A stretch of 64,000 nucleotides of DNA from an uncultured Naasia sp. GTDB taxonomy: Bacteria > Actinomycetota > Actinomycetes > Actinomycetales > Microbacteriaceae. A program made the position numbers and the translations under genes. A model generated the notes under the pieces. It ran no database searches and was not told the origin of the DNA. It was given only the letters and a program-made list of their open reading frames with translations. Position 1 is the stretch's first letter. The number at the start of each line of letters is the position of its first letter. This document shows, in pieces, positions 1 to 64,000 of the stretch. The stretch lies in contig CAJYYA010000007.1 of assembly GCA_913778905.1 (NCBI GenBank), positions 1 through 64,000 on the forward strand, given 5' to 3'.

Positions 1-157
1 CCGCCCAAGGCGACCCGCGCCCGGTCGCTGAGGAGGTCGCTCTGCGACCGCCGCGAAACGACCCAACGAGCATCCACCCCCGGTCGACGCCGGCGAACCC
101 TGTGTTTCGCTCCGCTCAACGGGCGGGTGAGCGCTACCCCGGAATTCGTCCTCTCGG
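1..157. other. Gene-free left edge with repeat remnants
   Basis: No coding region is supported here. Bases 105-127 hold a copy of the interspersed element TTTCGCTCCGCTCAACGGGC, and bases about 24-62 resemble the GAGGAGG...CGCGAAACGA element also seen near 23380. The block lies just downstream of the minus-strand HAD hydrolase gene, the usual gene-end location of these palindromes. Confidence 0.5.
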
Positions 158-1057
158 TCAGGCGCGGTCGGCGGTCTTCCCCACCCAGCGCTGCAGGAAA
201 GCGGCGCCCGCGTGATCGTGGATCAGGTCGCCCATGGTGATGACCCGATAGTCCCGCTCGAGGAGCCCGTCCGACGGGCGCACGTCCACATGCGCGACGT
301 CGTAGCCGGCGGCGTGCAGGTGATCGGCCATCTTGTAGTCGCTGCGAGAGTCGCCCAGCGTGCGCCAGACCCGTGGCAGGTCGCCGTGCTCCTGGAAGTA
401 CTCGAGCGCACGCTCAGCGCCTCGGTCCTTGTCCAGGGTGACCGACTCCACGTCGGTCGAGATGATCGTGGGGTCCACGCGGAATGGGACGAGCCCCGCC
501 GCGTCGCGGGTCTCCCGATCTCCGAAGCGCACACCCAACCCGTGGCGACCGAGGAGGTCGAAGACGGCGTCGTTGAAGTCGGCCTGCTCCGGGCGGTAGT
601 CGTCGGACGGCACGTCCGTGCGCTGCTCGACGGAGATCATCGCGCGCTTGGTCTCGTCGAAGAACATCGTCCCCGCGAACCGGGACGAGACCAGCTCGCG
701 CGTCTCGTCGACGACCGCGGCGGGCAGCGCGACGCTCTCGTCGACGATGACCTCATCCATGCCCGCACCCGTGATGGGCGCCCACGCGGCGCCCTTCTCG
801 AACACGCCGAACATCCCCGCGCCGCCCCGTTGCAACGCATCGCCGAGCCCCGCCGACAGAAGTCGCGCGACGACCTGATCACGGATGAAGACGTCCGAGC
901 GCCCGGTGATGAAGGACACCGGAACCCCACGACCGACGAGCGTGATGAGGTCGGTGATGATGGACGGGATGGCCACCGTCCTGGTCTCGGGGCTGGCGAG
1001 AGGCCCGTCGACGTCGAAGAGCATGCCGACGGGAGCGGGTCCACGGGACGCGGTCAC
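158..1057 (-). CDS. HAD-superfamily hydrolase
   Basis: A 299-residue haloacid-dehalogenase-fold phosphatase. Motif I is DVDG at residues 15-18 with both catalytic aspartates, motif II is the ITGRSD stretch at 50-55, a motif III lysine is plausible at 210, and motif IV is GDSRSD at 235-240. The large cap between motifs II and III, about residues 60-205, suggests a Cof/SPP-like type IIB enzyme acting on a small phosphorylated metabolite; the substrate is not predictable. The GTG start is chosen because it precedes the FDVDG strand directly and overlaps the stop of the upstream AlaX-like gene by four bases (GTGA), implying translational coupling. A longer frame upstream is antisense-like arginine-rich sequence and was discarded. 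Confidence 0.8.
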   Translation of the reverse strand: MTASRGPAPVGMLFDVDGPLASPETRTVAIPSIITDLITLVGRGVPVSFITGRSDVFIRDQVVARLLSAGLGDALQRGGAGMFGVFEKGAAWAPITGAGMDEVIVDESVALPAAVVDETRELVSSRFAGTMFFDETKRAMISVEQRTDVPSDDYRPEQADFNDAVFDLLGRHGLGVRFGDRETRDAAGLVPFRVDPTIISTDVESVTLDKDRGAERALEYFQEHGDLPRVWRTLGDSRSDYKMADHLHAAGYDVAHVDVRPSDGLLERDYRVITMGDLIHDHAGAAFLQRWVGKTADRA

Positions 1058-1932
1058 GAGGGCACCACCGTTTCGGTGACCATGCGGACGATGAGGGCTC
1101 CGTCGGTCTGCTCGCTCGTGAGCGAGACGGAGATGCCGCCGAGTGCCGCGAGGCTCTCGGCGTGGGTCCCGCCGCAGGGGATGCTCGCGACACCGCCGGG
1201 CAGTTCGCACACCCAACGACGGCGATCGGTCAGCTTCTCGCCGTCCCGTTCGATGCGGATGTCGGCGCCGGCTGCCATCCAGTCCTCGAGCCGAGCGGTC
1301 ACGCGGCTCTCGAGATCCGGGAGGTCGTCGAGAGCGGCGACCCCGAACCCCTTCTTGCGCAGCGATTTGCCGACGCGGAACACATCGACCGATCCGTACT
1401 CGCCGATGGTCGAGGTCTCGATCGCGAGCCCGTCGAAGTCCGGGGCACCGAGCGCGTCGATGGCGACCGGCTTGCTCCAGGCATCGGCGAGCTCGGCGTT
1501 CAAGGCCAGAGAGGCGAGGTGGCACGCGCTGTGGCCGGCGGAGAGCGCGAGCCGATGGGCGGCGTCAACGTGGACCTCGACCGTGTCCCCCTCGTCGGGC
1601 GCGCCGGCCCCGTCGACGAGGTGCGCCACGACGAACGTCCACCCCTCGGCGCCGGGACGGACGGGTACGGCATCGCCGAGGTGCAGATCGGTGCCGTCGG
1701 TCGCTCCTACGACGCAGTCGCGGACGGCCGTTCGCGCGCCGTCGACGGACTCTATCACGGCGAGGTCGGGTCCCTGGTCGGGCCAGGCGCGGTCGACCGG
1801 GTGGCAACTGGTGCGGTCGAGCAGGACGATCACGAGATCGTCGCCGAGTGGTTCGACGTGCAGCACCCGTGAGGAGGAGCGGATCGCGCCGGTCGGATAG
1901 TCGACGAGCGTATCGGAGGAGGGAAGCGTCAC
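1054..1932 (-). CDS. AlaX-like alanyl-tRNA editing hydrolase
   Basis: A 292-residue protein of the AlaX / AlaRS editing-domain family. It has the zinc-site pair HxxxH at residues 134-138 (within AGHSACHLA) and the second half-site CGGTH at 253-257, the standard metal ligands of the trans-editing domain. Family members hydrolyse Ser- or Gly-tRNA(Ala) in the cytoplasm. An N-terminal domain of about 110 residues precedes the catalytic part. Start GTG at 1932 gives the first sensible beta-rich sequence; upstream residues in frame are low-complexity. It sits 83 bases downstream of the APC permease gene on the same strand and overlaps the HAD gene by four bases. The tRNA specificity is inferred. 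Confidence 0.75.
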   Translation of the reverse strand: MTLPSSDTLVDYPTGAIRSSSRVLHVEPLGDDLVIVLLDRTSCHPVDRAWPDQGPDLAVIESVDGARTAVRDCVVGATDGTDLHLGDAVPVRPGAEGWTFVVAHLVDGAGAPDEGDTVEVHVDAAHRLALSAGHSACHLASLALNAELADAWSKPVAIDALGAPDFDGLAIETSTIGEYGSVDVFRVGKSLRKKGFGVAALDDLPDLESRVTARLEDWMAAGADIRIERDGEKLTDRRRWVCELPGGVASIPCGGTHAESLAALGGISVSLTSEQTDGALIVRMVTETVVPS

Positions 1933-2015
1933 GCTTCCCCACGCTAGACGGTCGGCCCGCGCGAGTCCTCCAGGGCTCGCTCGGACCGACCACGCGGGTC
2001 CGCCGCAGGGCCCGG

Positions 2016-3467
2016 CTAGCGGCTCCGCTCCGGCTCGGGCTCGAGGCCGAGGTCGACCTCGCCGTCGACCCGGGCGCTTCGTTCGTATCCGCGCACGCGA
2101 CGGTCGATGTAGGTCGCCGCCCAGAGGAGAACGCCGATCGCGATGAGTCCGAGGGCGATCTGGTATTGCTCGAACGGCCGCCCCGACGTCATCGGCAGGA
2201 CGAGGTAGATGCAGAAGACCGCGCCCAGGACAGGCAGCACGGTCGGAGTGCGGAAGTGTTTGTGCTGCACCCGGTCCTTCCGGAGCACCAGGACAGCGAC
2301 GTTGACGACCGCGAACACCGCGAGCAGCAGGAGCGAGGTCGTCCCTCCGAGCAGAAGCGCCACCGGGTTCTCGGGATCGAGCGATACGAACGTGATGACG
2401 GCCATGGCGATGAGCGTGGTGAACACGATGGCGCTCCAGGGGGTGCGGCGCTTGGCGAGCACCCCGCGCAGGAACGGCGGCAGGACGCCCTGCTTGCTGA
2501 GGCCCCAGAGCAAGCGGCTGGCCATCATCATGTTGATGAGTGCCGTGTTGGCGACTGCGAACAGGGAGATGAACGGCAGCAGGTCGGAGATCGGGAACCC
2601 GGGCGCGGCCGTCTGTACGACCGTGACCAGCGGGGTGTCGTTGCCCGCTAGCTCGCCGATGGGGACGACCGCCACCGCGAGGATCGAGACCAGCACGTAG
2701 ACCACGGCCGTGATCCCGAACCCGGTGAGCATCACCCTGGGGAAGATCTTCGTCGGATTCCTCGTCTCCTCGGCCATATTGACGGAGTCCTCGAACCCGA
2801 CCATCGCGAAGAACGCCAGCGAGGTCGCCGTGCTCAGCGCGAGCAGAGCGCTCTTCCCTTCGGGTCCTTCGAAGATGACCACCCGGGAGAAGTCCGCCTG
2901 TCCGCCGAAGACCGCGAAGAAGGCGATGAAGATCACCAGGAGCAGACCCGACAGCTCCACGAGCGTCAGGACGACGTTGAGTCCGACGCTCTCGGCGACG
3001 CCGCGCAGGTTCACGAAGGCAATCAGCAGGATGAAGAGCAACGCCAGGGCGAGACGCAGACCGGCGCTGTCCCTGTCGAACCCGAAGCCGATGATGAAGT
3101 TGCTCGCGAACGCCCCCGACGCGGCGGAGGCGGAGGTGATCCCCGAGCACATCACGGTGAAGGCGACGAGGAACGTCACGAAGTGGATGCCGAACGCCTT
3201 GTGGGCGTAGAGGGCGGCACCGGCCGCCTGCGGATACTTCGTCACCAGCTCCAGGTAGGAACAGGCGGTCAGGGTCGCGACGGCGAAGGCGATGAGGAAC
3301 GGCAGCCATGCCGCTCCTCCGACCTCGGCGGCGACCTGGCCGGTGAGCGCGTAAACGCCTGTGCCGAGGATGTCTCCGATGATGAAGAGGAGCAGGAGCT
3401 TCGGCCCCATGACTCTCTTGAGTTCGGGCTGCTCGCTCGAGCTCGCACGGTCGGTCGCGGCGGTCAC
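2016..3467 (-). CDS. APC-family amino acid permease
   Basis: A 483-residue integral membrane protein with about twelve hydrophobic helices between residues 22 and 455, typical of the amino acid-polyamine-organocation superfamily. The first helix carries the unwound-helix motif GDILGTGVYALTG at 31-43, and MVGFEDSVNMAEETRNP at 222-238 is the usual APC loop signature. Such proteins import amino acids by proton coupling or antiport; the substrate is unknown. The GTG start at 3467 follows GGGGAG at good spacing; the frame stays open further upstream, but that part overlaps the hydrolase gene and is not protein-like. It is probably the first gene of a unit with the AlaX-like and HAD genes. Confidence 0.88.
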   Translation of the reverse strand: MTAATDRASSSEQPELKRVMGPKLLLLFIIGDILGTGVYALTGQVAAEVGGAAWLPFLIAFAVATLTACSYLELVTKYPQAAGAALYAHKAFGIHFVTFLVAFTVMCSGITSASAASGAFASNFIIGFGFDRDSAGLRLALALLFILLIAFVNLRGVAESVGLNVVLTLVELSGLLLVIFIAFFAVFGGQADFSRVVIFEGPEGKSALLALSTATSLAFFAMVGFEDSVNMAEETRNPTKIFPRVMLTGFGITAVVYVLVSILAVAVVPIGELAGNDTPLVTVVQTAAPGFPISDLLPFISLFAVANTALINMMMASRLLWGLSKQGVLPPFLRGVLAKRRTPWSAIVFTTLIAMAVITFVSLDPENPVALLLGGTTSLLLLAVFAVVNVAVLVLRKDRVQHKHFRTPTVLPVLGAVFCIYLVLPMTSGRPFEQYQIALGLIAIGVLLWAATYIDRRVRGYERSARVDGEVDLGLEPEPERSR

Positions 3468-3570
3468 CTTGATCTCCCCTCGGTCGGACGCTTCATCGCG
3501 TAGGACGTCCCCATGCTGCTCCGGAGAAGCTGGAAGCTCCGTGAGAGTTCCTCGCGGACCGAGCCGTCCG

Positions 3571-4485
3571 TCAGGCCTCTTCGCCGACCGCCTCGGCCAC
3601 GATCGCGAGCACTCGAGGATCCCAGGTAAGAGCCCGGTCCCACGGGAGGCCGAGGATCTCGGCGAAGAAGATGCTGTGCACGTCGTCCAGCACATGCCGC
3701 TCGGCGTGTGGGAGGACGGTCGTCGAGACGTCGGCCGCGGATGCGCTCCGGGTCGCCACCAGCCCGTCGTGCGGCCACAGCGCCGGGGGCTCGGTCCGTT
3801 CCCGGAGGCGGTCCCCGGCGATGATCGTGACGGGGATGCCGCCGAGGTCGCCCGCGTGCCGCTCGTTCCACCCGTCGGACCCGGCGAGGTATCCGACCGC
3901 CACTTGCTCGGCTGCTCCCCGCGAGTTCGACTCGGCATACGCGCGCGCTTCGGTCAGGATCCGCTCGGTGGTTTCGTCGCCGCCTGCGTCCTCGAGCGAG
4001 ATCGCCCCGGTCACGAAATCACCGAGCAGCGCTCCGGTCCACGGGGTGCCCACTGTCACGAGTCGAGTCACATCGGGTGCCACCGTCTGGCTGGCGCGCA
4101 GTCGGTGGAGGGCCGCGCGGGAGAACAGGCCGCCCATCGAGTGACCGACGAGGGCCAGTTCGGTCACACCGTGCTCGGCCGCCAGATAGCCCAGGAAGAG
4201 GGCGAGCGATTCTCCTGCCGCGTCGATGGTTCCGACGGAGTCGATGGTCGTCTCGGCGGGGAGCACCTCGGGCACGTCGGAGAAGCCCTGCCAGCCCGTG
4301 TCGTCGATGACGGTTCCGGGGCCGAGCCGGGCCGGCGCAGTGAAGACACGATGGCCCGCATTTACCAGTCCCTGGCGGAGGAAGGTGAGGGAGTTCCCGG
4401 CCGCGAGCCCGGTCTTCGCGGCCGAATCGGGCGCTGTGAACGGAGACACGGCTCCACCGCCGGAGACCAGAACCACTGTCGTCAT
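3571..4485 (-). CDS. Alpha/beta hydrolase (lipase/PGAP1-like)
   Basis: A 304-residue alpha/beta-hydrolase. The nucleophile elbow GHSMGG lies at residues 114-119 with Ser116; the first strand and oxyanion region are VVLVSGGG near residue 4. A late HDGLVA segment and the HAERHV segment could provide the acid and histidine of the triad, though assignment by eye is uncertain. No signal peptide is seen, so it should act in the cytoplasm, perhaps as a carboxylesterase. The ATG at 4485 places the first beta strand directly at the N-terminus; nine further in-frame residues upstream are possible. It lies between the APC permease and the molybdoenzyme on the same strand with about 90-100-base gaps. Confidence 0.78.
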   Translation of the reverse strand: MTTVVLVSGGGAVSPFTAPDSAAKTGLAAGNSLTFLRQGLVNAGHRVFTAPARLGPGTVIDDTGWQGFSDVPEVLPAETTIDSVGTIDAAGESLALFLGYLAAEHGVTELALVGHSMGGLFSRAALHRLRASQTVAPDVTRLVTVGTPWTGALLGDFVTGAISLEDAGGDETTERILTEARAYAESNSRGAAEQVAVGYLAGSDGWNERHAGDLGGIPVTIIAGDRLRERTEPPALWPHDGLVATRSASAADVSTTVLPHAERHVLDDVHSIFFAEILGLPWDRALTWDPRVLAIVAEAVGEEA

Positions 4486-4576
4486 GGCCACGACACTAAG
4501 GGCGCCGCACACGGGGGACGAGCCCGCGAACAGGTGTCGCGGACTCGTCCTTCTCAGCTGTTGACTCCTACCGCCG

Positions 4577-6175
4577 TCAGCGGACGATGACGAGGGTGCG
4601 CTGCAGGCCGGAGGACCCGTTCGGCGCGACCGGAGCGCGATCCGAGATCTGCACGTTGCCGTCGTTGTCGGTCGCCCGGACTGTCACGTAGTGGCTCCCC
4701 GCGGTGGCGGTCCAGTCGTAGGACCACTGCACCCACGTGCTGTTGTTGATGGGCGTGGACAGGTTCGCGGCCACGTAGTCGGCATCGTCGATCTGCAGCT
4801 CGACCGTCTTGACTCCGATCGGCTGCGCCCACGCCACACCGGCGAGGGTGACCTGGCCGGCCATGGTCGCGTCCCCCGACTTCGGAACGTCCATCCGCGA
4901 CGACATCTTGATGGGTGCCTCGGCGTCGTACCCACGCGGCGTCCAGTAGGCCTGATCCGCGGCGAAGGTCGTGACCTTCAACTCCGTCAGCCACTTGGTG
5001 GCCCCGACGTAGCCGTAGATACCGGGGGTGATCATACGGACGGGGAACCCGTGCTCCGGGGGAAGCGGCTCGCCGTTCATCGCCACCGCGATGATGGCGT
5101 CCAGGTTCTGATCCGTCAGCGTGCTGAGGGGCGTGCTCGCGGTGTACCCGTCGGCGCTGCGGGAGAGCACCATGTCGGCACCGGACTGGACTCCGGCACG
5201 AGCGAGGAGTTCACGTACCGGGACACCGAGCCACTTCGCGTTGCCGAGCAGGTTGCCGCCGACCTGGTTCGAGACACAGGTGAGGGTGATTCCGAACTCG
5301 TCGAGCCCCATGTCGAGGAGCTCCTTGAAGGTGATCTCGAACTCCTGGTCCACCATCCCGTAGACCTTGAGCGACCACGTGTTCGGGTCGACCGTCGGGA
5401 TGGTCAGGGCCGTGTCGACGCGGTAGAAGTCGGAGTTGGGGGTGAACAGCGGCGAGATGCCGGGAACGTCGAGCTCGGCACCGGCCGGGACCTCCAGGGT
5501 GGTGCCCGGGGCGGGCAGGGCCACATCGGCCCTCAACGCGTCGGCGTTCGACGTCAACGAGTTGACGACGCGGGAACCTGCACCGACGACGACCGCTCCG
5601 GCGGCCGTGATACCCGTGACCCGGAGGAAGCCGCGGCGATCGAGTCGGCCGTCGCCCGGACCGGCGGGGTGACCGTCGTGCCACGACCGCAGCAGCCGGG
5701 TGCTCATGAGAAGGAAGACGGCCGCGGCCACGACTCCGAGGATGGTCGGGATCGAGTCAAGCGGTCCCGCACCGGCGCGGGTGACCAGAGCGAGCACGGA
5801 CAGCACTCCGGCGACACCGAGAAGCACGAGGCCGAGCGGCGGGCGGAAGTACTGCAGAAGCCCGGCGAGAGCGGCCGCGATCACGGCGGCGAGGCCGACG
5901 GATCCGAGCAGAACGATCTTGTCGGCTGATCCGAAGAGCTCGATCGCGAGCTCCTTGATCGGGCGGGGAACGATGTCGATGATGAACGATCCGATCGCGA
6001 TGATCGGGCTCGCCGTGCGGGCGAAGATCAGTGCGAGGAGCTCGGCGACGGCGAGCAGGACCGCCGCGGCCAGCACCCCCGTCAGGGCTGCGAGCCCGGC
6101 GAACTTGAAACGCTCGCCTTTCGACGTCGACTTCTTCGGTCGCGTGTCGGCCTTGAGGGCCTGTGATGTCGCCAT
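4577..6175 (-). CDS. Molybdopterin-dependent oxidoreductase, sulfite-oxidase fold, with N-terminal membrane domain
   Basis: A 532-residue protein with two parts. Residues about 25-165 form four or five transmembrane helices. Then a twin-arginine-like stretch, DRRGFLRV at 179-186, and another hydrophobic segment lead into a sulfite-oxidase-fold catalytic domain from about 235. Cys300 in LTCVSNQVGG is the expected thiolate ligand of molybdenum, and the C-terminal 110 residues form the usual immunoglobulin-like dimerisation domain. The enzyme would sit outside the membrane and reduce or oxidise small sulfur or oxo compounds; the partner is unknown. Start ATG at 6175 follows AGGAGA. The internal position of the twin arginines after several helices is typical of this actinobacterial subfamily. 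Confidence 0.85.
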   Translation of the reverse strand: MATSQALKADTRPKKSTSKGERFKFAGLAALTGVLAAAVLLAVAELLALIFARTASPIIAIGSFIIDIVPRPIKELAIELFGSADKIVLLGSVGLAAVIAAALAGLLQYFRPPLGLVLLGVAGVLSVLALVTRAGAGPLDSIPTILGVVAAAVFLLMSTRLLRSWHDGHPAGPGDGRLDRRGFLRVTGITAAGAVVVGAGSRVVNSLTSNADALRADVALPAPGTTLEVPAGAELDVPGISPLFTPNSDFYRVDTALTIPTVDPNTWSLKVYGMVDQEFEITFKELLDMGLDEFGITLTCVSNQVGGNLLGNAKWLGVPVRELLARAGVQSGADMVLSRSADGYTASTPLSTLTDQNLDAIIAVAMNGEPLPPEHGFPVRMITPGIYGYVGATKWLTELKVTTFAADQAYWTPRGYDAEAPIKMSSRMDVPKSGDATMAGQVTLAGVAWAQPIGVKTVELQIDDADYVAANLSTPINNSTWVQWSYDWTATAGSHYVTVRATDNDGNVQISDRAPVAPNGSSGLQRTLVIVR

Positions 6176-6358
6176 GAAAGCCTCTGTCTCCTCTCGGCGC
6201 ATCGCCCCGGTAGGACGAGCGCTGCGGAAGAGGTTCGCGGCCATCCGTCCCCACGGTTTGCTGCGCCACACCCCACGCGGCGTTTACGCAGGAAGTGAAT
6301 ACGACTCGGAGGTCGGATCTGCTCTCGGCACGGCCTCGCGCCCTGCTCGACATCCGGA

Positions 6359-6439
6359 GGTCGAGTAGCGAAGCGCACCGAGTCCCTCGTGCTTCACGCA
6401 CGTGGGGCCCACGGCCCAGTAGCGGAGCGTATCGAGGCC
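6359..6439. repeat. Interspersed palindromic element, family 1 (GTCGAGTAGCG...CGTATCGAG)
   Basis: Two copies of the element GGTCGAGTAGCGAAGCG.ACCGAG: 6359-6382, and 6413-6439 in the form GGCCCAGTAGCGGAGCGTATCGAGGCC. Related copies occur at 21182-21333 and 57760-57813. They lie just past the 3-prime end of the methyltransferase gene at 6450-7274. Such short gene-end palindromes are widespread in Microbacteriaceae genomes (from memory). Confidence 0.7.
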
Positions 6440-6449
6440 CCGCCCGGTG

Positions 6450-7274
6450 TCAGCTTGCTCGCCGCGTTGCTCGACGTGCGACGAGTACCGTCCCATCGAC
6501 GTCCTCATCGAGCACCAGCGACGTCGTCCACTCCGTCGTCGTGAAGAACGACTGCGTGGCCTCCGCCTGCGCCCGACTCGTCTCGAGCAGCAGCACTCCC
6601 CCGGGGCGCACCCAGCCCGCGCCCTCTCGCGCGATGCGACGGTGCAGTGTCAAACCGTCCGCCCCACCGTCGAGCGCGACGTGATGCTCATGATCACGCG
6701 CCTCCGGAGGCATCCGGGCGATCTCCCCGGTCGGAACGTAGGGAGCGTTGACGACCACCAGCGCCACCTCACGGCGGAACCCGGGCAGCAGTGCGTCGAA
6801 GAGATCCCCCTGGAACACGGATACGTCGGGGAGGTTCGTCCGAGCGCACCTCACGGCGACCGGATCGACGTCGGCCGCCACGATCATGGCGTCAGGAAGA
6901 CGAGACCTGAGCGCCACGCCCAACGCTCCTGTTCCGCAACACAGATCGACGACCAGGGCACCAGCCGGGAGGTCCAGCTCGCCCCGCTCGCGGAGATCGT
7001 CCACCGCCGTGAGGATCGCCGCGGTCCGAAGACGGGGCACGAAGACACCCGGCAGCACCCGGACCCGCAGTCCGGCGAACTCCGCCCAGCCGAGGATCTG
7101 CTCCAGCGGCTCCCCCGCCACGCGGCGTGCGACGGCGGCGTCGCGATCGGCGCCGTCGGCGAATTGCTCGATGAGCAGCGCCGCCTCGTCCTCTGCGAAC
7201 ACGCACCCGGCTGCACGCAACCGGCTGACGATCTCGTCCTCTCCCCCGCGCTCGCCGCTCGCCACCGCTCTCAC
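6450..7274 (-). CDS. PrmC-like N5-glutamine methyltransferase (putative)
   Basis: A 274-residue SAM-dependent methyltransferase of the HemK/PrmC family. SAM motif I is DLCCGTGALG at residues 110-119 and the acidic loop after strand 2 is AADVDP at 133-138. The substrate-binding motif, NPPY in true PrmC, reads NAPY at 176-179. PrmC methylates the GGQ glutamine of release factors; this variant belongs to a group usually annotated only as putative, so the target may differ. Translation starts at GTG 7274. The gene diverges from the acyl-CoA synthetase gene with 64 bases between them. Confidence 0.75.
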   Translation of the reverse strand: MRAVASGERGGEDEIVSRLRAAGCVFAEDEAALLIEQFADGADRDAAVARRVAGEPLEQILGWAEFAGLRVRVLPGVFVPRLRTAAILTAVDDLRERGELDLPAGALVVDLCCGTGALGVALRSRLPDAMIVAADVDPVAVRCARTNLPDVSVFQGDLFDALLPGFRREVALVVVNAPYVPTGEIARMPPEARDHEHHVALDGGADGLTLHRRIAREGAGWVRPGGVLLLETSRAQAEATQSFFTTTEWTTSLVLDEDVDGTVLVARRATRRAS

Positions 7275-7338
7275 GGCGCCAGGCTACGCCGGGTGTGTTC
7301 ACCTCGCTGGTCATCCTCGCTCGCTAGGGTCGTCAGCG

Positions 7339-9150
7339 ATGACCGCACACAGCCTGCGCGAGACCAGCACGCCCGGAGTCGCGACGCCCGCACCCGACAT
7401 GTCGCTCTGCCGCCTGCTTCTCGATCGCCTCGCCGAACACCCGGACGACGTCTACGCCGAGCGGAAGACCCGGTCGGGCTCCTTCGAAGAGATTCCGCTG
7501 AAGCGTTTCGCGCAGGATGTCCTCGGAGTCGCCCGCGGCCTCGTCACGCACGGTATCGAGCCGGGCGACCGCGTCGGCATCGTCGGCGGAACCCGTTACG
7601 AGTGGACTGTCGCCGACTTCGCGGCCCTGCTCTGCGGCGCGGTCACCGTGCCCATCTACGTGACGTCGTCCCCGTCTCAGGTCCGCTGGATCGTCGAGGA
7701 CGCGGGCGTCCGGCTCCTCATCGTCGAGACCCTCGATCACGAACGCGCCCTGACCCCGTTGCTGACCGAGTCCGGGACGCTCGAGCGCATCGTCACCATC
7801 GACGCCGGCGGCCTCGATCAGCTGACGAACGAGGGTCTCCTCGGATCCGACGAGAAAGTCATCGAGATCGCCCGCCGATCGCGCCTCGACACTCTCGCGA
7901 GCATCGTCTATACGTCCGGCACGACGGGCCGTCCGAAGGGTGTAGAGCTCACCCACGGGAACTTCCTCGTCCACGTGATGAACGGCACGGACGACCCCAA
8001 CTTCGGCCCCGTCGTCCGGGGCCAGGATCGCCGCACGCTGCTCTTCCTCCCCCTGTCGCACGTCTTCGGGCGCTTCGCCCTGATCCTGTGCCTCTACTCA
8101 CGGTGCGTGGCGGGCTTCGCTCCCGACACCAAGACACTCGCCGCCGACCTCCAGGCCTTCCGGCCCACCTGGCTCATCGCCGTGCCCCGAGTCTTCGAGA
8201 CCTTCTTCAACACCGCCACGGCTCGGGCGGGAGGCGGGACCAAGGGGAATTTGTTCGCCTGGGCGACCGAGGTCGCCATCCGCGTGTCCCAAGCCGAGGA
8301 GGCCGGCCGCGTACCGGTCGCCCTCGTGGTCCGGAGCCGAGTCGCCGACCGTCTCGTGTGGAGCAAGGTCCGTGCCGCCATGGGCGGCGCGGTCGAGTAC
8401 GCCGTCTCGGGCGGCGCGCCGCTCTCGGTCCGCCTGGGGCATTACTTCCGGGGTCTGGGGATCACCGTCATGGAGGGCTACGGCCTCACCGAGGTGTCGG
8501 CGCCCACCACCGTGAACCGTCCGGGGCTCATCAAGATCGGCAGCGTCGGCGCTCCCTACCCGGGCACCTCGGTCAAGCTCGCGGACGACGACGAGATCCT
8601 CGTGCGGGGGCCCAACCTGTTCCGCGGCTACCACCACGATGCCGACGCGACGGCGGCCACGGTGCGCGACGGCTGGTTCGCGACGGGTGACCTGGGCCGG
8701 ATCGACGACGACGGCTACCTCTTCATCACGGGCCGGAAGAAGGAGATCATCGTCACCGCCGGCGGGAAGAACGTGCAGCCCGCTGTCTTGGAGAACGCGG
8801 TGCGCAGCCACCCTCTCGTCTCCGAGATCGTCGTCGTCGGTGAGGGCCGTCCGTTCATCGCCGCACTCGTGGCACTCGACGGGGCCATGCTGCCCACCTG
8901 GCTGGAGAGCAAGGGGTTACCCCCTCTCTCCTTCGGAGAGGCGGTGACGGACGAGCGGGTCCGGGCCGAGATCGACGCCGAGATCGCCAAGGCCAACGAG
9001 GCCGTGTCGCGCGCGGAGGGGATCCGGAAATTCGTGATCCTCCCGCGTCAACTGACCGAGGAGAACGGGGAGCTGTCCGCGTCGTCCAAGGTGCGCCGCC
9101 CCAACGTGCTCGACCACTTCGCGGAGCAGATCGAGTCGATCTACAGCTGA
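7339..9150 (+). CDS. Long-chain fatty-acid--CoA ligase
   Basis: A 603-residue acyl-adenylate-forming enzyme of the FadD15 type. The P-loop YTSGTTGRPKG lies at residues 191-201; later come the motif EGYGLTEVSAPT, the TGDLG/DDDGYLFITGRKKE hinge and the C-terminal subdomain. It activates fatty acids to acyl-CoA through an acyl-AMP intermediate, feeding beta-oxidation or lipid synthesis, and acts at the cytoplasmic face. Length is normal for the AMP-binding acyl-CoA synthetase group. ATG 7339 is the first start compatible with the N-terminal domain. No obvious terminator was found downstream. Confidence 0.9.
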   Translation: MTAHSLRETSTPGVATPAPDMSLCRLLLDRLAEHPDDVYAERKTRSGSFEEIPLKRFAQDVLGVARGLVTHGIEPGDRVGIVGGTRYEWTVADFAALLCGAVTVPIYVTSSPSQVRWIVEDAGVRLLIVETLDHERALTPLLTESGTLERIVTIDAGGLDQLTNEGLLGSDEKVIEIARRSRLDTLASIVYTSGTTGRPKGVELTHGNFLVHVMNGTDDPNFGPVVRGQDRRTLLFLPLSHVFGRFALILCLYSRCVAGFAPDTKTLAADLQAFRPTWLIAVPRVFETFFNTATARAGGGTKGNLFAWATEVAIRVSQAEEAGRVPVALVVRSRVADRLVWSKVRAAMGGAVEYAVSGGAPLSVRLGHYFRGLGITVMEGYGLTEVSAPTTVNRPGLIKIGSVGAPYPGTSVKLADDDEILVRGPNLFRGYHHDADATAATVRDGWFATGDLGRIDDDGYLFITGRKKEIIVTAGGKNVQPAVLENAVRSHPLVSEIVVVGEGRPFIAALVALDGAMLPTWLESKGLPPLSFGEAVTDERVRAEIDAEIAKANEAVSRAEGIRKFVILPRQLTEENGELSASSKVRRPNVLDHFAEQIESIYS

Positions 9151-9259
9151 CCCCTCACCGACGAGGCCTGCCGGGGCCGGGATTCCCGGTGATACCACCG
9201 CAAGTGCGTCGGAGGTCGCCACCACGGGCAGCGATGATGGTCACAACCCGACGGATGAC

Positions 9260-9640
9260 CTAGTCGGCCGGCACTGCACTCCCTGCGATCACCTTCCACC
9301 GGCCGTCAATGATCGACCAGTACCGGCGATAGATCAGTCGCCCCTCGATGCGTTGCCCGTGGTCGATCACCACGACGTCGACGAGCGAATCTACGTGACC
9401 GCGACCATCGTGTTCTCTCGTTCCTCGGTGCAGCTCAGAAAGGCGCTCAAACCGTGTGGCACCTGCCGCGTGAGCCTGCAAGTCCGCGTCTCGACCGATG
9501 AGAGTGCCATCCGGGAGCTCGAATACCAGACCCTCGTAGAGCAGCTGCCGGAGAGCCGTCGTGTCGCTCGACCTCATCGCGTCGTGCAGTGCGTTCTGCG
9601 CGTCATCGATGGACCTGCCGAGATCATCACCAGTTGTCAT
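9260..9640 (-). CDS. SnoaL-like / DUF4440 nuclear-transport-factor-2-fold protein
   Basis: A 126-residue protein with the compact cone-shaped NTF2-like pattern: an amphipathic first helix (residues 10-32), a short beta segment FELPDGTLIGR, then DVVVIDHGQRIEGRLIYRRYWSIIDGRWKVIAGS, which is the strand-rich end of DUF4440/SnoaL-like domains. Members bind small molecules or act as ketosteroid-isomerase-like enzymes; no function can be assigned. It is convergent with the acyl-CoA synthetase. Codon use is less GC-biased than the neighbours, which may point to later acquisition. Confidence 0.65.
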   Translation of the reverse strand: MTTGDDLGRSIDDAQNALHDAMRSSDTTALRQLLYEGLVFELPDGTLIGRDADLQAHAAGATRFERLSELHRGTREHDGRGHVDSLVDVVVIDHGQRIEGRLIYRRYWSIIDGRWKVIAGSAVPAD

Positions 9641-10091
9641 GCCATGAGGCTATGGGTGCCCGCGGACGTCGAGCGAAACCTTTTGATTTCGCAACATGCA
9701 GCGACCGACACTGTGGGATGGAGTCATCGTCGCCGGCGAGCATGATCGCGTACATCGCGGTGGCCGTGGGTGCGGCCCCTCCCGATCTAGCCGGCGCATC
9801 GGCGGAGCTCCGCTTCCTCCCGTTCCAGTAGGAAGCTCCCCCATACCCACACCTGGCGCGTCTCGCTGCGGTGGGTGGTGAACTCGACCTTGCGGACGGC
9901 GTCGGTATAGGCGGTCACGCGGCCCTCGATCGGGACGCTCGTCTGATCGACCCGAAACGGGATCCGCGCCACAACGGGCGGGCAACTGATCGTCGCAGTG
10001 ACCTTTCCCCACCCCGGCCGAGTGGAATCAAACGGGTTCGGCGTGCAGCACGGTGTGCGCGGTCGCGGCTGGGGTGAGGTCGCTTCGGTCC
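9641..10091. other. 450-base low-content stretch
   Basis: Between the DUF4440-like gene and the antiporter gene there is only one short candidate reading frame on the minus strand (9787-9972). Base composition is more mixed than in neighbouring genes. No repeat of the families seen elsewhere, no RNA gene and no clear terminator was found. It could be eroded accessory DNA. Confidence 0.4.
9787..9972 (-). CDS. Short hypothetical protein or C-terminal gene remnant
   Basis: A 61-residue reading frame with no recognised family. The predicted peptide alternates hydrophobic and charged residues in a beta-like way up to VWVWGSFLLEREEAELRRC. The same frame stays open upstream of the GTG at 9972, through residues such as GWGKVTATISCPPVV, into the 3-prime end of the antiporter gene, but no start codon with a ribosome site is visible there. 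This looks more like the end of a decayed gene than an intact small gene. Confidence 0.25.
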   Translation of the reverse strand: MARIPFRVDQTSVPIEGRVTAYTDAVRKVEFTTHRSETRQVWVWGSFLLEREEAELRRCAG

Positions 10092-11864
10092 TCAGCGACC
10101 GGTTTCACCCGGGGGCAATCTCGCCTCCGCCTCTGGGACGGTTCCGTTCGCGATCGCCTTCTCCTGCGGGCCCCGCGGTGGAGCGCCGAGCGGCCCGTCG
10201 GCCCGCATCTCGAGGCTGAGCTGGTCGGCGTCGAGGGTGGTGAGGAGCTGGTCGAGCACCTCGGCCGAGAACAGACCGTCGTCGCGGGCGTCGAGCAGGG
10301 CTGCACGCTGGGCGTCGAGAACCATCAGTCGGGCGGCGAGGCTCCGATCATCGGGCACTTCGGCGCGGGCCGCGGTGGTGACCTCGATCAGGAGTTGCTT
10401 GAGCCGCACTCGCTCGGCTTCGACATCCGCCGGGTCGGGCGTCGCGGGCTTGACGAGACGGACGACGGCTTTGACAGTGCCGCCCTGGACCAGGAGCGAG
10501 AGCGCCGCCACGAAGAAGGCGATCAGCACCAGGAGCTCGCGCTCGGGTGCCTCCAACGGCAGCGTCTGCGCAGCCGCGAGGGTGACCGCGCCGCGCATGC
10601 CCGCCCAGACGACGATGCTGCCCTCGCGCCATCCGAGCGGTGCTGCGAGGAAGTAGTCGACGTCCGCTCCGAATCGACGCAGTCGCGTCTGGAAGCGCTC
10701 GCGGTCGAAGCGGCGGCGGGCCACGGCCGCGATGGGGTGACGCAGAAGGCGGAGGAGACCGACCTTGCCGCGGCGCTGCTGACGGACCCGTTCCATGAAC
10801 TCGGCCACGGCCTCCGGATCGGACAGGCGGCTCTCCATGGAGGCGACCCGGTCCTTGATCGCCGCACCGCGGGCCGCTCGTCGGGACAGCGACGCCAGCA
10901 GCGGGGCCACGAACAGAGCGCGGATGACGAGGACGGCGAGGAGCCCCGTGACGGCGATCCCAGCGGCGCGCAGGACTCCCCCGCCGCTCTCCTCGACCCG
11001 GGTGACGATGCCGAACAGCTCGAGCCCCATGATGAGGAACACGGCGCCTTCGAGGACCAGCTCGATGGTGCGCCACACCTGCGCGTCGGACAGTCGGTGA
11101 CGTGCACCCAGCATGCGCGGCGCGTGCCGGCCGGTGACGATGCCGGCCACGACGGCCGCGACGAGCCCCGAGGCGCCCGCGAGCTCAGCGGGGATCGACG
11201 CCACGAACGGAACCGCGATCGAGATGACGGTGTTGACCGTCGAATCGGTGACGCGAGCGCGGAGCCGGAGGTTCAGGTGCCCGACCACCCACCCGATCGC
11301 GGACGCCACGACGATCGAGAAGACGAACTGCCAGGCGACCCCGCCGATGGAGACGGCCGCGGCGCCGGCGGCGATGGCGGCACGGAGCAGCACCAGAGCC
11401 GTCGCGTCGTTGAGGAGACTCTCGCCCTCGAGCATCGCGGTCACGCGTGGTGAGACGCCCAGACGTTTGACGATCGATGTCGCGACCGCGTCCGTCGGGC
11501 TGACGACCGCGCCGAGCGCGATGCCCCAGGCCAACCCGAGCCCGGGGATGAGGGCGGCGAAGAGCAGACCCATGAGCACCGCACTGATGACGACCAGGAG
11601 CACCGAGAGTCCGCTGATCGCGCCGAACTCGCGCCGGAACTCCATGCTCGGCATCGAGACCGCGGCCGAATAGAGAAGGGGCGGCAGGATCGCGGACAGG
11701 ATCAGCTCCGGCTCGACCTCGAAGGCGGGCACGAAGGGGAGGAAGCTGACGACGATCCCGAGTGGCACGAGGAGGAGCGGAGACGCGATGCCCACGCGCG
11801 GGCCGAGCGAGGCCGCCCCCGCGATCGTGAGCAGGGCGAGCACGGCGACGATGAGGATCTCCAC
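10092..11864 (-). CDS. Na+/H+ antiporter, CPA1 family
   Basis: A 590-residue membrane antiporter of the NhaP/CPA1 group. About twelve helices span residues 3-400, with the ion-site motifs SPTDAVA at 122-128 and EGESLLND at 146-153; the adjacent Asn-Asp pair is typical of the family. A long cytoplasmic tail, from about residue 480, is rich in charged helices and probably regulatory. It exchanges Na+ or K+ for H+ across the cytoplasmic membrane. The GTG start at 11864, preceded by GGGGAC, gives a first helix immediately; 56 further in-frame residues upstream lack membrane or domain character and were excluded. Confidence 0.88.
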   Translation of the reverse strand: MEILIVAVLALLTIAGAASLGPRVGIASPLLLVPLGIVVSFLPFVPAFEVEPELILSAILPPLLYSAAVSMPSMEFRREFGAISGLSVLLVVISAVLMGLLFAALIPGLGLAWGIALGAVVSPTDAVATSIVKRLGVSPRVTAMLEGESLLNDATALVLLRAAIAAGAAAVSIGGVAWQFVFSIVVASAIGWVVGHLNLRLRARVTDSTVNTVISIAVPFVASIPAELAGASGLVAAVVAGIVTGRHAPRMLGARHRLSDAQVWRTIELVLEGAVFLIMGLELFGIVTRVEESGGGVLRAAGIAVTGLLAVLVIRALFVAPLLASLSRRAARGAAIKDRVASMESRLSDPEAVAEFMERVRQQRRGKVGLLRLLRHPIAAVARRRFDRERFQTRLRRFGADVDYFLAAPLGWREGSIVVWAGMRGAVTLAAAQTLPLEAPERELLVLIAFFVAALSLLVQGGTVKAVVRLVKPATPDPADVEAERVRLKQLLIEVTTAARAEVPDDRSLAARLMVLDAQRAALLDARDDGLFSAEVLDQLLTTLDADQLSLEMRADGPLGAPPRGPQEKAIANGTVPEAEARLPPGETGR

Positions 11865-12059
11865 GTCCCCATTGTGGACGGCCCTCCGTGCGCTTCCGAA
11901 GCACAGACGCTCACCTTCGCTCATGCACGGGACGGACTCCCTGATCGCGCTCGGCATCGCCTGTGGGCTCGCGTCCGAACGGCCCCGAGGTCCGGGGACG
12001 CGCTTACCATCGAAGGCGAGTCGTCCGCGCATCTCGCCGGTCGAGACGAGGTGGTCACC

Positions 12060-13187
12060 ATGAACGACAGCTCATCCCCCAGGTCCTCGCGCAAGCGCTG
12101 GCTCCCGTTCGCGGTCGTCGCGCCGGCCGTACTCGTCGCCGCTGCCGTGGCCGTGCCCCTCTCCGCGGGCGCGGCACCATCGCTGCCCGAGAAGAGCGCA
12201 GCCGACATCCTGGCGTCCATCGCCGGCAGTTCGGGAGCCGTCTACTCGGGATCGGTCAGTCAGACCTCCTCCCTCGGCCTGCCCGAGATCCCGTCGACCG
12301 GATCCGGCGGGTCGGGCGGCGACGACCTGTCTGGCGCCCTCGAACTCCTCACCGGCTCGCACGATCTCCGGGTGTTCGTCGGCGGCCCCGAGAGGAGCCG
12401 CGTGCAGGTGCTCGACACCTTCGCGGAGCGCAACATCATCCGCGACGGAGACGACGTCTGGACCTACGACTCGAAGTCAAACGAGGCCACGCACGTGAGC
12501 CTCGCCGATCACGAGGGGTCGGGCTCCGACGATGCGGGCACTCCCCCGACGCCGGTCGACGTCGCGAACCGTCTCCTCACCTCGGTCGATCGCACGAGCG
12601 ATGTGGCTGTCGACGAGAACGTCCGCATCGCCGGCCGTTCCGCCTACCGCGTGACGATCACACCGAGGACCGACGCGACCCTCGTCGGTTCGGCGTCCAT
12701 CTCCGTCGATGCGGAGACCGGACTCCCCCTGAGCGTCGAGATCGACGCGCGCGGTCAGAACGATCCCGCTTTCGAAGTGACGTTCACGTCGATCGACTTC
12801 TCCGCCCCCGACGCCGGGCTCTTCGCCTTCAGTCCTCCGGCGGGAGCGACGGTCGACGAGATCGACCCGACGAAGCTCCGCCACGACGGCTCGTCGCTGT
12901 CGGACGAGCCGGAACTCACCGCGCCGACCACGACGGGCGAAGGCTGGGCCACCATCGCCGAGATCCCCGCCGCCAAGTGGGCCGCCCAGCTCGACGCGTC
13001 GGAAGCATCTCCCGACGGCGGGAGCGGACCCGGCGACGCGACCGGCATGCTCGACGAACTGACGACCCCGGTCGCGGGCGGCCGCGCCCTTCAGACAGCG
13101 CTCGTGTCGGTGCTCCTTACGGACGACGGCCGCGTCCTGGTCGGCGCGGTCCCCGTCGACGCACTCGTCGCGGCCGCAACGAGGTAG
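12060..13187 (+). CDS. Secreted LolA-like / lipoprotein-sorting family protein
   Basis: A 375-residue exported protein. Residues 1-13 are basic and 14-38 hydrophobic, ending AGAAPS, a plausible Sec signal with cleavage near residue 39; no lipobox cysteine is present. The mature part (FVGGPERSRVQVLDTFAERNIIRDGDDVWTYDS and later RVTITPRTDATLVG) resembles the outer-membrane lipoprotein-sorting/LolA-like beta-barrel fold found in actinobacteria beside ABC exporters. ATG 12060 is preceded by GAGGTGGTC. The gene directly precedes an ABC ATPase and permease, so the three probably form one operon. The ligand is unknown. Confidence 0.75.
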   Translation: MNDSSSPRSSRKRWLPFAVVAPAVLVAAAVAVPLSAGAAPSLPEKSAADILASIAGSSGAVYSGSVSQTSSLGLPEIPSTGSGGSGGDDLSGALELLTGSHDLRVFVGGPERSRVQVLDTFAERNIIRDGDDVWTYDSKSNEATHVSLADHEGSGSDDAGTPPTPVDVANRLLTSVDRTSDVAVDENVRIAGRSAYRVTITPRTDATLVGSASISVDAETGLPLSVEIDARGQNDPAFEVTFTSIDFSAPDAGLFAFSPPAGATVDEIDPTKLRHDGSSLSDEPELTAPTTTGEGWATIAEIPAAKWAAQLDASEASPDGGSGPGDATGMLDELTTPVAGGRALQTALVSVLLTDDGRVLVGAVPVDALVAAATR

Positions 13188-13189
13188 CG

Positions 13190-14164
13190 ATCGCCATCAG
13201 CAGGGCCGGATCGCTCGCGACGGGTGATCCGGCCATCGAAACCGCCGGGCTCACCAAGCGATTCGGCTCGAAGATCGCGGTCGATTCCCTCGATCTGAGC
13301 GTTCCGGCCGGATCGGTCTACGGCTTCCTCGGACCGAACGGATCGGGCAAGACGACCACCATCCGGATGCTGCTCGGGCTCACCTCCGCCACGAGCGGGA
13401 GGATCCAGCTCCTCGGTCAGGCGATGCCCGCGCACCTGTCGGACATCCTCCCCGCGGTCGGAGCACTCGTGGAGGGACCGGCGTTCTACCCGTTCCTCTC
13501 CGGTCGGGCGAACCTGCACCGCCTCGACTCCGCCGATCCCGGTGGCCGCGCCGAGACGCGCCGGGCTCGTGTCTCCGACGCCCTCGACCGTGTCGGGCTC
13601 GGTCATGCCGCCGATAAGAGGGCCCACGCCTACTCGCTGGGCATGAAGCAACGTCTCGGCCTCGCCGGCGCCCTCCTCACGCCGCGTCGTCTTCTCATCC
13701 TCGACGAGCCGAGCAACGGCCTCGACCCGCAGGGCACTCGCGAGGTCCGCTCGCTCATCACCTCCCTCGCCCACGACGGGACCACGGTGTTCGTCTCGAG
13801 TCACCTGCTGAGCGAGATCGAGCAGATGTGCACGCACGCAGCCGTGATGAGCGCAGGGCGGATGGTCGCCTCGGGACGCCTCGACGACCTTCGGGGAGCC
13901 GCGGCGAGCCGGGTGGTGGTGACGACGCCCGACGTCGAGGAGGCACGGCAGGTCCTCGAGCGACTCGGGGTCTCGACCGATGCGATGGCACCATCGATCG
14001 ATCAGGTCGCGGGGGCGGTCACCGAGGCGTCGGCCGAGGCCGAGCGGATCGTCGCCGAACTCGTCGCCGCCGGTGTGTGCGTGCGCGGCTTCGAAGTCGC
14101 ACGCACCTCGCTCGAGGACCGTTTCGTCGCGCTCACCGGGGAGGGCTTCGATGTCGCTCGATGA
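13190..14164 (+). CDS. ABC exporter ATP-binding protein, start codon unclear
   Basis: About 324 residues of a CcmA/DrrA-type ATPase. Walker A is GPNGSGKTT at residues 48-56 when counted from 13190, the signature is YSLGMKQ at 148-154 and Walker B is LLILDEP at 168-174, followed by an H-loop SSHLLSE. It should energise the permease encoded just downstream. No ATG, GTG or TTG lies in frame between the preceding stop and Walker A. The best candidate is ATC at 13190, two bases after the upstream TAG and five bases after GAGG. The given start is therefore a best guess; a non-canonical start or a sequence error are both possible. Confidence 0.8.
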   Translation: MAISRAGSLATGDPAIETAGLTKRFGSKIAVDSLDLSVPAGSVYGFLGPNGSGKTTTIRMLLGLTSATSGRIQLLGQAMPAHLSDILPAVGALVEGPAFYPFLSGRANLHRLDSADPGGRAETRRARVSDALDRVGLGHAADKRAHAYSLGMKQRLGLAGALLTPRRLLILDEPSNGLDPQGTREVRSLITSLAHDGTTVFVSSHLLSEIEQMCTHAAVMSAGRMVASGRLDDLRGAAASRVVVTTPDVEEARQVLERLGVSTDAMAPSIDQVAGAVTEASAEAERIVAELVAAGVCVRGFEVARTSLEDRFVALTGEGFDVAR

Positions 14165-15029
14165 CCGCACCTCCGCTCCTGCGGTCGCCACCGGCCGGTC
14201 CAACTCGGTCGCGCGTTTCTGGAATCTTTTCCGCTCCGAAATCCGGGTGCTGTTCCGCAGGGGCCGCACGATCGCGATGCTGGCGGCACTCGCCGCCGTG
14301 CCGGTCCTCATCGCGATTGCGATCCGGCTGTCGTCATCGGGCGGCGGTGGCGGAGGCGGCCCGGCCTTCCTCGCCCGCATCACCGAGAACGGCCTGTTCG
14401 TGTCCCTGACGGGTCTCGCCGTGGCGATCCCCCTCTTCCTGCCGCTCACGGTCGGGGTGGTCGCCGGCGACACCATCGCGGGCGAAGCCAATCTCGGCAC
14501 ACTGCGCTACCTGCTCATCTCGCCCGCGGGCCGGATCCGTCTGCTGCTGGTCAAGTTCGCCGGCGCCGCCGTGTTCTGCGCGGCCGCGACCCTCGTCATC
14601 GTGCTCGCGGGAGCCGCCATCGGGGCGGCGCTGTTCCCGATCGGGCCGGTGACGCTGCTGTCCGGCGACACCGTCGGGATCGGCGACTATGCGATCCGCG
14701 CGCTCCTCATGGCCGCATACGTGACCATCTCGATGCTCGGACTCAGCGCCATCGGCCTCTTCATCTCGACGCTGACGACGGTGCCGGTGGGGGCGATGGC
14801 GACGACCGTCGTGCTGGCCGCTCTGGCGCAGATCCTCGGCGCGATTCCGCAGCTCGACTGGCTGCACCCGTTCCTGTTCAGCGATCGCTGGCTCGGATTC
14901 GCCGACATCATGCGGCAGCCGATCGCGTGGCAGTCGTTCCAGGACAACACCCTGACCCAGGCGGTGTACATCGTCGTCTTCGGGGGCGCCGCGATGCTGC
15001 GGTTCCGGTCGAAGGACGTCCTCAGCTGA
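14151..15029 (+). CDS. ABC exporter permease
   Basis: A 292-residue ABC-2-type membrane protein with about six helices. After a cytoplasmic N-terminus and first helix comes a glycine-rich loop (residues 62-71), then a long alternation of hydrophobic segments with the sequence AGDTIAGEANLGTLRYLLISP, a hallmark of ABC-2 permeases where the coupling helix meets the ATPase. ATG 14151 follows GGGGAGGG and overlaps the ATPase gene by 14 bases, so the pair is translationally coupled. The substrate is unknown; context with a secreted LolA-like protein suggests a lipid-like or peptide cargo, which is inference. Confidence 0.85.
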   Translation: MSLDDRTSAPAVATGRSNSVARFWNLFRSEIRVLFRRGRTIAMLAALAAVPVLIAIAIRLSSSGGGGGGGPAFLARITENGLFVSLTGLAVAIPLFLPLTVGVVAGDTIAGEANLGTLRYLLISPAGRIRLLLVKFAGAAVFCAAATLVIVLAGAAIGAALFPIGPVTLLSGDTVGIGDYAIRALLMAAYVTISMLGLSAIGLFISTLTTVPVGAMATTVVLAALAQILGAIPQLDWLHPFLFSDRWLGFADIMRQPIAWQSFQDNTLTQAVYIVVFGGAAMLRFRSKDVLS

Positions 15030-16128
15030 TCCGGATCCCGGACGCCTCCGCGATCCGGACGAGGCCGTCGAGACCGAACGCGTCCACGGGGCCGAGCGCA
15101 CCTACCGATGTGATCCCGCCCTGTGCAGCCGCCGCGGCGCCACGCGCGAGCAACGCCGCCGTCATGGCGTAGGGCTCGGGCCCGTCGATGCGCGACTGGG
15201 CGAGCCGTGTGCCCCACCGATCGAACACCTCCGCTACGACGACGGTGGAGATCGCACCGAGCTTTTCTGCATCCGGAGCCTCGGGAACGCGGTCGGCCAC
15301 GAGCGAGCCGAGCCGTCCTGCGAGTCGGCCGGCTCCCGGGACCCTGGCCGCGGCGCCGAGCAATGGGGCCGCCGTCGACGCGACCGCGGACGCGCCGCCG
15401 AGCCAACCGAGGAAGACATCGACCTGCGCGAGCTGCGGGGCGTAGCGCGGGAGTCCGAACTGCTCGGACCCGCCGATGCTGATCGCGGTTCGCGCCCTGC
15501 CGTCGACCTCGAAATCCCGGCGACGCACGCCCGCGGTCTCCTCGCGCAGAGCACCGTCGGAGAAGCGGTACCCGGGTGCCAGCGCCATTCCCGCGATCGA
15601 ACGGACCGTACCCCGGCTGGCGCCACCTCGCGCGTCACCGTCGAGGAAGTAGCCGATCTGCACGGCGGAGGCCTCCCGGGTGGCGCCTGCCGCTGCGCGC
15701 AGGGCCAGTGCACCGGTGAGATTGCCGGGCAGCCAATCGTGACCGAACGCGGGGACGAGGGCGGCACCGGTCCGCTCCGCTCGTGCTCCGTAGCGCTCGA
15801 ACACGTCACGGATGTAGGGGCTCTCCCCCGTCGAATCGAGGTAGACCGCGCCTGCGTCGATGACCGCACGGACGACGGGGCCGCCCAACTCGGAGAACGG
15901 GCCCGCGGTGTCGACCACTACGTCGCCGGGCCGGATCGCCTCGCCGAGACGGGCGGCATCGACGACGTCGACGATGTCCGTCTCCAACCCGCCCGTTTGG
16001 GCACTGAGGATCCGGAGTCTCGAGGCATTCCGACCGGCGAGCACGGGCGTGAGTCCGGCGGCGACCATGGCATGGGCGGTGCGGGTGCCTGTGTACCCGG
16101 TGGCGCCCAGCAGCACGATGCGACGCAT
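15022..16128 (-). CDS. Saccharopine-dehydrogenase-like NADP-binding protein
   Basis: A 368-residue protein whose first 130 residues form a Rossmann domain with the dinucleotide motif LLGATGYTG at residues 6-14. The remainder matches the saccharopine dehydrogenase/trans-acting enoyl reductase group, which carries out NADPH-linked reductions, often in lipid metabolism. The substrate is not predictable. The gene is convergent with the ABC permease, overlapping it by eight bases, and its start overlaps the stop of the upstream SDR gene by one base (TGATG), so the two minus-strand oxidoreductases are probably co-translated. Confidence 0.78.
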   Translation of the reverse strand: MRRIVLLGATGYTGTRTAHAMVAAGLTPVLAGRNASRLRILSAQTGGLETDIVDVVDAARLGEAIRPGDVVVDTAGPFSELGGPVVRAVIDAGAVYLDSTGESPYIRDVFERYGARAERTGAALVPAFGHDWLPGNLTGALALRAAAGATREASAVQIGYFLDGDARGGASRGTVRSIAGMALAPGYRFSDGALREETAGVRRRDFEVDGRARTAISIGGSEQFGLPRYAPQLAQVDVFLGWLGGASAVASTAAPLLGAAARVPGAGRLAGRLGSLVADRVPEAPDAEKLGAISTVVVAEVFDRWGTRLAQSRIDGPEPYAMTAALLARGAAAAAQGGITSVGALGPVDAFGLDGLVRIAEASGIRIS

Positions 16129-17177
16129 CAGAGACGCCCCGTCCCATCCGGTGACATCCGGCCGGGATCGGCCCCGGTCGAGCCGGTCCGGTCGGGCTCG
16201 AAGACGGTGGCGGGCGGCAGATCCGGGTAGACGACCTCAGTCAGTGCTTCGCTCACCTCCCAGAGACGGAGCGCGACGCGATCGTCGTAGGCGCGGGACG
16301 ATCGGGCAGCGCGGGCGGGACCGCCCCGGGCTTCGCCGAAGCCGTCGGGACCGAAGTACTCGCCGCCGAGCACGTCGGGCATCGTGGCGGCGTAGAGGAT
16401 CGGGAGCGAGCCGGCGACGTCGCTCTGGAAGACGGCCTTGCTCACTCTGTCGACGATCGAGGCGACGCGCGTGTTGGATCCCGCGAGGCCCTGGGTGAGG
16501 TTGGTCGCCGATCCGCCCGGGTGGGCGGCGGCTACGAGGATCGGGTCGCTTGACGCGCGCACCCGGCGGTCGAACTCCCGCGCCCAGAGGAGGTTCGCGA
16601 GCTTGCTCTGTCCGTAAGCCCGCCACCGGTCGTAGCGCTGCACGCCCTGCAGGTCGTCGAAGTCGATGCGCCCCATCCGATGCGCGAGGCTCGAGACGGT
16701 CACGACGCGCGCGGCGGTCGAGCGGCGCAGAGCGGGCAGCAGGAGCCCCGCGAGGGCGAAGTGACCGAGGTGATTGGTGCCGAGCTGGCGCTCGAAGCCG
16801 TCTGCGGTGCGTCCGAAAGGCACCGCCATGACCCCCGCGTTGGCGATGAGCAGGTCGAGTGGCTCGTCCCACCCCTCGGCGAACGATCGCACCGAGGACA
16901 GGTCGGCGAGATCGAGCAGGCGGAGGTCGACGAAGCGGGACCCGCTCTCATCCCGCACCCGGTCGAGGGCGGCGAGACCTCGGGCCTCGTCACGGCAGGC
17001 GAGGGTGACGCGGACTCCACGACGGGCCAGCGCGATCGACTCCTGCAGACCGAGACCGCTGTTCGCGCCGGTGACGATGGCGCGGCGCCCTGTCAGGTCG
17101 GGCGCGTCGTCGATGCTCCAGCGGTCGGCCGCAGATGAGGTCGAAGAAGTGGGGTTCTCGTCGTTCACCCGACTCAC
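16128..17177 (-). CDS. Short-chain dehydrogenase (retinol-dehydrogenase-like)
   Basis: A 349-residue SDR. The cofactor motif TGANSGLG is at residues 36-43, the structural NAG at 113-115, the catalytic serine in VSS at 161-163 and YxxxK at 188-192. An N-terminal extension of about 25 polar residues and a long C-terminal tail make it longer than a classical 250-residue SDR, as is common in WW-oxidoreductase-like relatives. It probably reduces or oxidises a hydrophobic alcohol or ketone. It is the first gene of a two-gene unit with the saccharopine-dehydrogenase-like protein. Confidence 0.85.
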   Translation of the reverse strand: MSRVNDENPTSSTSSAADRWSIDDAPDLTGRRAIVTGANSGLGLQESIALARRGVRVTLACRDEARGLAALDRVRDESGSRFVDLRLLDLADLSSVRSFAEGWDEPLDLLIANAGVMAVPFGRTADGFERQLGTNHLGHFALAGLLLPALRRSTAARVVTVSSLAHRMGRIDFDDLQGVQRYDRWRAYGQSKLANLLWAREFDRRVRASSDPILVAAAHPGGSATNLTQGLAGSNTRVASIVDRVSKAVFQSDVAGSLPILYAATMPDVLGGEYFGPDGFGEARGGPARAARSSRAYDDRVALRLWEVSEALTEVVYPDLPPATVFEPDRTGSTGADPGRMSPDGTGRL

Positions 17178-17249
17178 GGTAGGCGCGCAGGCTGAGGACG
17201 CCTCGTGAGCTGTCCCCGAAGCGGTGAAGGTTGCGGGGACTGTTGCACG

Positions 17250-17663
17250 TCAGTCGATGAGGTCGCCATCGAGATAGACCCAGGCCCCGTCGACTCGCGT
17301 GAATCTGCTGCGCTCGTGCAGGGAGTCGACACCGGTTCCGTCGCGGAAGGCGGCGCGGAATTCGACGATCCCAGCGTCGTCGCGCTCCCCTCCCGCCACG
17401 GTGTCCACGATCTGGAGTCGTCGCCACACCAGGTCGTGGTCGAACTCCACGTGCAGCGGGCGGGTGCTCGGATGCCAGCTCCGGAGGAGGTAGGCGTCGT
17501 CTTCGAGGACGAAGGCCGAATAGCGCGAACGCATCAACCGTTCCGCGGTCGGGGCTGCGCCGCCCGAGTGCAAAGGGCCGCAGCAGTCGCCGTAGCCCCG
17601 CTTCGATCCGCAGGGGCAGAGTGCATCGGCAGCCACGCTGTTCCGGCTCGTCGGTTCGCTCAC
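17250..17663 (-). CDS. YchJ-family SEC-C motif protein
   Basis: A 137-residue protein of the UPF0225/YchJ family. The N-terminus carries the SEC-C-like metal motif CPCGS...GDCCG with cysteines at residues 16, 18, 27 and 28, followed by an NTF2-like fold that begins AERLMRSRYSAFV. The function of the family is not established; the metal site probably binds zinc. GTG 17663 is chosen because GGAGGATGGGG precedes it at good spacing and it starts just ahead of the SEC-C motif. It diverges from the NYN-domain gene. Confidence 0.82.
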   Translation of the reverse strand: MSEPTSRNSVAADALCPCGSKRGYGDCCGPLHSGGAAPTAERLMRSRYSAFVLEDDAYLLRSWHPSTRPLHVEFDHDLVWRRLQIVDTVAGGERDDAGIVEFRAAFRDGTGVDSLHERSRFTRVDGAWVYLDGDLID

Positions 17664-17814
17664 GTCCCCATCCTCCCCCGCGTGCCCGGCACGGATTCGC
17701 CCTCGTGGCTCGCCGCCGCCCGGGAGGCTTTGCCAGACTGGACACGACCGCCCGCACCGTGCGCCGGCCGTTCGCGATGAACCGGCGCCCGAGCGCTGCC
17801 CCTGGAGGCCCGAC

Positions 17815-18813
17815 ATGTCAGAGCAGTCCCCCGAGACCCGGGTCGGCGTCTACATCGACTTCGACAACATCGTCATCTCCCGCTACGACCAGTTGCACGG
17901 TGACGGCACGTGGCGACGCGACAACGTCCGGTCGATGACGACAGCCGCGACCGCGCCGAACGTCGACGAGGATGGCAAGCTCACCCGCGCCCGCGTGGAC
18001 GTCAGCGCCATCATCGATTACGCATCCTCGTTCGGCACCGTGGCGCACAGCCGCGCCTACGCCGACTGGTCGATCCCCGTCAACGCCAGCTACCGTCAGC
18101 AGCTCGTCGAGCGAGCCGTCGACCTCACCCAGCTCTTCCCCACCACCCGAGGCCTCAATAACGGCGCCGACATCCGGCTCGCGGTGGACGTCATGGAGGA
18201 TCTGTTCCGACTGCCCGACCTCACCCACATCGTCATCGTCGCGGGCGACTCGGATTACATCCCGCTCGCCCAGCGCGCCAAACGTCTCGGTCGTTTCGTC
18301 GTCGGGATCGGAGTGGCGGGCAAGACGAGCGTCGCGCTCGCCAACGCATGCGACCGCTTCCAGATGTACGACGCGATTCCGGGAACGGCTCCCGACGAGG
18401 ACGAGCCTGAGGTCGCGCCGGTCGCGCCGCCGAGCTCGCGACGCAAGGGGACCAAGGCGACGCAGCCGGTCGAGGATGTCGAATCCGCTCCGGCCGCGGT
18501 GGGCGCGTCGCAATCGACCGATGTCGCGTCCCCGGCATCCGACGACTCGTCGAGCGACACCGCGCCACACGCAGCCATGACCGACAAGGCGGCGACTCGA
18601 CTCCTGATGCGCGCCCTCGAACTGGTGCACGAGAAGAACGACGACGACGAGTGGGTGCACGCGGCAGCGGTGAAGACGCAGATGAAGCGCATGAATCCCG
18701 CCTTCAGCGAGCGGACCATCGGTCACAAGACCTTCGGCGACTTCATCCGTTCGCGCAACAGCGTGGTCGAATCGAAGGCGGAGGGTCAGTCACGCCTCCT
18801 GCGCCTCCGCTGA
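17815..18813 (+). CDS. NYN-domain ribonuclease-like protein with C-terminal LOTUS/OST-HTH domain
   Basis: A 332-residue protein. Residues 10-190 form a LabA-like NYN domain of the PIN/FLAP nuclease fold: YIDFDN at 13-18 supplies the first acidic residue, DIRLAVDVMED and VIVAGDSDYIPL supply the others. A disordered linker at about 195-255, rich in Ser, Ala and acidic residues, leads to a winged-helix LOTUS/OST-HTH domain ending FGDFIRSRNSV. The architecture suggests an RNA-binding endoribonuclease acting in the cytoplasm, though targets are unknown. Start ATG 17815 has GGAGG upstream. Confidence 0.85.
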   Translation: MSEQSPETRVGVYIDFDNIVISRYDQLHGDGTWRRDNVRSMTTAATAPNVDEDGKLTRARVDVSAIIDYASSFGTVAHSRAYADWSIPVNASYRQQLVERAVDLTQLFPTTRGLNNGADIRLAVDVMEDLFRLPDLTHIVIVAGDSDYIPLAQRAKRLGRFVVGIGVAGKTSVALANACDRFQMYDAIPGTAPDEDEPEVAPVAPPSSRRKGTKATQPVEDVESAPAAVGASQSTDVASPASDDSSSDTAPHAAMTDKAATRLLMRALELVHEKNDDDEWVHAAAVKTQMKRMNPAFSERTIGHKTFGDFIRSRNSVVESKAEGQSRLLRLR

Positions 18814-18876
18814 GGAGAGACCGCGGGACCGTGCGCACGGGTTCCGCGTTCAGGTGGCCTGGTCCAGGATCATGGG

Positions 18877-21159
18877 GTGACCAGCGACAAGAACGCGCTC
18901 GAAGAGCTCGCCGAGGCCTTCCAGGTGACCACGTCGTATCTCGACTGGAACAAGGAGAGGGTCGAGGTGCCCGAGAGCACCATCCGCGCCGTGCTCGGGG
19001 CCCTCGGGGTCGACCTGAGCGACCCGGCCGCCGCAGTGCGGGCACTCGAGGACGATGCGTGGGGCCGACTGCTGCCGCCGACGGTCATGGCGATCGAGGG
19101 CGAGGCGACCGCGGTCACGGCGCACGCGCCGTCCGGCGCATCGCTCACCCTCAGCATCGAGCTCGAGTCCGGGGACAGCCGGGAGCTCAGCATCGACGCA
19201 GGAGTCGCCGAGACGCGGACAGTCGGTGGGTCCGACGTCGCCGCCCTCACGTTCGAGCTCCCCGCCGACCTGCCGCTGGGTTATCACAGCCTTCGCGCCG
19301 CGGCCGGGGACCGTACCACCGCGGCCCACCTCATCGTCACCCCTCTGCAGCTGGTCCTCCCGGACACGCTCGGCACCGACCCCGCCTGGGGCTTCGCCGC
19401 TCAGCTCTACAGCGTCCGTTCACGCGAGTCCTGGGGCGTCGGGGATCTCGCCGACCTCGCCACGATCGCCGAGTGGTCGGGCGGCCTCGGCGCCGACTAC
19501 ACCCTCATCAACCCCGTCCATGCGGCGGAACCGATCGCGCCGCTCGAACCGTCGCCCTACCTGCCGTCTTCGCGCCGGTTCTTCAACCCGCTCTACATCC
19601 ACGTCGAAGACGTCGCCGAGTACGAGACGCTGTCGGATGAGGGGCGAGCCGCCATCGAAGCGCTCGCCGCCGAGGTGCACGCCGAGGTCGACGGTGCTGA
19701 CACCATCGATCGGGACACCTCCTGGACGGCCAAACGCGCCGCCCTCGAGCTGCTCCACCGTGTCGACCGTTCGCCCGAACGCCAGCGCGAGTTCGACGAG
19801 TACCGCGGGCTGCACGGCGAATCGCTCGTGCGCTTCGCGACCTGGAACGCCCTCGCGATTGAGTTCGGCAACGACGCCCGCGAATGGCCGGAACGCTACC
19901 GCGACAGCGAGAGCGACGATGTCGCCGCCTACGCGAGCGAGCACGAGACCGCCGTCGACTTCGAGATGTGGCTGCAGTGGATCCTCGATGAGCAGCTGCA
20001 GAACGCCCAGGACCGCGCTGCGGAAGCGGGGATGTCACTCGGGATCATGCACGACCTCGCCGTCGGCGTGCACCCGGGTGGGGCGGACGCCTGGCGTCTC
20101 CGCGAGACATACGCCACCGGCATCCGCGTCGGGGCACCGCCGGACGGGTTCAACCAGCGCGGTCAGGACTGGGGCCAACCGCCGTGGCGCCCGGACCGCC
20201 TCGCCGAGGTCGGGTATGCCCCTCTGCGCGATCTCATCCAGAACGTGCTGCGGCATGCCGGTGGCGTGAGGATCGACCACATCATCGGCCTCTTCAGGTT
20301 GTGGTGGCTCCCCGAGGGCACCTCGGCCGCCGAGGGTACCTATGTGCGTTACGACCACGAGGCGATGATCGGCATCCTCGTGCTCGAAGCCATGCGCGCG
20401 CGGGCCGTCATCGTCGGAGAGGATCTCGGCGTCGTCGAGGACTCGGCGCGCGAGTACCTGCTCGAGCGCGGCGTGCTCGGCACGTCGATCCTGTGGTTCG
20501 AACGCGATGAGGACGGTGAGCCGCTGCCGGCCGAGGAGTGGCGCGAGCTCTGCCTCGCATCGGCCACGACCCACGATCTGCCGCCGAACGCCGGATATCT
20601 CACGGGAGAGCACGTGAAGCTCCGCGACAGCCTCGGCCTGCTGACCCGGCCGGTCGAGGACGAGCAGAAGGCCGCGGCGGAGGAGCGCGACAGCTGGCTC
20701 GACGAGATCCGCTCCCGCGGACTGCTCGACGACGGTGCGGACGTCGATGCGACGGTGCTCGCGCTGCACGAGTACCTCGCCCTCGCGCCGTCGCGCCTGC
20801 TCGGGGTGGTGCTCGTCGACGCGGTCGGCGATACGCGCACCCAGAACCAGCCGGGCACGAAGGACGAGTATCCGAACTGGCGCATCCCCCTGTCCGCCCC
20901 GGACGGCACACCGCTGATGCTCGAGGACGTCATGGCTTCGAAGCGTCCGGCAGCCTTCGCCCGAGCGGTCACCGAACGCCGGACCTCAGCAGTACGACCG
21001 AAGAAGGAGAAGCCGATGACGACAACGGACCCGATCGAGCCCGCAGGCGCCCCGCATATCCCCGAGCTTGAGGAGGACGAGACCATCGCGCCGCGTCCGG
21101 AGGAGGAAGCCGCCGACGCGGCCCGCGCGAAGCCGGACCTCACTCCCCATCAGGACTGA
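18877..21159 (+). CDS. malQ: 4-alpha-glucanotransferase (amylomaltase)
   Basis: A 760-residue GH77 enzyme. An N-terminal beta-rich domain (residues 1-165), typical of the actinobacterial MalQ form, precedes the barrel, which starts at GFAAQLYSVRSRESWGVGDL. The nucleophile is Asp467 (RIDHIIGL), the acid/base Glu515 (GEDLG) and the transition-state stabiliser Asp567 (TTHDLP). It transfers alpha-1,4-glucan segments between maltodextrins in glycogen and maltose metabolism. Start is GTG at 18877. The barrel ends near residue 705, and an acidic tail of about 47 residues follows an in-frame ATG with AAGGAG upstream at 21016; see findings. Confidence 0.93.
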   Translation: MTSDKNALEELAEAFQVTTSYLDWNKERVEVPESTIRAVLGALGVDLSDPAAAVRALEDDAWGRLLPPTVMAIEGEATAVTAHAPSGASLTLSIELESGDSRELSIDAGVAETRTVGGSDVAALTFELPADLPLGYHSLRAAAGDRTTAAHLIVTPLQLVLPDTLGTDPAWGFAAQLYSVRSRESWGVGDLADLATIAEWSGGLGADYTLINPVHAAEPIAPLEPSPYLPSSRRFFNPLYIHVEDVAEYETLSDEGRAAIEALAAEVHAEVDGADTIDRDTSWTAKRAALELLHRVDRSPERQREFDEYRGLHGESLVRFATWNALAIEFGNDAREWPERYRDSESDDVAAYASEHETAVDFEMWLQWILDEQLQNAQDRAAEAGMSLGIMHDLAVGVHPGGADAWRLRETYATGIRVGAPPDGFNQRGQDWGQPPWRPDRLAEVGYAPLRDLIQNVLRHAGGVRIDHIIGLFRLWWLPEGTSAAEGTYVRYDHEAMIGILVLEAMRARAVIVGEDLGVVEDSAREYLLERGVLGTSILWFERDEDGEPLPAEEWRELCLASATTHDLPPNAGYLTGEHVKLRDSLGLLTRPVEDEQKAAAEERDSWLDEIRSRGLLDDGADVDATVLALHEYLALAPSRLLGVVLVDAVGDTRTQNQPGTKDEYPNWRIPLSAPDGTPLMLEDVMASKRPAAFARAVTERRTSAVRPKKEKPMTTTDPIEPAGAPHIPELEEDETIAPRPEEEAADAARAKPDLTPHQD

Positions 21160-21362
21160 CCCGCGCCCTGCCCGTAACAGTCCCGGAGGTCGAGTAGGCC
21201 GCCGCTGCCCGACGCCCGCACCAATCCCGGAGGTCGAGTAGGCCACTGCCCGACGCCCGCAACAGTCCCGGAGGTCGAGTAGGCCGCCAGGCCGTACCGA
21301 GACCGGCCGAGTAGCCTAAGGCGTATCGAGGCCCCACCTCGACCCGCTCCACCTGAGCTCCC
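21160..21362. repeat. Three tandem units and one palindrome of repeat family 1
   Basis: The 19-base unit CCCGGAGGTCGAGTAGGCC is repeated at 21182-21200, 21226-21244 and 21267-21285, with conserved spacers containing CTGCCCGACGCCCGCA, giving periods of 44 and 41 bases. A family-1 palindrome GGCCGAGTAGCC...GCGTATCGAGGCC follows at 21305-21333. The stretch separates the convergent malQ and small membrane protein genes and contains no gene. Unequal periods and only three units argue against a CRISPR. Confidence 0.75.
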
Positions 21363-21566
21363 CTACTCCCAGCGCCCTCCGCGCGCCCGGACCAGCCACA
21401 CGAGCGCCCCGGCGCCGAGCCCCAGAGCCATCCCCATGGAGACCCCGAAACCGAACCCGAGGGCCGGGATGACGAGTCCGACCATCGCGCCCACGAGAAG
21501 CCCGGCGATGAGCCCAGCGATCACGAACGACGGCATGGCGGCCTCGGAACGGGACTTGTTGGACAT
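21363..21566 (-). CDS. Small membrane protein
   Basis: A 67-residue protein with a short charged N-terminus, then two hydrophobic segments (residues 13-34 and 36-59) rich in glycine, and a basic C-terminus RARGGRWE. No family is recognised. The two-helix hairpin with both ends predicted in the cytoplasm is typical of small accessory membrane proteins. It is convergent with malQ across the repeat block. Confidence 0.6.
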   Translation of the reverse strand: MSNKSRSEAAMPSFVIAGLIAGLLVGAMVGLVIPALGFGFGVSMGMALGLGAGALVWLVRARGGRWE

Positions 21567-21644
21567 GGGGACAAGCTAGGTGTGCAGTCTGCGACCGCCC
21601 TGCCGATCCAGGCACCTCACACTCGCTTGCCTACCATCGTGCAT

Positions 21645-22004
21645 GTGACCGCCCGCCATCCCGATGACCCAGGTCCGCTGATCACTCCGGATGGCCGCTA
21701 CCTCGTCGTCCGCGGACGACTCTGGCGGAGGAGCGATCCGTCCCTTCCGGAGGAGCGGCGCGCCGCCTTGGTGGCCGAGCTGATGTCCGCCCGCCGCGCG
21801 AAACGCGACGCCATGGCGGGGAATGACGCGACGGCGCGCGAATCCGCCCGTGCCAGGGTCGACGCCGCCAAGGTCGGACTCGGCGAACGCGGACCGGTCT
21901 GGTGGTCCGACGGCGCTCCCGACCTCACCCGCCACCTGGCTCGCACCACGCAGTACGCCGAGTGGTACGCGGCTACCGGCGCCGGGGGCACGACCATCGA
22001 CTGA
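21645..22004 (+). CDS. Conserved hypothetical protein
   Basis: A 119-residue soluble protein with the N-terminal strand pattern GPLITPDGRYLVVRGRLWRRSDPSL and a charged helix EERRAALVAELMSARRAKRDA, then a C-terminal part ending in a tryptophan-rich DLTRHLARTTQYAEWYAA. I recognise this as a pattern seen in uncharacterised bacterial proteins of unknown role, with no motif that assigns activity. The start is GTG 21645 just after an overlapping ATG out of frame. It precedes the VOC protein gene on the same strand. Confidence 0.6.
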   Translation: MTARHPDDPGPLITPDGRYLVVRGRLWRRSDPSLPEERRAALVAELMSARRAKRDAMAGNDATARESARARVDAAKVGLGERGPVWWSDGAPDLTRHLARTTQYAEWYAATGAGGTTID

Positions 22005-22052
22005 CACCCGATATCCAGCCTCCGCGGTGTCGCGTGCCCTTAGGCTCCGTGC

Positions 22053-22550
22053 GTGACCGTGTCCGAGAACGACCAGCTGCCTTCCGCCGATGATCCGGAT
22101 GCTACCGCTCGCCCCCGCATCTCGGAGCTGCGTCTGGTGATCGAAGCGCAGGATTGGGACGCGGCGGTCGAGTTCTACCGCGACGCGCTCGGGCTCTCGT
22201 TGCGCGAGGGCTACGCGAACGACGACGCCGCCCAGATCATCCTGGAGGCGGGCAGCGCCAGCATCGAGCTCGTCCACCCGGAACTTTCCTCGGCGGACTC
22301 AGATGGGGATCAGTCGACCGACATCGCGTCGCCTTCATCTCCGCGGATCCGTCTGGTCGTCCGTTCCGACGACGCCCGTGAGACGGCCACCGCCCTTCAG
22401 CGCGCCGGCGCCGAGGTGGTGGACGACCCCCACTTGACGCCGATCGGCACCGTGACGGCTCGTGTCGTGGGTCCGGATCACATGCCCATCACTGTGTTCC
22501 AGCCGCTGTCCGAAACGGACTTCGCTGAGGTTCCGCCCGCGGCCGAGTGA
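22053..22550 (+). CDS. VOC-superfamily (glyoxalase/bleomycin-resistance-like) protein
   Basis: A 165-residue vicinal-oxygen-chelate fold protein. Two babbb modules can be traced: RISELRLVIEAQDWDAAVEFYRDALG at 22-47 and the second starting RIRLVVRSDDARETATALQRAGAEVV, ending with DHMPITVFQPL. The first 20 residues are disordered. The metal ligand histidine of the first module is replaced (LRLVI), so it may be a binding protein or an enzyme with an altered metal site. Start GTG 22053. The function is not predictable. Confidence 0.75.
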   Translation: MTVSENDQLPSADDPDATARPRISELRLVIEAQDWDAAVEFYRDALGLSLREGYANDDAAQIILEAGSASIELVHPELSSADSDGDQSTDIASPSSPRIRLVVRSDDARETATALQRAGAEVVDDPHLTPIGTVTARVVGPDHMPITVFQPLSETDFAEVPPAAE

Positions 22551-22625
22551 CTCAGCCGCGCCGGATGGGCTGATCGAAGAGACGCAAGCCGCCGGGGCAG
22601 CGGATCCCCGGGCCCGTCGCATCGG

Positions 22626-23090
22626 TCAGGCCGACTTGCTGAACGGCGGGCCGACGACCAACAGCGTCACGAACACGGCCACGACGCCGATCGCGACGAT
22701 CCCGCCCAGCAGCCAGGGGCGCGCGACCCACCAGCGCACGAGACGGTCCAGCGGCCGGCGGTCACGGGGGTCGTCGGTGGTCTCGGTGCGCCAGCGCCCA
22801 TCGAGGCGGCCCGCCCGGCCGTAGGCGATCTCGACCGGCACCGTGACGAAGGGGATCACAGCTGCGCCCAGGGCGAGCGCGCTGACCCCGGCCGACCAGC
22901 GCTGATTGACGGCCACCAGCACGGTGATCACGACATAGGCCAAGAAGACGAATCCGTGGATACCGCCGCCGATGCTGACACCCCACTCGCCGGCCTGGAA
23001 CACGTACTTCTGCAGCATCCCCGCGATGAGCAGCGCCCAGGTGACGGCTTCGGCGATCGCGACGGTTCGAAACAGGCGAGACGGAGTCAT
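22626..23090 (-). CDS. DUF3817 membrane protein
   Basis: A 154-residue integral membrane protein. It begins with MTPSRLFRTVAIAEAVTWALLIAGM, the amphipathic start of DUF3817 domains, and continues with GIHGFVFLAYVVITVLV and a third helix ending VTVPVEI. A charged cytoplasmic stretch follows (residues 95-120), then a fourth helix near the C-terminus. The family has no established function. It is convergent with the VOC gene and divergent from the repeat cluster at 23194-23414. Confidence 0.75.
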   Translation of the reverse strand: MTPSRLFRTVAIAEAVTWALLIAGMLQKYVFQAGEWGVSIGGGIHGFVFLAYVVITVLVAVNQRWSAGVSALALGAAVIPFVTVPVEIAYGRAGRLDGRWRTETTDDPRDRRPLDRLVRWWVARPWLLGGIVAIGVVAVFVTLLVVGPPFSKSA

Positions 23091-23193
23091 GGCTTCAAGC
23101 CTGGCAGACGCGGCGAGCCTGGCCGGGACCTGCGTGTCGCCCCGGACGCCCTGGGCGCTGATCGCTCTGACCCGCCGCGCCCGCCGCTGACCC

Positions 23194-23414
23194 GGCCCTT
23201 CATTTCGCTGCGCTCAATGGGCGGCCCGTCGCCCATCGAACGCAGCGAAACGCGCTGTTCACGCACCCTCGCCCATTGAGCGAAGCGAAATGAAGAGGCC
23301 CCGCTCGCCCCCCGTCGAGAAGCGCCGCCTGCCCCCTCGCCCATTGAGCGAAGCGAAATGAAGAGGCCCCACCCGCTGCTCGTTGAGGAGGGCCGCCAGG
23401 CCCGTCGCGAAACG
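23194..23414. repeat. Cluster of interspersed repeats, family 2 (plus one family 3 unit)
   Basis: Family 2 has the core CCCATTGAGCGAAGCGAAATGAAG. Copies: 23194-23224 in inverted orientation, a shorter degenerate one at 23231-23252, and two identical 33-base direct copies at 23270-23302 and 23338-23370. A different element at 23379-23414 (GTTGAGGAGGGCCGCC...GTCGCGAAACGAGCC) is family 3. No gene fits here. The cluster fills the 333 bases between the DUF3817 gene and the end of the GatD-like gene. Confidence 0.8.
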
Positions 23415-23423
23415 AGCCCGACC

Positions 23424-24140
23424 TCAGCCCCGCGTTACCGCCCGCTTGACCGCCGCCGCCGCCGTCGCGTTCGCGATCAGGTCCGCGCGCTCCATGGCGG
23501 CGTCGACATCCGCCGCCCCCAACCCGAGCAGCTCGTCGGCGACCTTCGGATTCCGTGCCAGAAACGGTCCGTGCAGGTGCGTCCCGATCACGGTCCCGTT
23601 TCGCGCCCCCTCGAAGCCGTTGCCGTTACCCGATCCCGCCTTCACACGTCCAAGCGGCGCCACGGGGGTGCGGGAATCCGACGCGGGAGAGAACCCGCGG
23701 GCGTGGTTCTCATACCCCACGAGGGTCCCGAGATCCGTCTCGACGACGATCTCTCCCGCGGCACGAGCCGGCAGTGCCGTGGCGCGCCCGGATAGAAGGT
23801 CGAGCCCGGCGATCTCACCGCTCTCCAGCTGGATCGTCGAGCCGAGGAGCTCGAAGCCGGTTCCCACACCGATGATGTGCACCCCCGCACCGGCCCAGTC
23901 GGCGAACGCCGCCTCGAACGGCACCAGGGCTTCACGCACCTGCACCAGCGAGGAGTCGACGCCCGACCCGAGCACGACAGCGACCGGCGTGACCGTGGGC
24001 ACGGCATCACCCGGCTGCACGACGACCAGCTCTGCGTCGACGCCCGCCCACCGGGCGCGTCGAGCAAGGACGGCCGCGTTCTGCGCGTCCCCGTTCACGT
24101 CGGTCAGACGGGGGAACAGTTGCAGGATGGTCGCGGTCAT
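23424..24140 (-). CDS. GatD-like class-I amidotransferase-fold protein lacking the catalytic cysteine
   Basis: A 238-residue protein of the GatD/CobB-CobQ glutamine-amidotransferase group. The family hallmarks VGYENHARG at 141-149, PLGRVKAGSGNG and GTHLHGPFLARNP at 186-198 are intact, including His190, the expected catalytic histidine. The nucleophile elbow, ICGGYQ in Staphylococcus GatD, reads VGTGFE at residues 92-97, with Gly93 where the cysteine should be; the protein has no cysteine at all. GatD normally supplies ammonia from glutamine to MurT for lipid II amidation. This copy should be unable to do so. It overlaps the MurT-like gene by four bases, so a complex is likely. Confidence 0.82.
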   Translation of the reverse strand: MTATILQLFPRLTDVNGDAQNAAVLARRARWAGVDAELVVVQPGDAVPTVTPVAVVLGSGVDSSLVQVREALVPFEAAFADWAGAGVHIIGVGTGFELLGSTIQLESGEIAGLDLLSGRATALPARAAGEIVVETDLGTLVGYENHARGFSPASDSRTPVAPLGRVKAGSGNGNGFEGARNGTVIGTHLHGPFLARNPKVADELLGLGAADVDAAMERADLIANATAAAAVKRAVTRG

Positions 24141-25396
24141 ACGCTCAGCCCCAGGTGCGATCGGGTGCGTCTCATCGGATCAGCGGTGAAGACGATGGTC
24201 TTGATGCCGACCTCCGGGTCCGGCAGCGCGAAGAAGCGGTCGAGCGCACCGGGCAGGTCGTCGTCGATCTCGTCGACTCGAACGCCCTGGTACAGCAGCT
24301 GCAAGGCCATCTCCTGCGCTTTCGACCCGCTCACGATGCGCGCGCGCCCGATGCGCGACGAGTCCACCGGCCAGAAGTACGACGGATCGGCGACGTCCGA
24401 CCCCATCGCGACGAACACCTGGTCCAGCCCCGGTTCGAGCTCGTCGACGTTGAGCTGGAAGCTCGCGGGGTTCTGCACGAGCACGAACTCGACCTGCTTC
24501 CCCCGGACGGTGACGACCTCGCCCCGGCCGAAGACGGCGGGCATCGCCGAGACGGCGGCTACCGCGGCCGAGGGGTCGAAACGCTCGGCCAGCACGTCTC
24601 GTGCGGCGGCGAGGGCCGCGGCCGCGTCGACGGCGTAGTGCGCGCCGCGAGCGGGGAGGCCGACCTCGTGAACGGCGCCGTCGAAGGCGATGCTCGCTCG
24701 ACGACCCGACACCGCGGTCACGATGACGCCCCCGTCGGTGCGGTCGTCGGAGGTCTCGGCGTAACCGAGTCCACGGGGCTGGGCGCTCAGCACCTCCTGC
24801 GTCACCCCGAAGTGTTCGACGGGGGCGGCGACACGGTCGGCGAGTCGGCGCAGCATGGCGTCGTCGGCGTTCACGATGACCCGCTGGGTAGCTCGCGACG
24901 CGATCTTCTCCAGCATTCCGACGACCTTCTCCGAGTCGTGGAACCGGTCGATCTGATCGGTCATGACGTTCGTCAGCAGCACCGTCCGAGCGTCGAAGGT
25001 CGAGGAGATGAGCGCCCCGTGTCCCTCATCCATCTCGAGAACGGCGATGTCGGCGTCGATGCGACCGGTCAACGAGGCGCGTTCCAGGAGGGCCGACGTC
25101 AGGCCCTGACTGATGTTCGCCGTGGACGGGTTGGTGAAGACCCGCTCGCCGTGGGCTTCGAGGATCGAGACGAGCATCTTGGTGGTGGTCGACTTCCCCG
25201 ACGAGCCGGAGACGACCACGAGTCCCTGGGGAAAACTCGACAGCACCGATCCGAGGAAGCCCGGGGCGAGCCGGTTCACGACGAGGCCGGGTACGGCGGA
25301 TCCGCCGCCGGGCTTGCGGAGTCGGGCCGCCACACGGGCGGCGCGTCCGATCAGGACCGCCGGGGCCCAGTGCGGTCCGAGGGCACGAGAGGTCAT
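24137..25396 (-). CDS. MurT-like Mur ligase lacking the zinc ribbon
   Basis: A 419-residue Mur-ligase-family enzyme. The nucleotide loop VSGSSGKSTTTK is at residues 62-73, a central ligase segment VLEMDEGHGAL at 119-129, and the C-terminal DUF1727 domain carries DPSYFWPVD at 337-345. MurT activates the alpha-carboxyl of D-Glu in lipid II for amidation. The ribbon of four cysteines that interrupts the middle domain of canonical MurT (here about 200-235) is absent, and the protein has no cysteine. ATG 25396 is the start closest to the first helix. Coupled by a four-base overlap to the GatD-like gene. Confidence 0.85.
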   Translation of the reverse strand: MTSRALGPHWAPAVLIGRAARVAARLRKPGGGSAVPGLVVNRLAPGFLGSVLSSFPQGLVVVSGSSGKSTTTKMLVSILEAHGERVFTNPSTANISQGLTSALLERASLTGRIDADIAVLEMDEGHGALISSTFDARTVLLTNVMTDQIDRFHDSEKVVGMLEKIASRATQRVIVNADDAMLRRLADRVAAPVEHFGVTQEVLSAQPRGLGYAETSDDRTDGGVIVTAVSGRRASIAFDGAVHEVGLPARGAHYAVDAAAALAAARDVLAERFDPSAAVAAVSAMPAVFGRGEVVTVRGKQVEFVLVQNPASFQLNVDELEPGLDQVFVAMGSDVADPSYFWPVDSSRIGRARIVSGSKAQEMALQLLYQGVRVDEIDDDLPGALDRFFALPDPEVGIKTIVFTADPMRRTRSHLGLSV

Positions 25397-25487
25397 CCGT
25401 CCAGTCTCCCAGAGCCGACGGGGAGCCGGGATCACTTCCAGCCGTGCCGCGGACCCCAGCGGCCGCGACCGGTGACCGTCTCGGTCC

Positions 25488-26195
25488 TCAGACCTGCTGC
25501 TCGGCGCGGAGGTGCGCCAGGGCCGTGACGGAGGCCCGGCGGATGTGCTGAGCGCACAACTCGGATGCGCGGGCGGCGTCCCGACGGGCGACCGCCTGGA
25601 CAATCCCCCGGAGTTCGCGGATGACCTCGAGCGGACGCCCCCGCTCGGAGAGGGACGTGGCCCGGAGGACCTGCACCCGGGCCTGGATGCTCTCGAGCAG
25701 CTGTTGGAGGGCGACACTGCGCGCCCCCTCGATGAGCACCACGTAGAACCCGTCCTTGGCTCTCAGCAACTCACCGATCGGGGTGGAGGCCGTGGTCACC
25801 GACTCCAGGTGATCGACCGACGCCGCGAGCCGCTCCACCTGCTCGTCGCTCGCTCTCTCGACGAAACGCTGGACGACGAGGGATTCGAGCGAGGCTCGGA
25901 CCTCGTAGAGGTCGGTGGCGTCGTCGAGGGAGGGAGCCGTGACGATGGCGCCCTTCTGCGGGACGACAGTGACGATCCCCTCGGCGGCCAATTCACGGAT
26001 GGCCTCCCGGATAGTGGTCCGCGAGACCCCGAGGCTCTCGATGAGCTCCCGTTCGACCAGGCGCTGACCGGGCTGCAATTGGAAGTCGAGGATCGCCTGA
26101 CGCAGCGACGCCGTCACTTGCTCCCGCAGCGGGGCCGCCACGCGCCCGAGAGGCTCGGCCACCCATGACGCCGACAGAGAGTTCGTCGTGCTCAT
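25488..26195 (-). CDS. GntR-family transcriptional regulator with FCD domain
   Basis: A 235-residue regulator of the FadR/VanR type. A winged helix-turn-helix spans about residues 22-86 (REQVTASLRQAILDFQLQPG then ERELIESLGVSRTTIREAIRELA), followed by an all-helical FCD effector domain at about 92-225. Such proteins repress catabolic operons until a small carboxylate or similar ligand binds. It is encoded at the distal end of the ten-gene minus-strand catabolic run, 70 bases after it. An operator-like sequence in the gap at 26230-26240 suggests autoregulation. It is the natural candidate for controlling the locus up to 42.5 kb. Confidence 0.88.
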   Translation of the reverse strand: MSTTNSLSASWVAEPLGRVAAPLREQVTASLRQAILDFQLQPGQRLVERELIESLGVSRTTIREAIRELAAEGIVTVVPQKGAIVTAPSLDDATDLYEVRASLESLVVQRFVERASDEQVERLAASVDHLESVTTASTPIGELLRAKDGFYVVLIEGARSVALQQLLESIQARVQVLRATSLSERGRPLEVIRELRGIVQAVARRDAARASELCAQHIRRASVTALAHLRAEQQV

Positions 26196-26229
26196 CGTTT
26201 CCCCTCACCCCTCGAATCGAACCGACTGA

Positions 26230-26240
26230 TCATCGGACAA
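26230..26240. promoter_or_regulatory. Candidate GntR operator (imperfect)
   Basis: On the minus strand the sequence reads TTGTCCGATGA, eight of eleven positions identical to TTGTCTGACAA upstream of the ABC importer at 36403. It misses one position of the FadR-subfamily consensus TNGTNNNACNA. It lies 35 bases upstream of the gntR start, suitable for autoregulation. Evidence is the match alone. Confidence 0.35.
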
Positions 26241-26265
26241 TTTAGCGCAGCCCCGAACCGGAGGC

Positions 26266-27213
26266 TCAGCGGTCGGCATCCGCGTCGTGCGCGAAGGCCG
26301 GTCGGGGCGCCGCAGTGACCGGACGACTCCCTCCGTCCGCCGCCACCACCCGTGCGATCTCGGTGTGGTCGGCGGAGCCGGGCAGACGCTCGTAGGCGCT
26401 CTCCCACAGTGCGACGGCGGCAGCGGCGAGAGATGTCGGAGTCCCGTTCGCTTCGGCGAGACCCCGGGCGATCTTCATGTCCTTCAGCATGAGGGCCAGC
26501 CCGAATCCCGAGTCGTACCCGCCGGGGAGGACGAAGTTCGGCCACTTGTTATCGGTCGAGCCGCTGCGGCCGCTCGAGGTGTTGAACACCTGGAGCATGA
26601 CCTCGGGGTCGAGCCCGAACGCGACCCCGGCTTCCATCGCCTCCGAGGTCGCCCAGAGGTGGGTCGCCGACAGCAGATTGTTGAGCGCTTTGATGGCGTG
26701 ACCCGAGCCGACGGCCCCGCACCGCACGGGCTTGCCGAGCACTTCGAGCGCGGGGAGCACCCGGTCGACGGCACCCGGCTCTCCCCCGACCATGATCGTG
26801 AGCGCGCCCCGCTCGGCCCCCTTCACCCCGCCGGACACGGGAGCGTCCACCAGCGAGATCCCCGCCTTGGCCAGCTCGTCCGCGAGGGCCCGGGTTCGGA
26901 GGGGCTCCGAGGAGCTCATGTCGACGACGATGTCACCGGTCGCGAGCGCGCCACCCTCGACCAATTCGTCGACCACCGCGCCGACGATGGCGGAGTTCGG
27001 CAGCATCAGGACCACGATGTCGGCGACCTCGGCCGCCTCCACCGCTGACCGGCACCCGGTGGCGCCGAGCCCGGCGGCACGTTCGACGGCCGCTTCCGAC
27101 ACGTCGAACGCACGTACTTCGAACCCGTTCTCGACGAGCAGTCGGGTCATGGGAGTGCCCATGTTGCCCAGACCGATGAACGCGACGGTGGCTCCGCTGC
27201 GCTCGTCAGACAC
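26266..27213 (-). CDS. NAD(P)-dependent beta-hydroxyacid dehydrogenase (HIBADH family) 1
   Basis: A 315-residue protein of the 3-hydroxyisobutyrate dehydrogenase / tartronate-semialdehyde reductase family. The Rossmann motif FIGLGNMG is at residues 12-19, the substrate loop DAPVSGGVKGAERG follows the nucleotide domain, and GSGHAIKALNNLL contains the catalytic lysine. It would interconvert a beta-hydroxyacid and a semialdehyde. GTG 27213 overlaps the upstream CMD gene by eight bases. It is the last enzyme gene before gntR in this operon and a paralogue of the gene at 28026-28943; the two are clearly distinct in sequence. Confidence 0.87.
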   Translation of the reverse strand: MSDERSGATVAFIGLGNMGTPMTRLLVENGFEVRAFDVSEAAVERAAGLGATGCRSAVEAAEVADIVVLMLPNSAIVGAVVDELVEGGALATGDIVVDMSSSEPLRTRALADELAKAGISLVDAPVSGGVKGAERGALTIMVGGEPGAVDRVLPALEVLGKPVRCGAVGSGHAIKALNNLLSATHLWATSEAMEAGVAFGLDPEVMLQVFNTSSGRSGSTDNKWPNFVLPGGYDSGFGLALMLKDMKIARGLAEANGTPTSLAAAAVALWESAYERLPGSADHTEIARVVAADGGSRPVTAAPRPAFAHDADADR

Positions 27214-27628
27214 GCGCACTGTCCGAGTCGGTCGTCGCTGCGCGCACCTCGTTGATGACGCCTTCCGCGATCCGGAAGGACTCGAGGGCCGCCGGGACCC
27301 CCGCGTAGATGGCGGTCTGCAGGAGTGTCTCCTGGATCTCGTCCTCGGTGACGCCGTTGGTGAGGGCGCCCCGCACGTGGACGGCGAGCTCATGCGACCT
27401 GTTCAACGCGGTCAGCATGGCGATGTTGAGAAGGCTGCGGGTGCGCAACGGCAGGCCGTCACGCGTCCAGACGGTGCCCCAGCAGTACTCCGTGACCAGG
27501 TTCTGCATGGGACGGGCGAATTCGGAGACGTTGCCGAGCGAGCGATCGACGTGCGCCCGACCGAGGACCGCGCGGCGCACCGCGAGCCCGGCGTCGAAGG
27601 TCTCGCTGTGGGTGGTGTCAGAGGTCAT
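27206..27628 (-). CDS. Carboxymuconolactone decarboxylase (CMD) family protein
   Basis: A 140-residue all-helical CMD-domain protein in the PcaC-like subgroup rather than AhpD, because no CxxC redox pair is present. The conserved core runs from EFARPMQNLVTEYCWGTVW (about 36-54) through LPLRTRSLLNIAMLTALNRSHEL to TEDEIQETLLQTAIYAGVPAALE. Relatives decarboxylate gamma-carboxymuconolactone, but many stand-alone members in sugar-acid loci have unknown roles. Its stop overlaps HIBADH1, and its start overlaps the cupin stop by one base (TGATG), so it is part of one coupled transcript. Confidence 0.88.
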   Translation of the reverse strand: MTSDTTHSETFDAGLAVRRAVLGRAHVDRSLGNVSEFARPMQNLVTEYCWGTVWTRDGLPLRTRSLLNIAMLTALNRSHELAVHVRGALTNGVTEDEIQETLLQTAIYAGVPAALESFRIAEGVINEVRAATTDSDSARV

Positions 27629-28029
27629 CAGTGTTCCGTTTCATCGAGGGGAGCCAGGTAGTCGCTCTCCGCGACCTCGCTGTCCCAGTTGGTGGGGCCG
27701 AGTGAGATCGCGGTGTGCGTCATGAACGAGTCGGGTGCCGCGCCGTGCCAGTGCCGCTCCCCCGGCGGGACCCAGACGGTGTCTCCTGCTGAGATGACGA
27801 CGGCGGGCGCACCTTCGCTCTGCACGAGTCCCCGGCCGGCCACGACCTCGAGGATCTGCCCCTCGGTGTGGCTGTGCCAGTAGGTCCGCGCGCCCGGGTT
27901 GAAGGTGACGGTGTTGATGGTGACCCCGTCGGTGGCGGGCATGGTGAGGAAGTTGAAGACCTGGCCGGTGAATTGCGATCCCGTCTTCCCGGCCGTCCCG
28001 TTGCGTTCGGCCGCTCGTACGAGTCTCAT
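27628..28029 (-). CDS. Single-domain cupin protein
   Basis: A 133-residue cupin. Motif 1 gives metal ligands His52 and His54 (YWHSHTEGQ) with a glutamine or glutamate nearby, motif 2 gives His93 and His95 (PPGERHWHG). The fold and size match small cupins that accompany CMD proteins and act as isomerases, dioxygenases or lactone-processing enzymes. Which of these applies is unknown. Adjacent genes on both sides overlap it (four bases with HIBADH2, one with CMD), pointing to stoichiometric production with them. Confidence 0.85.
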   Translation of the reverse strand: MRLVRAAERNGTAGKTGSQFTGQVFNFLTMPATDGVTINTVTFNPGARTYWHSHTEGQILEVVAGRGLVQSEGAPAVVISAGDTVWVPPGERHWHGAAPDSFMTHTAISLGPTNWDSEVAESDYLAPLDETEH

Positions 28030-28943
28030 GAGTCGGCTCCATCGCTCGCGGCGGCGTCACTCAGCCTGGTTCCACCGGACAGGTCGCCCAGGGCGTCGAC
28101 CACCGTGTTGCTGATGTCGGCGGCGCGCCCCGTGGCGATGGCGGACCCGAAGCTCGCGAGCGGTCCGGATGCGTGGAGTCCCGCGACACCGAGCCCCGCG
28201 ATCAGGTCGGTGTAGAGCAGGACGTCCTTCATCATGAGCGAGTTCGTGAGCCCGCCCTTCAGGTAGTCGCCGTGGACGATCTTGGGGAATCGGTTGAGAG
28301 TCGCGAAGTTCACGCCGGAGCTGGTGTTGAGCACGCCGAGCAATGCGTCCATGTCGAGGCCGGCCTTCTTGCCTGCCACCATCACTTCGGACGTCGCGGA
28401 GAGGGCCACCGCGTTGAGGAAGTTGTTGAGCAGCTTCGTCGTGTGGCCGGACCCGCTCGCGCCCATGTGGAAGACGTGGGAGGCGAAGTGATCGAGTGCC
28501 TCCTGCGCTTCGCCGAGTGCGTCCGCATCGCCACCCACCATGAGGGTGAGTGCGCCCTTCTCGGCCGCGGCGGCTCCTCCTGAGATTCCGGCGTCCAGGT
28601 AGTGGGCGCCCTTCTCGGCGAGGGCCGCGGCGATCCGGCGGGTCGAGTCGGGCGCAGCGGTGGAGAGATCGACGACGATCTGGCCGACGCGAGCGTTGGC
28701 GAGTACGCCGTCCTCGCCGAGCACCACGGCCTCGACGACACGGCTGTCGGGAAGGCTGAGGAGGACGAGGTCCGCCCGTCGGGTGACGTCACCCGCCGAC
28801 TCGGCCGCCACAGCCCCCGCGGCGGCGATGTTCGGAGTGTGCGCGTCGAAGCCGACGACCTCCACCCCCGCTCCCGTGATGCACCGCGTCATGCGGCCAC
28901 CCATGTTGCCCAAACCGATGAATCCGATCGTGCGCCCGCTCAT
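28026..28943 (-). CDS. NAD(P)-dependent beta-hydroxyacid dehydrogenase (HIBADH family) 2
   Basis: A 305-residue enzyme with the cofactor motif FIGLGNMG at residues 8-15, the loop DAGISGGAAAAEKGALTLMVGG and GSGHTTKLLNNFL containing the catalytic lysine. Same family as the protein encoded at 26266-27213 but divergent enough to have its own substrate. The ATG at 28943 is preferred to an upstream frame because it begins directly at the first beta strand and overlaps the SDR stop by four bases. Probably reduces a semialdehyde or oxidises a beta-hydroxyacid produced in the pathway. Confidence 0.87.
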   Translation of the reverse strand: MSGRTIGFIGLGNMGGRMTRCITGAGVEVVGFDAHTPNIAAAGAVAAESAGDVTRRADLVLLSLPDSRVVEAVVLGEDGVLANARVGQIVVDLSTAAPDSTRRIAAALAEKGAHYLDAGISGGAAAAEKGALTLMVGGDADALGEAQEALDHFASHVFHMGASGSGHTTKLLNNFLNAVALSATSEVMVAGKKAGLDMDALLGVLNTSSGVNFATLNRFPKIVHGDYLKGGLTNSLMMKDVLLYTDLIAGLGVAGLHASGPLASFGSAIATGRAADISNTVVDALGDLSGGTRLSDAAASDGADS

Positions 28944-29803
28944 GCGTCGCGCCCCTTCCAGTCGTCTCCGTAGAGCGCGCTGTCCACGCGATCCGTGTCC
29001 CAAGCTCCCGCGCCGCCCGAGGGGCGGACGGTGTTGACGATCGTCGCGCCGCCGTCGGCCGAGACGATCTGTCCCGCCATGTAGGACGCATCCTCCGACA
29101 GGAGGAATGCGGCGACGGCGGCGATCTCCTCGGGCGACCCCGCGCGTCGAAGAGGGGTCGTCGAGGCACGTCGCACCATGTCGTTCTTGCCGCCCGACGT
29201 GCTCGCCGCGGCGGCGAACAACTCGGTCGGAACGATCCCGGGGGCGACCCCGTTGACCCTGATACCCAATGGCCCGCCGTACATCGCGGCGCTGTGGATG
29301 AGGCCCGCGACCGCGTGCTTGCTCACCACGTAGGGCAGGAGGTCGGCACTACCGGTGAGACTGGCGATCGACGCGGTGAGGACGATCGCGCCCGTGCTCC
29401 GCTGGTCGCGGAAGCACCGGAAAGCGGCCTGCAGTCCGAGGAGCTGCCCCCGGACGTTCACGGCCATGACGCGCTCGAAGTCTTCGATCGCGAGATCGGG
29501 GAGCGCGTCGAAACTGCCGAAGATGCCGGCGTTGAGGTGGTGCAGATCGAGACGTCCGAACGCGGACAGACCGGCATCCACATACGACTGCACCCCTTCG
29601 GCGGAGGAGATGTCTGCGCGGACGGCGACGGCAGGACCGGGGAGTCCGCCTGCGACACCGGCCGCGGCATCCCCGTCGATGTCCACGACGACCACCGACG
29701 CTCCCTCACGGGAGAGCCGTTCGGCCGACGCGCGTCCGAGTCCCCCACCCGCGCCGGTGACGACGGCGACCTGTCCGTCGAAACGTCGTGAATCGGAACT
29801 CAT
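28940..29803 (-). CDS. SDR-family oxidoreductase
   Basis: A 287-residue classical SDR. TGAGGGLG at residues 16-23 binds the nucleotide; the acidic DID after strand 2 (41-43) favours NAD over NADP. The NAG motif is at 91-93, the catalytic serine near 145-148, and YxxxK at 158-162. The C-terminus has the usual GQIVSADGGA. The last 25 residues extend past the typical end. It probably oxidises a hydroxyl to a ketone or the reverse within the sugar or polyol pathway of this operon. Four-base overlaps link it to both neighbours. Confidence 0.88.
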   Translation of the reverse strand: MSSDSRRFDGQVAVVTGAGGGLGRASAERLSREGASVVVVDIDGDAAAGVAGGLPGPAVAVRADISSAEGVQSYVDAGLSAFGRLDLHHLNAGIFGSFDALPDLAIEDFERVMAVNVRGQLLGLQAAFRCFRDQRSTGAIVLTASIASLTGSADLLPYVVSKHAVAGLIHSAAMYGGPLGIRVNGVAPGIVPTELFAAAASTSGGKNDMVRRASTTPLRRAGSPEEIAAVAAFLLSEDASYMAGQIVSADGGATIVNTVRPSGGAGAWDTDRVDSALYGDDWKGRDA

Positions 29804-30609
29804 CGCTTCCCTCCCACAGTGGCGGCCAACTCGGTCAGCGGACCCGTGACAGGCGTGAACCTCGACAGGGTCGCCGGATCGTGACCCGATACGACGTGAC
29901 GGATCTCGCCTGACGCCTCGAGTCGGCGGATGACCGCGAAGCTGTCGTACATCTCGACGAGATCGGCGACCGAGGTGAACACGATGTCGCGCTCGTACTC
30001 CTCGTAGTAGTGGACCGCGTCGGAGGCAAGGAGCACCGTCCCGTCGGCGGTGTCGACGAACACGATGCTCTGGCCGGGGGTGTGACCGCCGATCTCACGC
30101 ATCCGCACGCCGGGCCGGATCTCGCGCTCCCCGTCGATCAGCTCGACGCGGCCGCGGGCGGCGGCGTCTCGGAGATGGGAGATCTCGGAGTCCTCGACGG
30201 AGTGCGCGAACAGCGGCTTGTCGGCGTGCGGTCCCGTCCAGAAGTCGAACTCCTTCCGCGACATGACGATGTTCGCGTCGGGGAAGAGCGGAAGGTTGCC
30301 GATGTGGTCGTAGTGCCCGTGGGTCACGATGACGGTCGGCGCCGTGCCGGGCTCCACACCCGCGAGGCGGAGCGCTTCGGCCGGATCGATGAGCAGAGTC
30401 CGTCCCCGACTCTCACCCCCGTGGCGCGAGAATCCGCAGTCGACGAGGAGACGCTCTTCTCCGTCGCTCAGCACCCAGAAGAAGTAGTCCATCCCGATGG
30501 GACCGTCCGGCTCGTGATACAGGCCGTAGTTCAGGTAGACGTCGCTCCGCGTCGTCTGACGGGTGCCGTACTTGACGATGGTGACCGTCCAGTGGCGCGC
30601 CTCAGCCAC
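29800..30609 (-). CDS. Metallo-beta-lactamase-fold hydrolase (AHL-lactonase-like)
   Basis: A 269-residue MBL-fold protein. The zinc signature HxHxDH is at 97-102 (THGHYDHIGN), with a further histidine in EIGGHTPGQS, an aspartate in LLASDAVHYYEE and a C-terminal histidine in VVSGHDPA. The pattern resembles N-acyl-homoserine lactonases, which open lactone rings. In this catabolic context hydrolysis of a sugar lactone is at least as likely as quorum quenching; that is inference. The GTG start at 30609 overlaps the GMC gene by eight bases. No signal peptide. Confidence 0.86.
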   Translation of the reverse strand: MAEARHWTVTIVKYGTRQTTRSDVYLNYGLYHEPDGPIGMDYFFWVLSDGEERLLVDCGFSRHGGESRGRTLLIDPAEALRLAGVEPGTAPTVIVTHGHYDHIGNLPLFPDANIVMSRKEFDFWTGPHADKPLFAHSVEDSEISHLRDAAARGRVELIDGEREIRPGVRMREIGGHTPGQSIVFVDTADGTVLLASDAVHYYEEYERDIVFTSVADLVEMYDSFAVIRRLEASGEIRHVVSGHDPATLSRFTPVTGPLTELAATVGGKR

Positions 30610-32197
30610 GGGTCGCCTCCCAGATCTTGTCGGCGGCACGCAGCGCGAGCGCCTGCACCGTGTGCGTCGGGTTGACCGACGCTCCCGTCGGGAAGCTGGA
30701 ACCGTCGACCACGTAGAGGTTCGGAACGTCGTGAGCGCGGTTGTTCGCATCGACGACCGAGGTCGCCGGATCGGACCCCATACGTGCCGTGCCGAGGAGA
30801 TGCCAGCCGAGGATCGAGTCGAACCCCGTCGTGCGCACCGATTCAGCGCCCGCGGCGAAGGCCAATTCGGTCGCGCGACGAACTCCGTCGGCGCCCAGCC
30901 GCTTCGAGTTCTCGCTCAGCGTGTAATAGGTCCTCACGCCGGGCAGCCCGAAGTCGTCGAGGTTCTCCTCATCGAGTTCGACGCGGTTGTGCTCCTCCGG
31001 TGCGTCGTCGCCGCAGACCCAGATGGTGGCCTCGTGGTTGAGGTGATGCTCGAGCGCCTCGTGGTGCCCTTCGCCCCACGGAGCGGTCGCCAAGGCCGTG
31101 TTGAGAGGCGAGTACCCCCGCATCGCCACCATGGTGAACCCGCGCTTGTAGTCGTTGGCGGGGTCGGTCTCGTAAAAGTGTCGGGAGGAGACGGTGCCGC
31201 CCCAAGCGCCGTGGTCCGCGTCGGTGGGCTCGGCGAAGCGGCCGATCACCATGGTCTGCACGTGGGGCATGAAGTTCTTGCCCACCTGCCCGCTGCTGTT
31301 GGCGAGACCGTTCGGGAAGCGCGCCGATCGCGACATGAGGAGCAGACGAGGGGTCCCGATCCCGTTTCCGCACACCACGACGGTCTTGGCCTCGGCCCGC
31401 CGAAGCGCACCCGACTCGTCGTAGTAGAGCGCGCCGGTGGCCGCACCGTCGTCGTCGACCGTGATCTCGCGCACCCGCGCCTGAGTGCGCAACCGCGCCC
31501 CGGCCTCGAGCGCCTCCGGCCAGTAGGTGTTCGAGGGGAGCGACAGAGCTCCGCTCGGACAACCGAAGGCGCAGAAACCTCGGTTGACGCAGGCGGGCCG
31601 CCCCTTGTAATCCTCGGAGATGAGGGCCTGCGACTGAGCCCACCAGTACCACCCGAGCTTGTCGAAGCCGTCGACCCACCGGTCGCCCTGGCGGCCGATG
31701 GGGATGGGAGGGAGGGGCACCTCGGGGCGACCGGGCTGCACGGGGTCGCCGCCGGCTCCCGACATGCCCATCATCCGCTCGTTCACCTCGTAGTACGGAA
31801 CGAGGTCCTCATATGAGATGGGCCAATCGACCCCGAAGTCGTCCAGCGATTTGGCGCGGAAGTCCGAGGGCTGAAGCCGCCAGAAATGCCCGCCGTACCC
31901 GATGGCGCTGCCTCCGACGGCCGAGTACATGTAGACGTCGACGGGGTTCTCACCGAGGTTGGTGACCGGATAATCCGCGGGCCCCCGGCGTTTGCCCGGG
32001 CTCGCGTTCCAGTAGTGGCGGCCGCGGACCTCCCAATCGGCGTGGTTCTTCGGGATCTCCTCCTCGGGCACCCAGTCGCCCTGCTCCAGGCACAGCACGT
32101 CGAGGCTACGCCGGGCGAGGCTCCAGACGACGGCGGCGCCCGCGGCCCCCGCCCCGATGACCAGGACGTCGGCGGTTTCGGTCTGCAGCTCGGTCAT
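30602..32197 (-). CDS. GMC-family FAD-dependent oxidoreductase 1
   Basis: A 531-residue flavoenzyme. The FAD motif GAGAAG is at residues 15-20. The C-terminal GMC domain contains the catalytic-site His466 (GWHLLGTARMG) and Asn509 (SVNPTHT). Cysteines 203, 209 and 213 in CVNRGFCAFGC form a C-x5-C-x3-C pattern like the cysteine cluster of the large subunits of membrane gluconate, fructose and glucose dehydrogenases, where it holds an iron-sulfur cluster; that role here is inference. It overlaps by four bases the gene for a subunit-3-like protein, its probable partner. Likely oxidises a sugar or polyol hydroxyl. Confidence 0.9.
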   Translation of the reverse strand: MTELQTETADVLVIGAGAAGAAVVWSLARRSLDVLCLEQGDWVPEEEIPKNHADWEVRGRHYWNASPGKRRGPADYPVTNLGENPVDVYMYSAVGGSAIGYGGHFWRLQPSDFRAKSLDDFGVDWPISYEDLVPYYEVNERMMGMSGAGGDPVQPGRPEVPLPPIPIGRQGDRWVDGFDKLGWYWWAQSQALISEDYKGRPACVNRGFCAFGCPSGALSLPSNTYWPEALEAGARLRTQARVREITVDDDGAATGALYYDESGALRRAEAKTVVVCGNGIGTPRLLLMSRSARFPNGLANSSGQVGKNFMPHVQTMVIGRFAEPTDADHGAWGGTVSSRHFYETDPANDYKRGFTMVAMRGYSPLNTALATAPWGEGHHEALEHHLNHEATIWVCGDDAPEEHNRVELDEENLDDFGLPGVRTYYTLSENSKRLGADGVRRATELAFAAGAESVRTTGFDSILGWHLLGTARMGSDPATSVVDANNRAHDVPNLYVVDGSSFPTGASVNPTHTVQALALRAADKIWEATRG

Positions 32198-32757
32198 GCG
32201 GAGACGCTCCTGTATCGGTCGGCACGCTCGCCGATGGTGATGAGACGGTCGGAGGGGAACGGCTTCATGGCCTTGCCCACAACGGTGTTGGTGACGTCGA
32301 AGCCCGTCCGCTCCCGCACGATGTCCTGCACGGCAGGGGTCCTGTAATAGGCCTCGTAGGTCAATTCGAAGACGACCCCGAACGCCTCGGGAGCGCCGGT
32401 CTTCTCGATCGTCTTCAGGATCTCGGTCTGCTCGGCGGGCGAGCATGCGGAGAAGCCCTTGCCATGGAGAGATCGGGCGGCCCGTTCCGCCGCGTCGATG
32501 CCGGCGAGCACCACTGGACGAAGGGTCGGCGCCTTGACGAGGATCGCGTCGATGTACGCGACCGCGTCGGTCTCTCCGGCGGAGGGCCAGATGTCGGTCC
32601 CCGGGATGAGTCGACGCACCCAGGCGTCGAGAACGTCGATCCGCTGCGTGTCGAGGACGCGGAGCGTTCCGACCTCCTCGGTGGTGACGTACGTGCGCCC
32701 CATGAGCGGCGCATACGGGTTGGCGCCGGAGGCGCCTTCGCGGTGATCGAAGGCCAT
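32194..32757 (-). CDS. Gluconate 2-dehydrogenase subunit 3-like protein 1
   Basis: A 187-residue helical protein of the gluconate-2-dehydrogenase subunit 3 family, judged from the pattern TLRVLDTQRIDVLDAWVRRLIPGTD at about 31-55, the DAVAYIDAIL stretch and GFSACSPAEQTEILKTIE. In classical enzymes this small subunit assists maturation and export of the GMC subunit. No twin-arginine or Sec signal is present, so the complex should stay in the cytoplasm. Its stop overlaps the GMC1 start by four bases. It is the second such protein in the operon; each GMC gene has its own. Confidence 0.72.
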   Translation of the reverse strand: MAFDHREGASGANPYAPLMGRTYVTTEEVGTLRVLDTQRIDVLDAWVRRLIPGTDIWPSAGETDAVAYIDAILVKAPTLRPVVLAGIDAAERAARSLHGKGFSACSPAEQTEILKTIEKTGAPEAFGVVFELTYEAYYRTPAVQDIVRERTGFDVTNTVVGKAMKPFPSDRLITIGERADRYRSVSA

Positions 32758-32764
32758 TGCTCAG

Positions 32765-32785
32765 GCCTCCCGTCGGGACGGGAGG
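32765..32785. other. Perfect 9-bp inverted repeat in the only operon gap
   Basis: CCTCCCGTC and GACGGGAGG (32766-32774 and 32777-32785) with a two-base centre lie in the 111-base gap between the two GMC modules. It may be an RNA hairpin, a processing site or a protein-binding palindrome that splits expression of the two modules. Position and symmetry are the only evidence. Confidence 0.35.
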
Positions 32786-32868
32786 ATCCCGGATCGAGGT
32801 GACGACAACACTGTCTTCCTTTCAAGAGGAGCGGGACCGGTCCGCGCCGGCGGGGCGCGACCGGAGAA

Positions 32869-33330
32869 CTAGGGGGTGGGACGGTAGATGGGGCCCCGAG
32901 AGGTGACCGGCGCGACCAGTTCGGCGAGGTCATCGTCGAAACGGATGGGTATCGCCGACCGCTTCTTGTAGCCGACGCGCTCGGCTACGACCGGGTCGAG
33001 GAAATAGGCCGCCGTCACGGCGTCTGCCAGGCCGCGGAGCTCGGGGATGCCACGGGAGTCGAGTTCCGCGAAGTCGGCCGGGAGGGGCTCTTCGATCGCG
33101 GCGAGCCCCGCCTCGACGACGTCCAGGAGGTCGGGACGAACCGACAGGACGCGGTCGATCTGCACACCGTGCACGTCCGCGTCGGACGCTTTCGGCATGT
33201 CGGCCGAGGCGGGGATGAGCAGGTCGGCCACCCGGGCGAGCTTGGCCCTGTCCTCGGCGCTCAGCCGCGCGGCGGCGGAATGGGCGGCTCCGGCGGGACC
33301 CACCCCGATGGTGATGTCGACGCCGCTCAC
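32869..33330 (-). CDS. Gluconate 2-dehydrogenase subunit 3-like protein 2
   Basis: A 153-residue helical protein. The core, SAEDRAKLARVADLLIPASADMPKASDADVHGVQIDRVLSVRPDLLD at about 24-69, is the standard subunit-3 pattern with a histidine in the DVHG stretch. There is no export signal. Its GTG start follows from a four-base overlap with the stop of the GMC2 gene at 33327, which fixes the pair GMC2 / small subunit. The sequence differs strongly from the paralogue at 32194-32757, so the two modules are not a recent duplication. Confidence 0.72.
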   Translation of the reverse strand: MSGVDITIGVGPAGAAHSAAARLSAEDRAKLARVADLLIPASADMPKASDADVHGVQIDRVLSVRPDLLDVVEAGLAAIEEPLPADFAELDSRGIPELRGLADAVTAAYFLDPVVAERVGYKKRSAIPIRFDDDLAELVAPVTSRGPIYRPTP

Positions 33331-34958
33331 GAGGCCACCTTCTGCGATCGAGCACTCTCGACGGCGTGCTCGGCGGCACGCAGGGAGAAGGCCGCGATCG
33401 TGGGCGTCGGGTTCATACCGGACGAGGTGGGCCAGGTGCTGCCGTCGACGATCAGCAGGTTGGGTACGTCGTGCGCTCTGCCCCACTGATCGACGACCGA
33501 ACTCGAGGGGTCATCGCCCATGGTCGCGGTCCCGAGCAGGTGCCATCCGGTCTCGCGGATCATCGGGGCGACGATGGTCTCCTTCGCCCCCGCCTCGCGC
33601 AGGGATTCTTGGGCGCGCGCGACGTTGAAGGCGAGCAGGTCCTTCGTGTTCTGGGAGGTCTTGTAGATCATCTTCACGCCGGGGATCCCGTCTCGGTCGA
33701 GCCGCGAATGATCCAGCTCGACGCGGTTGTGGTCCTCGGGGAGATCCTCCGCGACGATCCCCCATGCGACGGAGTGCCCCAGCCGATCCTTGACGGTCCG
33801 ATGGAAGTCGTCTCCCCAGATCGGTCGCCCACCCCAGGGGAAGGGTGCCGTCATGGACTGCGGCCCGCCGGTGGGGGTGACGTTCCACTTCGCGCCGCGC
33901 ACGAAGCCGCGTTCCTTGACCGTCTCGTAGAACTCGAGCGAGTAGACGGGTTGACCCCACACGCTCTTCCACGGGTCCAGTTCGTCCTCGAACACGCCCA
34001 CCACCGAGGCGAAGGGGTGCATCATGAGCCGCTTCCCGACCTGGCCCGAGCTGTTGGCGAGTCCGTTCGGGAACCGCTTGCTCGTCGAGAGTTGCAGCAG
34101 TCGCGGCGTTCCCAGACCGTTCGCGGCGACGACGATGAGGTCGCCTTCCTGGCGGTGGGTCCTCCCGTCACGGTCGATGTAGACGACGGCGGTGGCCAGC
34201 CCGCGGGAGTCCGTCTCGATCTCCTGCGCCGTCGCACCCGTCACGAGTCGCGCTCCCTGGGCGAGCAGATCGGGCCAGTGGGTGATGTCGGGCGAGGCCT
34301 TCGACTTGTTGATGCACCCCCACATGCAGGCGCCGCGCTGAACGCAGGCGCCCTGGTTGCGATAGTCCTGCGTCGCGATGGCGTTGCTTCCGGGCCACCA
34401 GTGCCAGCCGAGCCGGTTGTGCGCCTCAGCCATCATCCTTCCGGCCGGACCCACCGGCGCGGCGCGCATGGGATAGGAGGTGATGTCGGGGAAGGCGGGG
34501 TCGCCCGGGTACCCCGAAACCCCGAAGTCGGCTTCGATGCGGTCGTAGTAGGGGCTGAGGTCCTCGTAGCTGAGCGGCCAGTCGTCGGCCACCCCGTCGA
34601 GCGATCGAACCCGGAAATCGGATGGCATGAGCCGCATCCAGATTCCGGCATACATGACCGTGCTGCCGCCGACGCCGTTCCAGATGAGCGGTTCGACGTC
34701 CGAGTGGGACGTGTCGATCGGATAGTCGGCCGGACCACGGCGAACGTTGGGAAGCGGATTCCACTGCTTGCCGGCACTCAACTCGAGGTACTCGTCGGCG
34801 ACGTGCGAGGTGCGGTAGTCGGGCCAGTCGCCCTGCTCGATGCACACCACCGAGTAGCCGCCCTCGACGAAGCGGCGGGCGGCGACCGCCCCGGCGGGCC
34901 CCGCCCCGACGATCACGACGTCGGCCCGGTTCGATCCGGTCGCAGACTTCTGCATCAC
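33327..34958 (-). CDS. GMC-family FAD-dependent oxidoreductase 2
   Basis: A 543-residue flavoenzyme, first gene of the ten-gene minus-strand operon. GAGPAG at residues 18-23 binds FAD; His473 (GWHLLGTATMG) and Asn516 (MNPTPT) are the active-site pair. Cysteines 205, 211 and 215 in CVQRGACMWGC repeat the C-x5-C-x3-C pattern of GMC1. Family: large subunits of gluconate/2-keto-sugar dehydrogenases; substrate unknown. The start is GTG 34958 or the adjacent ATG 34955. A promoter with an overlapping operator lies about 100 bases upstream, and the divergent plus-strand genes share that region. Confidence 0.9.
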   Translation of the reverse strand: MMQKSATGSNRADVVIVGAGPAGAVAARRFVEGGYSVVCIEQGDWPDYRTSHVADEYLELSAGKQWNPLPNVRRGPADYPIDTSHSDVEPLIWNGVGGSTVMYAGIWMRLMPSDFRVRSLDGVADDWPLSYEDLSPYYDRIEADFGVSGYPGDPAFPDITSYPMRAAPVGPAGRMMAEAHNRLGWHWWPGSNAIATQDYRNQGACVQRGACMWGCINKSKASPDITHWPDLLAQGARLVTGATAQEIETDSRGLATAVVYIDRDGRTHRQEGDLIVVAANGLGTPRLLQLSTSKRFPNGLANSSGQVGKRLMMHPFASVVGVFEDELDPWKSVWGQPVYSLEFYETVKERGFVRGAKWNVTPTGGPQSMTAPFPWGGRPIWGDDFHRTVKDRLGHSVAWGIVAEDLPEDHNRVELDHSRLDRDGIPGVKMIYKTSQNTKDLLAFNVARAQESLREAGAKETIVAPMIRETGWHLLGTATMGDDPSSSVVDQWGRAHDVPNLLIVDGSTWPTSSGMNPTPTIAAFSLRAAEHAVESARSQKVAS

Positions 34959-35058
34959 GTGAACACCCTCGTTCGTTCGATGGACATCGAGGCGGAACGC
35001 CCGTTCGATCGGACTCCGAGTGAGATCCGCCTACCCGGTGATCCTCGACTTCTGTACG

Positions 35059-35088
35059 ATCGTATGACGAAGATCAAGAGAAGGTCAA
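35059..35088 (-). promoter_or_regulatory. Candidate promoter of the minus-strand catabolic operon
   Basis: Read on the minus strand, TTGACC (35083-35088) is followed after 18 bases by TACGAT (35059-35064), a good match to a sigma-70-type promoter in high-GC actinobacteria. Transcription would start about 95 bases upstream of GMC2. The -10 region is covered by the palindrome at 35060-35070, so a bound repressor would block the polymerase. Confidence 0.5.
35060..35070. promoter_or_regulatory. FadR-subfamily GntR operator in divergent promoter region
   Basis: TCGTATGACGA is a perfect inverted repeat (TCGT-N3-ACGA) and fits the FCD-type GntR consensus TNGTNNNACNA. It sits between the divergently transcribed GMC2 and HbpS-like genes and overlaps the leftward -10 box. 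The sister site TCGTAGGACGA is at the SMP-30 promoter (42516-42526). Confidence 0.6.
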
Positions 35089-35144
35089 CGTCGAACCGAC
35101 CGCGTGTCGATCGGGCGACGACCACTCGAGAAAGGACGTCGACG

Positions 35145-35591
35145 ATGACGAACACCGCCCCACCGGCCCGCACCCAGAGGGTGCTCTCCTACCAGGAAGC
35201 CCGACGTCTACTCGACGCGGCCCTCGCCAAAGCCGATGAGATCGGCGTGCCCGCGAGCATCGCCGTACTCGACGTGACGCGCGAGATCGTCGCCTTCGCT
35301 CGCCAGGACCGCGCCCCCGTGCTCACCGGCGAGGTCGCGACCGCCAAGGCCTTCACCGCCGCCTCACTGCGTCAGCCATCGGGCGGACTCTCCGAGCCCA
35401 CACGGGACGGAGGGGCGTTCGCCGGCCTCGCTCATGCCTCGACCCGCGGCATCGTCACCTTCTCCGGAGGCTTTCCGCTCATGCACCAGGGCGACGTGAT
35501 CGGCGCCGTCGGCGCAAGCGGCGGATCGCTCGACGAGGACGACACGATCGCCGGGGCGGCTATCGCCCTCTTCGAGAGCTGGGCCCGATGA
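35145..35591 (+). CDS. HbpS/GlcG-family (DUF336) protein
   Basis: A 148-residue protein of the GlcG/HbpS family, recognised by SYQEARRLLDAALAKADEIGVPASIAVLD at about 15-43 and the conserved end VIGAVGASGGSLDEDDTIAGAA. Members bind heme or corrinoids or accompany glycolate and diol oxidation operons; an export signal is absent. In this locus it may protect or assist the flavin oxidoreductases, which is inference. ATG 35145 follows AAAGGA. It is coupled to the next SDR by a four-base overlap. Confidence 0.85.
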   Translation: MTNTAPPARTQRVLSYQEARRLLDAALAKADEIGVPASIAVLDVTREIVAFARQDRAPVLTGEVATAKAFTAASLRQPSGGLSEPTRDGGAFAGLAHASTRGIVTFSGGFPLMHQGDVIGAVGASGGSLDEDDTIAGAAIALFESWAR

Positions 35592-36343
35592 ATCGCATGG
35601 AGGGCCGGCGCGTCGTCATCACGGGAGCGGCGGCGAATATCGGCGCAGCGACCGCCGAACTCCTCGCTCGCGAGGGCGCCCATGTGGTCATCGGAGACAT
35701 CGACCCCAACGCCGAAGCGACGGCCGTCCGGATCCGACAGAACGGCGGACGAGCCGACTTCAGGGCTACCGACGTCTCGGACGGCGCATCCATGAGTCAG
35801 CTCCTGCGATCCGCCGCGGAGTGGATGGGCGGCATCGACGTCATCATCAACAACGCGGGCGTCCAGCGCTCGTCCCCGATCACGGAGATGAGCGAGTCCG
35901 ACTGGGATCTCCACATGTCGATCAACGCCCGCTCATGCTTCCTCGCGGCGAAGCACGGGGTGCCCTATCTCGTCCAGGGCTCGTCACCGGCGATCGTGAA
36001 CATGGCCTCGGTGGGGGGCTTCAAAGCCCCGGCAGGGCTGGCGGGATATTCCGCCTCGAAGGGCGCGATCATCGCCTTCACCCGCACGCTCGCCGCCGAG
36101 CTCGGACCCCGTGGGATCCGCGTCAATTGCGTCGCCCCGGGCTGGGTAGACACGCCCTTCAACGATCCGATCGTGTCGCATATGGGAGGCCGGGAGGCGC
36201 AGGACGCCGCGGTGCGCGCCGGTGTGCCACTGGGACGCCAGGGGCGGTCGGAGGAGATCGCCGAGGCCTTCCTGTACTTGGCGAGCCCAGCGTCTTCCTT
36301 CGTGACCGGCCACGCACTGGTCGTCGACGGCGGCGCCTCATGA
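35588..36343 (+). CDS. SDR-family oxidoreductase
   Basis: A 251-residue classical SDR. TGAAANIG at 12-19, DID at 37-39 (favouring NAD), NNAG at 88-91, Ser141, Tyr154 and Lys158 form the complete catalytic set, and the end reads TGHALVVDGGAS as in the FabG-like group. It probably oxidises a sugar or sugar acid hydroxyl. It is transcribed with the HbpS-like gene from the divergent promoter region and lies upstream of the importer genes, separated by a 366-base leader that has its own promoter. Confidence 0.88.
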   Translation: MNRMEGRRVVITGAAANIGAATAELLAREGAHVVIGDIDPNAEATAVRIRQNGGRADFRATDVSDGASMSQLLRSAAEWMGGIDVIINNAGVQRSSPITEMSESDWDLHMSINARSCFLAAKHGVPYLVQGSSPAIVNMASVGGFKAPAGLAGYSASKGAIIAFTRTLAAELGPRGIRVNCVAPGWVDTPFNDPIVSHMGGREAQDAAVRAGVPLGRQGRSEEIAEAFLYLASPASSFVTGHALVVDGGAS

Positions 36344-36360
36344 CGCGCCGCGTTTCGGTC

Positions 36361-36388
36361 TTGCGCGATCCGGAACCGCGCGTATAGC
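36361..36388 (+). promoter_or_regulatory. Candidate promoter of ABC importer operon
   Basis: TTGCGC (36361-36366) and TATAGC (36383-36388) are 16 bases apart. The predicted start point near 36395 is immediately followed by the palindrome at 36403, as expected for roadblock repression. Confidence 0.45.
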
Positions 36389-36402
36389 GTTGGGTTGTCA
36401 GG

Positions 36403-36413
36403 TTGTCTGACAA
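36403..36413. promoter_or_regulatory. Operator palindrome TTGTCTGACAA
   Basis: A perfect inverted repeat (TTGTC-T-GACAA) that fits TNGTNNNACNA of FCD-type GntR regulators. A second TTGTC half-site lies just upstream at 36395-36399. A related imperfect site lies before the gntR gene at 26230-26240. Confidence 0.6.
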
Positions 36414-36431
36414 TCTTACAAAGAGGTAAGC

Positions 36432-36629
36432 ATGTTCCCCAGCAGAGTCTCGCGACGTGCGGAGCTGCTGGAGCACGCCCTCGCGCGGCACGGTCGGTCG
36501 AGTCGAAGCAGACTGCCGCCCACCCGCCGCGTCCCCTCGGGAGGATCCCTACCGCCCGTCGAGAGACCCTCGACGGCGGGTGAGCCCCGCAGTCGGATCG
36601 TCGCCGACCGCACCCACCGCATTCCCTGA
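36432..36629 (+). CDS. Candidate 65-residue leader peptide gene
   Basis: ATG 36432 is preceded by AAAGAGG at a normal distance, and the frame of 65 codons has GC-rich third positions. The peptide is basic; residues 5-21 (RVSRRAELLEHALARHG) look like the first helix of a TetR-type regulator, after which the sequence is low in hydrophobics. No intact family is recognised. It may be a regulatory leader, a truncated regulator or a chance frame. Confidence 0.3.
   Translation: MFPSRVSRRAELLEHALARHGRSSRSRLPPTRRVPSGGSLPPVERPSTAGEPRSRIVADRTHRIP
36551..36581. other. Long hairpin in the importer leader
   Basis: ACCGCCCGTCGAG (36551-36563) pairs with CTCGACGGCGGGT (36569-36581), nearly perfect over 13 bases with a five-base loop GAGAC region. 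No U-run follows, so it is not a standard terminator. It could regulate translation, stability or elongation upstream of the binding-protein gene. Confidence 0.45.
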
Positions 36630-36709
36630 GACGCCCTGCGCGTCCCGGCGCTGCTCGCGTCACGGCTCGAGGAGCCGATCACAGTTCCACTCAATGAGGA
36701 GATAGAGAA

Positions 36710-37849
36710 ATGTTGACCACACTTCGCTCGGGAGGCCGCCGTGCCCTGACGGTCGGCGCCGTCTTCGCGGCATCCGCCATGCTGCTCGCCGGATGCGCCG
36801 GCGGCGCTCCGGACGCCGGATCCTCCGGCTCGGCAGGCGGCGACGGCGCCGAGAAGCCCATCAAGGTCGCGCTGAGCAACTACTTCAACGGCAACATCTG
36901 GCGCAAACAGATGGAGGCGAGCTTCGAAGCCACGGCCAAAGCGAATCCGCAGTACGTCAGCGAGTTCAAGACGGTGAACTCCGACGGGTCGGCGCCTCAG
37001 CAGGCGCAGCAGATCCAGTCGCTCGTCCTCGAGGGCTACGACACGATCCTGATCGACGCGGCCTCCCCCACGGCGCTGAACGGAGCGATCCAGGAAGCCT
37101 GCGACGCCGGCGTCACCGTCGTCGTGTTCGACTCCCTCGCCACGGCCGATTGCGCCTACAAGGTCGCCTTCGACTACGAGGCCTACGGCGAGACCGAGGC
37201 GCAGTTCATGGCGGACAAGCTCGGCGGCAAGGGCAACCTCCTGATGGTCCGCGGAATCGCCGGCATCACGGTCGATGACGACATCTACCGCGGTGTCACG
37301 AACGTGCTCCAGAAGTATCCGGACATGAAGCTCGTCGGTGAGGTCTACGGCCAGTTCACCGAGTCGACCGCGCAGCAGGAGGTCGCCAAGATCCTGCCCT
37401 CCCTGCCCAAGATCGACGGCGTCCTCACCGAGGGCAACGACGGCGGCGGCACCCTCGACGCCTTCCTCCAGGCCGGCGTCTCACCCGTTCCGCTGATCAT
37501 CCAGGGCAACTCGGGCCAGGGGCTGCAGGGCTGGGCCAAGGTCTCCCAGGAGAACCCCTCGTACGAGACCATGTCGATCTCGTCGCAGCCGAGCATCTCC
37601 TCCACCGCTCTGTGGCTGGCGTGGATGCTGAAGAACGACAAGAACGACGCGAAGAACCTCCCCGAGAAGACGATGTACGCGCCGCTGCTGATCATCCCCC
37701 AGGAGAATCGCGACGCGTGGGCCAACGCTCTCGACTACACGCAGATCGCCGAGAACCCCACGACTCTCGAGCAGGCGACCTCCTACGTCGAGTCGGCCAA
37801 CGCGGGCACCCCGCTGCTCAAGGAGGAGCCGCTGCCCCCGACCAGCTGA
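36710..37849 (+). CDS. Ribose-type sugar ABC transporter substrate-binding lipoprotein
   Basis: A 379-residue periplasmic-binding-protein-like lipoprotein. A signal peptide with lipobox LLAGC places Cys29 as the lipidated residue, followed by a flexible Gly/Ser/Ala linker to about 48. The rest is a two-lobe type-1 binding fold: KVALSNYFNGNIWRKQMEASF, then IQSLVLEGYDTILIDAASPTALN and GVLTEGNDGGGTLDAFLQAG are the RbsB-family strand-helix units. It captures a monosaccharide or polyol outside the membrane and delivers it to the permeases. ATG 36710 has GAGGAGATAGAG upstream. Confidence 0.9.
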   Translation: MLTTLRSGGRRALTVGAVFAASAMLLAGCAGGAPDAGSSGSAGGDGAEKPIKVALSNYFNGNIWRKQMEASFEATAKANPQYVSEFKTVNSDGSAPQQAQQIQSLVLEGYDTILIDAASPTALNGAIQEACDAGVTVVVFDSLATADCAYKVAFDYEAYGETEAQFMADKLGGKGNLLMVRGIAGITVDDDIYRGVTNVLQKYPDMKLVGEVYGQFTESTAQQEVAKILPSLPKIDGVLTEGNDGGGTLDAFLQAGVSPVPLIIQGNSGQGLQGWAKVSQENPSYETMSISSQPSISSTALWLAWMLKNDKNDAKNLPEKTMYAPLLIIPQENRDAWANALDYTQIAENPTTLEQATSYVESANAGTPLLKEEPLPPTS

Positions 37850-37897
37850 CCGAGTCAGGTCCCCTCCGAAGTACACGCAGCATCGAAGGAAGCGCAC

Positions 37898-39460
37898 ATG
37901 TCAGACAGGTCACGCGGCGACACACTCGTCGTCGAAGGCGTCTCGAAGCGGTTCGGATCCACCCTCGCGGTGGACGACGCGTCGATCCGAGTCACCCGAG
38001 GCGAGTTGATCGGCATCGCCGGCCACAACGGCGCCGGCAAGAGCACGATCCTGAAGATCATCAACGGTCAGCTGGCCGGCGATGCAGGGTCCGTGACCGT
38101 CAACGACGTGAAGCGGGCCGCCGACCAGACGGTCGCGCACCCCGAGAAGATCGGGGTGCGCACCGTCTACCAGGAGCTCTCACTCTGTGCGAGCTTGCGT
38201 GTCGACGAGACCGCGGCGATCTTCGACCATTCGGCACGCGGCCTGGGATGGCGCCGCACCGCGTGGAAGAACCTCGCCGCGGTTCTCGACGACATGTTCC
38301 CCGAGCACGGGATCCGGCGCGAGGCGAAGATCAACGATCTCTCCATCGCCCGCCGCCAGATGATCGAGTGCGCCAGCGCGTTCATCGACAGCACCGTGCC
38401 GCCCGTCCTGGTCATCCTGGACGAGCCGACCTCATCACTCGATGCGGCTGCGACCGTCGGGTTCTACGCCTATCTCCAGCGCCGTGCGGCAGAAGGGGTC
38501 TCGGTCATCATCACGACCCACCGGCTGCACGAGATGATCGACAATCTGTCGCGCATCTACGTGATGCGCGATGGACGTGTGCTGGGCGAGCACGCCGCCG
38601 CCACCGCGACCAAGGACTCGCTCGTGGATGCGATGGGTCTCGCTTCGCACGAGGAGGCTCGCACCCCCACCGCGTCCGCTCTCGGTCGGGAGACCGGCGG
38701 AGTGGCACGATCGACCTCCTCGAACGAGGTCATCGTGCGTCTAGAGCAGTCCGGTGAGGACGGCTCACCCGAGGCTCTCGAGGTGCGCCGGGGCGAGATC
38801 GTGGGCTTCGCCGGACTCGAGGGACACGGTCAGTTGACCGCTCTCGAGGCCGTCTACCGAGCGGCTGGACGCCGCGGCCGGGCAGGACGGAACCGTCGCA
38901 CGCCGCATCATTCGGTGGCCGTCACGGGCGACGCCGCATATGTGAGCGGCGACCGCGGGGTCCGCGGCATCTTCCCGCTGTGGGACGTGGCCAAGAACAT
39001 CAGCTTCTCCAGCTTGGCTTCCGTCTCCTCCGCCGGCCTCATCCGCTCGGACTCGGAGTCCGCCCTGGTCGGCGACTGGTACCGCCGACTCGGAATCAAA
39101 GGCACCTCCGCCGACCCGATCACCAGCCTCAGCGGCGGCACCCAGCAGAAGGCTCTGATGGCCCGAGCCATGGCCGTCGGGTCCGATCTCCTCCTCTTGG
39201 AGGATCCGACCCGCGGCGTCGATCAGGCGACGAAGAGCGATGTCTACGAGCTCCTCAGAAGCCAGGCTGACACCGGACAGACGATCGTCTGGTACTCGAC
39301 GGAGAACGAGGAGTTGCGGAACTGCGACCGCGTCTTCGTCTTCAGAAGCGGCCGTGTGGTCGCCACCATCTCTGGAAGCGACGCGACCGAAGACGTGATC
39401 ATCGCGCTCTCGTTCGGCGATTCGACCGACTCGACTCATGAAGAGGAGCTGGCCCGATGA
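37898..39460 (+). CDS. Sugar ABC transporter ATPase (RbsA type, two ATPase domains)
   Basis: A 520-residue tandem ATPase. Domain 1: Walker A GHNGAGKST at 42-50, signature LSIARRQM, Walker B VLVILDEPTSSLD. Domain 2 has the degenerate Walker A typical of RbsA-like proteins (GLEGHGQLTALEAVYRA) but an intact signature LSGGTQQKALMA and Walker B LLLLEDPTRGVD. Domain 1 therefore does the hydrolysis. It powers import through the two permeases encoded directly downstream, with which it overlaps by four bases. The linker between domains, near residues 245-275, is rich in Ser, Thr and Ala. Confidence 0.9.
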   Translation: MSDRSRGDTLVVEGVSKRFGSTLAVDDASIRVTRGELIGIAGHNGAGKSTILKIINGQLAGDAGSVTVNDVKRAADQTVAHPEKIGVRTVYQELSLCASLRVDETAAIFDHSARGLGWRRTAWKNLAAVLDDMFPEHGIRREAKINDLSIARRQMIECASAFIDSTVPPVLVILDEPTSSLDAAATVGFYAYLQRRAAEGVSVIITTHRLHEMIDNLSRIYVMRDGRVLGEHAAATATKDSLVDAMGLASHEEARTPTASALGRETGGVARSTSSNEVIVRLEQSGEDGSPEALEVRRGEIVGFAGLEGHGQLTALEAVYRAAGRRGRAGRNRRTPHHSVAVTGDAAYVSGDRGVRGIFPLWDVAKNISFSSLASVSSAGLIRSDSESALVGDWYRRLGIKGTSADPITSLSGGTQQKALMARAMAVGSDLLLLEDPTRGVDQATKSDVYELLRSQADTGQTIVWYSTENEELRNCDRVFVFRSGRVVATISGSDATEDVIIALSFGDSTDSTHEEELAR

Positions 39461-40452
39461 CCACATCCACCGTCACCCGCTCGCCGCGCCCCCTGGGTTC
39501 GTCCATGCGCGATCGCCTCGGCTCCGCTTTCGGTTCCTGGTTCCTGCCCTCCGTGGCAGCTGTCGCCATCTTCGCGATCATGGTCGCGTTGCGGCCGCTC
39601 GTAGCGTCCACGACCGGGCTCAACCTGGTGCTCGCGCCGCTCATCCCCCTCGTCTTCGCCGTGCTCGCCCAGATGTTCGTCGTCGCGGCCGGTGACATCG
39701 ATCTGGGAATCGGCTCGTTCATCGGTCTCGCGAACGTCGTCATGGCGGTCGTGCTCCCCACCGACCTCGTCGGCGGTCTCCTGCTTCTCCTGGTGATGCT
39801 CGCCGGCTATGCGGGGATGGCCGTGCTGATCTCGGTTCGCGGCCTGCCGTCGATCGTGGTCACCCTCGGCATGTCCTTCGTCTGGTTGGGCATCGCGATC
39901 CTGATCCTCCCCACCCCCGGCGGGGCGGTCGCGCCGGAACTCGTGTCGTTCGTACGCTTCACGACACCGGTCGTGCCCGGCGTCGTCATCGTCCTGACCA
40001 TCACCACGGTGCTGGTCGCCCTGTTCCTCAATCGGACCAAGTACGGCACCGTCCTCCGAGGTTCGGGCTCGAACGCCGAGGGTGTCCGCCGGGCCGGATG
40101 GTCGGTCCTCCGCGCCAAGGTGAGCCTCTACGTCCTCGCCGGCTTCTTCGGCCTTCTGTCCGGCCTCTATCTCAGCGGCCAGACGGGCGGCGGCGATCCC
40201 TACATCGCGTCCAGCTACGTGCTCCTCAGCATCGCCGGCGTCATCGTCGGAGGTGGTTCCTTCCGCGGCGGCGAGGTCTCGGCGGTCGGGGCCGTCGCCG
40301 GCGGCCTCGTCGTCGGGCTCCTCGGTGCCCTGCTTCAGTTCATCGGCGTGCAGTCGAGTTTCCAGGCGGCGGCCCAAGGCCTCGTCCTGGTCCTCGTCCT
40401 CGTCCTGCGCGCCTCGGTTGCTTGGATTCAGAAGGTTCGGAGGACCCGATGA
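39457..40452 (+). CDS. Sugar ABC transporter permease 1 (RbsC type)
   Basis: A 331-residue membrane protein of the branched-chain/ribose permease family, about nine or ten helices. The cytoplasmic EAA-like loop is near NRTKYGTVLRGSGSNAEGVRRAGW (about 190-213), the coupling site to the ATPase, and FVVAAGDIDLGIGSFIGLANVVMA is the conserved early helix pair. Overlaps of four bases on each side tie it to the ATPase and the second permease. Two different permease genes suggest a heterodimeric channel. Confidence 0.88.
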   Translation: MTTSTVTRSPRPLGSSMRDRLGSAFGSWFLPSVAAVAIFAIMVALRPLVASTTGLNLVLAPLIPLVFAVLAQMFVVAAGDIDLGIGSFIGLANVVMAVVLPTDLVGGLLLLLVMLAGYAGMAVLISVRGLPSIVVTLGMSFVWLGIAILILPTPGGAVAPELVSFVRFTTPVVPGVVIVLTITTVLVALFLNRTKYGTVLRGSGSNAEGVRRAGWSVLRAKVSLYVLAGFFGLLSGLYLSGQTGGGDPYIASSYVLLSIAGVIVGGGSFRGGEVSAVGAVAGGLVVGLLGALLQFIGVQSSFQAAAQGLVLVLVLVLRASVAWIQKVRRTR

Positions 40453-41444
40453 CCGCTCTCGACACCCGCCCGGAGACGCCGGTGCGGATCCGCAAGCCCG
40501 CACTGACCGTGAGGTCGATCGTCCGTCACCCGGCCACCCCGGCCTTCATCGGCATGCTCGTGGTCTGGCTCTCGATCGGGGCCATCGCCGGTCGGGGTCT
40601 GATCGACACCATCAGCGCCGGCATCATCATCGCCACCTTCCTCGTGATCGTCGGGATCGGCCAGCTGTTCGTCATCACGGTCGGGAACGGAGGCATCGAC
40701 CTCTCCGTCTCCTACGTGATGACCCTCAGCGCCTTCCTGGCCTGCCAGATCATGGCCGGCCAGGACTCGAACATCGTGCTGGGCCTCGTCGTCGGGGTGG
40801 TGGCGGGCGTCGTCGCGGGCGGGGTGAGTGCCTTCCTCATCGAGTTCATCGGCATGCCTCCCCTCGTGGGGACCCTCGCCGTGGGATTCGGTTTGCAGAC
40901 CATCACGCTCATCTACTCCGGCAGCGTGGTCGGCGTGGCCAGCCCCGCACTCTCCGACTTCACGACGATGCAGATCGGCCCGATCCCCGTGTTCGGCGTG
41001 GTCGGCGTGGTCGTCGCGGTTCTCTTCGCCGTCATCCTCAAGCGGACCCCCTATGGCCGCCGGATCGAGGCCGTCGGCCAGAAGCCGGTCGCCGCCGGCT
41101 TCGGCGGCACCCGCCCCTCGCTGATTCGCGCCTCCGCCTACGTGCTCTCCGGAGGGATGGCGGGACTCGCCGGCGTCTTCCTCGCCGCTTACAGCGGCGG
41201 CGCCTCGCTCGGCCTGGGAACGAGCTATCAGCTCGCCTCGATCGCGGTCGTCGTTCTCGGCGGTTCGTTGATCGCGGGTGGTCGTGGAATCGTCTCGGGC
41301 CTCTGGGCGGGTGCTGTTCTGCTGACCCTCCTCACCACGCTGGCCAACATCACCCGTCTCAGCAGCGGCTGGCAATTCATCATCCAGGGTGCGCTGATCG
41401 TGCTCGTCCTCGCTCTGAGTCGCAATCCGATCGCCCGTCGCTGA
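40449..41444 (+). CDS. Sugar ABC transporter permease 2 (RbsC type)
   Basis: A 331-residue permease with the same fold as its upstream neighbour. GQLFVITVGNGGIDLSVSYVMTLSAFLA is the hallmark of the family at about 76-103, and KRTPYGRRIEAVGQKPVAAGFGGTRP is the cytoplasmic coupling loop. It begins within the stop of permease 1 (ATGA) and is the last gene of the importer operon, followed by a bidirectional terminator. The substrate is expected to be a sugar or sugar alcohol, shared with the enzymes upstream. Confidence 0.88.
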   Translation: MTALDTRPETPVRIRKPALTVRSIVRHPATPAFIGMLVVWLSIGAIAGRGLIDTISAGIIIATFLVIVGIGQLFVITVGNGGIDLSVSYVMTLSAFLACQIMAGQDSNIVLGLVVGVVAGVVAGGVSAFLIEFIGMPPLVGTLAVGFGLQTITLIYSGSVVGVASPALSDFTTMQIGPIPVFGVVGVVVAVLFAVILKRTPYGRRIEAVGQKPVAAGFGGTRPSLIRASAYVLSGGMAGLAGVFLAAYSGGASLGLGTSYQLASIAVVVLGGSLIAGGRGIVSGLWAGAVLLTLLTTLANITRLSSGWQFIIQGALIVLVLALSRNPIARR

Positions 41445-41468
41445 AGCCATTCGGCACGCTCCATACGA

Positions 41469-41503
41469 CGAAGGCCCCGCAGATCATCGCTGCGGGGCCT
41501 TCG
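41469..41503. terminator. Bidirectional rho-independent terminator
   Basis: CGAAGGCCCCGCA (41469-41481) pairs perfectly with TGCGGGGCCTTCG (41491-41503) around a nine-base loop. It lies between the convergent ABC importer operon and the SMP-30 gene and can serve both. Confidence 0.85.
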
Positions 41504-41516
41504 TTCGTAGTCGAGA

Positions 41517-42494
41517 TCAGGGCCGGAGCGCCCCTTCGACGTTGAGGAAGACGGCGTAGAGCGACGTGGTCGCCGTCATGTAGAGGCGATTGCGGCGCGG
41601 GCCGCCGAAGGCGAGATTCGCGCAGGCCTCGGGAAGCCGGATCTTGCCCAGCAGCGTCCCATCCGGATGCACGCAGTGCACCCCATCCCCGGCGCCGATC
41701 CACAGACGCCCCGCATCGTCGATGCGCAGACCGTCCGGGATACCGGGCTCGACGGTCACCAACACATCTCCCCCGGAGAGTTCTCCCTCGTCCGAGACAT
41801 CGAAGACGCGGACGTGCCGAGGACCCTCGGGATCGGGCAGGAACCCGGAATCGACGATGTAGAGCCTGGTCTCGTCGGGCGAGAAGGCGAGCCCGTTCGG
41901 CTTCCAGAAGTCGCTCGCGACCCGGGTGAGACGTCCGTCGGGATCCAACCGGTAGACCCCGTCCGTGTCCTGCTCCGCGTCACGGGGGCTTCCCACGAAG
42001 CTCGTCTGCCGTCCGTAGGACGGATCGGTGAACCAGACGCTGCCGTTCGAGTGCACGACGACGTCGTTGGGAGCATTGAGGCGTCCGCCTGCGAAACGGT
42101 CGGCGAGGACCTCGATGGAGCCATCCGGGTGAGTGCGGGTGACCTGTCCGGCGCCCTGCTCGCAGGTGATCAGTCGCCCTTGGCGGTCCCGGGTGTTGCC
42201 GTTGGCATTGCCGCCTTGGGTGCGGAAGAGCGAGACATGGCCGGACCCCTCGTCGTATCGCAGCATCCGGTCGTTGGGGATGTCGCTGAAGACGAGGCTG
42301 TGATGCTCCGCGAAGTACACGGGACCCTCGGCCCATCTGAGGCCGGTGTGTAGGCGTTCGACACGGGCGACCAGGTCGATGCACTCTCCGAAACGGGGGT
42401 CGTGGAATTCGTAAACGCTCTCCCCCGTCGACAGTCGGTCGAAGGAGTCGCCGGCGACATCGGTGCCGTGAGGAACGGGGAATGCATGCGACAT
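41517..42494 (-). CDS. SMP-30/gluconolactonase-family lactonase
   Basis: A 325-residue six-bladed beta-propeller enzyme. RLHTGLRWAEGPVYFAEHHSLVFSDIPNDRMLRYDE supplies the first metal glutamate; NAPNDVVVHSNGSVWFTDPSYGRQ the asparagine and the next ligands; KPNGLAFSPDETRLYIVDSG the remaining motif. Calcium- or zinc-dependent members hydrolyse aldono-1,4- or 1,5-lactones to the acids, the step after flavin-dependent sugar oxidation. ATG 42494 is chosen because GGAGG lies seven bases upstream. It shares an operator type with the GMC operon promoter and so belongs to the same regulon. Confidence 0.9.
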   Translation of the reverse strand: MSHAFPVPHGTDVAGDSFDRLSTGESVYEFHDPRFGECIDLVARVERLHTGLRWAEGPVYFAEHHSLVFSDIPNDRMLRYDEGSGHVSLFRTQGGNANGNTRDRQGRLITCEQGAGQVTRTHPDGSIEVLADRFAGGRLNAPNDVVVHSNGSVWFTDPSYGRQTSFVGSPRDAEQDTDGVYRLDPDGRLTRVASDFWKPNGLAFSPDETRLYIVDSGFLPDPEGPRHVRVFDVSDEGELSGGDVLVTVEPGIPDGLRIDDAGRLWIGAGDGVHCVHPDGTLLGKIRLPEACANLAFGGPRRNRLYMTATTSLYAVFLNVEGALRP

Positions 42495-42515
42495 CGAGAC
42501 CTCCATTGGTCGTGA

Positions 42516-42526
42516 TCGTCCTACGA
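42516..42526. promoter_or_regulatory. FadR-subfamily operator at SMP-30 promoter
   Basis: TCGTCCTACGA on the plus strand, TCGTAGGACGA on the coding strand: TCGT-N3-ACGA, fitting TNGTNNNACNA and nearly identical to the site at 35060-35070. The coding strand also has TATGAT just upstream as a possible -10, so binding would block transcription. Confidence 0.6.
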
Positions 42527-42564
42527 TCATACGATCTCCCCTTCGAGCGGGGAAGACCGGAACG

Positions 42565-42600
42565 ACGAAGGGCCGCCCCGGAAACGGGACGGCCCTTCGT
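42565..42600 (-). terminator. Rho-independent terminator of rpoD
   Basis: ACGAAGGGCCG (42565-42575) pairs with CGGCCCTTCGT (42590-42600), with CCCC/GGG extending the stem inward. It lies 34 bases past the rpoD stop and upstream of the SMP-30 promoter region, insulating the two. Confidence 0.8.
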
Positions 42601-42633
42601 CTCAATGGTGTGCGATCAGCCGATCGCGGCGGA

Positions 42634-44010
42634 TCACTCCAGGTAGTCGCGCAGCGACTGCGAGCGGGACGGGTGACGCAGCTTCGCCATCGTCTTCGAC
42701 TCGATCTGGCGGATGCGCTCGCGCGTCACGCCGAAGGTGTCGCCGATCTGGTCGAGGGTCTTCGGCATACCGTCGCCGAGACCGAAGCGCATGCGGATCA
42801 CGCCGGCCTCGCGCTCGCTCAGGGAGTCGAGCAGGCTCTCGAGCTGTTTCTGCAGCATCGTGAAGCCGACCGCGTCGGCGGGCACCACGGCCTCGGTGTC
42901 CTCGATGAGGTCACCGAACTCGCTGTCGCCGTCCTCACCGAGGGGCGTGTGCAGCGAGATGGGCTCTCGGCCGTACTTCTGCACCTCGATGACCTTCTCG
43001 GGGGTCATGTCGAGCTCACGGGACAGCTCTTCCGGCGTGGGCTCACGACCGAGGTCCTGCAGCATCTGACGCTGGACGCGGGCCAGCTTGTTGATGACCT
43101 CGACCATGTGCACGGGGATGCGGATCGTGCGGGCCTGGTCGGCCATGGCGCGCGTGATGGCCTGACGGATCCACCAGGTGGCGTAGGTCGAAAACTTGAA
43201 GCCCTTGGTGTAGTCGAACTTCTCGACGGCACGGATGAGGCCCAGGTTGCCTTCCTGGATCAGGTCGAGGAACTGCATTCCGCGGCCGGTGTAGCGCTTA
43301 GCCAGCGAGACGACGAGGCGGAGGTTCGCACCGAGCAGGTGGCTCTTGGCACGCTGACCGTCCTTCGCGACCCAGCGCAGCTCTCGGATGAGCTCCTTCG
43401 ACATACCCGTCGTGTCGGCGAGCTTGTCCTCGGCGAACAGACCGGCCTCGATGCGCATGGCCAGCTCGACCTCTTCGGCCGCGTTCAGCAGCGGAACCTT
43501 ACCGATCTGCTTCAGGTAGTCCTTGACCGGGTCGGCGGTGGCGCCGGTGATGGCGGTCGAGTAGACGGGGACCTCGTCCTCGTCGTCGGCCATCGAGAGC
43601 ACGAGCGCGCCCTGCGGGAGCGTCTCTTCGGCGGCGGCGACGGCGGCGAGGGCCGGCTTGGCGTCGTCGGACTCATCGTCGTCGGCGACCTCGGCGGCAT
43701 CGTCCGTGTCGGGCTCGTCGGCGATCTCGACCTCGTCGACGCCCTCTTCGTCCTCATCGGGCTCGTCGTCGTCGGCCTTCTTGGTCGTGGCCTTCTTCGT
43801 GGTGGCCTTGGCGGTGGTCTTCGCACCGGCCTTCGGCGCTGCCTTGGCGGCAGGGGTCTTCGCCGCGGTCGTCTTGGCGGCAGCGGTCTTGGTGGAGGCG
43901 GCACGCTTCGCAGGAGCGCGCTTGGCGGGCGCCGCGGCGGTCTCGGTCTCGGCGGTCTCGGGCTCGGCGGTCTCGGGCTCGGCGACGGCGGTCGCGGTCT
44001 TCGAAGTCAT
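42634..44010 (-). CDS. rpoD: Primary RNA polymerase sigma factor
   Basis: A 458-residue sigma-70 protein. Residues 1-150 are a low-complexity extension of alternating Ala/Lys/Pro blocks ([21 protein letters not shown]) and then an acidic stretch. Region 1.2 starts at [16 protein letters not shown], region 2 includes [37 protein letters not shown] with the -10 helix, region 3 follows, and region 4 ends with the -35 reading helix [19 protein letters not shown]. It directs housekeeping transcription. The AGAAAGG ribosome site is nine bases upstream. Long charged N-terminal extensions of this kind are usual in actinobacterial SigA/HrdB. Confidence 0.96.
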
Positions 44011-44333
44011 CGGTGCACCTTTCTTCTGACGTGGGCCCTCTCATCGAGGGTCGTAGCTAGCGGGTGGATGAGGTGCATGTGGCGTCGCATCCCACCTGTG
44101 CGGACGCCCCATGAACGCGCTAGGGGCACGTCGAAACGGTGTGGGAGACCGTTTCCGGACAGCATGAGGACCCATGTCAAGTCCTCGTCGAAGCCGCGAC
44201 CGACCTCCGGGGAGGCGATCCGCTTCACCAGAGGAGGTGAAAGGGTCCTTTCTGCAATTATTGCACGCTCGCGGCCAGGCTCATTACCAGTTGAGCCGGT
44301 CGGCGGGCAAGAGGCCCACCTGAGAACTGCTCG
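44011..44333. other. 323-base upstream region of rpoD
   Basis: Contains the rpoD ribosome site and presumably its promoters, which I could not place with confidence. Two weak inverted repeats are visible: CCCTC...GAGGG near 44037-44051 and AAACGG...CCGTTT near 44133-44153. No coding region or RNA gene is supported. The MFS gene ends just beyond it on the same strand. Confidence 0.4.
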
Positions 44334-45704
44334 TCAGTCCGTTCCGACCTGGCCGGTGTCGGGCGAACCATCCGAGGAGTCCGGGAGGATCTTGCGTCGC
44401 GAGCGCTTCATCCTTGTGAAGAGTGCAACCCACAGGGGGCCGATCTCTATTCCCTCCTCTTCCCTCATCAGGGTCCGCGTGCGTCGGCGCGCGGCCAGAA
44501 GCATCACCACGCCGAAGCCCACGATGGGGAACTGGACGGCGAGGGCGACCCGGAACGCGTCGAGCGAGTAGAGGGTCTCCGGCCCGCCGGTGTTGAGAGC
44601 GTCGAGCACGATGCCGATGAGGAGCATCATCACGAAGCTGGCGGTGAAGCCGCCGACGTTAACCACACCGGTCGCTCCCCCGAGGCGCCGGGCCGGGTTG
44701 AAGGTGCGAGCGAAGTCGAAGCCGATCTGCGACGCGGGTCCGCCGATCGCGATCATGACGACGAGGAGCACGATGAGAGGGGCCGGGATCGGCGCGGGCC
44801 AGAGGAGCACGACGAGCCAGAGCAGTCCCATCAGGACGACGATCAGCAGCACGAGGCTGGATCGGCGCACGGGGAAGCGGACCATGAGGAGCGCGAGAAG
44901 GGGCCCGACGACGATGGCGACGCCGACCATGAGGGCGAGCATCCCGGAGGCGAAGGCCGGGCTCAACCCCGCTCCGAACACCATGAACGGGAAGCCCCAG
45001 AAGAGAGCGAAGACGGTGCCGGGCGACTGCGTCACGAAGTGCGCCCAGAAGCCGAGCTGGGTTCCGGGACGTCGGAAACTCTCCCCCAGCGACTTCAGCG
45101 CCGTGCGCAGATCGGGTGCCCCCTCGGCGGTCGAGATCACCCCGCGACCGTCGGACAGCAGCACGAGACCGAGCACGAAGGCCAGCACCGACAGCGACGC
45201 CGCGGAGAGGAACGCCGGTGTCCACCCTGCGGTGTGGAGGATGGCGGCGAACGGGATCGCCGACGCGACCTGACCGAGCTGCCCCAGGTTGCCGAGCCAC
45301 TGGTTCAGCTGCGGGACCCGTTTGCCGGTGAACCACGTGTTGGTGAGGCGCATCACCGAGGTGAAGGTCGTCGCGTCGCCTGCACCGACGAGGATGCGCC
45401 CCAGAACGGCGCCGCCGAGGTCGGGCGCCAGCGCCACGGTGACCTGGCCGATGCACATGAGTGCCGCGCCGGAGACGATCAGCGTCTTCGGTCCGAGTCG
45501 GTCGATGAGCACTCCGACCGGGATCTGCAGGACGGCGTAGACCGCGAGCTGCATGACGGCGAGCGTCGACAGCGCAGCCGCGGTCGAATCGAATCGCTGG
45601 CTCGCGTCCACCCCCGCGACACCCAGGCTGGAGCGCTGCAGGATCGCGACGAGATAGGCGAAGACACCGACTCCGAAGATGATCCAGGAGCGGCGCGAAT
45701 TCAC
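44334..45704 (-). CDS. MFS transporter
   Basis: A major-facilitator protein of about 456 residues with twelve helices. The loop between helices 2 and 3 carries the family motif in the form GVLIDRLGPKTLIVSG, and the helix-4 region reads GRILVGAGDATTFTSVMRL. An ISQRSSLGVAG-like first helix exit is common in sugar and organic-acid porters, but the substrate is undefined. The C-terminus has a basic cytoplasmic tail. GTG 45704 is preferred because GGGAG precedes it and the first helix begins seven residues later. Confidence 0.83.
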   Translation of the reverse strand: MNSRRSWIIFGVGVFAYLVAILQRSSLGVAGVDASQRFDSTAAALSTLAVMQLAVYAVLQIPVGVLIDRLGPKTLIVSGAALMCIGQVTVALAPDLGGAVLGRILVGAGDATTFTSVMRLTNTWFTGKRVPQLNQWLGNLGQLGQVASAIPFAAILHTAGWTPAFLSAASLSVLAFVLGLVLLSDGRGVISTAEGAPDLRTALKSLGESFRRPGTQLGFWAHFVTQSPGTVFALFWGFPFMVFGAGLSPAFASGMLALMVGVAIVVGPLLALLMVRFPVRRSSLVLLIVVLMGLLWLVVLLWPAPIPAPLIVLLVVMIAIGGPASQIGFDFARTFNPARRLGGATGVVNVGGFTASFVMMLLIGIVLDALNTGGPETLYSLDAFRVALAVQFPIVGFGVVMLLAARRRTRTLMREEEGIEIGPLWVALFTRMKRSRRKILPDSSDGSPDTGQVGTD

Positions 45705-45778
45705 GACTCCCACGATACGACCGGCACCCGAGAGCACCTGTCGTCGTCCGGGCAGGTCGCCCCGCTACGATCGGGCGC

Positions 45779-46645
45779 ATGACGCAGGACGGCCACTCCG
45801 ACGGACCCGTCGTCCTCACGGGTGGCACGCGCGGCGTCGGATTGGCGGCCGCGCGGTTGCTGGCCGCTCAGGACATTCCTCTCGTCCTCGGAGTCCGCGA
45901 CATCGAACGAGGTCTCGCTGCTCGACGGTCCATTCGAGAGACATCGCCGACGGCTCGCGTGGAGCTGCTCCCCCTCGATCTCGCCTCCCTCGGCTCAGTG
46001 CGGGAGTTCGCGGCGCGCTACGCGGACGGTCACGGCCGCTGGTCCCGTCTCGTCCTCAACGCCGGCGTCATCAACCACCCGCGTCGCGAGCTGACGGGCG
46101 AGGGGTTCGAGATGCACTTCGGCGTGAACCACCTCGGCCATTTCGCTCTCACCGGACTCCTCATGCCGCTTGCGGCCCCAACCGCACGCGTGATCACCCA
46201 GACTTCGATCGCCGCCCGCATGGGGGTGATCCAGTTCCACGATCTCCGCTGGGATCACGGCTACCGCCCGTTCCGGGCCTACGCGGCGAGCAAACGCGCG
46301 AACCTGGTGTTCGCCGCGGAGCTGCAGCGCCGCCTCGACGCGCAGGGTTCCGCCGTCACCTCCGTGGCGGTGCACCCCGGCTACGCCGTTTCCCGGGAGC
46401 GACTCGACTCGACGCGCGGAATGCTCGAGCGAGCCTTCGCTCAGGACTACACGGGCGGCGCCGGTCCCCTCGTGGCCGGAGTCACCCGCACCGATCTCGC
46501 GGGCGGAGAACTGATCGCCCCCGGCAATCGCACGCAGACGGCGGGAGCTCCCAGGATCGTCGCGCGTCCCGGGGTCGCCGAAGACGAACTGCTCGGAGCC
46601 CGACTGTGGCGGATCTCCGGTCAGCTGACGCGTATCCCCTGGTGA
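45779..46645 (+). CDS. SDR-family oxidoreductase
   Basis: A 288-residue SDR of the retinol-dehydrogenase-like branch. TGGTRGVG at residues 14-21 binds the nucleotide, LNAGV is the structural motif, TSIAARMG contains the serine, and AYAASKRAN contains the YxxxK pair. The C-terminus lacks the usual GQxxxVDGG end. It diverges from the MFS gene with about 75 bases between. No pathway context; probable role in reducing carbonyl compounds. Confidence 0.85.
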   Translation: MTQDGHSDGPVVLTGGTRGVGLAAARLLAAQDIPLVLGVRDIERGLAARRSIRETSPTARVELLPLDLASLGSVREFAARYADGHGRWSRLVLNAGVINHPRRELTGEGFEMHFGVNHLGHFALTGLLMPLAAPTARVITQTSIAARMGVIQFHDLRWDHGYRPFRAYAASKRANLVFAAELQRRLDAQGSAVTSVAVHPGYAVSRERLDSTRGMLERAFAQDYTGGAGPLVAGVTRTDLAGGELIAPGNRTQTAGAPRIVARPGVAEDELLGARLWRISGQLTRIPW

Positions 46646-46732
46646 GCGGACGCCGACCTTCGCGGCCGGAACCTGAATGACCGCTCTGCCGGATGCGGGA
46701 TCCGCCTCGTCCAGGCGTTCATCGGTCGGGGC

Positions 46733-47650
46733 CTAGTCGCTCTCGTCCTCGGCGCGACGCCCTGCGAGGAACTTCTCGAGTTCCGCGGCGATCTCATCGG
46801 CGGACGGGAGGTCTCCGGCCTCATCGGTCAGCGGCGACGGGAGCGGGTTGCCGGCCACGTAGGCGTCGTGACGCTCTTCCAGGGTCGCCACCAAGCGGCG
46901 CAGCTCCTCGTTGGTCTCGACCTGCTGATCGACCTTGGCGAGGAAATCGCGGCCCTCCTGACGCAGCTGCTCCGTGGGGAAGATCAGCCCCGTCGCAGCG
47001 CTGATGCTCTCGACGGCGGTCACGGCGGCGGAGGGGAACTCGGTGTCGGAGAGGTAGTGCGGAACGAGCGCGACGAACCCGGTGACGACCGCTCCGGCGT
47101 CCTGCAGCTTCCACTCCACGAGGTGCAGCGCGTTGGCGGGGGCTTGAGTACGGGGCTTCCAGATGGACATCTGCTCGACGAGGTCGTCGCGGGTCCCGCT
47201 TACGGTGACCTGCACCGGGCGGGTGTGGGGCACGGGCATCGGGATCGCATGGACCCAGGTCGTGGACGTCACGGCGTAGCGCTCGACGAACCCCAGCACG
47301 GCGCGGGAGAAGGACTCCCACTGGAAGTCGGGCTCATAGCCTGAGAGGAGCAGGAAGGACGCTCCGAGTTCGTCCCGCCCGAGCGCCAGCGTCAGGCGGG
47401 GCGGCGTGTACTCGGCCAGGTGGTCCTCGTCGAAGAGGATGGTCGGGCGGCGGGCGCGGTAGTCGAGCAGCTCGTCGTTGTCGAAGACGGCGATCTCGGT
47501 GAGCTCGACGACGTTCGACAGGTGCTCGCCGAGCTGGGTGACGACACCGCCGGCATCCGCGAATCCGGTCAGGCCCGCGATCAACGGCAGCCCCTGGGGC
47601 ACGGTGTCGGCCGCTGGGGTGAGCTCGAAGAGGCTGTTCGGATCCCGCAT
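46733..47650 (-). CDS. PAC2-family protein
   Basis: A 305-residue protein of the PAC2 (proteasome-assembly-chaperone-like) family. The motif LIAGLTGFADAGGVVTQLGEHL at 23-44 and ALHLVEWKLQDAGAVVTGFVALVPHYLSDTEFPSAAVTAVESI at about 174-216 are its two signature regions; a charged coiled-coil end follows. Bacterial members are often encoded in Actinobacteria and have unknown function; ligase or chaperone roles are speculative. It diverges from pepA. Confidence 0.85.
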   Translation of the reverse strand: MRDPNSLFELTPAADTVPQGLPLIAGLTGFADAGGVVTQLGEHLSNVVELTEIAVFDNDELLDYRARRPTILFDEDHLAEYTPPRLTLALGRDELGASFLLLSGYEPDFQWESFSRAVLGFVERYAVTSTTWVHAIPMPVPHTRPVQVTVSGTRDDLVEQMSIWKPRTQAPANALHLVEWKLQDAGAVVTGFVALVPHYLSDTEFPSAAVTAVESISAATGLIFPTEQLRQEGRDFLAKVDQQVETNEELRRLVATLEERHDAYVAGNPLPSPLTDEAGDLPSADEIAAELEKFLAGRRAEDESD

Positions 47651-47774
47651 GCCTCGATGCTACGGGCGGGCTCCGACACCGGGTGCTCGTGTCCGCTGAT
47701 GGCAGACACCCTCCGTCGGCTCCGAGCGACGCGAGGTGGGCGATCGATCGTCCGACGTTCCTTAGGCTGGGTGG

Positions 47775-49286
47775 ATGCCCACGCCTGCTCTCTCCCTGAC
47801 CTCCATCTCCCCCACCGACGCCGCCGTGGATGTCCTCGTCGTCGGCGTCTCGCTCGTCGACGACGCGCCGTCGCTGCACGCGGTCGACGGCGTCGACTTC
47901 GACACCGACGCCCTGCAGGCCTTCGGAGTGACCGGCAAGCGAGACCAGGTCGTCCGGATCCCCGCCCCGTCGGGCGTCGCGGCGAAGAGTCTCGCGCTTC
48001 TCGGCCTCGGCAGCGGGCCCCTCGGTCACGAGCCGCTGCGCTACGCCGCCGGATCGCTGACCCGTCAGCTCCGCGGTGCCGCCAGCGTCGCCTTCGCCCT
48101 CCCCGTCGCGGACGCCGAGTCGGCCGTCGCCGTCCTGGAGGGTGCCGCGATCGGCGCCTACTCCTTCGACGAGTACCGGGTCTCCTCCCTCGCACCGACG
48201 CAGGCTCCCGCGACGGACGTCATGGTCATCACCACCGACGAGCTGTCCGACTCCGCAGCCCTCGTCGCGCGCGCGGAGGCGTCGGCGATCGCGATGGCGA
48301 CCGTGCGCGACCTGGTGAACACTCCGCCCAACGACCTCTACCCCGCGACGTTCGCCGAGCGGATCCCGGCGCTGGCGGACGGTCTCGACGTGGGCGTCAC
48401 GGTGTGGGACGAGAAGCAGCTGGCCGAGGAGGGCTTCGGCGGCATCCTCGGAGTCGGCTCCGGGTCGACGCGCCCACCCCGCCTGGTCAAGCTGACCTGG
48501 ACTCCGGAGAACGCGAGCTCGCACGTCGCCCTCGTCGGCAAGGGCATCACGTTCGACAGCGGCGGACTCTCACTCAAGCCCGCATCGTCCATGATCGGCA
48601 TGAAGTACGACATGACCGGGGCGGCCACCGCGCTGGCCGTGATCCTGGCCGCCGCTCGACTGGAGCTCCCCGTCCGACTGACGGCCTGGCTCTGCCTCGC
48701 CGAGAACATGCCGTCCGGATCCGCGGGCCGCCCGAACGACGTGCTCCGCATCCGCGGTGGCAAGACGGTCGAGAACCTCAACACCGACGCCGAGGGCCGG
48801 CTCGTACTCGCCGACGGCCTCGTCGCGGCGAGCGAAGAGCACCCCGACGCCATCATCGACATCGCGACGCTGACGGGTGCGGCGAAGGTCGCGCTCGGCA
48901 CCCGGTACGTCGGGGCGATGGGTTCCGACTCGATGATCCAGAAGGCGCTCGCGGCATCCAAGCGCTCGTCCGAGTTCATCTGGCACATGCCGCTCCCCGG
49001 CGAGATGCGGGCGCTCCTCAACTCGGATGTCGCCGACATCTCGAACGTCCGTCCGGGCAACACAGCCGGCGGCATGCTCATCGCAGGCACGTTCCTCAAG
49101 GAGTTCATCGGCCAGGCGGCCGATGGCACCGACATCCCCTGGCTGCACCTGGACATCGCGGGTACCGCCGACAACTCGGGCGCGTATTTCGGCTTCACGG
49201 GCAAGGGCCCCACCGGCACCATGGTCCGTTCGCTGATAGCTCTCGCCGAAGACTATGCGGGAACGGTTCAGCCGAACTCGAAGTAG
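47775..49286 (+). CDS. pepA: Leucyl aminopeptidase
   Basis: A 503-residue M17 metallopeptidase. The N-terminal regulatory domain ends near 165 and the catalytic domain contains GKGITFDSGGLSLKP with metal and active-site lysine, and the signature NTDAEGRL at 336-343. It releases N-terminal amino acids from peptides using two metal ions, as a hexamer in the cytoplasm. The gene precedes lpdA and sucB with a 64-base gap; expression could be shared. ATG 47775 gives the normal length. Confidence 0.95.
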   Translation: MPTPALSLTSISPTDAAVDVLVVGVSLVDDAPSLHAVDGVDFDTDALQAFGVTGKRDQVVRIPAPSGVAAKSLALLGLGSGPLGHEPLRYAAGSLTRQLRGAASVAFALPVADAESAVAVLEGAAIGAYSFDEYRVSSLAPTQAPATDVMVITTDELSDSAALVARAEASAIAMATVRDLVNTPPNDLYPATFAERIPALADGLDVGVTVWDEKQLAEEGFGGILGVGSGSTRPPRLVKLTWTPENASSHVALVGKGITFDSGGLSLKPASSMIGMKYDMTGAATALAVILAAARLELPVRLTAWLCLAENMPSGSAGRPNDVLRIRGGKTVENLNTDAEGRLVLADGLVAASEEHPDAIIDIATLTGAAKVALGTRYVGAMGSDSMIQKALAASKRSSEFIWHMPLPGEMRALLNSDVADISNVRPGNTAGGMLIAGTFLKEFIGQAADGTDIPWLHLDIAGTADNSGAYFGFTGKGPTGTMVRSLIALAEDYAGTVQPNSK

Positions 49287-49350
49287 TAGGTTTGTGGGGG
49301 CGATTCGCCGATCGTGAGTCGCCTCCATACATCAGACGCAAGGAGCATGG

Positions 49351-50724
49351 GTGCCTGAGCAGAACTTCGACATCGTCGTACTGGGTGGAGGAAGCGGTGG
49401 TTACGCCACCGCGCTGCGAGCGTCGGAGCTGGGGCTCTCGGTCGCCGTCATCGAGAAGGACAAGGTGGGCGGCACGTGCCTTCACCGCGGCTGCATCCCC
49501 ACGAAGGCGCTGCTGCACTCCGCCGAGATCGCCGACGCGTCGCGCGACTCCGAGCACTACGGCATCAAGTCGACCTTCGAGAGCGTCGACATCCAGGGTG
49601 TGACCAACTACCGCGAGGGCATCGTCGCGAAGAAGTTCAAGGGCCTCCAGTCGCTCCTCAAGGCGCGCGGCATCACGACCATCGCCGGTGAGGGCAAGCT
49701 CGTCGGCGGCACCACCGTGCAGGTCGGCGACGACCGCATCACGGGCAAGAATCTCGTCCTCGCGACCGGTTCCTACTCGCGTTCCCTCCCGGGCCTCGAG
49801 CTCGGCGGCCGCGTCATCACCTCCGAGCAGGCCCTGCAGCTCGACTTCGTGCCGAAGAAGGTCGCGGTCCTCGGCGGCGGCGTCATCGGCGTCGAGTTCG
49901 CGAGCGTCTGGAAGTCGTTCGGCTCCGATGTCACCATCATCGAAGGCCTCCCCCACCTCGTCCCGAACGAGGAGGAGGTCCTGAGCAAGGCCCTCGAGCG
50001 CGCCTTCCGCAAGCGCGGCATCGACTACAAGCTGGGCGTCCGCTTCCAGAGCGTCACCCAGAACGACGACGGCGTCGTCGTGACCCTCGAGAACGGCGAG
50101 ACCGTCGAGGCCGAACTGCTGCTCGTCGCCGTCGGCCGCGGCCCGCTGACCGCGAACATGGGCTTCGAAGAGGCGGGCATCAAGCTCGACCGCGGCTTCG
50201 TGCAGACCAACGAGCGCCTGCTCACCGACGTCCCGAACGTCTATGCCGTGGGAGACATCGTCTTCGGTCTGCAGCTCGCGCACCGCAGCTTCCAGCAGGG
50301 CATCTTCGTCGCCGAGGAGATCGCGGGCCAGAACCCCGTCATCATCGAAGAGGCGAACATCCCCCGCATCACCTACTGCGAGCCCGAGGTCGCCTCGGTC
50401 GGTCTCACCGAGGCCAAGGCTGTCGAGAAGTTCGGTGCCGACAAGGTCGCCAGCTACGACTACAGCCTCGCGGGCAACGCGAAGAGCGAGATCATCGGCA
50501 CGTCCGGTTCGATCAAGGTCGTCCGCGTCAAGGACGGCCCCGTCGTCGGCGTCCACGGCATCGGTTCGCGGATGGGCGAGCTGATCGGCGAGGCGCAGCT
50601 CGTGGTCGGCTGGGAGGCCTACCCCGAGGACATCGCCCCGTTCCTGCACGCCCACCCGACGCAGCACGAGGCCCTGGGCGAGGCGTTCCTCGCCCTGGCC
50701 GGCAAGCCGCTCCACGCCCTGTAA
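49351..50724 (+). CDS. lpdA: Dihydrolipoamide dehydrogenase (E3)
   Basis: A 457-residue pyridine-nucleotide-disulphide oxidoreductase. FAD motif GGGSGG at 12-17, redox pair GGTCLHRGCIP with Cys43 and Cys48, NAD motif GGGVIG, and the HPTQHE active-site base at 435-440. It reoxidises the lipoamide of the E2 subunit encoded next, passing electrons to NAD. It sits 119 bases upstream of sucB. GTG start at 49351. Confidence 0.96.
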   Translation: MPEQNFDIVVLGGGSGGYATALRASELGLSVAVIEKDKVGGTCLHRGCIPTKALLHSAEIADASRDSEHYGIKSTFESVDIQGVTNYREGIVAKKFKGLQSLLKARGITTIAGEGKLVGGTTVQVGDDRITGKNLVLATGSYSRSLPGLELGGRVITSEQALQLDFVPKKVAVLGGGVIGVEFASVWKSFGSDVTIIEGLPHLVPNEEEVLSKALERAFRKRGIDYKLGVRFQSVTQNDDGVVVTLENGETVEAELLLVAVGRGPLTANMGFEEAGIKLDRGFVQTNERLLTDVPNVYAVGDIVFGLQLAHRSFQQGIFVAEEIAGQNPVIIEEANIPRITYCEPEVASVGLTEAKAVEKFGADKVASYDYSLAGNAKSEIIGTSGSIKVVRVKDGPVVGVHGIGSRMGELIGEAQLVVGWEAYPEDIAPFLHAHPTQHEALGEAFLALAGKPLHAL

Positions 50725-50843
50725 ATCCTCAGGTGGATGCGTCGGGCACAACCCGGCGCATCCACCAGGGTCCCTGACAGGATCCGAAGCACCCCGCTTA
50801 TCTAGACTGATTGCACACCTGCAGCGCCGAAGGGAAAACCGCT

Positions 50844-52409
50844 ATGAGCGAGTCCGTCAACCTCCCCGCACTCGGAGAGAGTGTCACCGAGGGGACGGTG
50901 ACTCGTTGGCTCAAGAACGTCGGCGAGCACGTCGACGTCGATGAGCCCCTGCTCGAAGTCTCCACCGACAAGGTCGACACCGAGATCCCGTCGCCCATCT
51001 CGGGCGTCATCGAGGAGATCCTCGTTCAGGAAGACGAGACCGTCGACGTCGGAACGCCTCTCGTGCGTATCGGCGACGGATCGGGCAGCGCCTCCACCGG
51101 TTCGGTCACCCCCGAGCCCGAGGAAGAGGCCACACCGGCCGCCGAGGCGACCGAGCCCGTCTCCGAGCAGTCCGAGCCGGCTCAGCAGACCGACGAGACC
51201 ACCGCCGGCACCTCCTACACCGGCCCGTCCGACGAGCAGGAGTCGGCAGCCGCCGACCAAGGCTCCTCCGACGAGGGCTCCTCCGACCAGGGCGCCCCCG
51301 CCTCGAGCGAGGGTCTCGGTGACGTCGCACCGTCGACGGAGGCCAGCTCCGACCAGGCCGCCACGCAGGCTCCCGCCGAGGTCGAGAAGCCCGCTGCCGA
51401 GTCGAAGCCCGATCACGAGGCCGTTCAGCCCGCCGCTGCTCAGGCCCCGGCCGCCGCTCCGGCGCCCGCCGTCGGTTCCGCCGCCGCTGCCGGTTACGTC
51501 ACGCCGATCGTCCGCAAGCTCGCGGGCGAGCACGGCATCGACCTCGCCTCGATCGAGGGCACCGGGGTCGGCGGACGCATCCGCAAGGAAGACGTCCTCG
51601 CGGCCGCCGAGAAGAAGGCCTCTGCCGCGTCGGCTCCCGCCGCTGCTGCCGCTCCGGCCGCTGCTCCCGCCAAGAAGGAGCTCGTCGTCTCCGAGCTGCG
51701 CGGCACCACCAAGCCGATGACGCGCCTCCGCAAGGTCGTCGCCGAGCGCGCCGTGGTCTCCATGCAGTCGACCGCTCAGCTCACGAGCGTCGTCGAGGTC
51801 GATGTCACCAAGGTCGCGGCTCTGCGCACCAAGGTGAAGGACGCGTTCCTCGAGAAGACCGGCGTCAAGCTCTCCTTCCTCCCCTTCTTCGCGCTGGCCG
51901 CGTCGGAGGCCCTGAAGAGCTACCCGATCATCAACGCCACGGTGGACGGCGACAGCATCGTCTACCCCGAGACCGAGAACATCTCGATCGCGGTCGACAC
52001 CGAGCGCGGCCTGCTCACCCCCGTGGTGCGCGACGCCGGTTCGCTCGACATCGCCGGCCTGGCCCAGCAGATCGCGGACCTCGCCTCGCGGACCCGTGAG
52101 AACAAGCTCAAGCCCGACGAGCTGTCCGGTGGCACGTTCACGCTGACCAACACCGGTTCGCGTGGTGCGCTGTTCGACACCCCGCTGGTCTTCCTCCCTC
52201 AGGTCGCCATCCTCGGCACCGGCATCGTGACGAAGAAGCCCGTCGTCATCACGGCTGACGGCTCGGACTCGATCGCGATCCGCTCGACGGTCTACCTGGC
52301 CCTGAGCTACGACCACCGCATCGTGGACGGTGCCGACGCGGCCCGCTTCCTCGTGCAGGTCAAGGAGCGTCTCGAGGCCGGCGACTTCCAGGGCGACCTG
52401 GGTCTCTGA
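50844..52409 (+). CDS. sucB: 2-oxo acid dehydrogenase E2 (dihydrolipoamide succinyltransferase type)
   Basis: A 521-residue E2 with one lipoyl domain (lipoyl Lys43 in [10 protein letters not shown]), a long Ala/Pro/Glu/Ser linker at about 85-215, a peripheral-subunit-binding domain ([23 protein letters not shown]) and a catalytic core ending in the HxxxD motif [14 protein letters not shown] at about 489-502. The core groups with SucB-like enzymes, although in some actinobacteria the single E2 serves both pyruvate and 2-oxoglutarate complexes, so the symbol is provisional. Downstream of lpdA and followed by a strong terminator. Confidence 0.92.
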
Positions 52410-52418
52410 CGCACTAGC

Positions 52419-52466
52419 GCAATAGATGAGGCCCCCGACGGAAACGTCGGGGGCCTCATCTATTGC
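52419..52466. terminator. Very strong bidirectional terminator
   Basis: Bases 52419-52440 and 52445-52466 form a 22-bp perfect stem closed by a GAAA tetraloop (core AGATGAGGCCCCCGACG). It separates sucB from the convergent pseudokinase gene and can stop transcription from both sides. Confidence 0.9.
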
Positions 52467-52472
52467 CGAGGT

Positions 52473-53837
52473 TCAACTCGGGGCGTCGAACACGTCGCGT
52501 AATCGCCATCCGCCATCGGACTTGACGACCAGGATGGACACCTGGCCGCCGGTGACGATCGCCGATCCGCCGGTCCGCTGGACGAACGGTGCCGCCTCGT
52601 TGAAAGCGACCGGGCCGGGGACCGCACCCCCGGCGGCGACCGCCCGCACCGCGGTGACGGCGTCATCGCGCGCGGGAGATCCGTCCTGCGTGATGGCGGT
52701 GAGACAGTCCTCCGATGCCGCCTGAATACACCGCTGGCGGCGCTCGAGCAGCGCTCTGACCGCCGCGAGCGGGTCGTCGGAGGCGAGGGCCGCGCTCGCT
52801 GTGTCCCCATCCCCTACCGGCTCGGCACCCTGGTCCGAACTCGGCAGGGCCGTCGCGCTCACCTGGGCCGCGCCCGGTATCGCCGTGGTAGATGTCGAAG
52901 GCGTCCGGTCCGATGCTTCGGCGGGGTCGTCAGGTTGGGGAATGAGGACGGCGGAGGCGACCAGAGCGACAGCGACTCCGGCTGCACCGAACCAGAACGG
53001 TGGACGGACGCTCTTACACGCGGTCAGAAGGCGGTCGACCAGCTCGACGACGGGGCCGGCCGGGGCGAGAAGATCTCCTAGCCAGCTCGCGCGCGGCTCT
53101 TTCAGGTCGGCGGCGGCGGCGTCGAGGCTGCCGGCGAGGTCGAAGTGGGGAAGTGCCGAGCTGGAGGGCCTCGTGAGATCCACCGGCCTGGGCGGCCCGG
53201 TACGGGAGACGAGCGTGTCGATGGCCACCCCCAGCTGGGTGTCCGAGGGCAGTGCCGCGATCCGCGCGTTGAGCGCCCCGACGGGGGCGAGGAGCAACGC
53301 GAGGTCGCGAATGGCCTCGAGGTCATCGAGGAGGGACTCGGCGTCGATCGCCGCGAGGGATCCGAACCCGGCGACGACCGTGTCACCGCTCAGGGACAGG
53401 AGGATCGTGTTCGGCGAGATGCGTCCGTGGGACCACCCGGCGCCGTGGAGCGCCGCGACGGCCCCGGCGACCGAGCGGATGACCCCGGCAGCCTCATCCG
53501 GTGCCAGCCGGCGCGACCCGGCCAGCAACTCTCCGAGCGTGCCGCCCGCCACACGCGGGTGGACCAGCATGACCCTCCGGTCGTCGAGCACCGCGAAGTC
53601 GATGAGCGGGAGGAGGTTCTCGTGCTCGACCGAACTCAAAGCCTCGATGGTGTCCGCCGGGTTCCGATCATCGGTGGCGGCATCGATGAGCCGTACCACC
53701 ACGGCACGCTGCTCCGCATCGTGAGCGAGGAGTACCTCCGAGGTCGCTCCCCCGCCGAGTCGTCTGATCACGCGGTACCCGCCCACACTGTCCATCGCCC
53801 CAGATTGCGCCTCGCGCAGAGCAGGCGGCGCCGTCAT
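52473..53837 (-). CDS. Membrane-anchored Ser/Thr pseudokinase
   Basis: A 454-residue protein. Residues 21-270 have the kinase fold with a glycine-rich loop LGGGATSEVLLA, but the invariant lysine is replaced (Arg49 in VVVRL), the catalytic HRD-like loop is HGRISPN (137-143) with no catalytic aspartate, and DFG is GFG (157-159). A transmembrane helix at 281-299 leads to an extracellular domain ending in IVTGGQVSILVVKSDGGWRLRDVFD. It should bind ligands or partner kinases rather than phosphorylate. Start ATG 53837; ATG at residue 15 is an alternative. Convergent with sucB and divergent from the DUF4191 gene. Confidence 0.85.
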   Translation of the reverse strand: MTAPPALREAQSGAMDSVGGYRVIRRLGGGATSEVLLAHDAEQRAVVVRLIDAATDDRNPADTIEALSSVEHENLLPLIDFAVLDDRRVMLVHPRVAGGTLGELLAGSRRLAPDEAAGVIRSVAGAVAALHGAGWSHGRISPNTILLSLSGDTVVAGFGSLAAIDAESLLDDLEAIRDLALLLAPVGALNARIAALPSDTQLGVAIDTLVSRTGPPRPVDLTRPSSSALPHFDLAGSLDAAAADLKEPRASWLGDLLAPAGPVVELVDRLLTACKSVRPPFWFGAAGVAVALVASAVLIPQPDDPAEASDRTPSTSTTAIPGAAQVSATALPSSDQGAEPVGDGDTASAALASDDPLAAVRALLERRQRCIQAASEDCLTAITQDGSPARDDAVTAVRAVAAGGAVPGPVAFNEAAPFVQRTGGSAIVTGGQVSILVVKSDGGWRLRDVFDAPS

Positions 53838-53925
53838 CGTCCGACCTGTTCACCCCTCACCGGAGCGGGCGGCTGGGGAGGACATGCGGACGCATCGACC
53901 GCCGCGGCGGCGGTATCCTGTTCGA

Positions 53926-54639
53926 ATGGCTCGCAACAGCGCTTCTTCGCGTCCGACTGAAAAAGAGCCGGGGCGCTTCAAGCAGCTCTGGCAGGTCCTT
54001 CAGATGACCCGTCGCCTCGACAAGCGTGCGGTTCCGCTTCTGATCGTGGCGTTCCTGTTGCCGGTCGTCGCGGGCACCGCTGTCGGACTCCTGACGAACA
54101 ACGGCAACGGATTCGTCATCGCCATCTGGGTCATCTCGGGTGTGCTTCTGGGCGTCCTGCTCGCCATGATCATCCTCGGCCGCCGCGCCGAGCGTGCCGC
54201 GTACGGCCAGATCGCCGGTCAGCCCGGAGCCGTCGGAGCCGTGCTCAAGAGCTCCCTTCGTCGTGGCTGGGTGGGCAACGAGATGCCCGTCGCCGTGAAC
54301 CCCCGCAGCCAGGACGCCGTCTACCGTGTCGTCGGCCGTCCCGGTGTGGTCCTCATCGGCGAGGGCCCCGTCACGCGTACGAACCGCATGATCGACGAGG
54401 AGCGCCGCAAGGTCAGCCGCGTTCTGCCGAACGTGCCGATCAACGTGCTTCACGTCGGCCCGGACGACGAGTCGGTCGAGCTGTTCAAGCTCAACCGCAG
54501 CCTCGGCAAGTTCAAGCGCACCCTCACGAAGAACGAGGTGTTGGCCGTGAGCAACCGTCTCAGCTCGCTGACCAGCTCGAAGCTCCCGATCCCCAAGGGT
54601 GTCGACCCCATGAAGGCCCGTCCGCAGCGCGCTCGTTGA
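53926..54639 (+). CDS. DUF4191 membrane protein
   Basis: A 237-residue protein with two helices at residues 36-56 and 62-84, a short basic N-terminus and a soluble C-terminal part containing RPGVVLIGEGPVTRTNRMIDEERRKVSRVLPNVPINVLHVG. This pattern defines the DUF4191 family, common beside lipB/lipA and glnA in actinobacteria. Its function is unknown. It precedes the J-protein gene by 12 bases and is probably co-transcribed. Confidence 0.88.
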   Translation: MARNSASSRPTEKEPGRFKQLWQVLQMTRRLDKRAVPLLIVAFLLPVVAGTAVGLLTNNGNGFVIAIWVISGVLLGVLLAMIILGRRAERAAYGQIAGQPGAVGAVLKSSLRRGWVGNEMPVAVNPRSQDAVYRVVGRPGVVLIGEGPVTRTNRMIDEERRKVSRVLPNVPINVLHVGPDDESVELFKLNRSLGKFKRTLTKNEVLAVSNRLSSLTSSKLPIPKGVDPMKARPQRAR

Positions 54640-54651
54640 TCTGATCCACGC

Positions 54652-55032
54652 GTGATGACATCGATCGAGGCTGCCGCCCTGCTCGGTGTCGCGCCGGGCG
54701 CATCCATCGATGATGTCCAGCGGGCCTTTGTCCATGCTGTCCGGGATCATCATCCCGATCGGTTCGCGGAGGGCTCGGACGAGGATCGAGCAGCTGCTTC
54801 CGCCCGCTTCCGGACCTACGCCGAAGCGCGTGATGTGCTCATCCGCGAACGGCCCGTCATCCCGGTGACCTTCGACTATGTGCCATCCGCCCGCAAGCCG
54901 AAAGGCATCGGCGGCTCGGTCATCGTCCTGGTGATACTGGCCGCGCTGCTCGTGCTGGGCGTCACCATGGCCGACGGCTACCGGATGGAGACCGTCGAGA
55001 ACCTGCGCGGCGGCTACATCCAGCCGAAGTAG
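54652..55032 (+). CDS. J-domain membrane protein
   Basis: A 126-residue protein with an N-terminal J-domain: helix 1 SIEAAALLGVAPGA, helix 2 DDVQRAFVHAVRDHHPDRF with the HPD motif at 34-36, and helices 3 and 4. A transmembrane helix at about 87-105 and a short exterior tail follow. It would recruit DnaK to the membrane surface; the client is unknown. Start GTG at 54652 or ATG at 54655. Twelve bases separate it from the DUF4191 gene. Confidence 0.82.
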   Translation: MMTSIEAAALLGVAPGASIDDVQRAFVHAVRDHHPDRFAEGSDEDRAAASARFRTYAEARDVLIRERPVIPVTFDYVPSARKPKGIGGSVIVLVILAALLVLGVTMADGYRMETVENLRGGYIQPK

Positions 55033-55062
55033 CCCGTCCGTCAGGACCGCCGAATACGTCGG

Positions 55063-55473
55063 TCAGCGAATCCGGATAAGCACGGTCCCGGCGAAGACGT
55101 CGTGGAGGCCGCGCTGGTCGCGGTCCCAGATGACGGCCGGGATGAGCAGGCAGAGCAGTGCGGTGCGCAGCAGCGGGCGCCACCAGCCGACCCATGTGCC
55201 GTCGAGCTTGGTGACCCGCATGCCCATGATCAGGTGGCCGATGCCGCCGCCGAGCAGCGTGATCAGCACCACCTGGGTGATGGCGAAGATGACGAGGCTG
55301 GCGTAGCTGTTGCCGAAGAAGAAGGCGGCGTAGACGATGAACGCGAACGCGAAGTCGATGCCGATCGCGGCGAAGCGTCGTCCGGGTCGGGCGACGGATC
55401 CGCGGCCCGTCTCGGGGCGCCCCATCCGCTTGCCTGGGTAGTCGGATGCGGCGGCGGAACGGGCTGAACTCAC
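55063..55473 (-). CDS. RDD-family membrane protein
   Basis: A 136-residue protein with three hydrophobic segments. PGRRFAAIGIDFAFAFIVYAAFF supplies the R-x..D start of the RDD domain and RDQRGLHDVFAGTVLI its conserved end. Function of the family is unknown; some act in ion or osmotic homeostasis. GTG 55473 with GAGCAG upstream is preferred. Convergent with the J-protein gene and divergent from glnA. Confidence 0.85.
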   Translation of the reverse strand: MSSARSAAASDYPGKRMGRPETGRGSVARPGRRFAAIGIDFAFAFIVYAAFFFGNSYASLVIFAITQVVLITLLGGGIGHLIMGMRVTKLDGTWVGWWRPLLRTALLCLLIPAVIWDRDQRGLHDVFAGTVLIRIR

Positions 55474-55500
55474 CTGCTCAGGATACGTTCGCGGGTTGCT

Positions 55501-55537
55501 GTAACCGGCCGTTTCGCTCCCGTAACATGCTCGAAAC
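55501..55537 (+). promoter_or_regulatory. GlnR-type nitrogen box upstream of glnA
   Basis: GTAAC at 55522-55526 and GAAAC at 55533-55537 are separated by exactly six bases, matching the actinobacterial GlnR consensus gTnAC-n6-GaAAC. A further GTAAC lies 21 bases upstream at 55501-55505. The box is about 95 bases before the glnA start, as expected for nitrogen-controlled transcription. Confidence 0.7.
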
Positions 55538-55578
55538 AATGGGGACACCCCGGTGAAACTGCCCCTGCGTAGCCTCGA

Positions 55579-55598
55579 CGAGGTTGCACCTCGCAACC
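55579..55598 (+). promoter_or_regulatory. Two mutually exclusive hairpins in the glnA leader
   Basis: CGAGGT-tgc-ACCTCG (55579-55593) and GGTTGC-acctc-GCAACC (55582-55598) share bases and cannot form together. They lie 33-52 bases before the glnA start. Function is conjecture. Confidence 0.35.
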
Positions 55599-55630
55599 GT
55601 GGTTCTAGTCGCTATTTGGAGACGTGCCCT

Positions 55631-57067
55631 ATGTCGCACCCGAAGTTCAGTGATTCCTCCGAGGTAATCGCCTTCATCAAGGAAACGGACGTCAAGTTCC
55701 TCGACATCCGCTTCACGGACCTCCCGGGCGTGCAGCAGCACTTCAACATCCCCGCGTCCACCGTCGACGAGGAGTTCTTCTCGGTCGGCCAGCTGTTCGA
55801 CGGCTCCTCGATCCGCGGCTTCGCGAACATCCACGAGTCGGACATGCAGCTCATCCCCGACATCTCGACCGCGTACATCGACCCCTTCCGCGTCGAGCGC
55901 ACGCTCATCATCATCTTCGACATCTACAACCCGCGTAACGGCGAGATCTACGCGAAGGACCCGCGTCAGGTCGCCAAGAAGGCCGAGAAGTACCTCGCGT
56001 CGACCGGCATCGCCGACACCGCGTTCTTCGCCCCCGAGGCCGAGTTCTACATTTTCGACGACGTCCGCTACGAGGTGAACCAGCACTCGAGCTTCCACAA
56101 GGTGGACTCCTCCGAGGGTGCCTGGAACTCGGGCCGCGAGGAAGAGGGCGGAAACCTCGCCAACAAGACCCCCTACAAGGGCGGTTACTTCCCCGTCAGC
56201 CCGGTCGACCAGCACGCCGACCTGCGCGACGACATCTGCCTCAAGCTCATCGACGCGGGCCTCATCCTCGAGCGTTCGCACCACGAGGTCGGCACCGCCG
56301 GTCAGGGTGAGATCAACTACCGCTTCGACACGATGGTCCACTCGGCGGACGACATCCTGAAGTTCAAGTACATCGTCAAGAACACGGCCGCGCAGTGGGG
56401 CAAGACCGCCACGTTCATGCCGAAGCCGCTCTTCGGCGACAACGGATCGGGCATGCACACCCACCAGTCGCTGTGGAACGACGGCAAGCCGCTGTTCTAC
56501 GACGAGGCCGGCTACGGCGGCCTGTCGGACATCGCCCGCTGGTACATCGGTGGAATCCTCAAGCACGCCCCGTCGCTGCTGGCCTTCACCAACCCCACGG
56601 TGAACAGCTACCACCGTCTGGTCCCCGGCTTCGAGGCCCCCGTCAACCTGGTCTACTCGGCCGGTAACCGTTCGGCTGCGATCCGCATCCCGATCACGGG
56701 CACCAACCCCAAGGCCAAGCGCATCGAGTTCCGCGCCCCCGACGCGTCCGGCAACCCGTACCTCGCCTTCGCCGCGCAGCTCATGGCCGGCCTCGACGGA
56801 ATCAAGAACCGTATCGAGCCGCACGAGCCCGTCGACAAGGACCTCTACGAGCTGCCCCCCGAGGAGGCCAAGAACATCCCCCAGGTGCCCGGCACCCTGA
56901 GCGAGGTGCTCGACGCTCTCGAGGCGGACCACGAGTACCTGCTCGCCGGCGGCGTGTTCACGCAGGACCTCATCGACACGTGGATCGAGTACAAGCGCGA
57001 GAAGGAGATCAAGCCCCTCGCGCAGCGCCCGCACCCCTTCGAGTTCGAGCTCTACTACGGCGTCTGA
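55631..57067 (+). CDS. glnA: Glutamine synthetase type I (GSI-beta)
   Basis: A 478-residue GS. The beta-grasp N-terminus starts [22 protein letters not shown]; catalytic loops [23 protein letters not shown] (with the metal histidine) and NRSAAIRIP follow. The adenylylation tyrosine is Tyr406 in [10 protein letters not shown], so the enzyme is subject to GlnE. It assimilates ammonia by ATP-dependent amidation of glutamate, as a dodecamer. ATG 55631 has GGAG upstream; a longer in-frame start is rejected because it overlaps the leader. Followed by a terminator. Confidence 0.96.
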
Positions 57068-57088
57068 TCTCAGACCCGCAGCACCGGC

Positions 57089-57120
57089 ACGGGCCCGCCT
57101 CCTTCAGGAGGCGGGCCCGT
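57089..57120 (+). terminator. Rho-independent terminator of glnA
   Basis: ACGGGCCCGCCTCC pairs with GGAGGCGGGCCCGT around a TTCA loop (57089-57102 / 57107-57120), and a T-rich run follows (TCCCGTTTT). It lies 22 bases after the glnA stop. Confidence 0.88.
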
Positions 57121-57134
57121 TCCCGTTTTCACGA

Positions 57135-57413
57135 TCAGCGCGAGGAGGCAGCCGTTTCGTCCGCACCGAGAGAGCGGCGCTGCTCTTCGAGCCGGCGGCG
57201 CGCCTCGTGAAGGTCGCCAACCGCTTTCGTCGCGCGTAGAAGAGCCAGGTCGAGGGCATTGAGTGCTTGTGTGATCCTGCTGATCCGAATCCCGGGACTC
57301 ACCTTCTTGCGACCGATGAGATGAGCCCAGCGCTGGGCTTGAGATGCACGGTAGGCGGCTCGCCTCAGGCCGCGAATGGAGCGACGCAGCAATCGCTCGG
57401 TGCCACTCGCCAT
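57135..57413 (-). CDS. Hypothetical basic helical protein
   Basis: A 92-residue protein, strongly helical, with basic residues clustered in RRSIRGLRRAAYRASQAQRWAHLIGRKK and a second helix RISRITQALNALDLALLRATKAVGDLHEARRRLEEQRR. No family is recognised. Codons use A/T third positions far more than the neighbouring glnA and glnE genes, and the gene sits just before a repeat cluster, both suggesting acquired DNA. Start ATG 57413; a TTG codon precedes it. Confidence 0.5.
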   Translation of the reverse strand: MASGTERLLRRSIRGLRRAAYRASQAQRWAHLIGRKKVSPGIRISRITQALNALDLALLRATKAVGDLHEARRRLEEQRRSLGADETAASSR

Positions 57414-57416
57414 CAA

Positions 57417-57660
57417 GTCCGCCGGAGGTCCACAAATCGCTGGTGCTCACCCGGCTGAGAGTACAGATTCGAGGCACCGTGCTGGCGGAGTACACCTCGC
57501 CGAAGGCCTTCGCGTCGGTGACCTTCTCGTCGTCCGGGTGGTCTCGGGGTCCACATGTCAGGTGAAGGTCGACGGGTCGACGACCTCGATGACCGCGGGC
57601 GAGGCCGCAGCCGGTGGCATGGGCGGCGGTCCCGGGCGGCGCTGACGTTGCGCTAGCCCG
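57417..57660. other. Stretch with a possible gene remnant
   Basis: The plus strand has a reading frame ending at 57645 with a GC-rich third position and a beta-like segment (EGLRVGDLLVVRVVSGSTCQVKVDGS), but no credible start or ribosome site; it may be the tail of a decayed gene. Nothing else is supported. Confidence 0.3.
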
Positions 57661-57663
57661 CCC

Positions 57664-57813
57664 CGCCCGTTGAGCGCAGCGAAACGGAGGGGGCTCACGA
57701 TCAGCTCGTCGTGGCCCCTTCATTTCGCTTCGCTCAATGGGCGGGGTTCGCTCGGGCAGGGCCTCGATACGCTCCGCTACTCGGCCGGTCTCGATACGCT
57801 TCGCTACTCGACC
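57664..57813. repeat. Mixed cluster of family 1 and family 2 repeats
   Basis: Family 2: 57664-57687 (CGTTGAGCGCAGCGAAACGG) and 57713-57746 (GGCCCCTTCATTTCGC...CAATGGGCGG). Family 1: 57760-57786 (GGCCTCGATACGCTCCGC, TACTCGGCC) and 57787-57813 (GGTCTCGATACGCTTCGC, TACTCGACC), adjacent without a gap. The cluster fills the space after the glnE stop codon. Confidence 0.8.
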
Positions 57814-57830
57814 CCCGGCGGGGCAGAGGC

Positions 57831-60800
57831 TCATGCGGTGGTGGGCTTCGGGCGGGTCTCGATCCCGTAGAAGAGGCGCTCGAAGACCTGGCGGGAGCGG
57901 CGGGTCACACGCAGGAAGTCCTCGTCCAGCGCGGCCGCCGATCCGGGCGGGTATTCCAGCAGACGCGCGATGCCCTCCAGCTGGCGCACCTCCGCGGGCA
58001 TCAGATCCGACGTCCGGTTCGTGGCCAGCGTCATCGCGGAACGCAGCCGCGAGGACAGCAGCCACGCCTCGCGCAGCTTCGTCGCATCCTCCTCGCCGAT
58101 GATCCCCGACTCCTCGGCAGCCGCAAGCCCCTTCAGGGTCGAGGGCGTACGCAAGGCCGGGATCGAATCGCCGTGACGCAGTTGGGCGAGCTGCACGAGC
58201 CACTCGACATCGCTCAAGGTGCCGCGTCCGAGCTTCAGATGCCGCGTCGGGTCCGCGCCCTGCGGCAGCCGCTCGCTCTCGACGCGCGCCTTGATCCGCT
58301 TGATCTCGCGCACCTCGGTCTCGGGGATGTTCCTCGGGTAACGGACGCGGTCCGCGAGTATGCGGAAGTCCGTCAGCAGCTGATGGTCCCCCGCGACACC
58401 TCGAGCACGGAGCAGCGCCTGCGCCTCCCACGTGAGCGACCACCGCTGGTAGTAGGCCTCGTACGACCGCAGCGACCGCACGACCGGGCCGTTCTTCCCT
58501 TCGGGGCGAAGCCCCAGGTCGAGGTCGAGCGGAAGCCGATCGTCGGAGGTGAGCCGCTTGATCTCCGCGACGATGTGCTCGGCGCGCTTCTGCGCGAGCT
58601 CGGGCTCCATGCCGGCGACCGGACGGTGGACGTACATGATGTCGGCGTCCGATCCGAAGCCCAGCTCCGCTCCCCCGTAACGCCCCATCGCGACGATGCC
58701 GAACTCGGGCCAGGGACCCTCGTCCCGGCGGATGCTGCGGAGGACGCCCGTCAGCATCGCGGTCGTGATGTCCGACAGCGCGTGCCCGAGCGTGATGACG
58801 TCGATGGTGCCGGCGATGCTGGCCAACGCGACGCGGAGGATCTCACGACGCCGGGCACTCCGCAGCGCCTGGCCCGCGGAGTCGCGATCGGCGTGCCGCG
58901 CGACGGTCGCCAGCGTCTCCTCGCGAAGCGTCTCCCATGAGCGGGGTCGCAGTTCCTCGTCGCTCTCGAGCCAGCGCGCCCCCTCGGGGTAGCGCTCGAG
59001 GAGCTCGACCACGAAGCGCGAGGCCGAGAGCGCCTGCGTCAGGCGCTGAGCCGCATCCTGCGAGTCGCGCAGCATCCGCAGATACCAGTGCGCGTCGCCC
59101 AGGCTGTCGCTGATGCGACGGAAGGCGAGCAGGCCACCATCGGGGTCGACCCCGTCGGCGAACCACTGCAGGAGGACCGGGATCAGGGTGCGCTGGATCG
59201 CCGCCTTCCGAGAGACCCCGGAGGTGAGAGAGGCGATGTGCGCGAGCGCTCCGCGCGCGTCCTTGAAGCCGATGGCGGCCAGGCGCGCTTCGGCCTGGGC
59301 GCTCGTGAGCGAGAGGCCCTGCTCGGGTGCACGGGCGACGGCGGAGAGCAGCGGACGGTAGAAGAGCCGTTCATGCAGGTTCCGGACGGCGTTCTTCGTG
59401 CGCCGCCAGCGCGTCAGCAGGTCGTCGGCTGTCGCTCCGAGTCGGCTCGCGCGCGCCAGGATCCGCTGAGACTCCGCATCGGCCGGCATGAGGTGCGTAC
59501 GACTCAACCTCTGCAGCTGCAGCCGGTGCTCGAGCACGCGGAGGAGGCGGTAGTCCTGGCTGAACTCGTCGGCTTCCGCGCGGCCGATGTATCCACCCGC
59601 CGCCAGCGCCGACAGGGCCACGAGAGTGCCCTGCACGTGCACGCTCTCATCGTGTTGCCCGTGAACGAGTTGCAGCAGCTGCACCGTGAATTCGATGTCG
59701 CGCAGTCCACCCGGCCCGAGCTTGAGCTGACGATCCACCTCGTCGGCGGGGATGTTGTCGGTGACGCGACCGCGCATGCGCTGGACCTGCTCGACGAAGC
59801 TCTCACGACTCGCGCTGCTCCACACCATGGGCTGCGTGCCGGCGACGTAGGCATCTCCGAGCGCCCGGCTGCCGGCCATCGGCCGCGCCTTCAGCAGGGC
59901 CTGGAACTCCCAGTCCTTCGCCCAGCGCTGGTAGTAGGAGATGTGCGAGTCGAGAGTGCGGACCAGCGCCCCCGCCTTGCCCTCGGGCCGCAGGTTGGCG
60001 TCGACCTCCCAGAGGGGCGGCTCGATCGCGATCTCGTGCAGTCCGCGCATGGTGAGCATGGCCAGCTTCGTCGCGATCGTCATGGCACGCTCGTCGCTGA
60101 TCTCGGCCCCCTCGGCGGCCTGGCCGACGAAGATCACATCCACGTCGCTCACATAGTTGAGCTCGCGGGCGCCGGCCTTGCCCATGCCGATCACGGCCAG
60201 CTCGACCTGGGCCACATCTTCGGCCGCGAAGACGACGGGGCCGTTGCCCTTGGTGGCGACATCGGCGCGGGCGATGGCGAGCGAGGCTTCGAGCGCGGCT
60301 CCGGCGAGATCGGCGAGGATCTCGGTGACCGACTTGAGGGCGACGAGAGGATCGGCCTGGCCGAGATCCCACGCGGCCAGCCGCAGAAGGTGGTGGCGAT
60401 AGCGGACGCGGAGGGCGACGCGCGCCGGATCCCCCGTCATCGACGCGACGCCGTTCACGGCACCTACGGAGTCGAGAAGGCTCGCGTACAGAGCGTCGAC
60501 ATCCGGCCTGCCCTCGGCGTAGTGCTGCAGGGCGGGGAGTTCTTCGGGGTGCCGCAGAACGAACTCCGCGAGCCCGGACGACGCACCCAGAACCCGCAGC
60601 AACCGCTGCGACCAAGCCTCCTCGCCCAGCACCGGGACGAGGTGGGCCGGGTGACGCTCCGCCAGGTCGAGCAACGCCACGAGCGCCGCATCCGGATTGG
60701 CCACCTCGCCGAACTGCGTGAGCAGCTCTGTGGGGTCGACTCCGGTCGCCTGCTCGAGTCGGTCGAGCCGCGGAACCACCTGCCCGAGCTCGGTGAAACC

Positions 60801-60842
60801 GAGCCGGGCCAGGACGCTCAGCGTCGCGAGCTCACGCCTCAT
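57831..60842 (-). CDS. glnE: Bifunctional glutamine synthetase adenylyltransferase/deadenylylase
   Basis: A 1003-residue enzyme. Two nucleotidyltransferase domains are arranged as in E. coli GlnE: LNYVSDVDVIFVG in the N-terminal half and LGFGSDADIMYVH in the C-terminal half each provide the paired acidic residues, with a central regulatory linker. It adenylylates the tyrosine of GlnA when nitrogen is plentiful and removes the AMP on limitation. Its place between glnA and glnA2 fits this. The length is normal. Start ATG at 60842, 43 bases after glnA2 on the same strand. Confidence 0.95.
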   Translation of the reverse strand: MRRELATLSVLARLGFTELGQVVPRLDRLEQATGVDPTELLTQFGEVANPDAALVALLDLAERHPAHLVPVLGEEAWSQRLLRVLGASSGLAEFVLRHPEELPALQHYAEGRPDVDALYASLLDSVGAVNGVASMTGDPARVALRVRYRHHLLRLAAWDLGQADPLVALKSVTEILADLAGAALEASLAIARADVATKGNGPVVFAAEDVAQVELAVIGMGKAGARELNYVSDVDVIFVGQAAEGAEISDERAMTIATKLAMLTMRGLHEIAIEPPLWEVDANLRPEGKAGALVRTLDSHISYYQRWAKDWEFQALLKARPMAGSRALGDAYVAGTQPMVWSSASRESFVEQVQRMRGRVTDNIPADEVDRQLKLGPGGLRDIEFTVQLLQLVHGQHDESVHVQGTLVALSALAAGGYIGRAEADEFSQDYRLLRVLEHRLQLQRLSRTHLMPADAESQRILARASRLGATADDLLTRWRRTKNAVRNLHERLFYRPLLSAVARAPEQGLSLTSAQAEARLAAIGFKDARGALAHIASLTSGVSRKAAIQRTLIPVLLQWFADGVDPDGGLLAFRRISDSLGDAHWYLRMLRDSQDAAQRLTQALSASRFVVELLERYPEGARWLESDEELRPRSWETLREETLATVARHADRDSAGQALRSARRREILRVALASIAGTIDVITLGHALSDITTAMLTGVLRSIRRDEGPWPEFGIVAMGRYGGAELGFGSDADIMYVHRPVAGMEPELAQKRAEHIVAEIKRLTSDDRLPLDLDLGLRPEGKNGPVVRSLRSYEAYYQRWSLTWEAQALLRARGVAGDHQLLTDFRILADRVRYPRNIPETEVREIKRIKARVESERLPQGADPTRHLKLGRGTLSDVEWLVQLAQLRHGDSIPALRTPSTLKGLAAAEESGIIGEEDATKLREAWLLSSRLRSAMTLATNRTSDLMPAEVRQLEGIARLLEYPPGSAAALDEDFLRVTRRSRQVFERLFYGIETRPKPTTA

Positions 60843-60885
60843 CGCGCCTCCTCATCGGATGCGTCAGACCCGCAGCAGCCGCGCG

Positions 60886-62244
60886 TCAGAGCGCTTCGAG
60901 GTTGGACTGCAGCTCGTAGGGCGTGACCTGCGCGCGGTACTCGCGCCAGTCGCGACGCTTGTTGAGCAGCACGTAGTTGAAGACCTGCTCACCGAGGGTC
61001 TCGGCGACGAGCTCGGATTCCTCCATGAAGGAGATGGCCTGGTCGAGACTCGCCGGCAGCGGCGAGTAGCCCAGGGCGCGGCGCTCGGAGTCGCTGAGCT
61101 CCCACACGTTGTCCTCGGCCTCGGCGGGGAGCTCGTAGCCCTCCTCGATGCCCTTGAGACCGGCCGCGAGAAGCAGCGACAGCGCGAGGTACGGGTTCGC
61201 CGCGGAGTCGATGGCGCGGTACTCGACGCGCGACGACTGCCCCTTGCCGGGCTTGTACAGCGGCACACGGACCAGCGCGGAACGGTTGTTGTGGCCCCAG
61301 GTCACGTAGCTGGGCGCCTCGCCGAGCTTCGACTCGCCGTTGCCGGCCCACAGCCGCTTGTAGGAGTTGACGAACTGGTTGGTGACCGCCGTGATCTCCG
61401 GCGCGTGCTTGAGCAGACCGGCGATGAACTGACGACCGATCGTCGAGAGCTGGTACTGCGCGGCCGGGTCGAAGAACGCGTTCGTGTCGCCCTCGAAGAG
61501 CGAGAGGTGCATGTGCATGCCGGACCCCGGCTCGTTCTGCAGCGGCTTCGGCATGAACGTCGCGTACACGCCCTGCTCGATCGCCACCTCCTTGATGACG
61601 GTGCGGAACGTCATGATGTTGTCCGCCGTCGTCAGGGCGTCGGCGTAACGCAGGTCGATCTCGTTCTGGCCGGGACCCGCCTCGTGGTGACTGAACTCCA
61701 CCGAGATGCCGAGGTCTTCGAGCATGCGAACCGAGCGGCGTCGGAAGTCGTGCGCCGTGCCGCCGGGAACGTTGTCGAAGTACCCCGCGCGGTCGACGGG
61801 CTCGGGACCGTCGGTGCCGTACTGGCTCGACTTCAGGAGGTAGAACTCGATCTCGGGGTGCGTGTAGTAGGTGAAGCCGCGGTCGGCGGCCTTCGCGAGC
61901 GTGCGCTTGAGCACGTTCCGCGGATCGGCCGCGTGCGGCTGCCCGTCGGGCGTCGTGATGTCGCAGAACATGCGGGCGGTCGGATCGATCTCGCCGCGCC
62001 ACGGGAGCACCTGGAAGGTGGTCGGATCCGGATGCGCGAGGACATCCGCCTCGTAGGCGCGCGTGAGGCCCTCGATGGCGGACCCGTCGAAGCCGAGACC
62101 CTCGGTGAATGCCCCCTCGACCTCGGCCGGAGCGATCGCCACCGACTTCAGAGTGCCGATCACGTCGGTGAACCAGAGACGGACGAACTTGATGCCGCGC
62201 TCCTCGATGGTGCGGAGGACGAAATCGCGCTGCTTGTCGACCAC
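60886..62244 (-). CDS. glnA2: Glutamine synthetase, GlnA2 type
   Basis: A 452-residue type I glutamine synthetase. The core motifs are intact, including ERGIKFVRLWFTDVIGTLKSV, GSGMHMHLSLF and NRSALVRVP. The adenylylation loop reads EDNVWELSDSERRALG, so the target tyrosine of GlnE is replaced by tryptophan; this copy should escape adenylylation, as in other actinobacterial GlnA2 enzymes. Related members may instead use polyamines, but the active site here looks glutamate-type. GTG 62244 is preferred, with AGGGGAAG upstream. Divergent from nadE. Confidence 0.92.
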   Translation of the reverse strand: MVDKQRDFVLRTIEERGIKFVRLWFTDVIGTLKSVAIAPAEVEGAFTEGLGFDGSAIEGLTRAYEADVLAHPDPTTFQVLPWRGEIDPTARMFCDITTPDGQPHAADPRNVLKRTLAKAADRGFTYYTHPEIEFYLLKSSQYGTDGPEPVDRAGYFDNVPGGTAHDFRRRSVRMLEDLGISVEFSHHEAGPGQNEIDLRYADALTTADNIMTFRTVIKEVAIEQGVYATFMPKPLQNEPGSGMHMHLSLFEGDTNAFFDPAAQYQLSTIGRQFIAGLLKHAPEITAVTNQFVNSYKRLWAGNGESKLGEAPSYVTWGHNNRSALVRVPLYKPGKGQSSRVEYRAIDSAANPYLALSLLLAAGLKGIEEGYELPAEAEDNVWELSDSERRALGYSPLPASLDQAISFMEESELVAETLGEQVFNYVLLNKRRDWREYRAQVTPYELQSNLEAL

Positions 62245-62318
62245 TTGGCTTGCTTCCCCTCGTTGGAGTCGAGCCCTCTGCGAGGGCCCTGTCACACGGC
62301 GTCATTAGGCTACTGGCT

Positions 62319-64000
62319 ATGCCTACTGTTCGCTTGGCGCTGGCCCAGACCAACCCCGTCGTTGGTGCGTTCGAGGGCAACTCCGCCTCGATCGTCCGCT
62401 TCGTCCGAGACGCCCGCGAGAAGGGTGCCGATCTCGTCGGCTTCGGCGAGATGGCCCTCTCGGGTTACCCGATCGAGGACCTGGCCTCTCGTCCCGCATT
62501 CCTCACCGCGAGCCGCGAGGCGCTGCATCGGCTGGCCGAGACGCTCGAGGCCGAGGGTCTCGGCGATGTGCCCGTGATCGTCGGCTACCCCGACGGGCCG
62601 TTCGAGCCGCGACTCTCCGGCACGGCCAACGCGCCCACCGCCATCGCGCAGAACTGCGCCGGTGTGCTCTTCGGCGGCGAGGTCGTGGCCCGCTACGCGA
62701 AATTCCACCTGCCGAACTACTCGGTGTTCGACGAGTACCGCAACTTCATCCCGGGCGACGAGCTGCTCGTGCTGCGCCTCGGCGAAGTCGACGTGGCCGT
62801 GGCCATCTGCGAAGACATCTGGCGGGATGGCGGTCCCGTCAGCCGCGTCTCGTCCGCCGACGCGGGCGTGCTGTTCGTCGTCAACGCGTCGCCGTTCGAG
62901 CGCGACAAGGACGATCTGCGCCTCCCTCTCGTCCGCCGTCGCGCGGTCGAGACCGACGCGATCGTCGCCTACGTCAACATCGTCGGCGGTCAGGACGACC
63001 TGGTGTTCGACGGCGACAGCGTCGTGGTCGACCAGGGCGGCGTGATCCTCGCTCGCGCTCCCCAGTTCGAGGAGCACCTGCTCCTCGTGGATGTGGAAGC
63101 GGAGGCCGCGACCGAGCCGCACATCGTCGAGGGTGTCCGCCGCGTCGACCTGCCCGCCCGTGCCGACGATCGCGCCGAGCTCCCCCGCGACGTGGCCGAA
63201 CTGCCGGACGACCGCGAGCAGGTGTGGAACGCCCTCGTCACGGGCCTGCGCGACTACGTCGACAAGAACGGCTTCCCCGGCGTCGTGTTCGGGCTCTCGG
63301 GCGGCATCGACTCCTCTGTCGTGGCCTCGATCGCGGCCGACGCGCTCGGGCCCGACCGTGTCTTCGGGGTGTCGATGCCCAGCCGCTGGTCGTCGGACCA
63401 CTCCCGCAGCGACGCCGACGACCTCGCCGAGCGGATCGGCCTCCGCTACCGCACCGAGGCGATCGCCTCGCTCGTGCAGCCGTTCGAGGATCAGCTCCAC
63501 CTGACCGGCCTCGCTGCCGAGAACCTTCAGGCGCGCGTCCGCGGCGTGATTCTCATGGCCATCTCGAACGCGGAGGGTCAGCTCGTGCTGACCACCGGCA
63601 ATAAGACCGAGCTGGCCGTCGGCTACTCGACCATCTACGGCGACTCGGTAGGCGGCTTCAACCCGATCAAGGACGTGCCGAAGACCCTGGTGTGGGAGCT
63701 CGCTCGTTGGCGCAACGAGGCCGCCGAGGCTCGCGGCGAGACGCCGCCCATCCCCGAGAACTCGATCACGAAGCCCCCGTCGGCCGAGCTGCGCGAGGGC
63801 CAGACGGATCAGGACAGCCTGCCGCCCTACGACGTGCTCGACGCCATCCTCGACGGGTTCGTGAGTCAGAAGTTCGGGCCGGAGGAGATCGGCGAGCTCG
63901 GATACGACGAGCAGCTCGTGGGCGACGTCATCCGTCTCGTCGACCGCGCCGAGTGGAAGCGTCGACAGAGCGCGCCTGGCCCGAAGGTGTCGCAGACCGC
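62319..64000 (+). CDS. nadE: Glutamine-dependent NAD+ synthetase (3-prime truncated by window)
   Basis: 560 complete codons are visible. The N-terminal glutaminase (nitrilase fold) has Glu44 in GFGEMALSGYP, a lysine in YAKFHLPNY and the nucleophile Cys164 in AICEDIW. The C-terminal ATP-pyrophosphatase has SGGIDSS at 327-333 and NKTELAVGYSTIYGDS. It converts deamido-NAD to NAD with ammonia from glutamine, closing the pathway of NAD synthesis. ATG 62319 is used. The frame runs off the right edge. Confidence 0.94.
   Translation, partial: MPTVRLALAQTNPVVGAFEGNSASIVRFVRDAREKGADLVGFGEMALSGYPIEDLASRPAFLTASREALHRLAETLEAEGLGDVPVIVGYPDGPFEPRLSGTANAPTAIAQNCAGVLFGGEVVARYAKFHLPNYSVFDEYRNFIPGDELLVLRLGEVDVAVAICEDIWRDGGPVSRVSSADAGVLFVVNASPFERDKDDLRLPLVRRRAVETDAIVAYVNIVGGQDDLVFDGDSVVVDQGGVILARAPQFEEHLLLVDVEAEAATEPHIVEGVRRVDLPARADDRAELPRDVAELPDDREQVWNALVTGLRDYVDKNGFPGVVFGLSGGIDSSVVASIAADALGPDRVFGVSMPSRWSSDHSRSDADDLAERIGLRYRTEAIASLVQPFEDQLHLTGLAAENLQARVRGVILMAISNAEGQLVLTTGNKTELAVGYSTIYGDSVGGFNPIKDVPKTLVWELARWRNEAAEARGETPPIPENSITKPPSAELREGQTDQDSLPPYDVLDAILDGFVSQKFGPEEIGELGYDEQLVGDVIRLVDRAEWKRRQSAPGPKVSQT

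Follow-up and report, generated by a model that had tools for sequence, protein, structure and literature searches.

The stretch of DNA analyzed here (the window, 64,000 nucleotides) encodes a MurT/GatD-like pair whose glutaminase subunit has lost its nucleophile. We find that this Cys-less state is old and family-wide in the Microbacteriaceae. On balance, we think that the pair is a glutamine-independent amide ligase derived from MurT/GatD, one of several ligases that can replace each other and attach a bridge amino acid to the D-Glu of group-B peptidoglycan. The observations behind this reading are conserved residues, a single clade, a shared locus, mutual exclusion with another ligase and switching within genera; the substrate, nucleophile and nucleotide of the pair we infer.

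Glutaminase, channel and ligase residues of the pair

An earlier note, made from the sequence of the window, had described two overlapping genes of the MurT and GatD families, and their coordinates, their 4-bp overlap (24137-24140, ORF check) and their family matches all bear this out (Table 1). The MurT-like protein matches Streptococcus pneumoniae MurT (6fqb, E 1.9e-24; the ribbon region lies outside the match) and the Pfam family Mur_ligase_M (1.8e-14), and the GatD-like protein matches Staphylococcus aureus GatD (5n9m, E 5.8e-13) and GATase_3 (1.3e-13). MurT_C is borderline, with 24.8 bits in one search (cut-off 25) and 27.8 bits, above the cut-off, in another. Both proteins score below the NCBIfam equivalog cut-offs, at 93.9 versus 800 bits for the MurT-like protein and at 66 versus 450 and 47.5 versus 400 bits for its partner. 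The model of the MurT-like protein (pLDDT 90.4) has the MurTs of S. aureus, Streptococcus pyogenes and S. pneumoniae among its best PDB folds. The next-best folds are the amino-acid ligases MurF and MurE, which couple a wall-precursor carboxyl to an amino acid or dipeptide but, unlike the pair, have no GatD partner and use UDP precursors as substrates. A second, intact MurT/GatD elsewhere in the genome, which by the earlier note would have spoken against its proposal, did not appear: the genome search returned a single MurT match.

Table 1. Positions in the window of the genes and codons discussed in the text
Feature	Position	Strand	Remark
sigA (principal sigma factor)	42637..44013	(-)	normally directly upstream of the pair; ~17 kb between them here
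murT-like gene, 419 aa, ATG start	24137..25396	(-)	Mur ligase middle domain and MurT C-terminal domain, without zinc ribbon
gatD-like gene, 238 aa, ATG start	23424..24140	(-)	class-I glutaminase family, without nucleophile Cys
MurT Lys68 codon	25193..25195	(-)	P-loop (GSSGKSTT), invariant; alignment
MurT Tyr254 codon	24635..24637	(-)	at S. aureus Asn264 (our own count); alignment
MurT Asp257 codon	24626..24628	(-)	at S. aureus Asn267 of the adenine pocket (our own count); alignment
MurT Asp337 codon	24386..24388	(-)	at S. aureus Asp349 (third triad residue), retained; alignment
GatD Gly93 codon	23862..23864	(-)	site of catalytic Cys94 of S. aureus GatD; alignment, codon checked
GatD His190 codon	23571..23573	(-)	equivalent of catalytic His189; motif GTHLHGP; alignment
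GatD Asn16 codon	24093..24095	(-)	Tyr in Cys-bearing GatD (S. pneumoniae Tyr30, ammonia-channel plug); alignment

In the alignment to 5n9m, the Cys of the S. aureus TICGG motif (Cys94 in the literature) falls on Gly93 of GVGTG in the window protein, as the earlier note had read it. Its further remark that neither protein contains any Cys is right for the window pair, whose translations have none, but does not extend to some relatives, in which stray Cys residues occur elsewhere. The nucleophile is missing from all 94 GatD rows of the ribbonless Cys-less clade, versus 49/49 non-family rows of the same alignment that have it, and the 33 named GatDs are likewise all in the Cys-less state, a pattern far beyond chance. 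Tyr at position 16 is found in 66/66 Cys-bearing GatD rows and in 0/94 rows of the clade, and thus the Cys and the channel Tyr have been lost together. All 76 GatDs examined in the order's other families have both residues. His190 is retained in 28/29 rows of clade I and in 32/58 of clade II (gone in the other 26), and Arg126 in 28/29 and 55/58, respectively. The GatD-C94G exchange abolishes glutamine-dependent amidation in S. aureus in the assays described in PMC3266927, and we predict that glutamine-dependent D-Glu amidation has been lost by the window pair.

This loss of glutaminase and channel-gating residues coexists with intact ligase residues in MurT: Lys68 of the P-loop, Glu121 of the acidic metal site and Asp337 of the triad are each found in 93/93 MurT rows of the clade. 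The Asn pair that contacts adenine is replaced in the window protein by Tyr254 and Asp257; among Cys-bearing rows, Asn occupies these positions in 60/66 and 65/66, respectively. An N267Y mutation is described as inactivating S. aureus MurT (PMC6113224). Decay of the pair, which the earlier note had also argued against, is ruled out by the conserved core with its invariant residues and by dN/dS ratios below 1. These ratios, approximate because dS is about 1, are 0.18-0.23 for MurT among genus-mates and 0.18-0.33 overall, and 0.39-0.48 and, over seven pairs, 0.39-0.63 for GatD.

The window MurT has no CxxC motif and thus no recognizable Cys4 zinc ribbon. The CxxC pair is equally absent from 38/49 Cys-bearing non-family MurTs, and ribbon loss is therefore not diagnostic and is ruled out as a sign of repurposing. 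Of the earlier note's expectations for relatives, Cys loss is indeed common to the clade and unseen in the 76 GatDs from the order's other families, but the ribbon, correctly reported as missing, has been lost more widely and its loss does not belong to the repurposing.

We compared the pair to its closest known systems. With the lipid II isoglutaminyl synthase MurT/GatD of S. aureus, S. pneumoniae and S. pyogenes (6gs2, 6fqb, 9sq9) it shares adjacent Mur ligase and class-I glutaminase genes, the P-loop, the acidic metal site, the triad His and Asp, and Arg126; it differs in lacking the nucleophile Cys, the channel Tyr and the ribbon, in having Tyr/Asp for the two adenine Asn residues and in its position next to sigA. 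The nearest branch of the MurT tree is formed by ribbonless, Cys-bearing MurT/GatDs of other actinobacterial families and Leucobacter, which, in contrast to the pair, have Cys93, Tyr16 and mostly Asn254/Asn257, and presumably are working amidotransferases.

Distribution of the pair and of a CofE-type ligase at sigA

In the MurT tree, 95 of the 144 rows are ribbonless Cys-less MurTs of Microbacteriaceae; they group as a single clade (SH-aLRT 100) from which Cys-bearing rows are absent. Rows were assigned to clades from the tree by hand-made lists, which replaced a crude motif rule. Row L031 was left out (same genome as L047), L133 and L134, from cut contigs, were used in part, no GatD lay within reach of L179, L350 and L353, and none was detected in two small genomes, L098 and L099. 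Because possession of the Cys defines types III and IV, counting Cys in these types is no test; the tree and the number of rows with Tyr do provide one. In a panel of 150 genomes, the pair occurs in 95, a second Cys-less type with a ribbon-bearing MurT/GatD (type V) in 12, a strong CofE-like gene in 21, only a Cys-bearing pair (types III/IV) in 14 and neither ligase in 8. With 95 of 150 genomes, plus the 12 of the other Cys-less type, the pair is no universal trait of the family.

The usual place of the pair is directly after sigA. SigA lies directly upstream in 28/29 loci of clade I, 54/57 of clade II and 9/12 of type V, but in 0/14 of type III and 0/3 of type IV; in two genus-mates, L003 and L047, one short locus holds murT together with the tail of SigA. 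The GntR gene next to the window pair (25488-26195) is ruled out as a general upstream partner, since the conserved upstream gene in relatives is sigA; a GntR protein search of 34 genomes (the pair is absent from 29) gave matches in 7, which record presence only and not position relative to sigA. MurJ, racemase and class-III aminotransferase genes are found at some sigA-adjacent ligase loci. A racemase-like gene occurs in the interval at 16/25 CofE-like and 14/33 MurT named loci. Genomes hold 2-4 racemases in 7/8 CofE-like cases, one in 13/14 genomes outside Microbacteriaceae, and one in the window genome and in 5/6 clade I genomes. Counts per genome and per locus thus do not support an extra racemase as a universal partner.

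Where the pair is missing, a CofE-type amide ligase is found at the sigA position, usually with an ATP-grasp gene. None of the 21 strong CofE-like panel genomes has a MurT/GatD-like pair, and by coordinates 19 of these CofE-like genes lie just after sigA. Among 61 named loci, 33 hold MurT, 25 the CofE-like gene, none both and 3 neither; the ATP-grasp gene accompanies 23/25 CofE-like versus 0/33 MurT loci, and full-length MurT was found elsewhere in 0/17 named CofE genomes. Species of one genus can differ in this respect: Microcella putealis, Salinibacterium soli and Microbacterium aurantiacum have MurT, and their congeners M. alkaliphila, S. xinjiangense and M. oxydans, respectively, have the CofE-like gene. 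Eleven genera hold two ligase states, and in nine of them both sides adjoin sigA. In the tenth (g13), G094 carries its CofE-like gene on a different contig, so the switch is not seen at sigA, and in the eleventh (g68) no SigA was seen beside either pair. Distant CofE homologues occur in three further panel genomes, elsewhere in G147 and beside a type V-like MurT in G053 and G123.

The model of the CofE-like protein has a significant fold match to CofE only (2phn, E 9.8e-10), with a weak sequence match to solved CofE (E 0.1). CofE (F420-0:L-glutamate ligase, PF01996; 2phn, 7uld) is an amide-forming ligase unrelated to MurT. The stand-in differs from it in adjoining sigA and in mostly occurring without the F420 gene CofH, which scores above cut-off in 2/21 CofE-like genomes, with two more long matches below. 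In the same search, CofH was above cut-off in 1/5 MurT genomes (G042) and below it in one (G140). A role in making cofactor F420 is thus mostly ruled out.

Candidate reaction and its alternatives

In group-B peptidoglycan, the alpha-carboxyl of D-Glu bears the bridge. Amino acids on D-Glu are also a feature of Erysipelothrix, Eubacterium limosum and Micrococcus luteus. Judging from its conserved residues, the MurT-like protein would activate a carboxyl as acyl phosphate, most likely, as in its relatives, the alpha-carboxyl of D-Glu in lipid I/II. The GatD-like protein, without nucleophile and Tyr plug, may act as a docking or activating partner, and the attacking amine would most likely be a group-B cross-bridge amino acid, e.g. 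D-Dab or D-Orn. Attack by a bridge amino acid was also the hypothesis of the earlier note, whose reading is thus supported in part. It is the interchange with the CofE-type ligase that suggests addition of a bridge amino acid to this carboxyl: the sigA-parE interval would be a locus for the cross-bridge, occupied interchangeably by Cys-less MurT/GatD, by type V, or by the CofE-type ligase with its ATP-grasp partner. In S. aureus, MurT combined with GatD-C94G accepts an external amine, ammonia, in the work described in PMC3266927. More tentatively, the interval may be modular, with the three kinds of amide ligase setting the wall chemotype; the MurT/GatD-like pair would join a D-diamino acid straight to D-Glu, the CofE-type ligase and ATP-grasp protein would first insert Gly or another residue, and the change from Asn to Tyr/Asp would mark a new nucleotide preference.

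Several observations speak against the cross-bridge reading. Both ligases are absent from three Leucobacter loci and from the 8 panel genomes noted above, and in 14 further panel genomes the only pair is a Cys-bearing one; Microbacteriaceae walls can thus be made without this ligase. In the named genome of Glaciihabitans RYN_57, type V occupies the sigA site and a Cys-less pair is present at another place. The distant CofE homologues, the two genera (g13 and g68) whose switch is not seen at sigA and the two genomes in which GatD went undetected also weigh against it. The bridge formulas are Gly-D-Orn for Microbacterium and D-Orn for Curtobacterium. D-Orn is recorded both in Microbacterium, which is mostly CofE-like, and in Agreia, which has MurT (entries in PMC10757982 and PMC5945732), so that diamino acid identity alone is unsupported as the determinant of ligase state. 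Gly content is suggestive only: walls of strains other than the ligase-typed ones hold about 1 Gly per peptide in Subtercola vilae (composition given in PMC5945732). By wall composition the same holds for Rhodoluna and Cryobacterium inferilacus, again in other strains than those typed, and the wall of M. albopurpureum is rich in Gly.

It is also conceivable, if unlikely, that the pair forms amides in the wall but with a different acceptor or donor, acting for example on the position-3 diamino acid or a bridge amino acid, or joining two bridge residues, and not on D-Glu. The rapid change of GatD (dN/dS) would fit this, as would altered C-terminal MurT positions in clade I (Lys308 to Gln, Trp340 to Tyr, Asp343 to Pro) and the ATP-grasp and racemase neighbors, which suggest that several steps are handled at the locus; the MurT core is retained, however, and characterized MurT works on D-Glu in the published work.

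We consider it improbable that the pair still makes D-isoglutamine, now from free ammonia. Carbamoyl phosphate synthetases that lost their Cys use free ammonia. At pH 8.5, MurT/GatD-C94G of S. aureus uses NH3 to amidate lipid II, with GatD still required, but at pH 7.5 the enzyme uses neither ammonia nor NH4Cl in the experiments reported there (PMC3266927). The retained Arg126, His190 and Asp337 would suit such a reaction, whereas the channel plug Tyr has gone together with the Cys, and G066, G054, G124 and Leifsonia aquatica have a Cys-bearing pair alongside the Cys-less one. Mutual exclusion, at the same locus, with the CofE-type ligase, a member of a family that adds amino acids, and the position of the group-B bridge also argue against ammonia. 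Finally, that both subunits are relics with a structural or regulatory role is very hard to credit: GatD evolves fast and was undetected in two small genomes, but the P-loop, Mg and triad-Asp residues of MurT are invariant, its dN/dS is low and another ligase takes the place of the pair at the locus.

Implications for group-B cell walls

Group-B peptidoglycan is a long-standing taxonomic marker. Term searches of the open-access literature, at the level of listings and with most subscription papers outside their reach, turned up no publication dealing with the enzyme that attaches the bridge to D-Glu. New here is the sigA-adjacent site at which the pair and the CofE-type ligase replace each other. 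If our preferred reading, a cross-bridge ligase, is true, the genes at this site are candidates for loading the bridge onto D-Glu and could explain variation of wall chemotype within genera, and a glutamine amidotransferase would have become an amino-acid ligase by loss of its glutaminase. Congeneric species that differ in their ligase at this one locus form a natural test set.

The cysteine-less pair and its relatives

Both genes of the window pair are real and lie where the earlier note had placed them, and neither protein contains a single cysteine. In an alignment to Staphylococcus aureus GatD, Gly93 of the GatD-like protein falls opposite the cysteine of the TICGG motif and the histidine motif is retained; an alignment to Streptococcus pneumoniae MurT confirms that the ribbon insertion is absent from the MurT-like protein. 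The latter was modeled with a pLDDT of 90.4, and in a fold search the S. aureus, S. pyogenes and S. pneumoniae MurT structures ranked at the top, followed by MurF. A profile search found only one MurT_C match in the whole window genome.

Coordinates of the genes and intervals discussed
Feature	Coordinates	Strand	Remark
gatD-like gene (window)	23424-24140	-	overlaps murT-like gene by 4 bp
murT-like gene (window)	24137-25396	-	
Interval between murT and sigA (window)	25397-42636		~17 kb
sigA (window)	42637-44013	same as pair	~17 kb upstream of murT
Class-III aminotransferase gene (locus L228)	545-1864		near sigA

We searched a panel of 150 Microbacteriaceae genomes with the MurT-like protein, and fetched and aligned the loci. 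Pairs lacking both ribbon and cysteine make up clades I and II, with which we count a few basal and reduced forms. Type III combines a ribbonless MurT with a cysteine, type IV (canonical) has ribbon and cysteine, both being cysteine-bearing by definition, and type V has a ribbon-type MurT and a GatD with neither cysteine nor histidine. The clade I/II pair occurs in only 95/150 genomes (G038 and G099 being counted from partial matches), and it is thus not universal in the family. Type V is found in 12 genomes and a strong match to a CofE-like amide ligase in 21. Type III alone (11 genomes), type IV alone (3) and none of these ligase kinds (8, among them G022 and G146, just 87% complete) account for genomes in which other routes must exist.

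In a quick tree of 144 MurTs (LG+G4, midpoint-rooted), whose long branches leave fine placements unsure, all 95 ribbonless cysteine-less rows form one clade (SH-aLRT 100) that includes no cysteine-bearing row; the ribbonless cysteine-bearing MurTs adjoin it, and type V forms a clade of its own (SH-aLRT 96). Type V (loci L116-L124) is a second, separate cysteine-less lineage, located mostly directly after sigA. Among three genus-mates, murT has a dN/dS of 0.18-0.23 and gatD one of 0.39-0.48. Two small genomes of 1.1 Mb (loci L098 and L099) retain a cysteine-less MurT adjoining sigA, and locus alignment detected no GatD alongside, a sign that the GatD subunit might be dispensable.

Outside the family, an order sample of 248 genomes contains MurT_C matches in 79, and all 79 loci were fetched. 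GatD was located in 76 of them (49 + 27), and all 76 have both the cysteine and the channel tyrosine, so that cysteine loss is not seen among the GatDs examined from these other families. A second order search with a MurT alignment found no further long outside-family MurT among the matches listed, apart from fragments in G339 and G372. The CxxC pair is missing in 38 of 49 outside-family MurTs (from the first 50 loci). Ribbon loss is hence common to cysteine-bearing relatives and cannot serve as the mark of repurposing that the earlier note took it for. The cysteine-less pair itself is a real, old and family-wide feature of Microbacteriaceae.

We sorted residue counts by MurT tree clade. Cysteine at GatD position 93 is found in 0/94 rows of clades I, II and basal forms and in 49/49 non-family rows. 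Position 16 is tyrosine in 66/66 cysteine-bearing rows versus 0/94 cysteine-less rows; by way of the S. aureus GatD alignment it is equivalent to S. pneumoniae Tyr30, which, according to an excerpt of PMC6085368, plugs the ammonia channel. GatD His190 is kept in 28/29 clade I and 32/58 clade II rows, and Arg126 in 28/29 and 55/58. MurT Lys68, Glu121 and Asp337 are invariant (93/93 rows of clades I, II and basal). MurT Tyr254 (29/29 in clade I, 53/57 in clade II, mixed in the few basal rows) and Asp257 (29/29 and 56/57) correspond, by hand count on the alignment, to S. aureus Asn264 and Asn267. Part of PMC6113224 describes two asparagines, N267 among them, as lining the S. aureus adenine pocket, and N267Y as inactivating. 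Judged from these conserved and changed residues, the ligase machinery appears to be kept, and glutaminase, channel gate and base pocket appear altered.

Interchanging ligases behind sigA

One upstream-neighbor cluster is common to 100 loci (types I, II, V and three untyped), and reading three members identified it as sigA. The SigA end lies just upstream of MurT in 28/29 clade I, 54/57 clade II, 5/7 basal and 9/12 type V loci, and in 0/14 type III and 0/3 type IV loci. The window genome departs from this arrangement, and its genus-mates (L003, L047) have sigA and murT within one short locus. The intervening genes as read (to ~30 kb) encode a GntR/FCD regulator, 3-hydroxyisobutyrate-type dehydrogenases and a carboxymuconolactone decarboxylase; a catabolic stretch therefore seems to have been inserted.

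In 20 post-sigA regions fetched from genomes without the pair, a CofE/F420-ligase-family gene (PF01996, E 1.6e-12) is present in 14, directly after sigA in 13 and after an aminotransferase gene in L228. The other six comprise one CofE-like by protein search (G075, L226), one contig end (L237) and four with none. Annotation gave an ATP-grasp gene (PF14397) in 13/20, alanine-racemase-like genes in 9, class-III aminotransferase in 2 and MurJ in 1, and ParE comes next in most. In L228, L221, L304 and L266, class-III aminotransferase genes, possibly serving diaminobutyrate, accompany CofE-like or MurT genes in the neighborhood of sigA.

Searching the same 150 genomes with the CofE-like protein gave 21 strong matches (E 8e-79 or better), and none of these genomes has a MurT/GatD-like pair; G148 shows a marginal GatD-profile match (7.2e-6). 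By coordinates, sigA immediately precedes 19/21 of the strong genes; the two exceptions are G044, whose sigA contig breaks off, and G094, with sigA and the CofE-like gene on separate contigs. Three weak matches (E ~1e-31 to 1e-33) were found in G053, G123 and G147, the last elsewhere in its genome. In G123 (L125) and G053 (L126) the distant CofE-like gene lies beside a divergent type V-like MurT/GatD, in G123 also adjoining sigA, and both ligase kinds can thus sit together. Type V at the sigA locus coexists in one genome with a cysteine-less pair elsewhere.

The genomes behind the exclusion counts were sampled evenly across genera, and kinship was handled through within-genus switches only. 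Two ligase states occur within each of eleven sampled genera: clade II and CofE-like in g7, g9, g13, g58, g76 and g84; V and CofE-like in g59; II and V in g38 and g68; I and V in g43 and g49. Both states adjoin sigA in 9/11, the exceptions being g13, where the CofE-like gene sits on a different contig, and g68, where SigA was seen beside neither pair. Such apparently recurrent switching at a single site makes a good case that the interchanging ligases share a role.

Named genomes scanned with the SigA tail gave at least 80 loci. The 61 listed with a tail 96-100% identical to the query were taken as Microbacteriaceae, odd titles (Stenotrophomonas maltophilia, one Cellulomonadaceae, one Actinomycetes bacterium) included. 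The S. maltophilia contig (L276) carries a Microbacteriaceae-like sigA-CofE-ATP-grasp-ParE locus and is probably assembly contamination. Among the 61 matches listed, sigA is followed by a CofE-like gene in 25, MurT in 33 (32 ribbonless, 1 type V), both in none and neither in 3, all Leucobacter (L285, L288 and L305, where our script did not locate the SigA end). The nucleophile cysteine is absent from 33/33 GatDs of these MurT loci. Again among the matches listed, ATP-grasp accompanies 23/25 CofE-like versus 0/33 MurT loci, and ParE is reached in 24 and 30; in panel loci, ATP-grasp lies beside 5/12 type V and 2 other pairs. MurT follows sigA in, for example, Rathayibacter, Cryobacterium, Agromyces, Leifsonia, Herbiconiux, Agreia, Curtobacterium, Pseudoclavibacter, Microcella putealis, Salinibacterium soli and Microbacterium aurantiacum. 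CofE-like genes follow it in most Microbacterium loci among the matches listed (testaceum, oxydans, schleiferi, kyungheense, azadirachtae and others), Gulosibacter chungangensis, Pseudolysinimonas yzui, Salinibacterium xinjiangense and Microcella alkaliphila. A whole-genome search of 41 of the 61 found full-length MurT in 0/17 CofE-like genomes, with a partial Mur-ligase match in L246; in the three Leucobacter a ribbonless MurT is encoded elsewhere, with a cysteine-bearing GatD.

Ammonia or an amino acid as the attacking amine

CofE couples an amino acid to a carboxyl group using GTP. The CofE-like model (pLDDT 84.6) significantly matches only CofE structures (2phn, E 9.8e-10, TM 0.60), with an entry title in that search describing CofE as amide bond forming; direct sequence comparison gives a weak match (E 0.1). 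F420 CofH exceeds its cut-off in only 2/21 genomes of the CofE-like group, and a further two long matches stay below it; an F420 role is therefore unlikely in most of these genomes.

The S. aureus GatD-C94G mutant carries the same cysteine-to-glycine change as the window protein. In the part of PMC3266927 describing it, its complex with MurT has lost glutamine-dependent amidation and keeps ammonia-dependent amidation at pH 8.5, MurT still requiring GatD. A cysteine-less complex can thus use an external amine, which leaves two main options for the window-type pair, ammonia or an amino acid. We would favor an amino acid, because the pair is exchanged for a CofE-type ligase, its channel plug is lost, and in group-B peptidoglycan it is the D-Glu carboxyl that carries the bridge. 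Excerpts of the literature give D-Orn, L-Lys or Dab for Microbacterium, depending on species (PMC10757982), B2-gamma with Dab for Subtercola and L-Dab plus D-Orn for Agreia (PMC5945732), Dab for Cryobacterium and Glaciihabitans and Lys plus Orn for Salinibacterium (PMC7033078, Table 3), and D-Ala-D-Dab for Rhodoluna (PMC4156110). These loosely given chemotypes do not map one-to-one on ligase type.

Of the earlier proposal, ribbon loss and universality need correcting; the repurposing idea itself, that the pair may attach a bridge amino acid to D-Glu, gains strong circumstantial support from the locus. Four pairs of loci (L054/L094, L056/L100, L050/L109 and L262/L327) each place a cysteine-less and a cysteine-bearing pair within a single genome, as though amidation were retained there alongside the new role.
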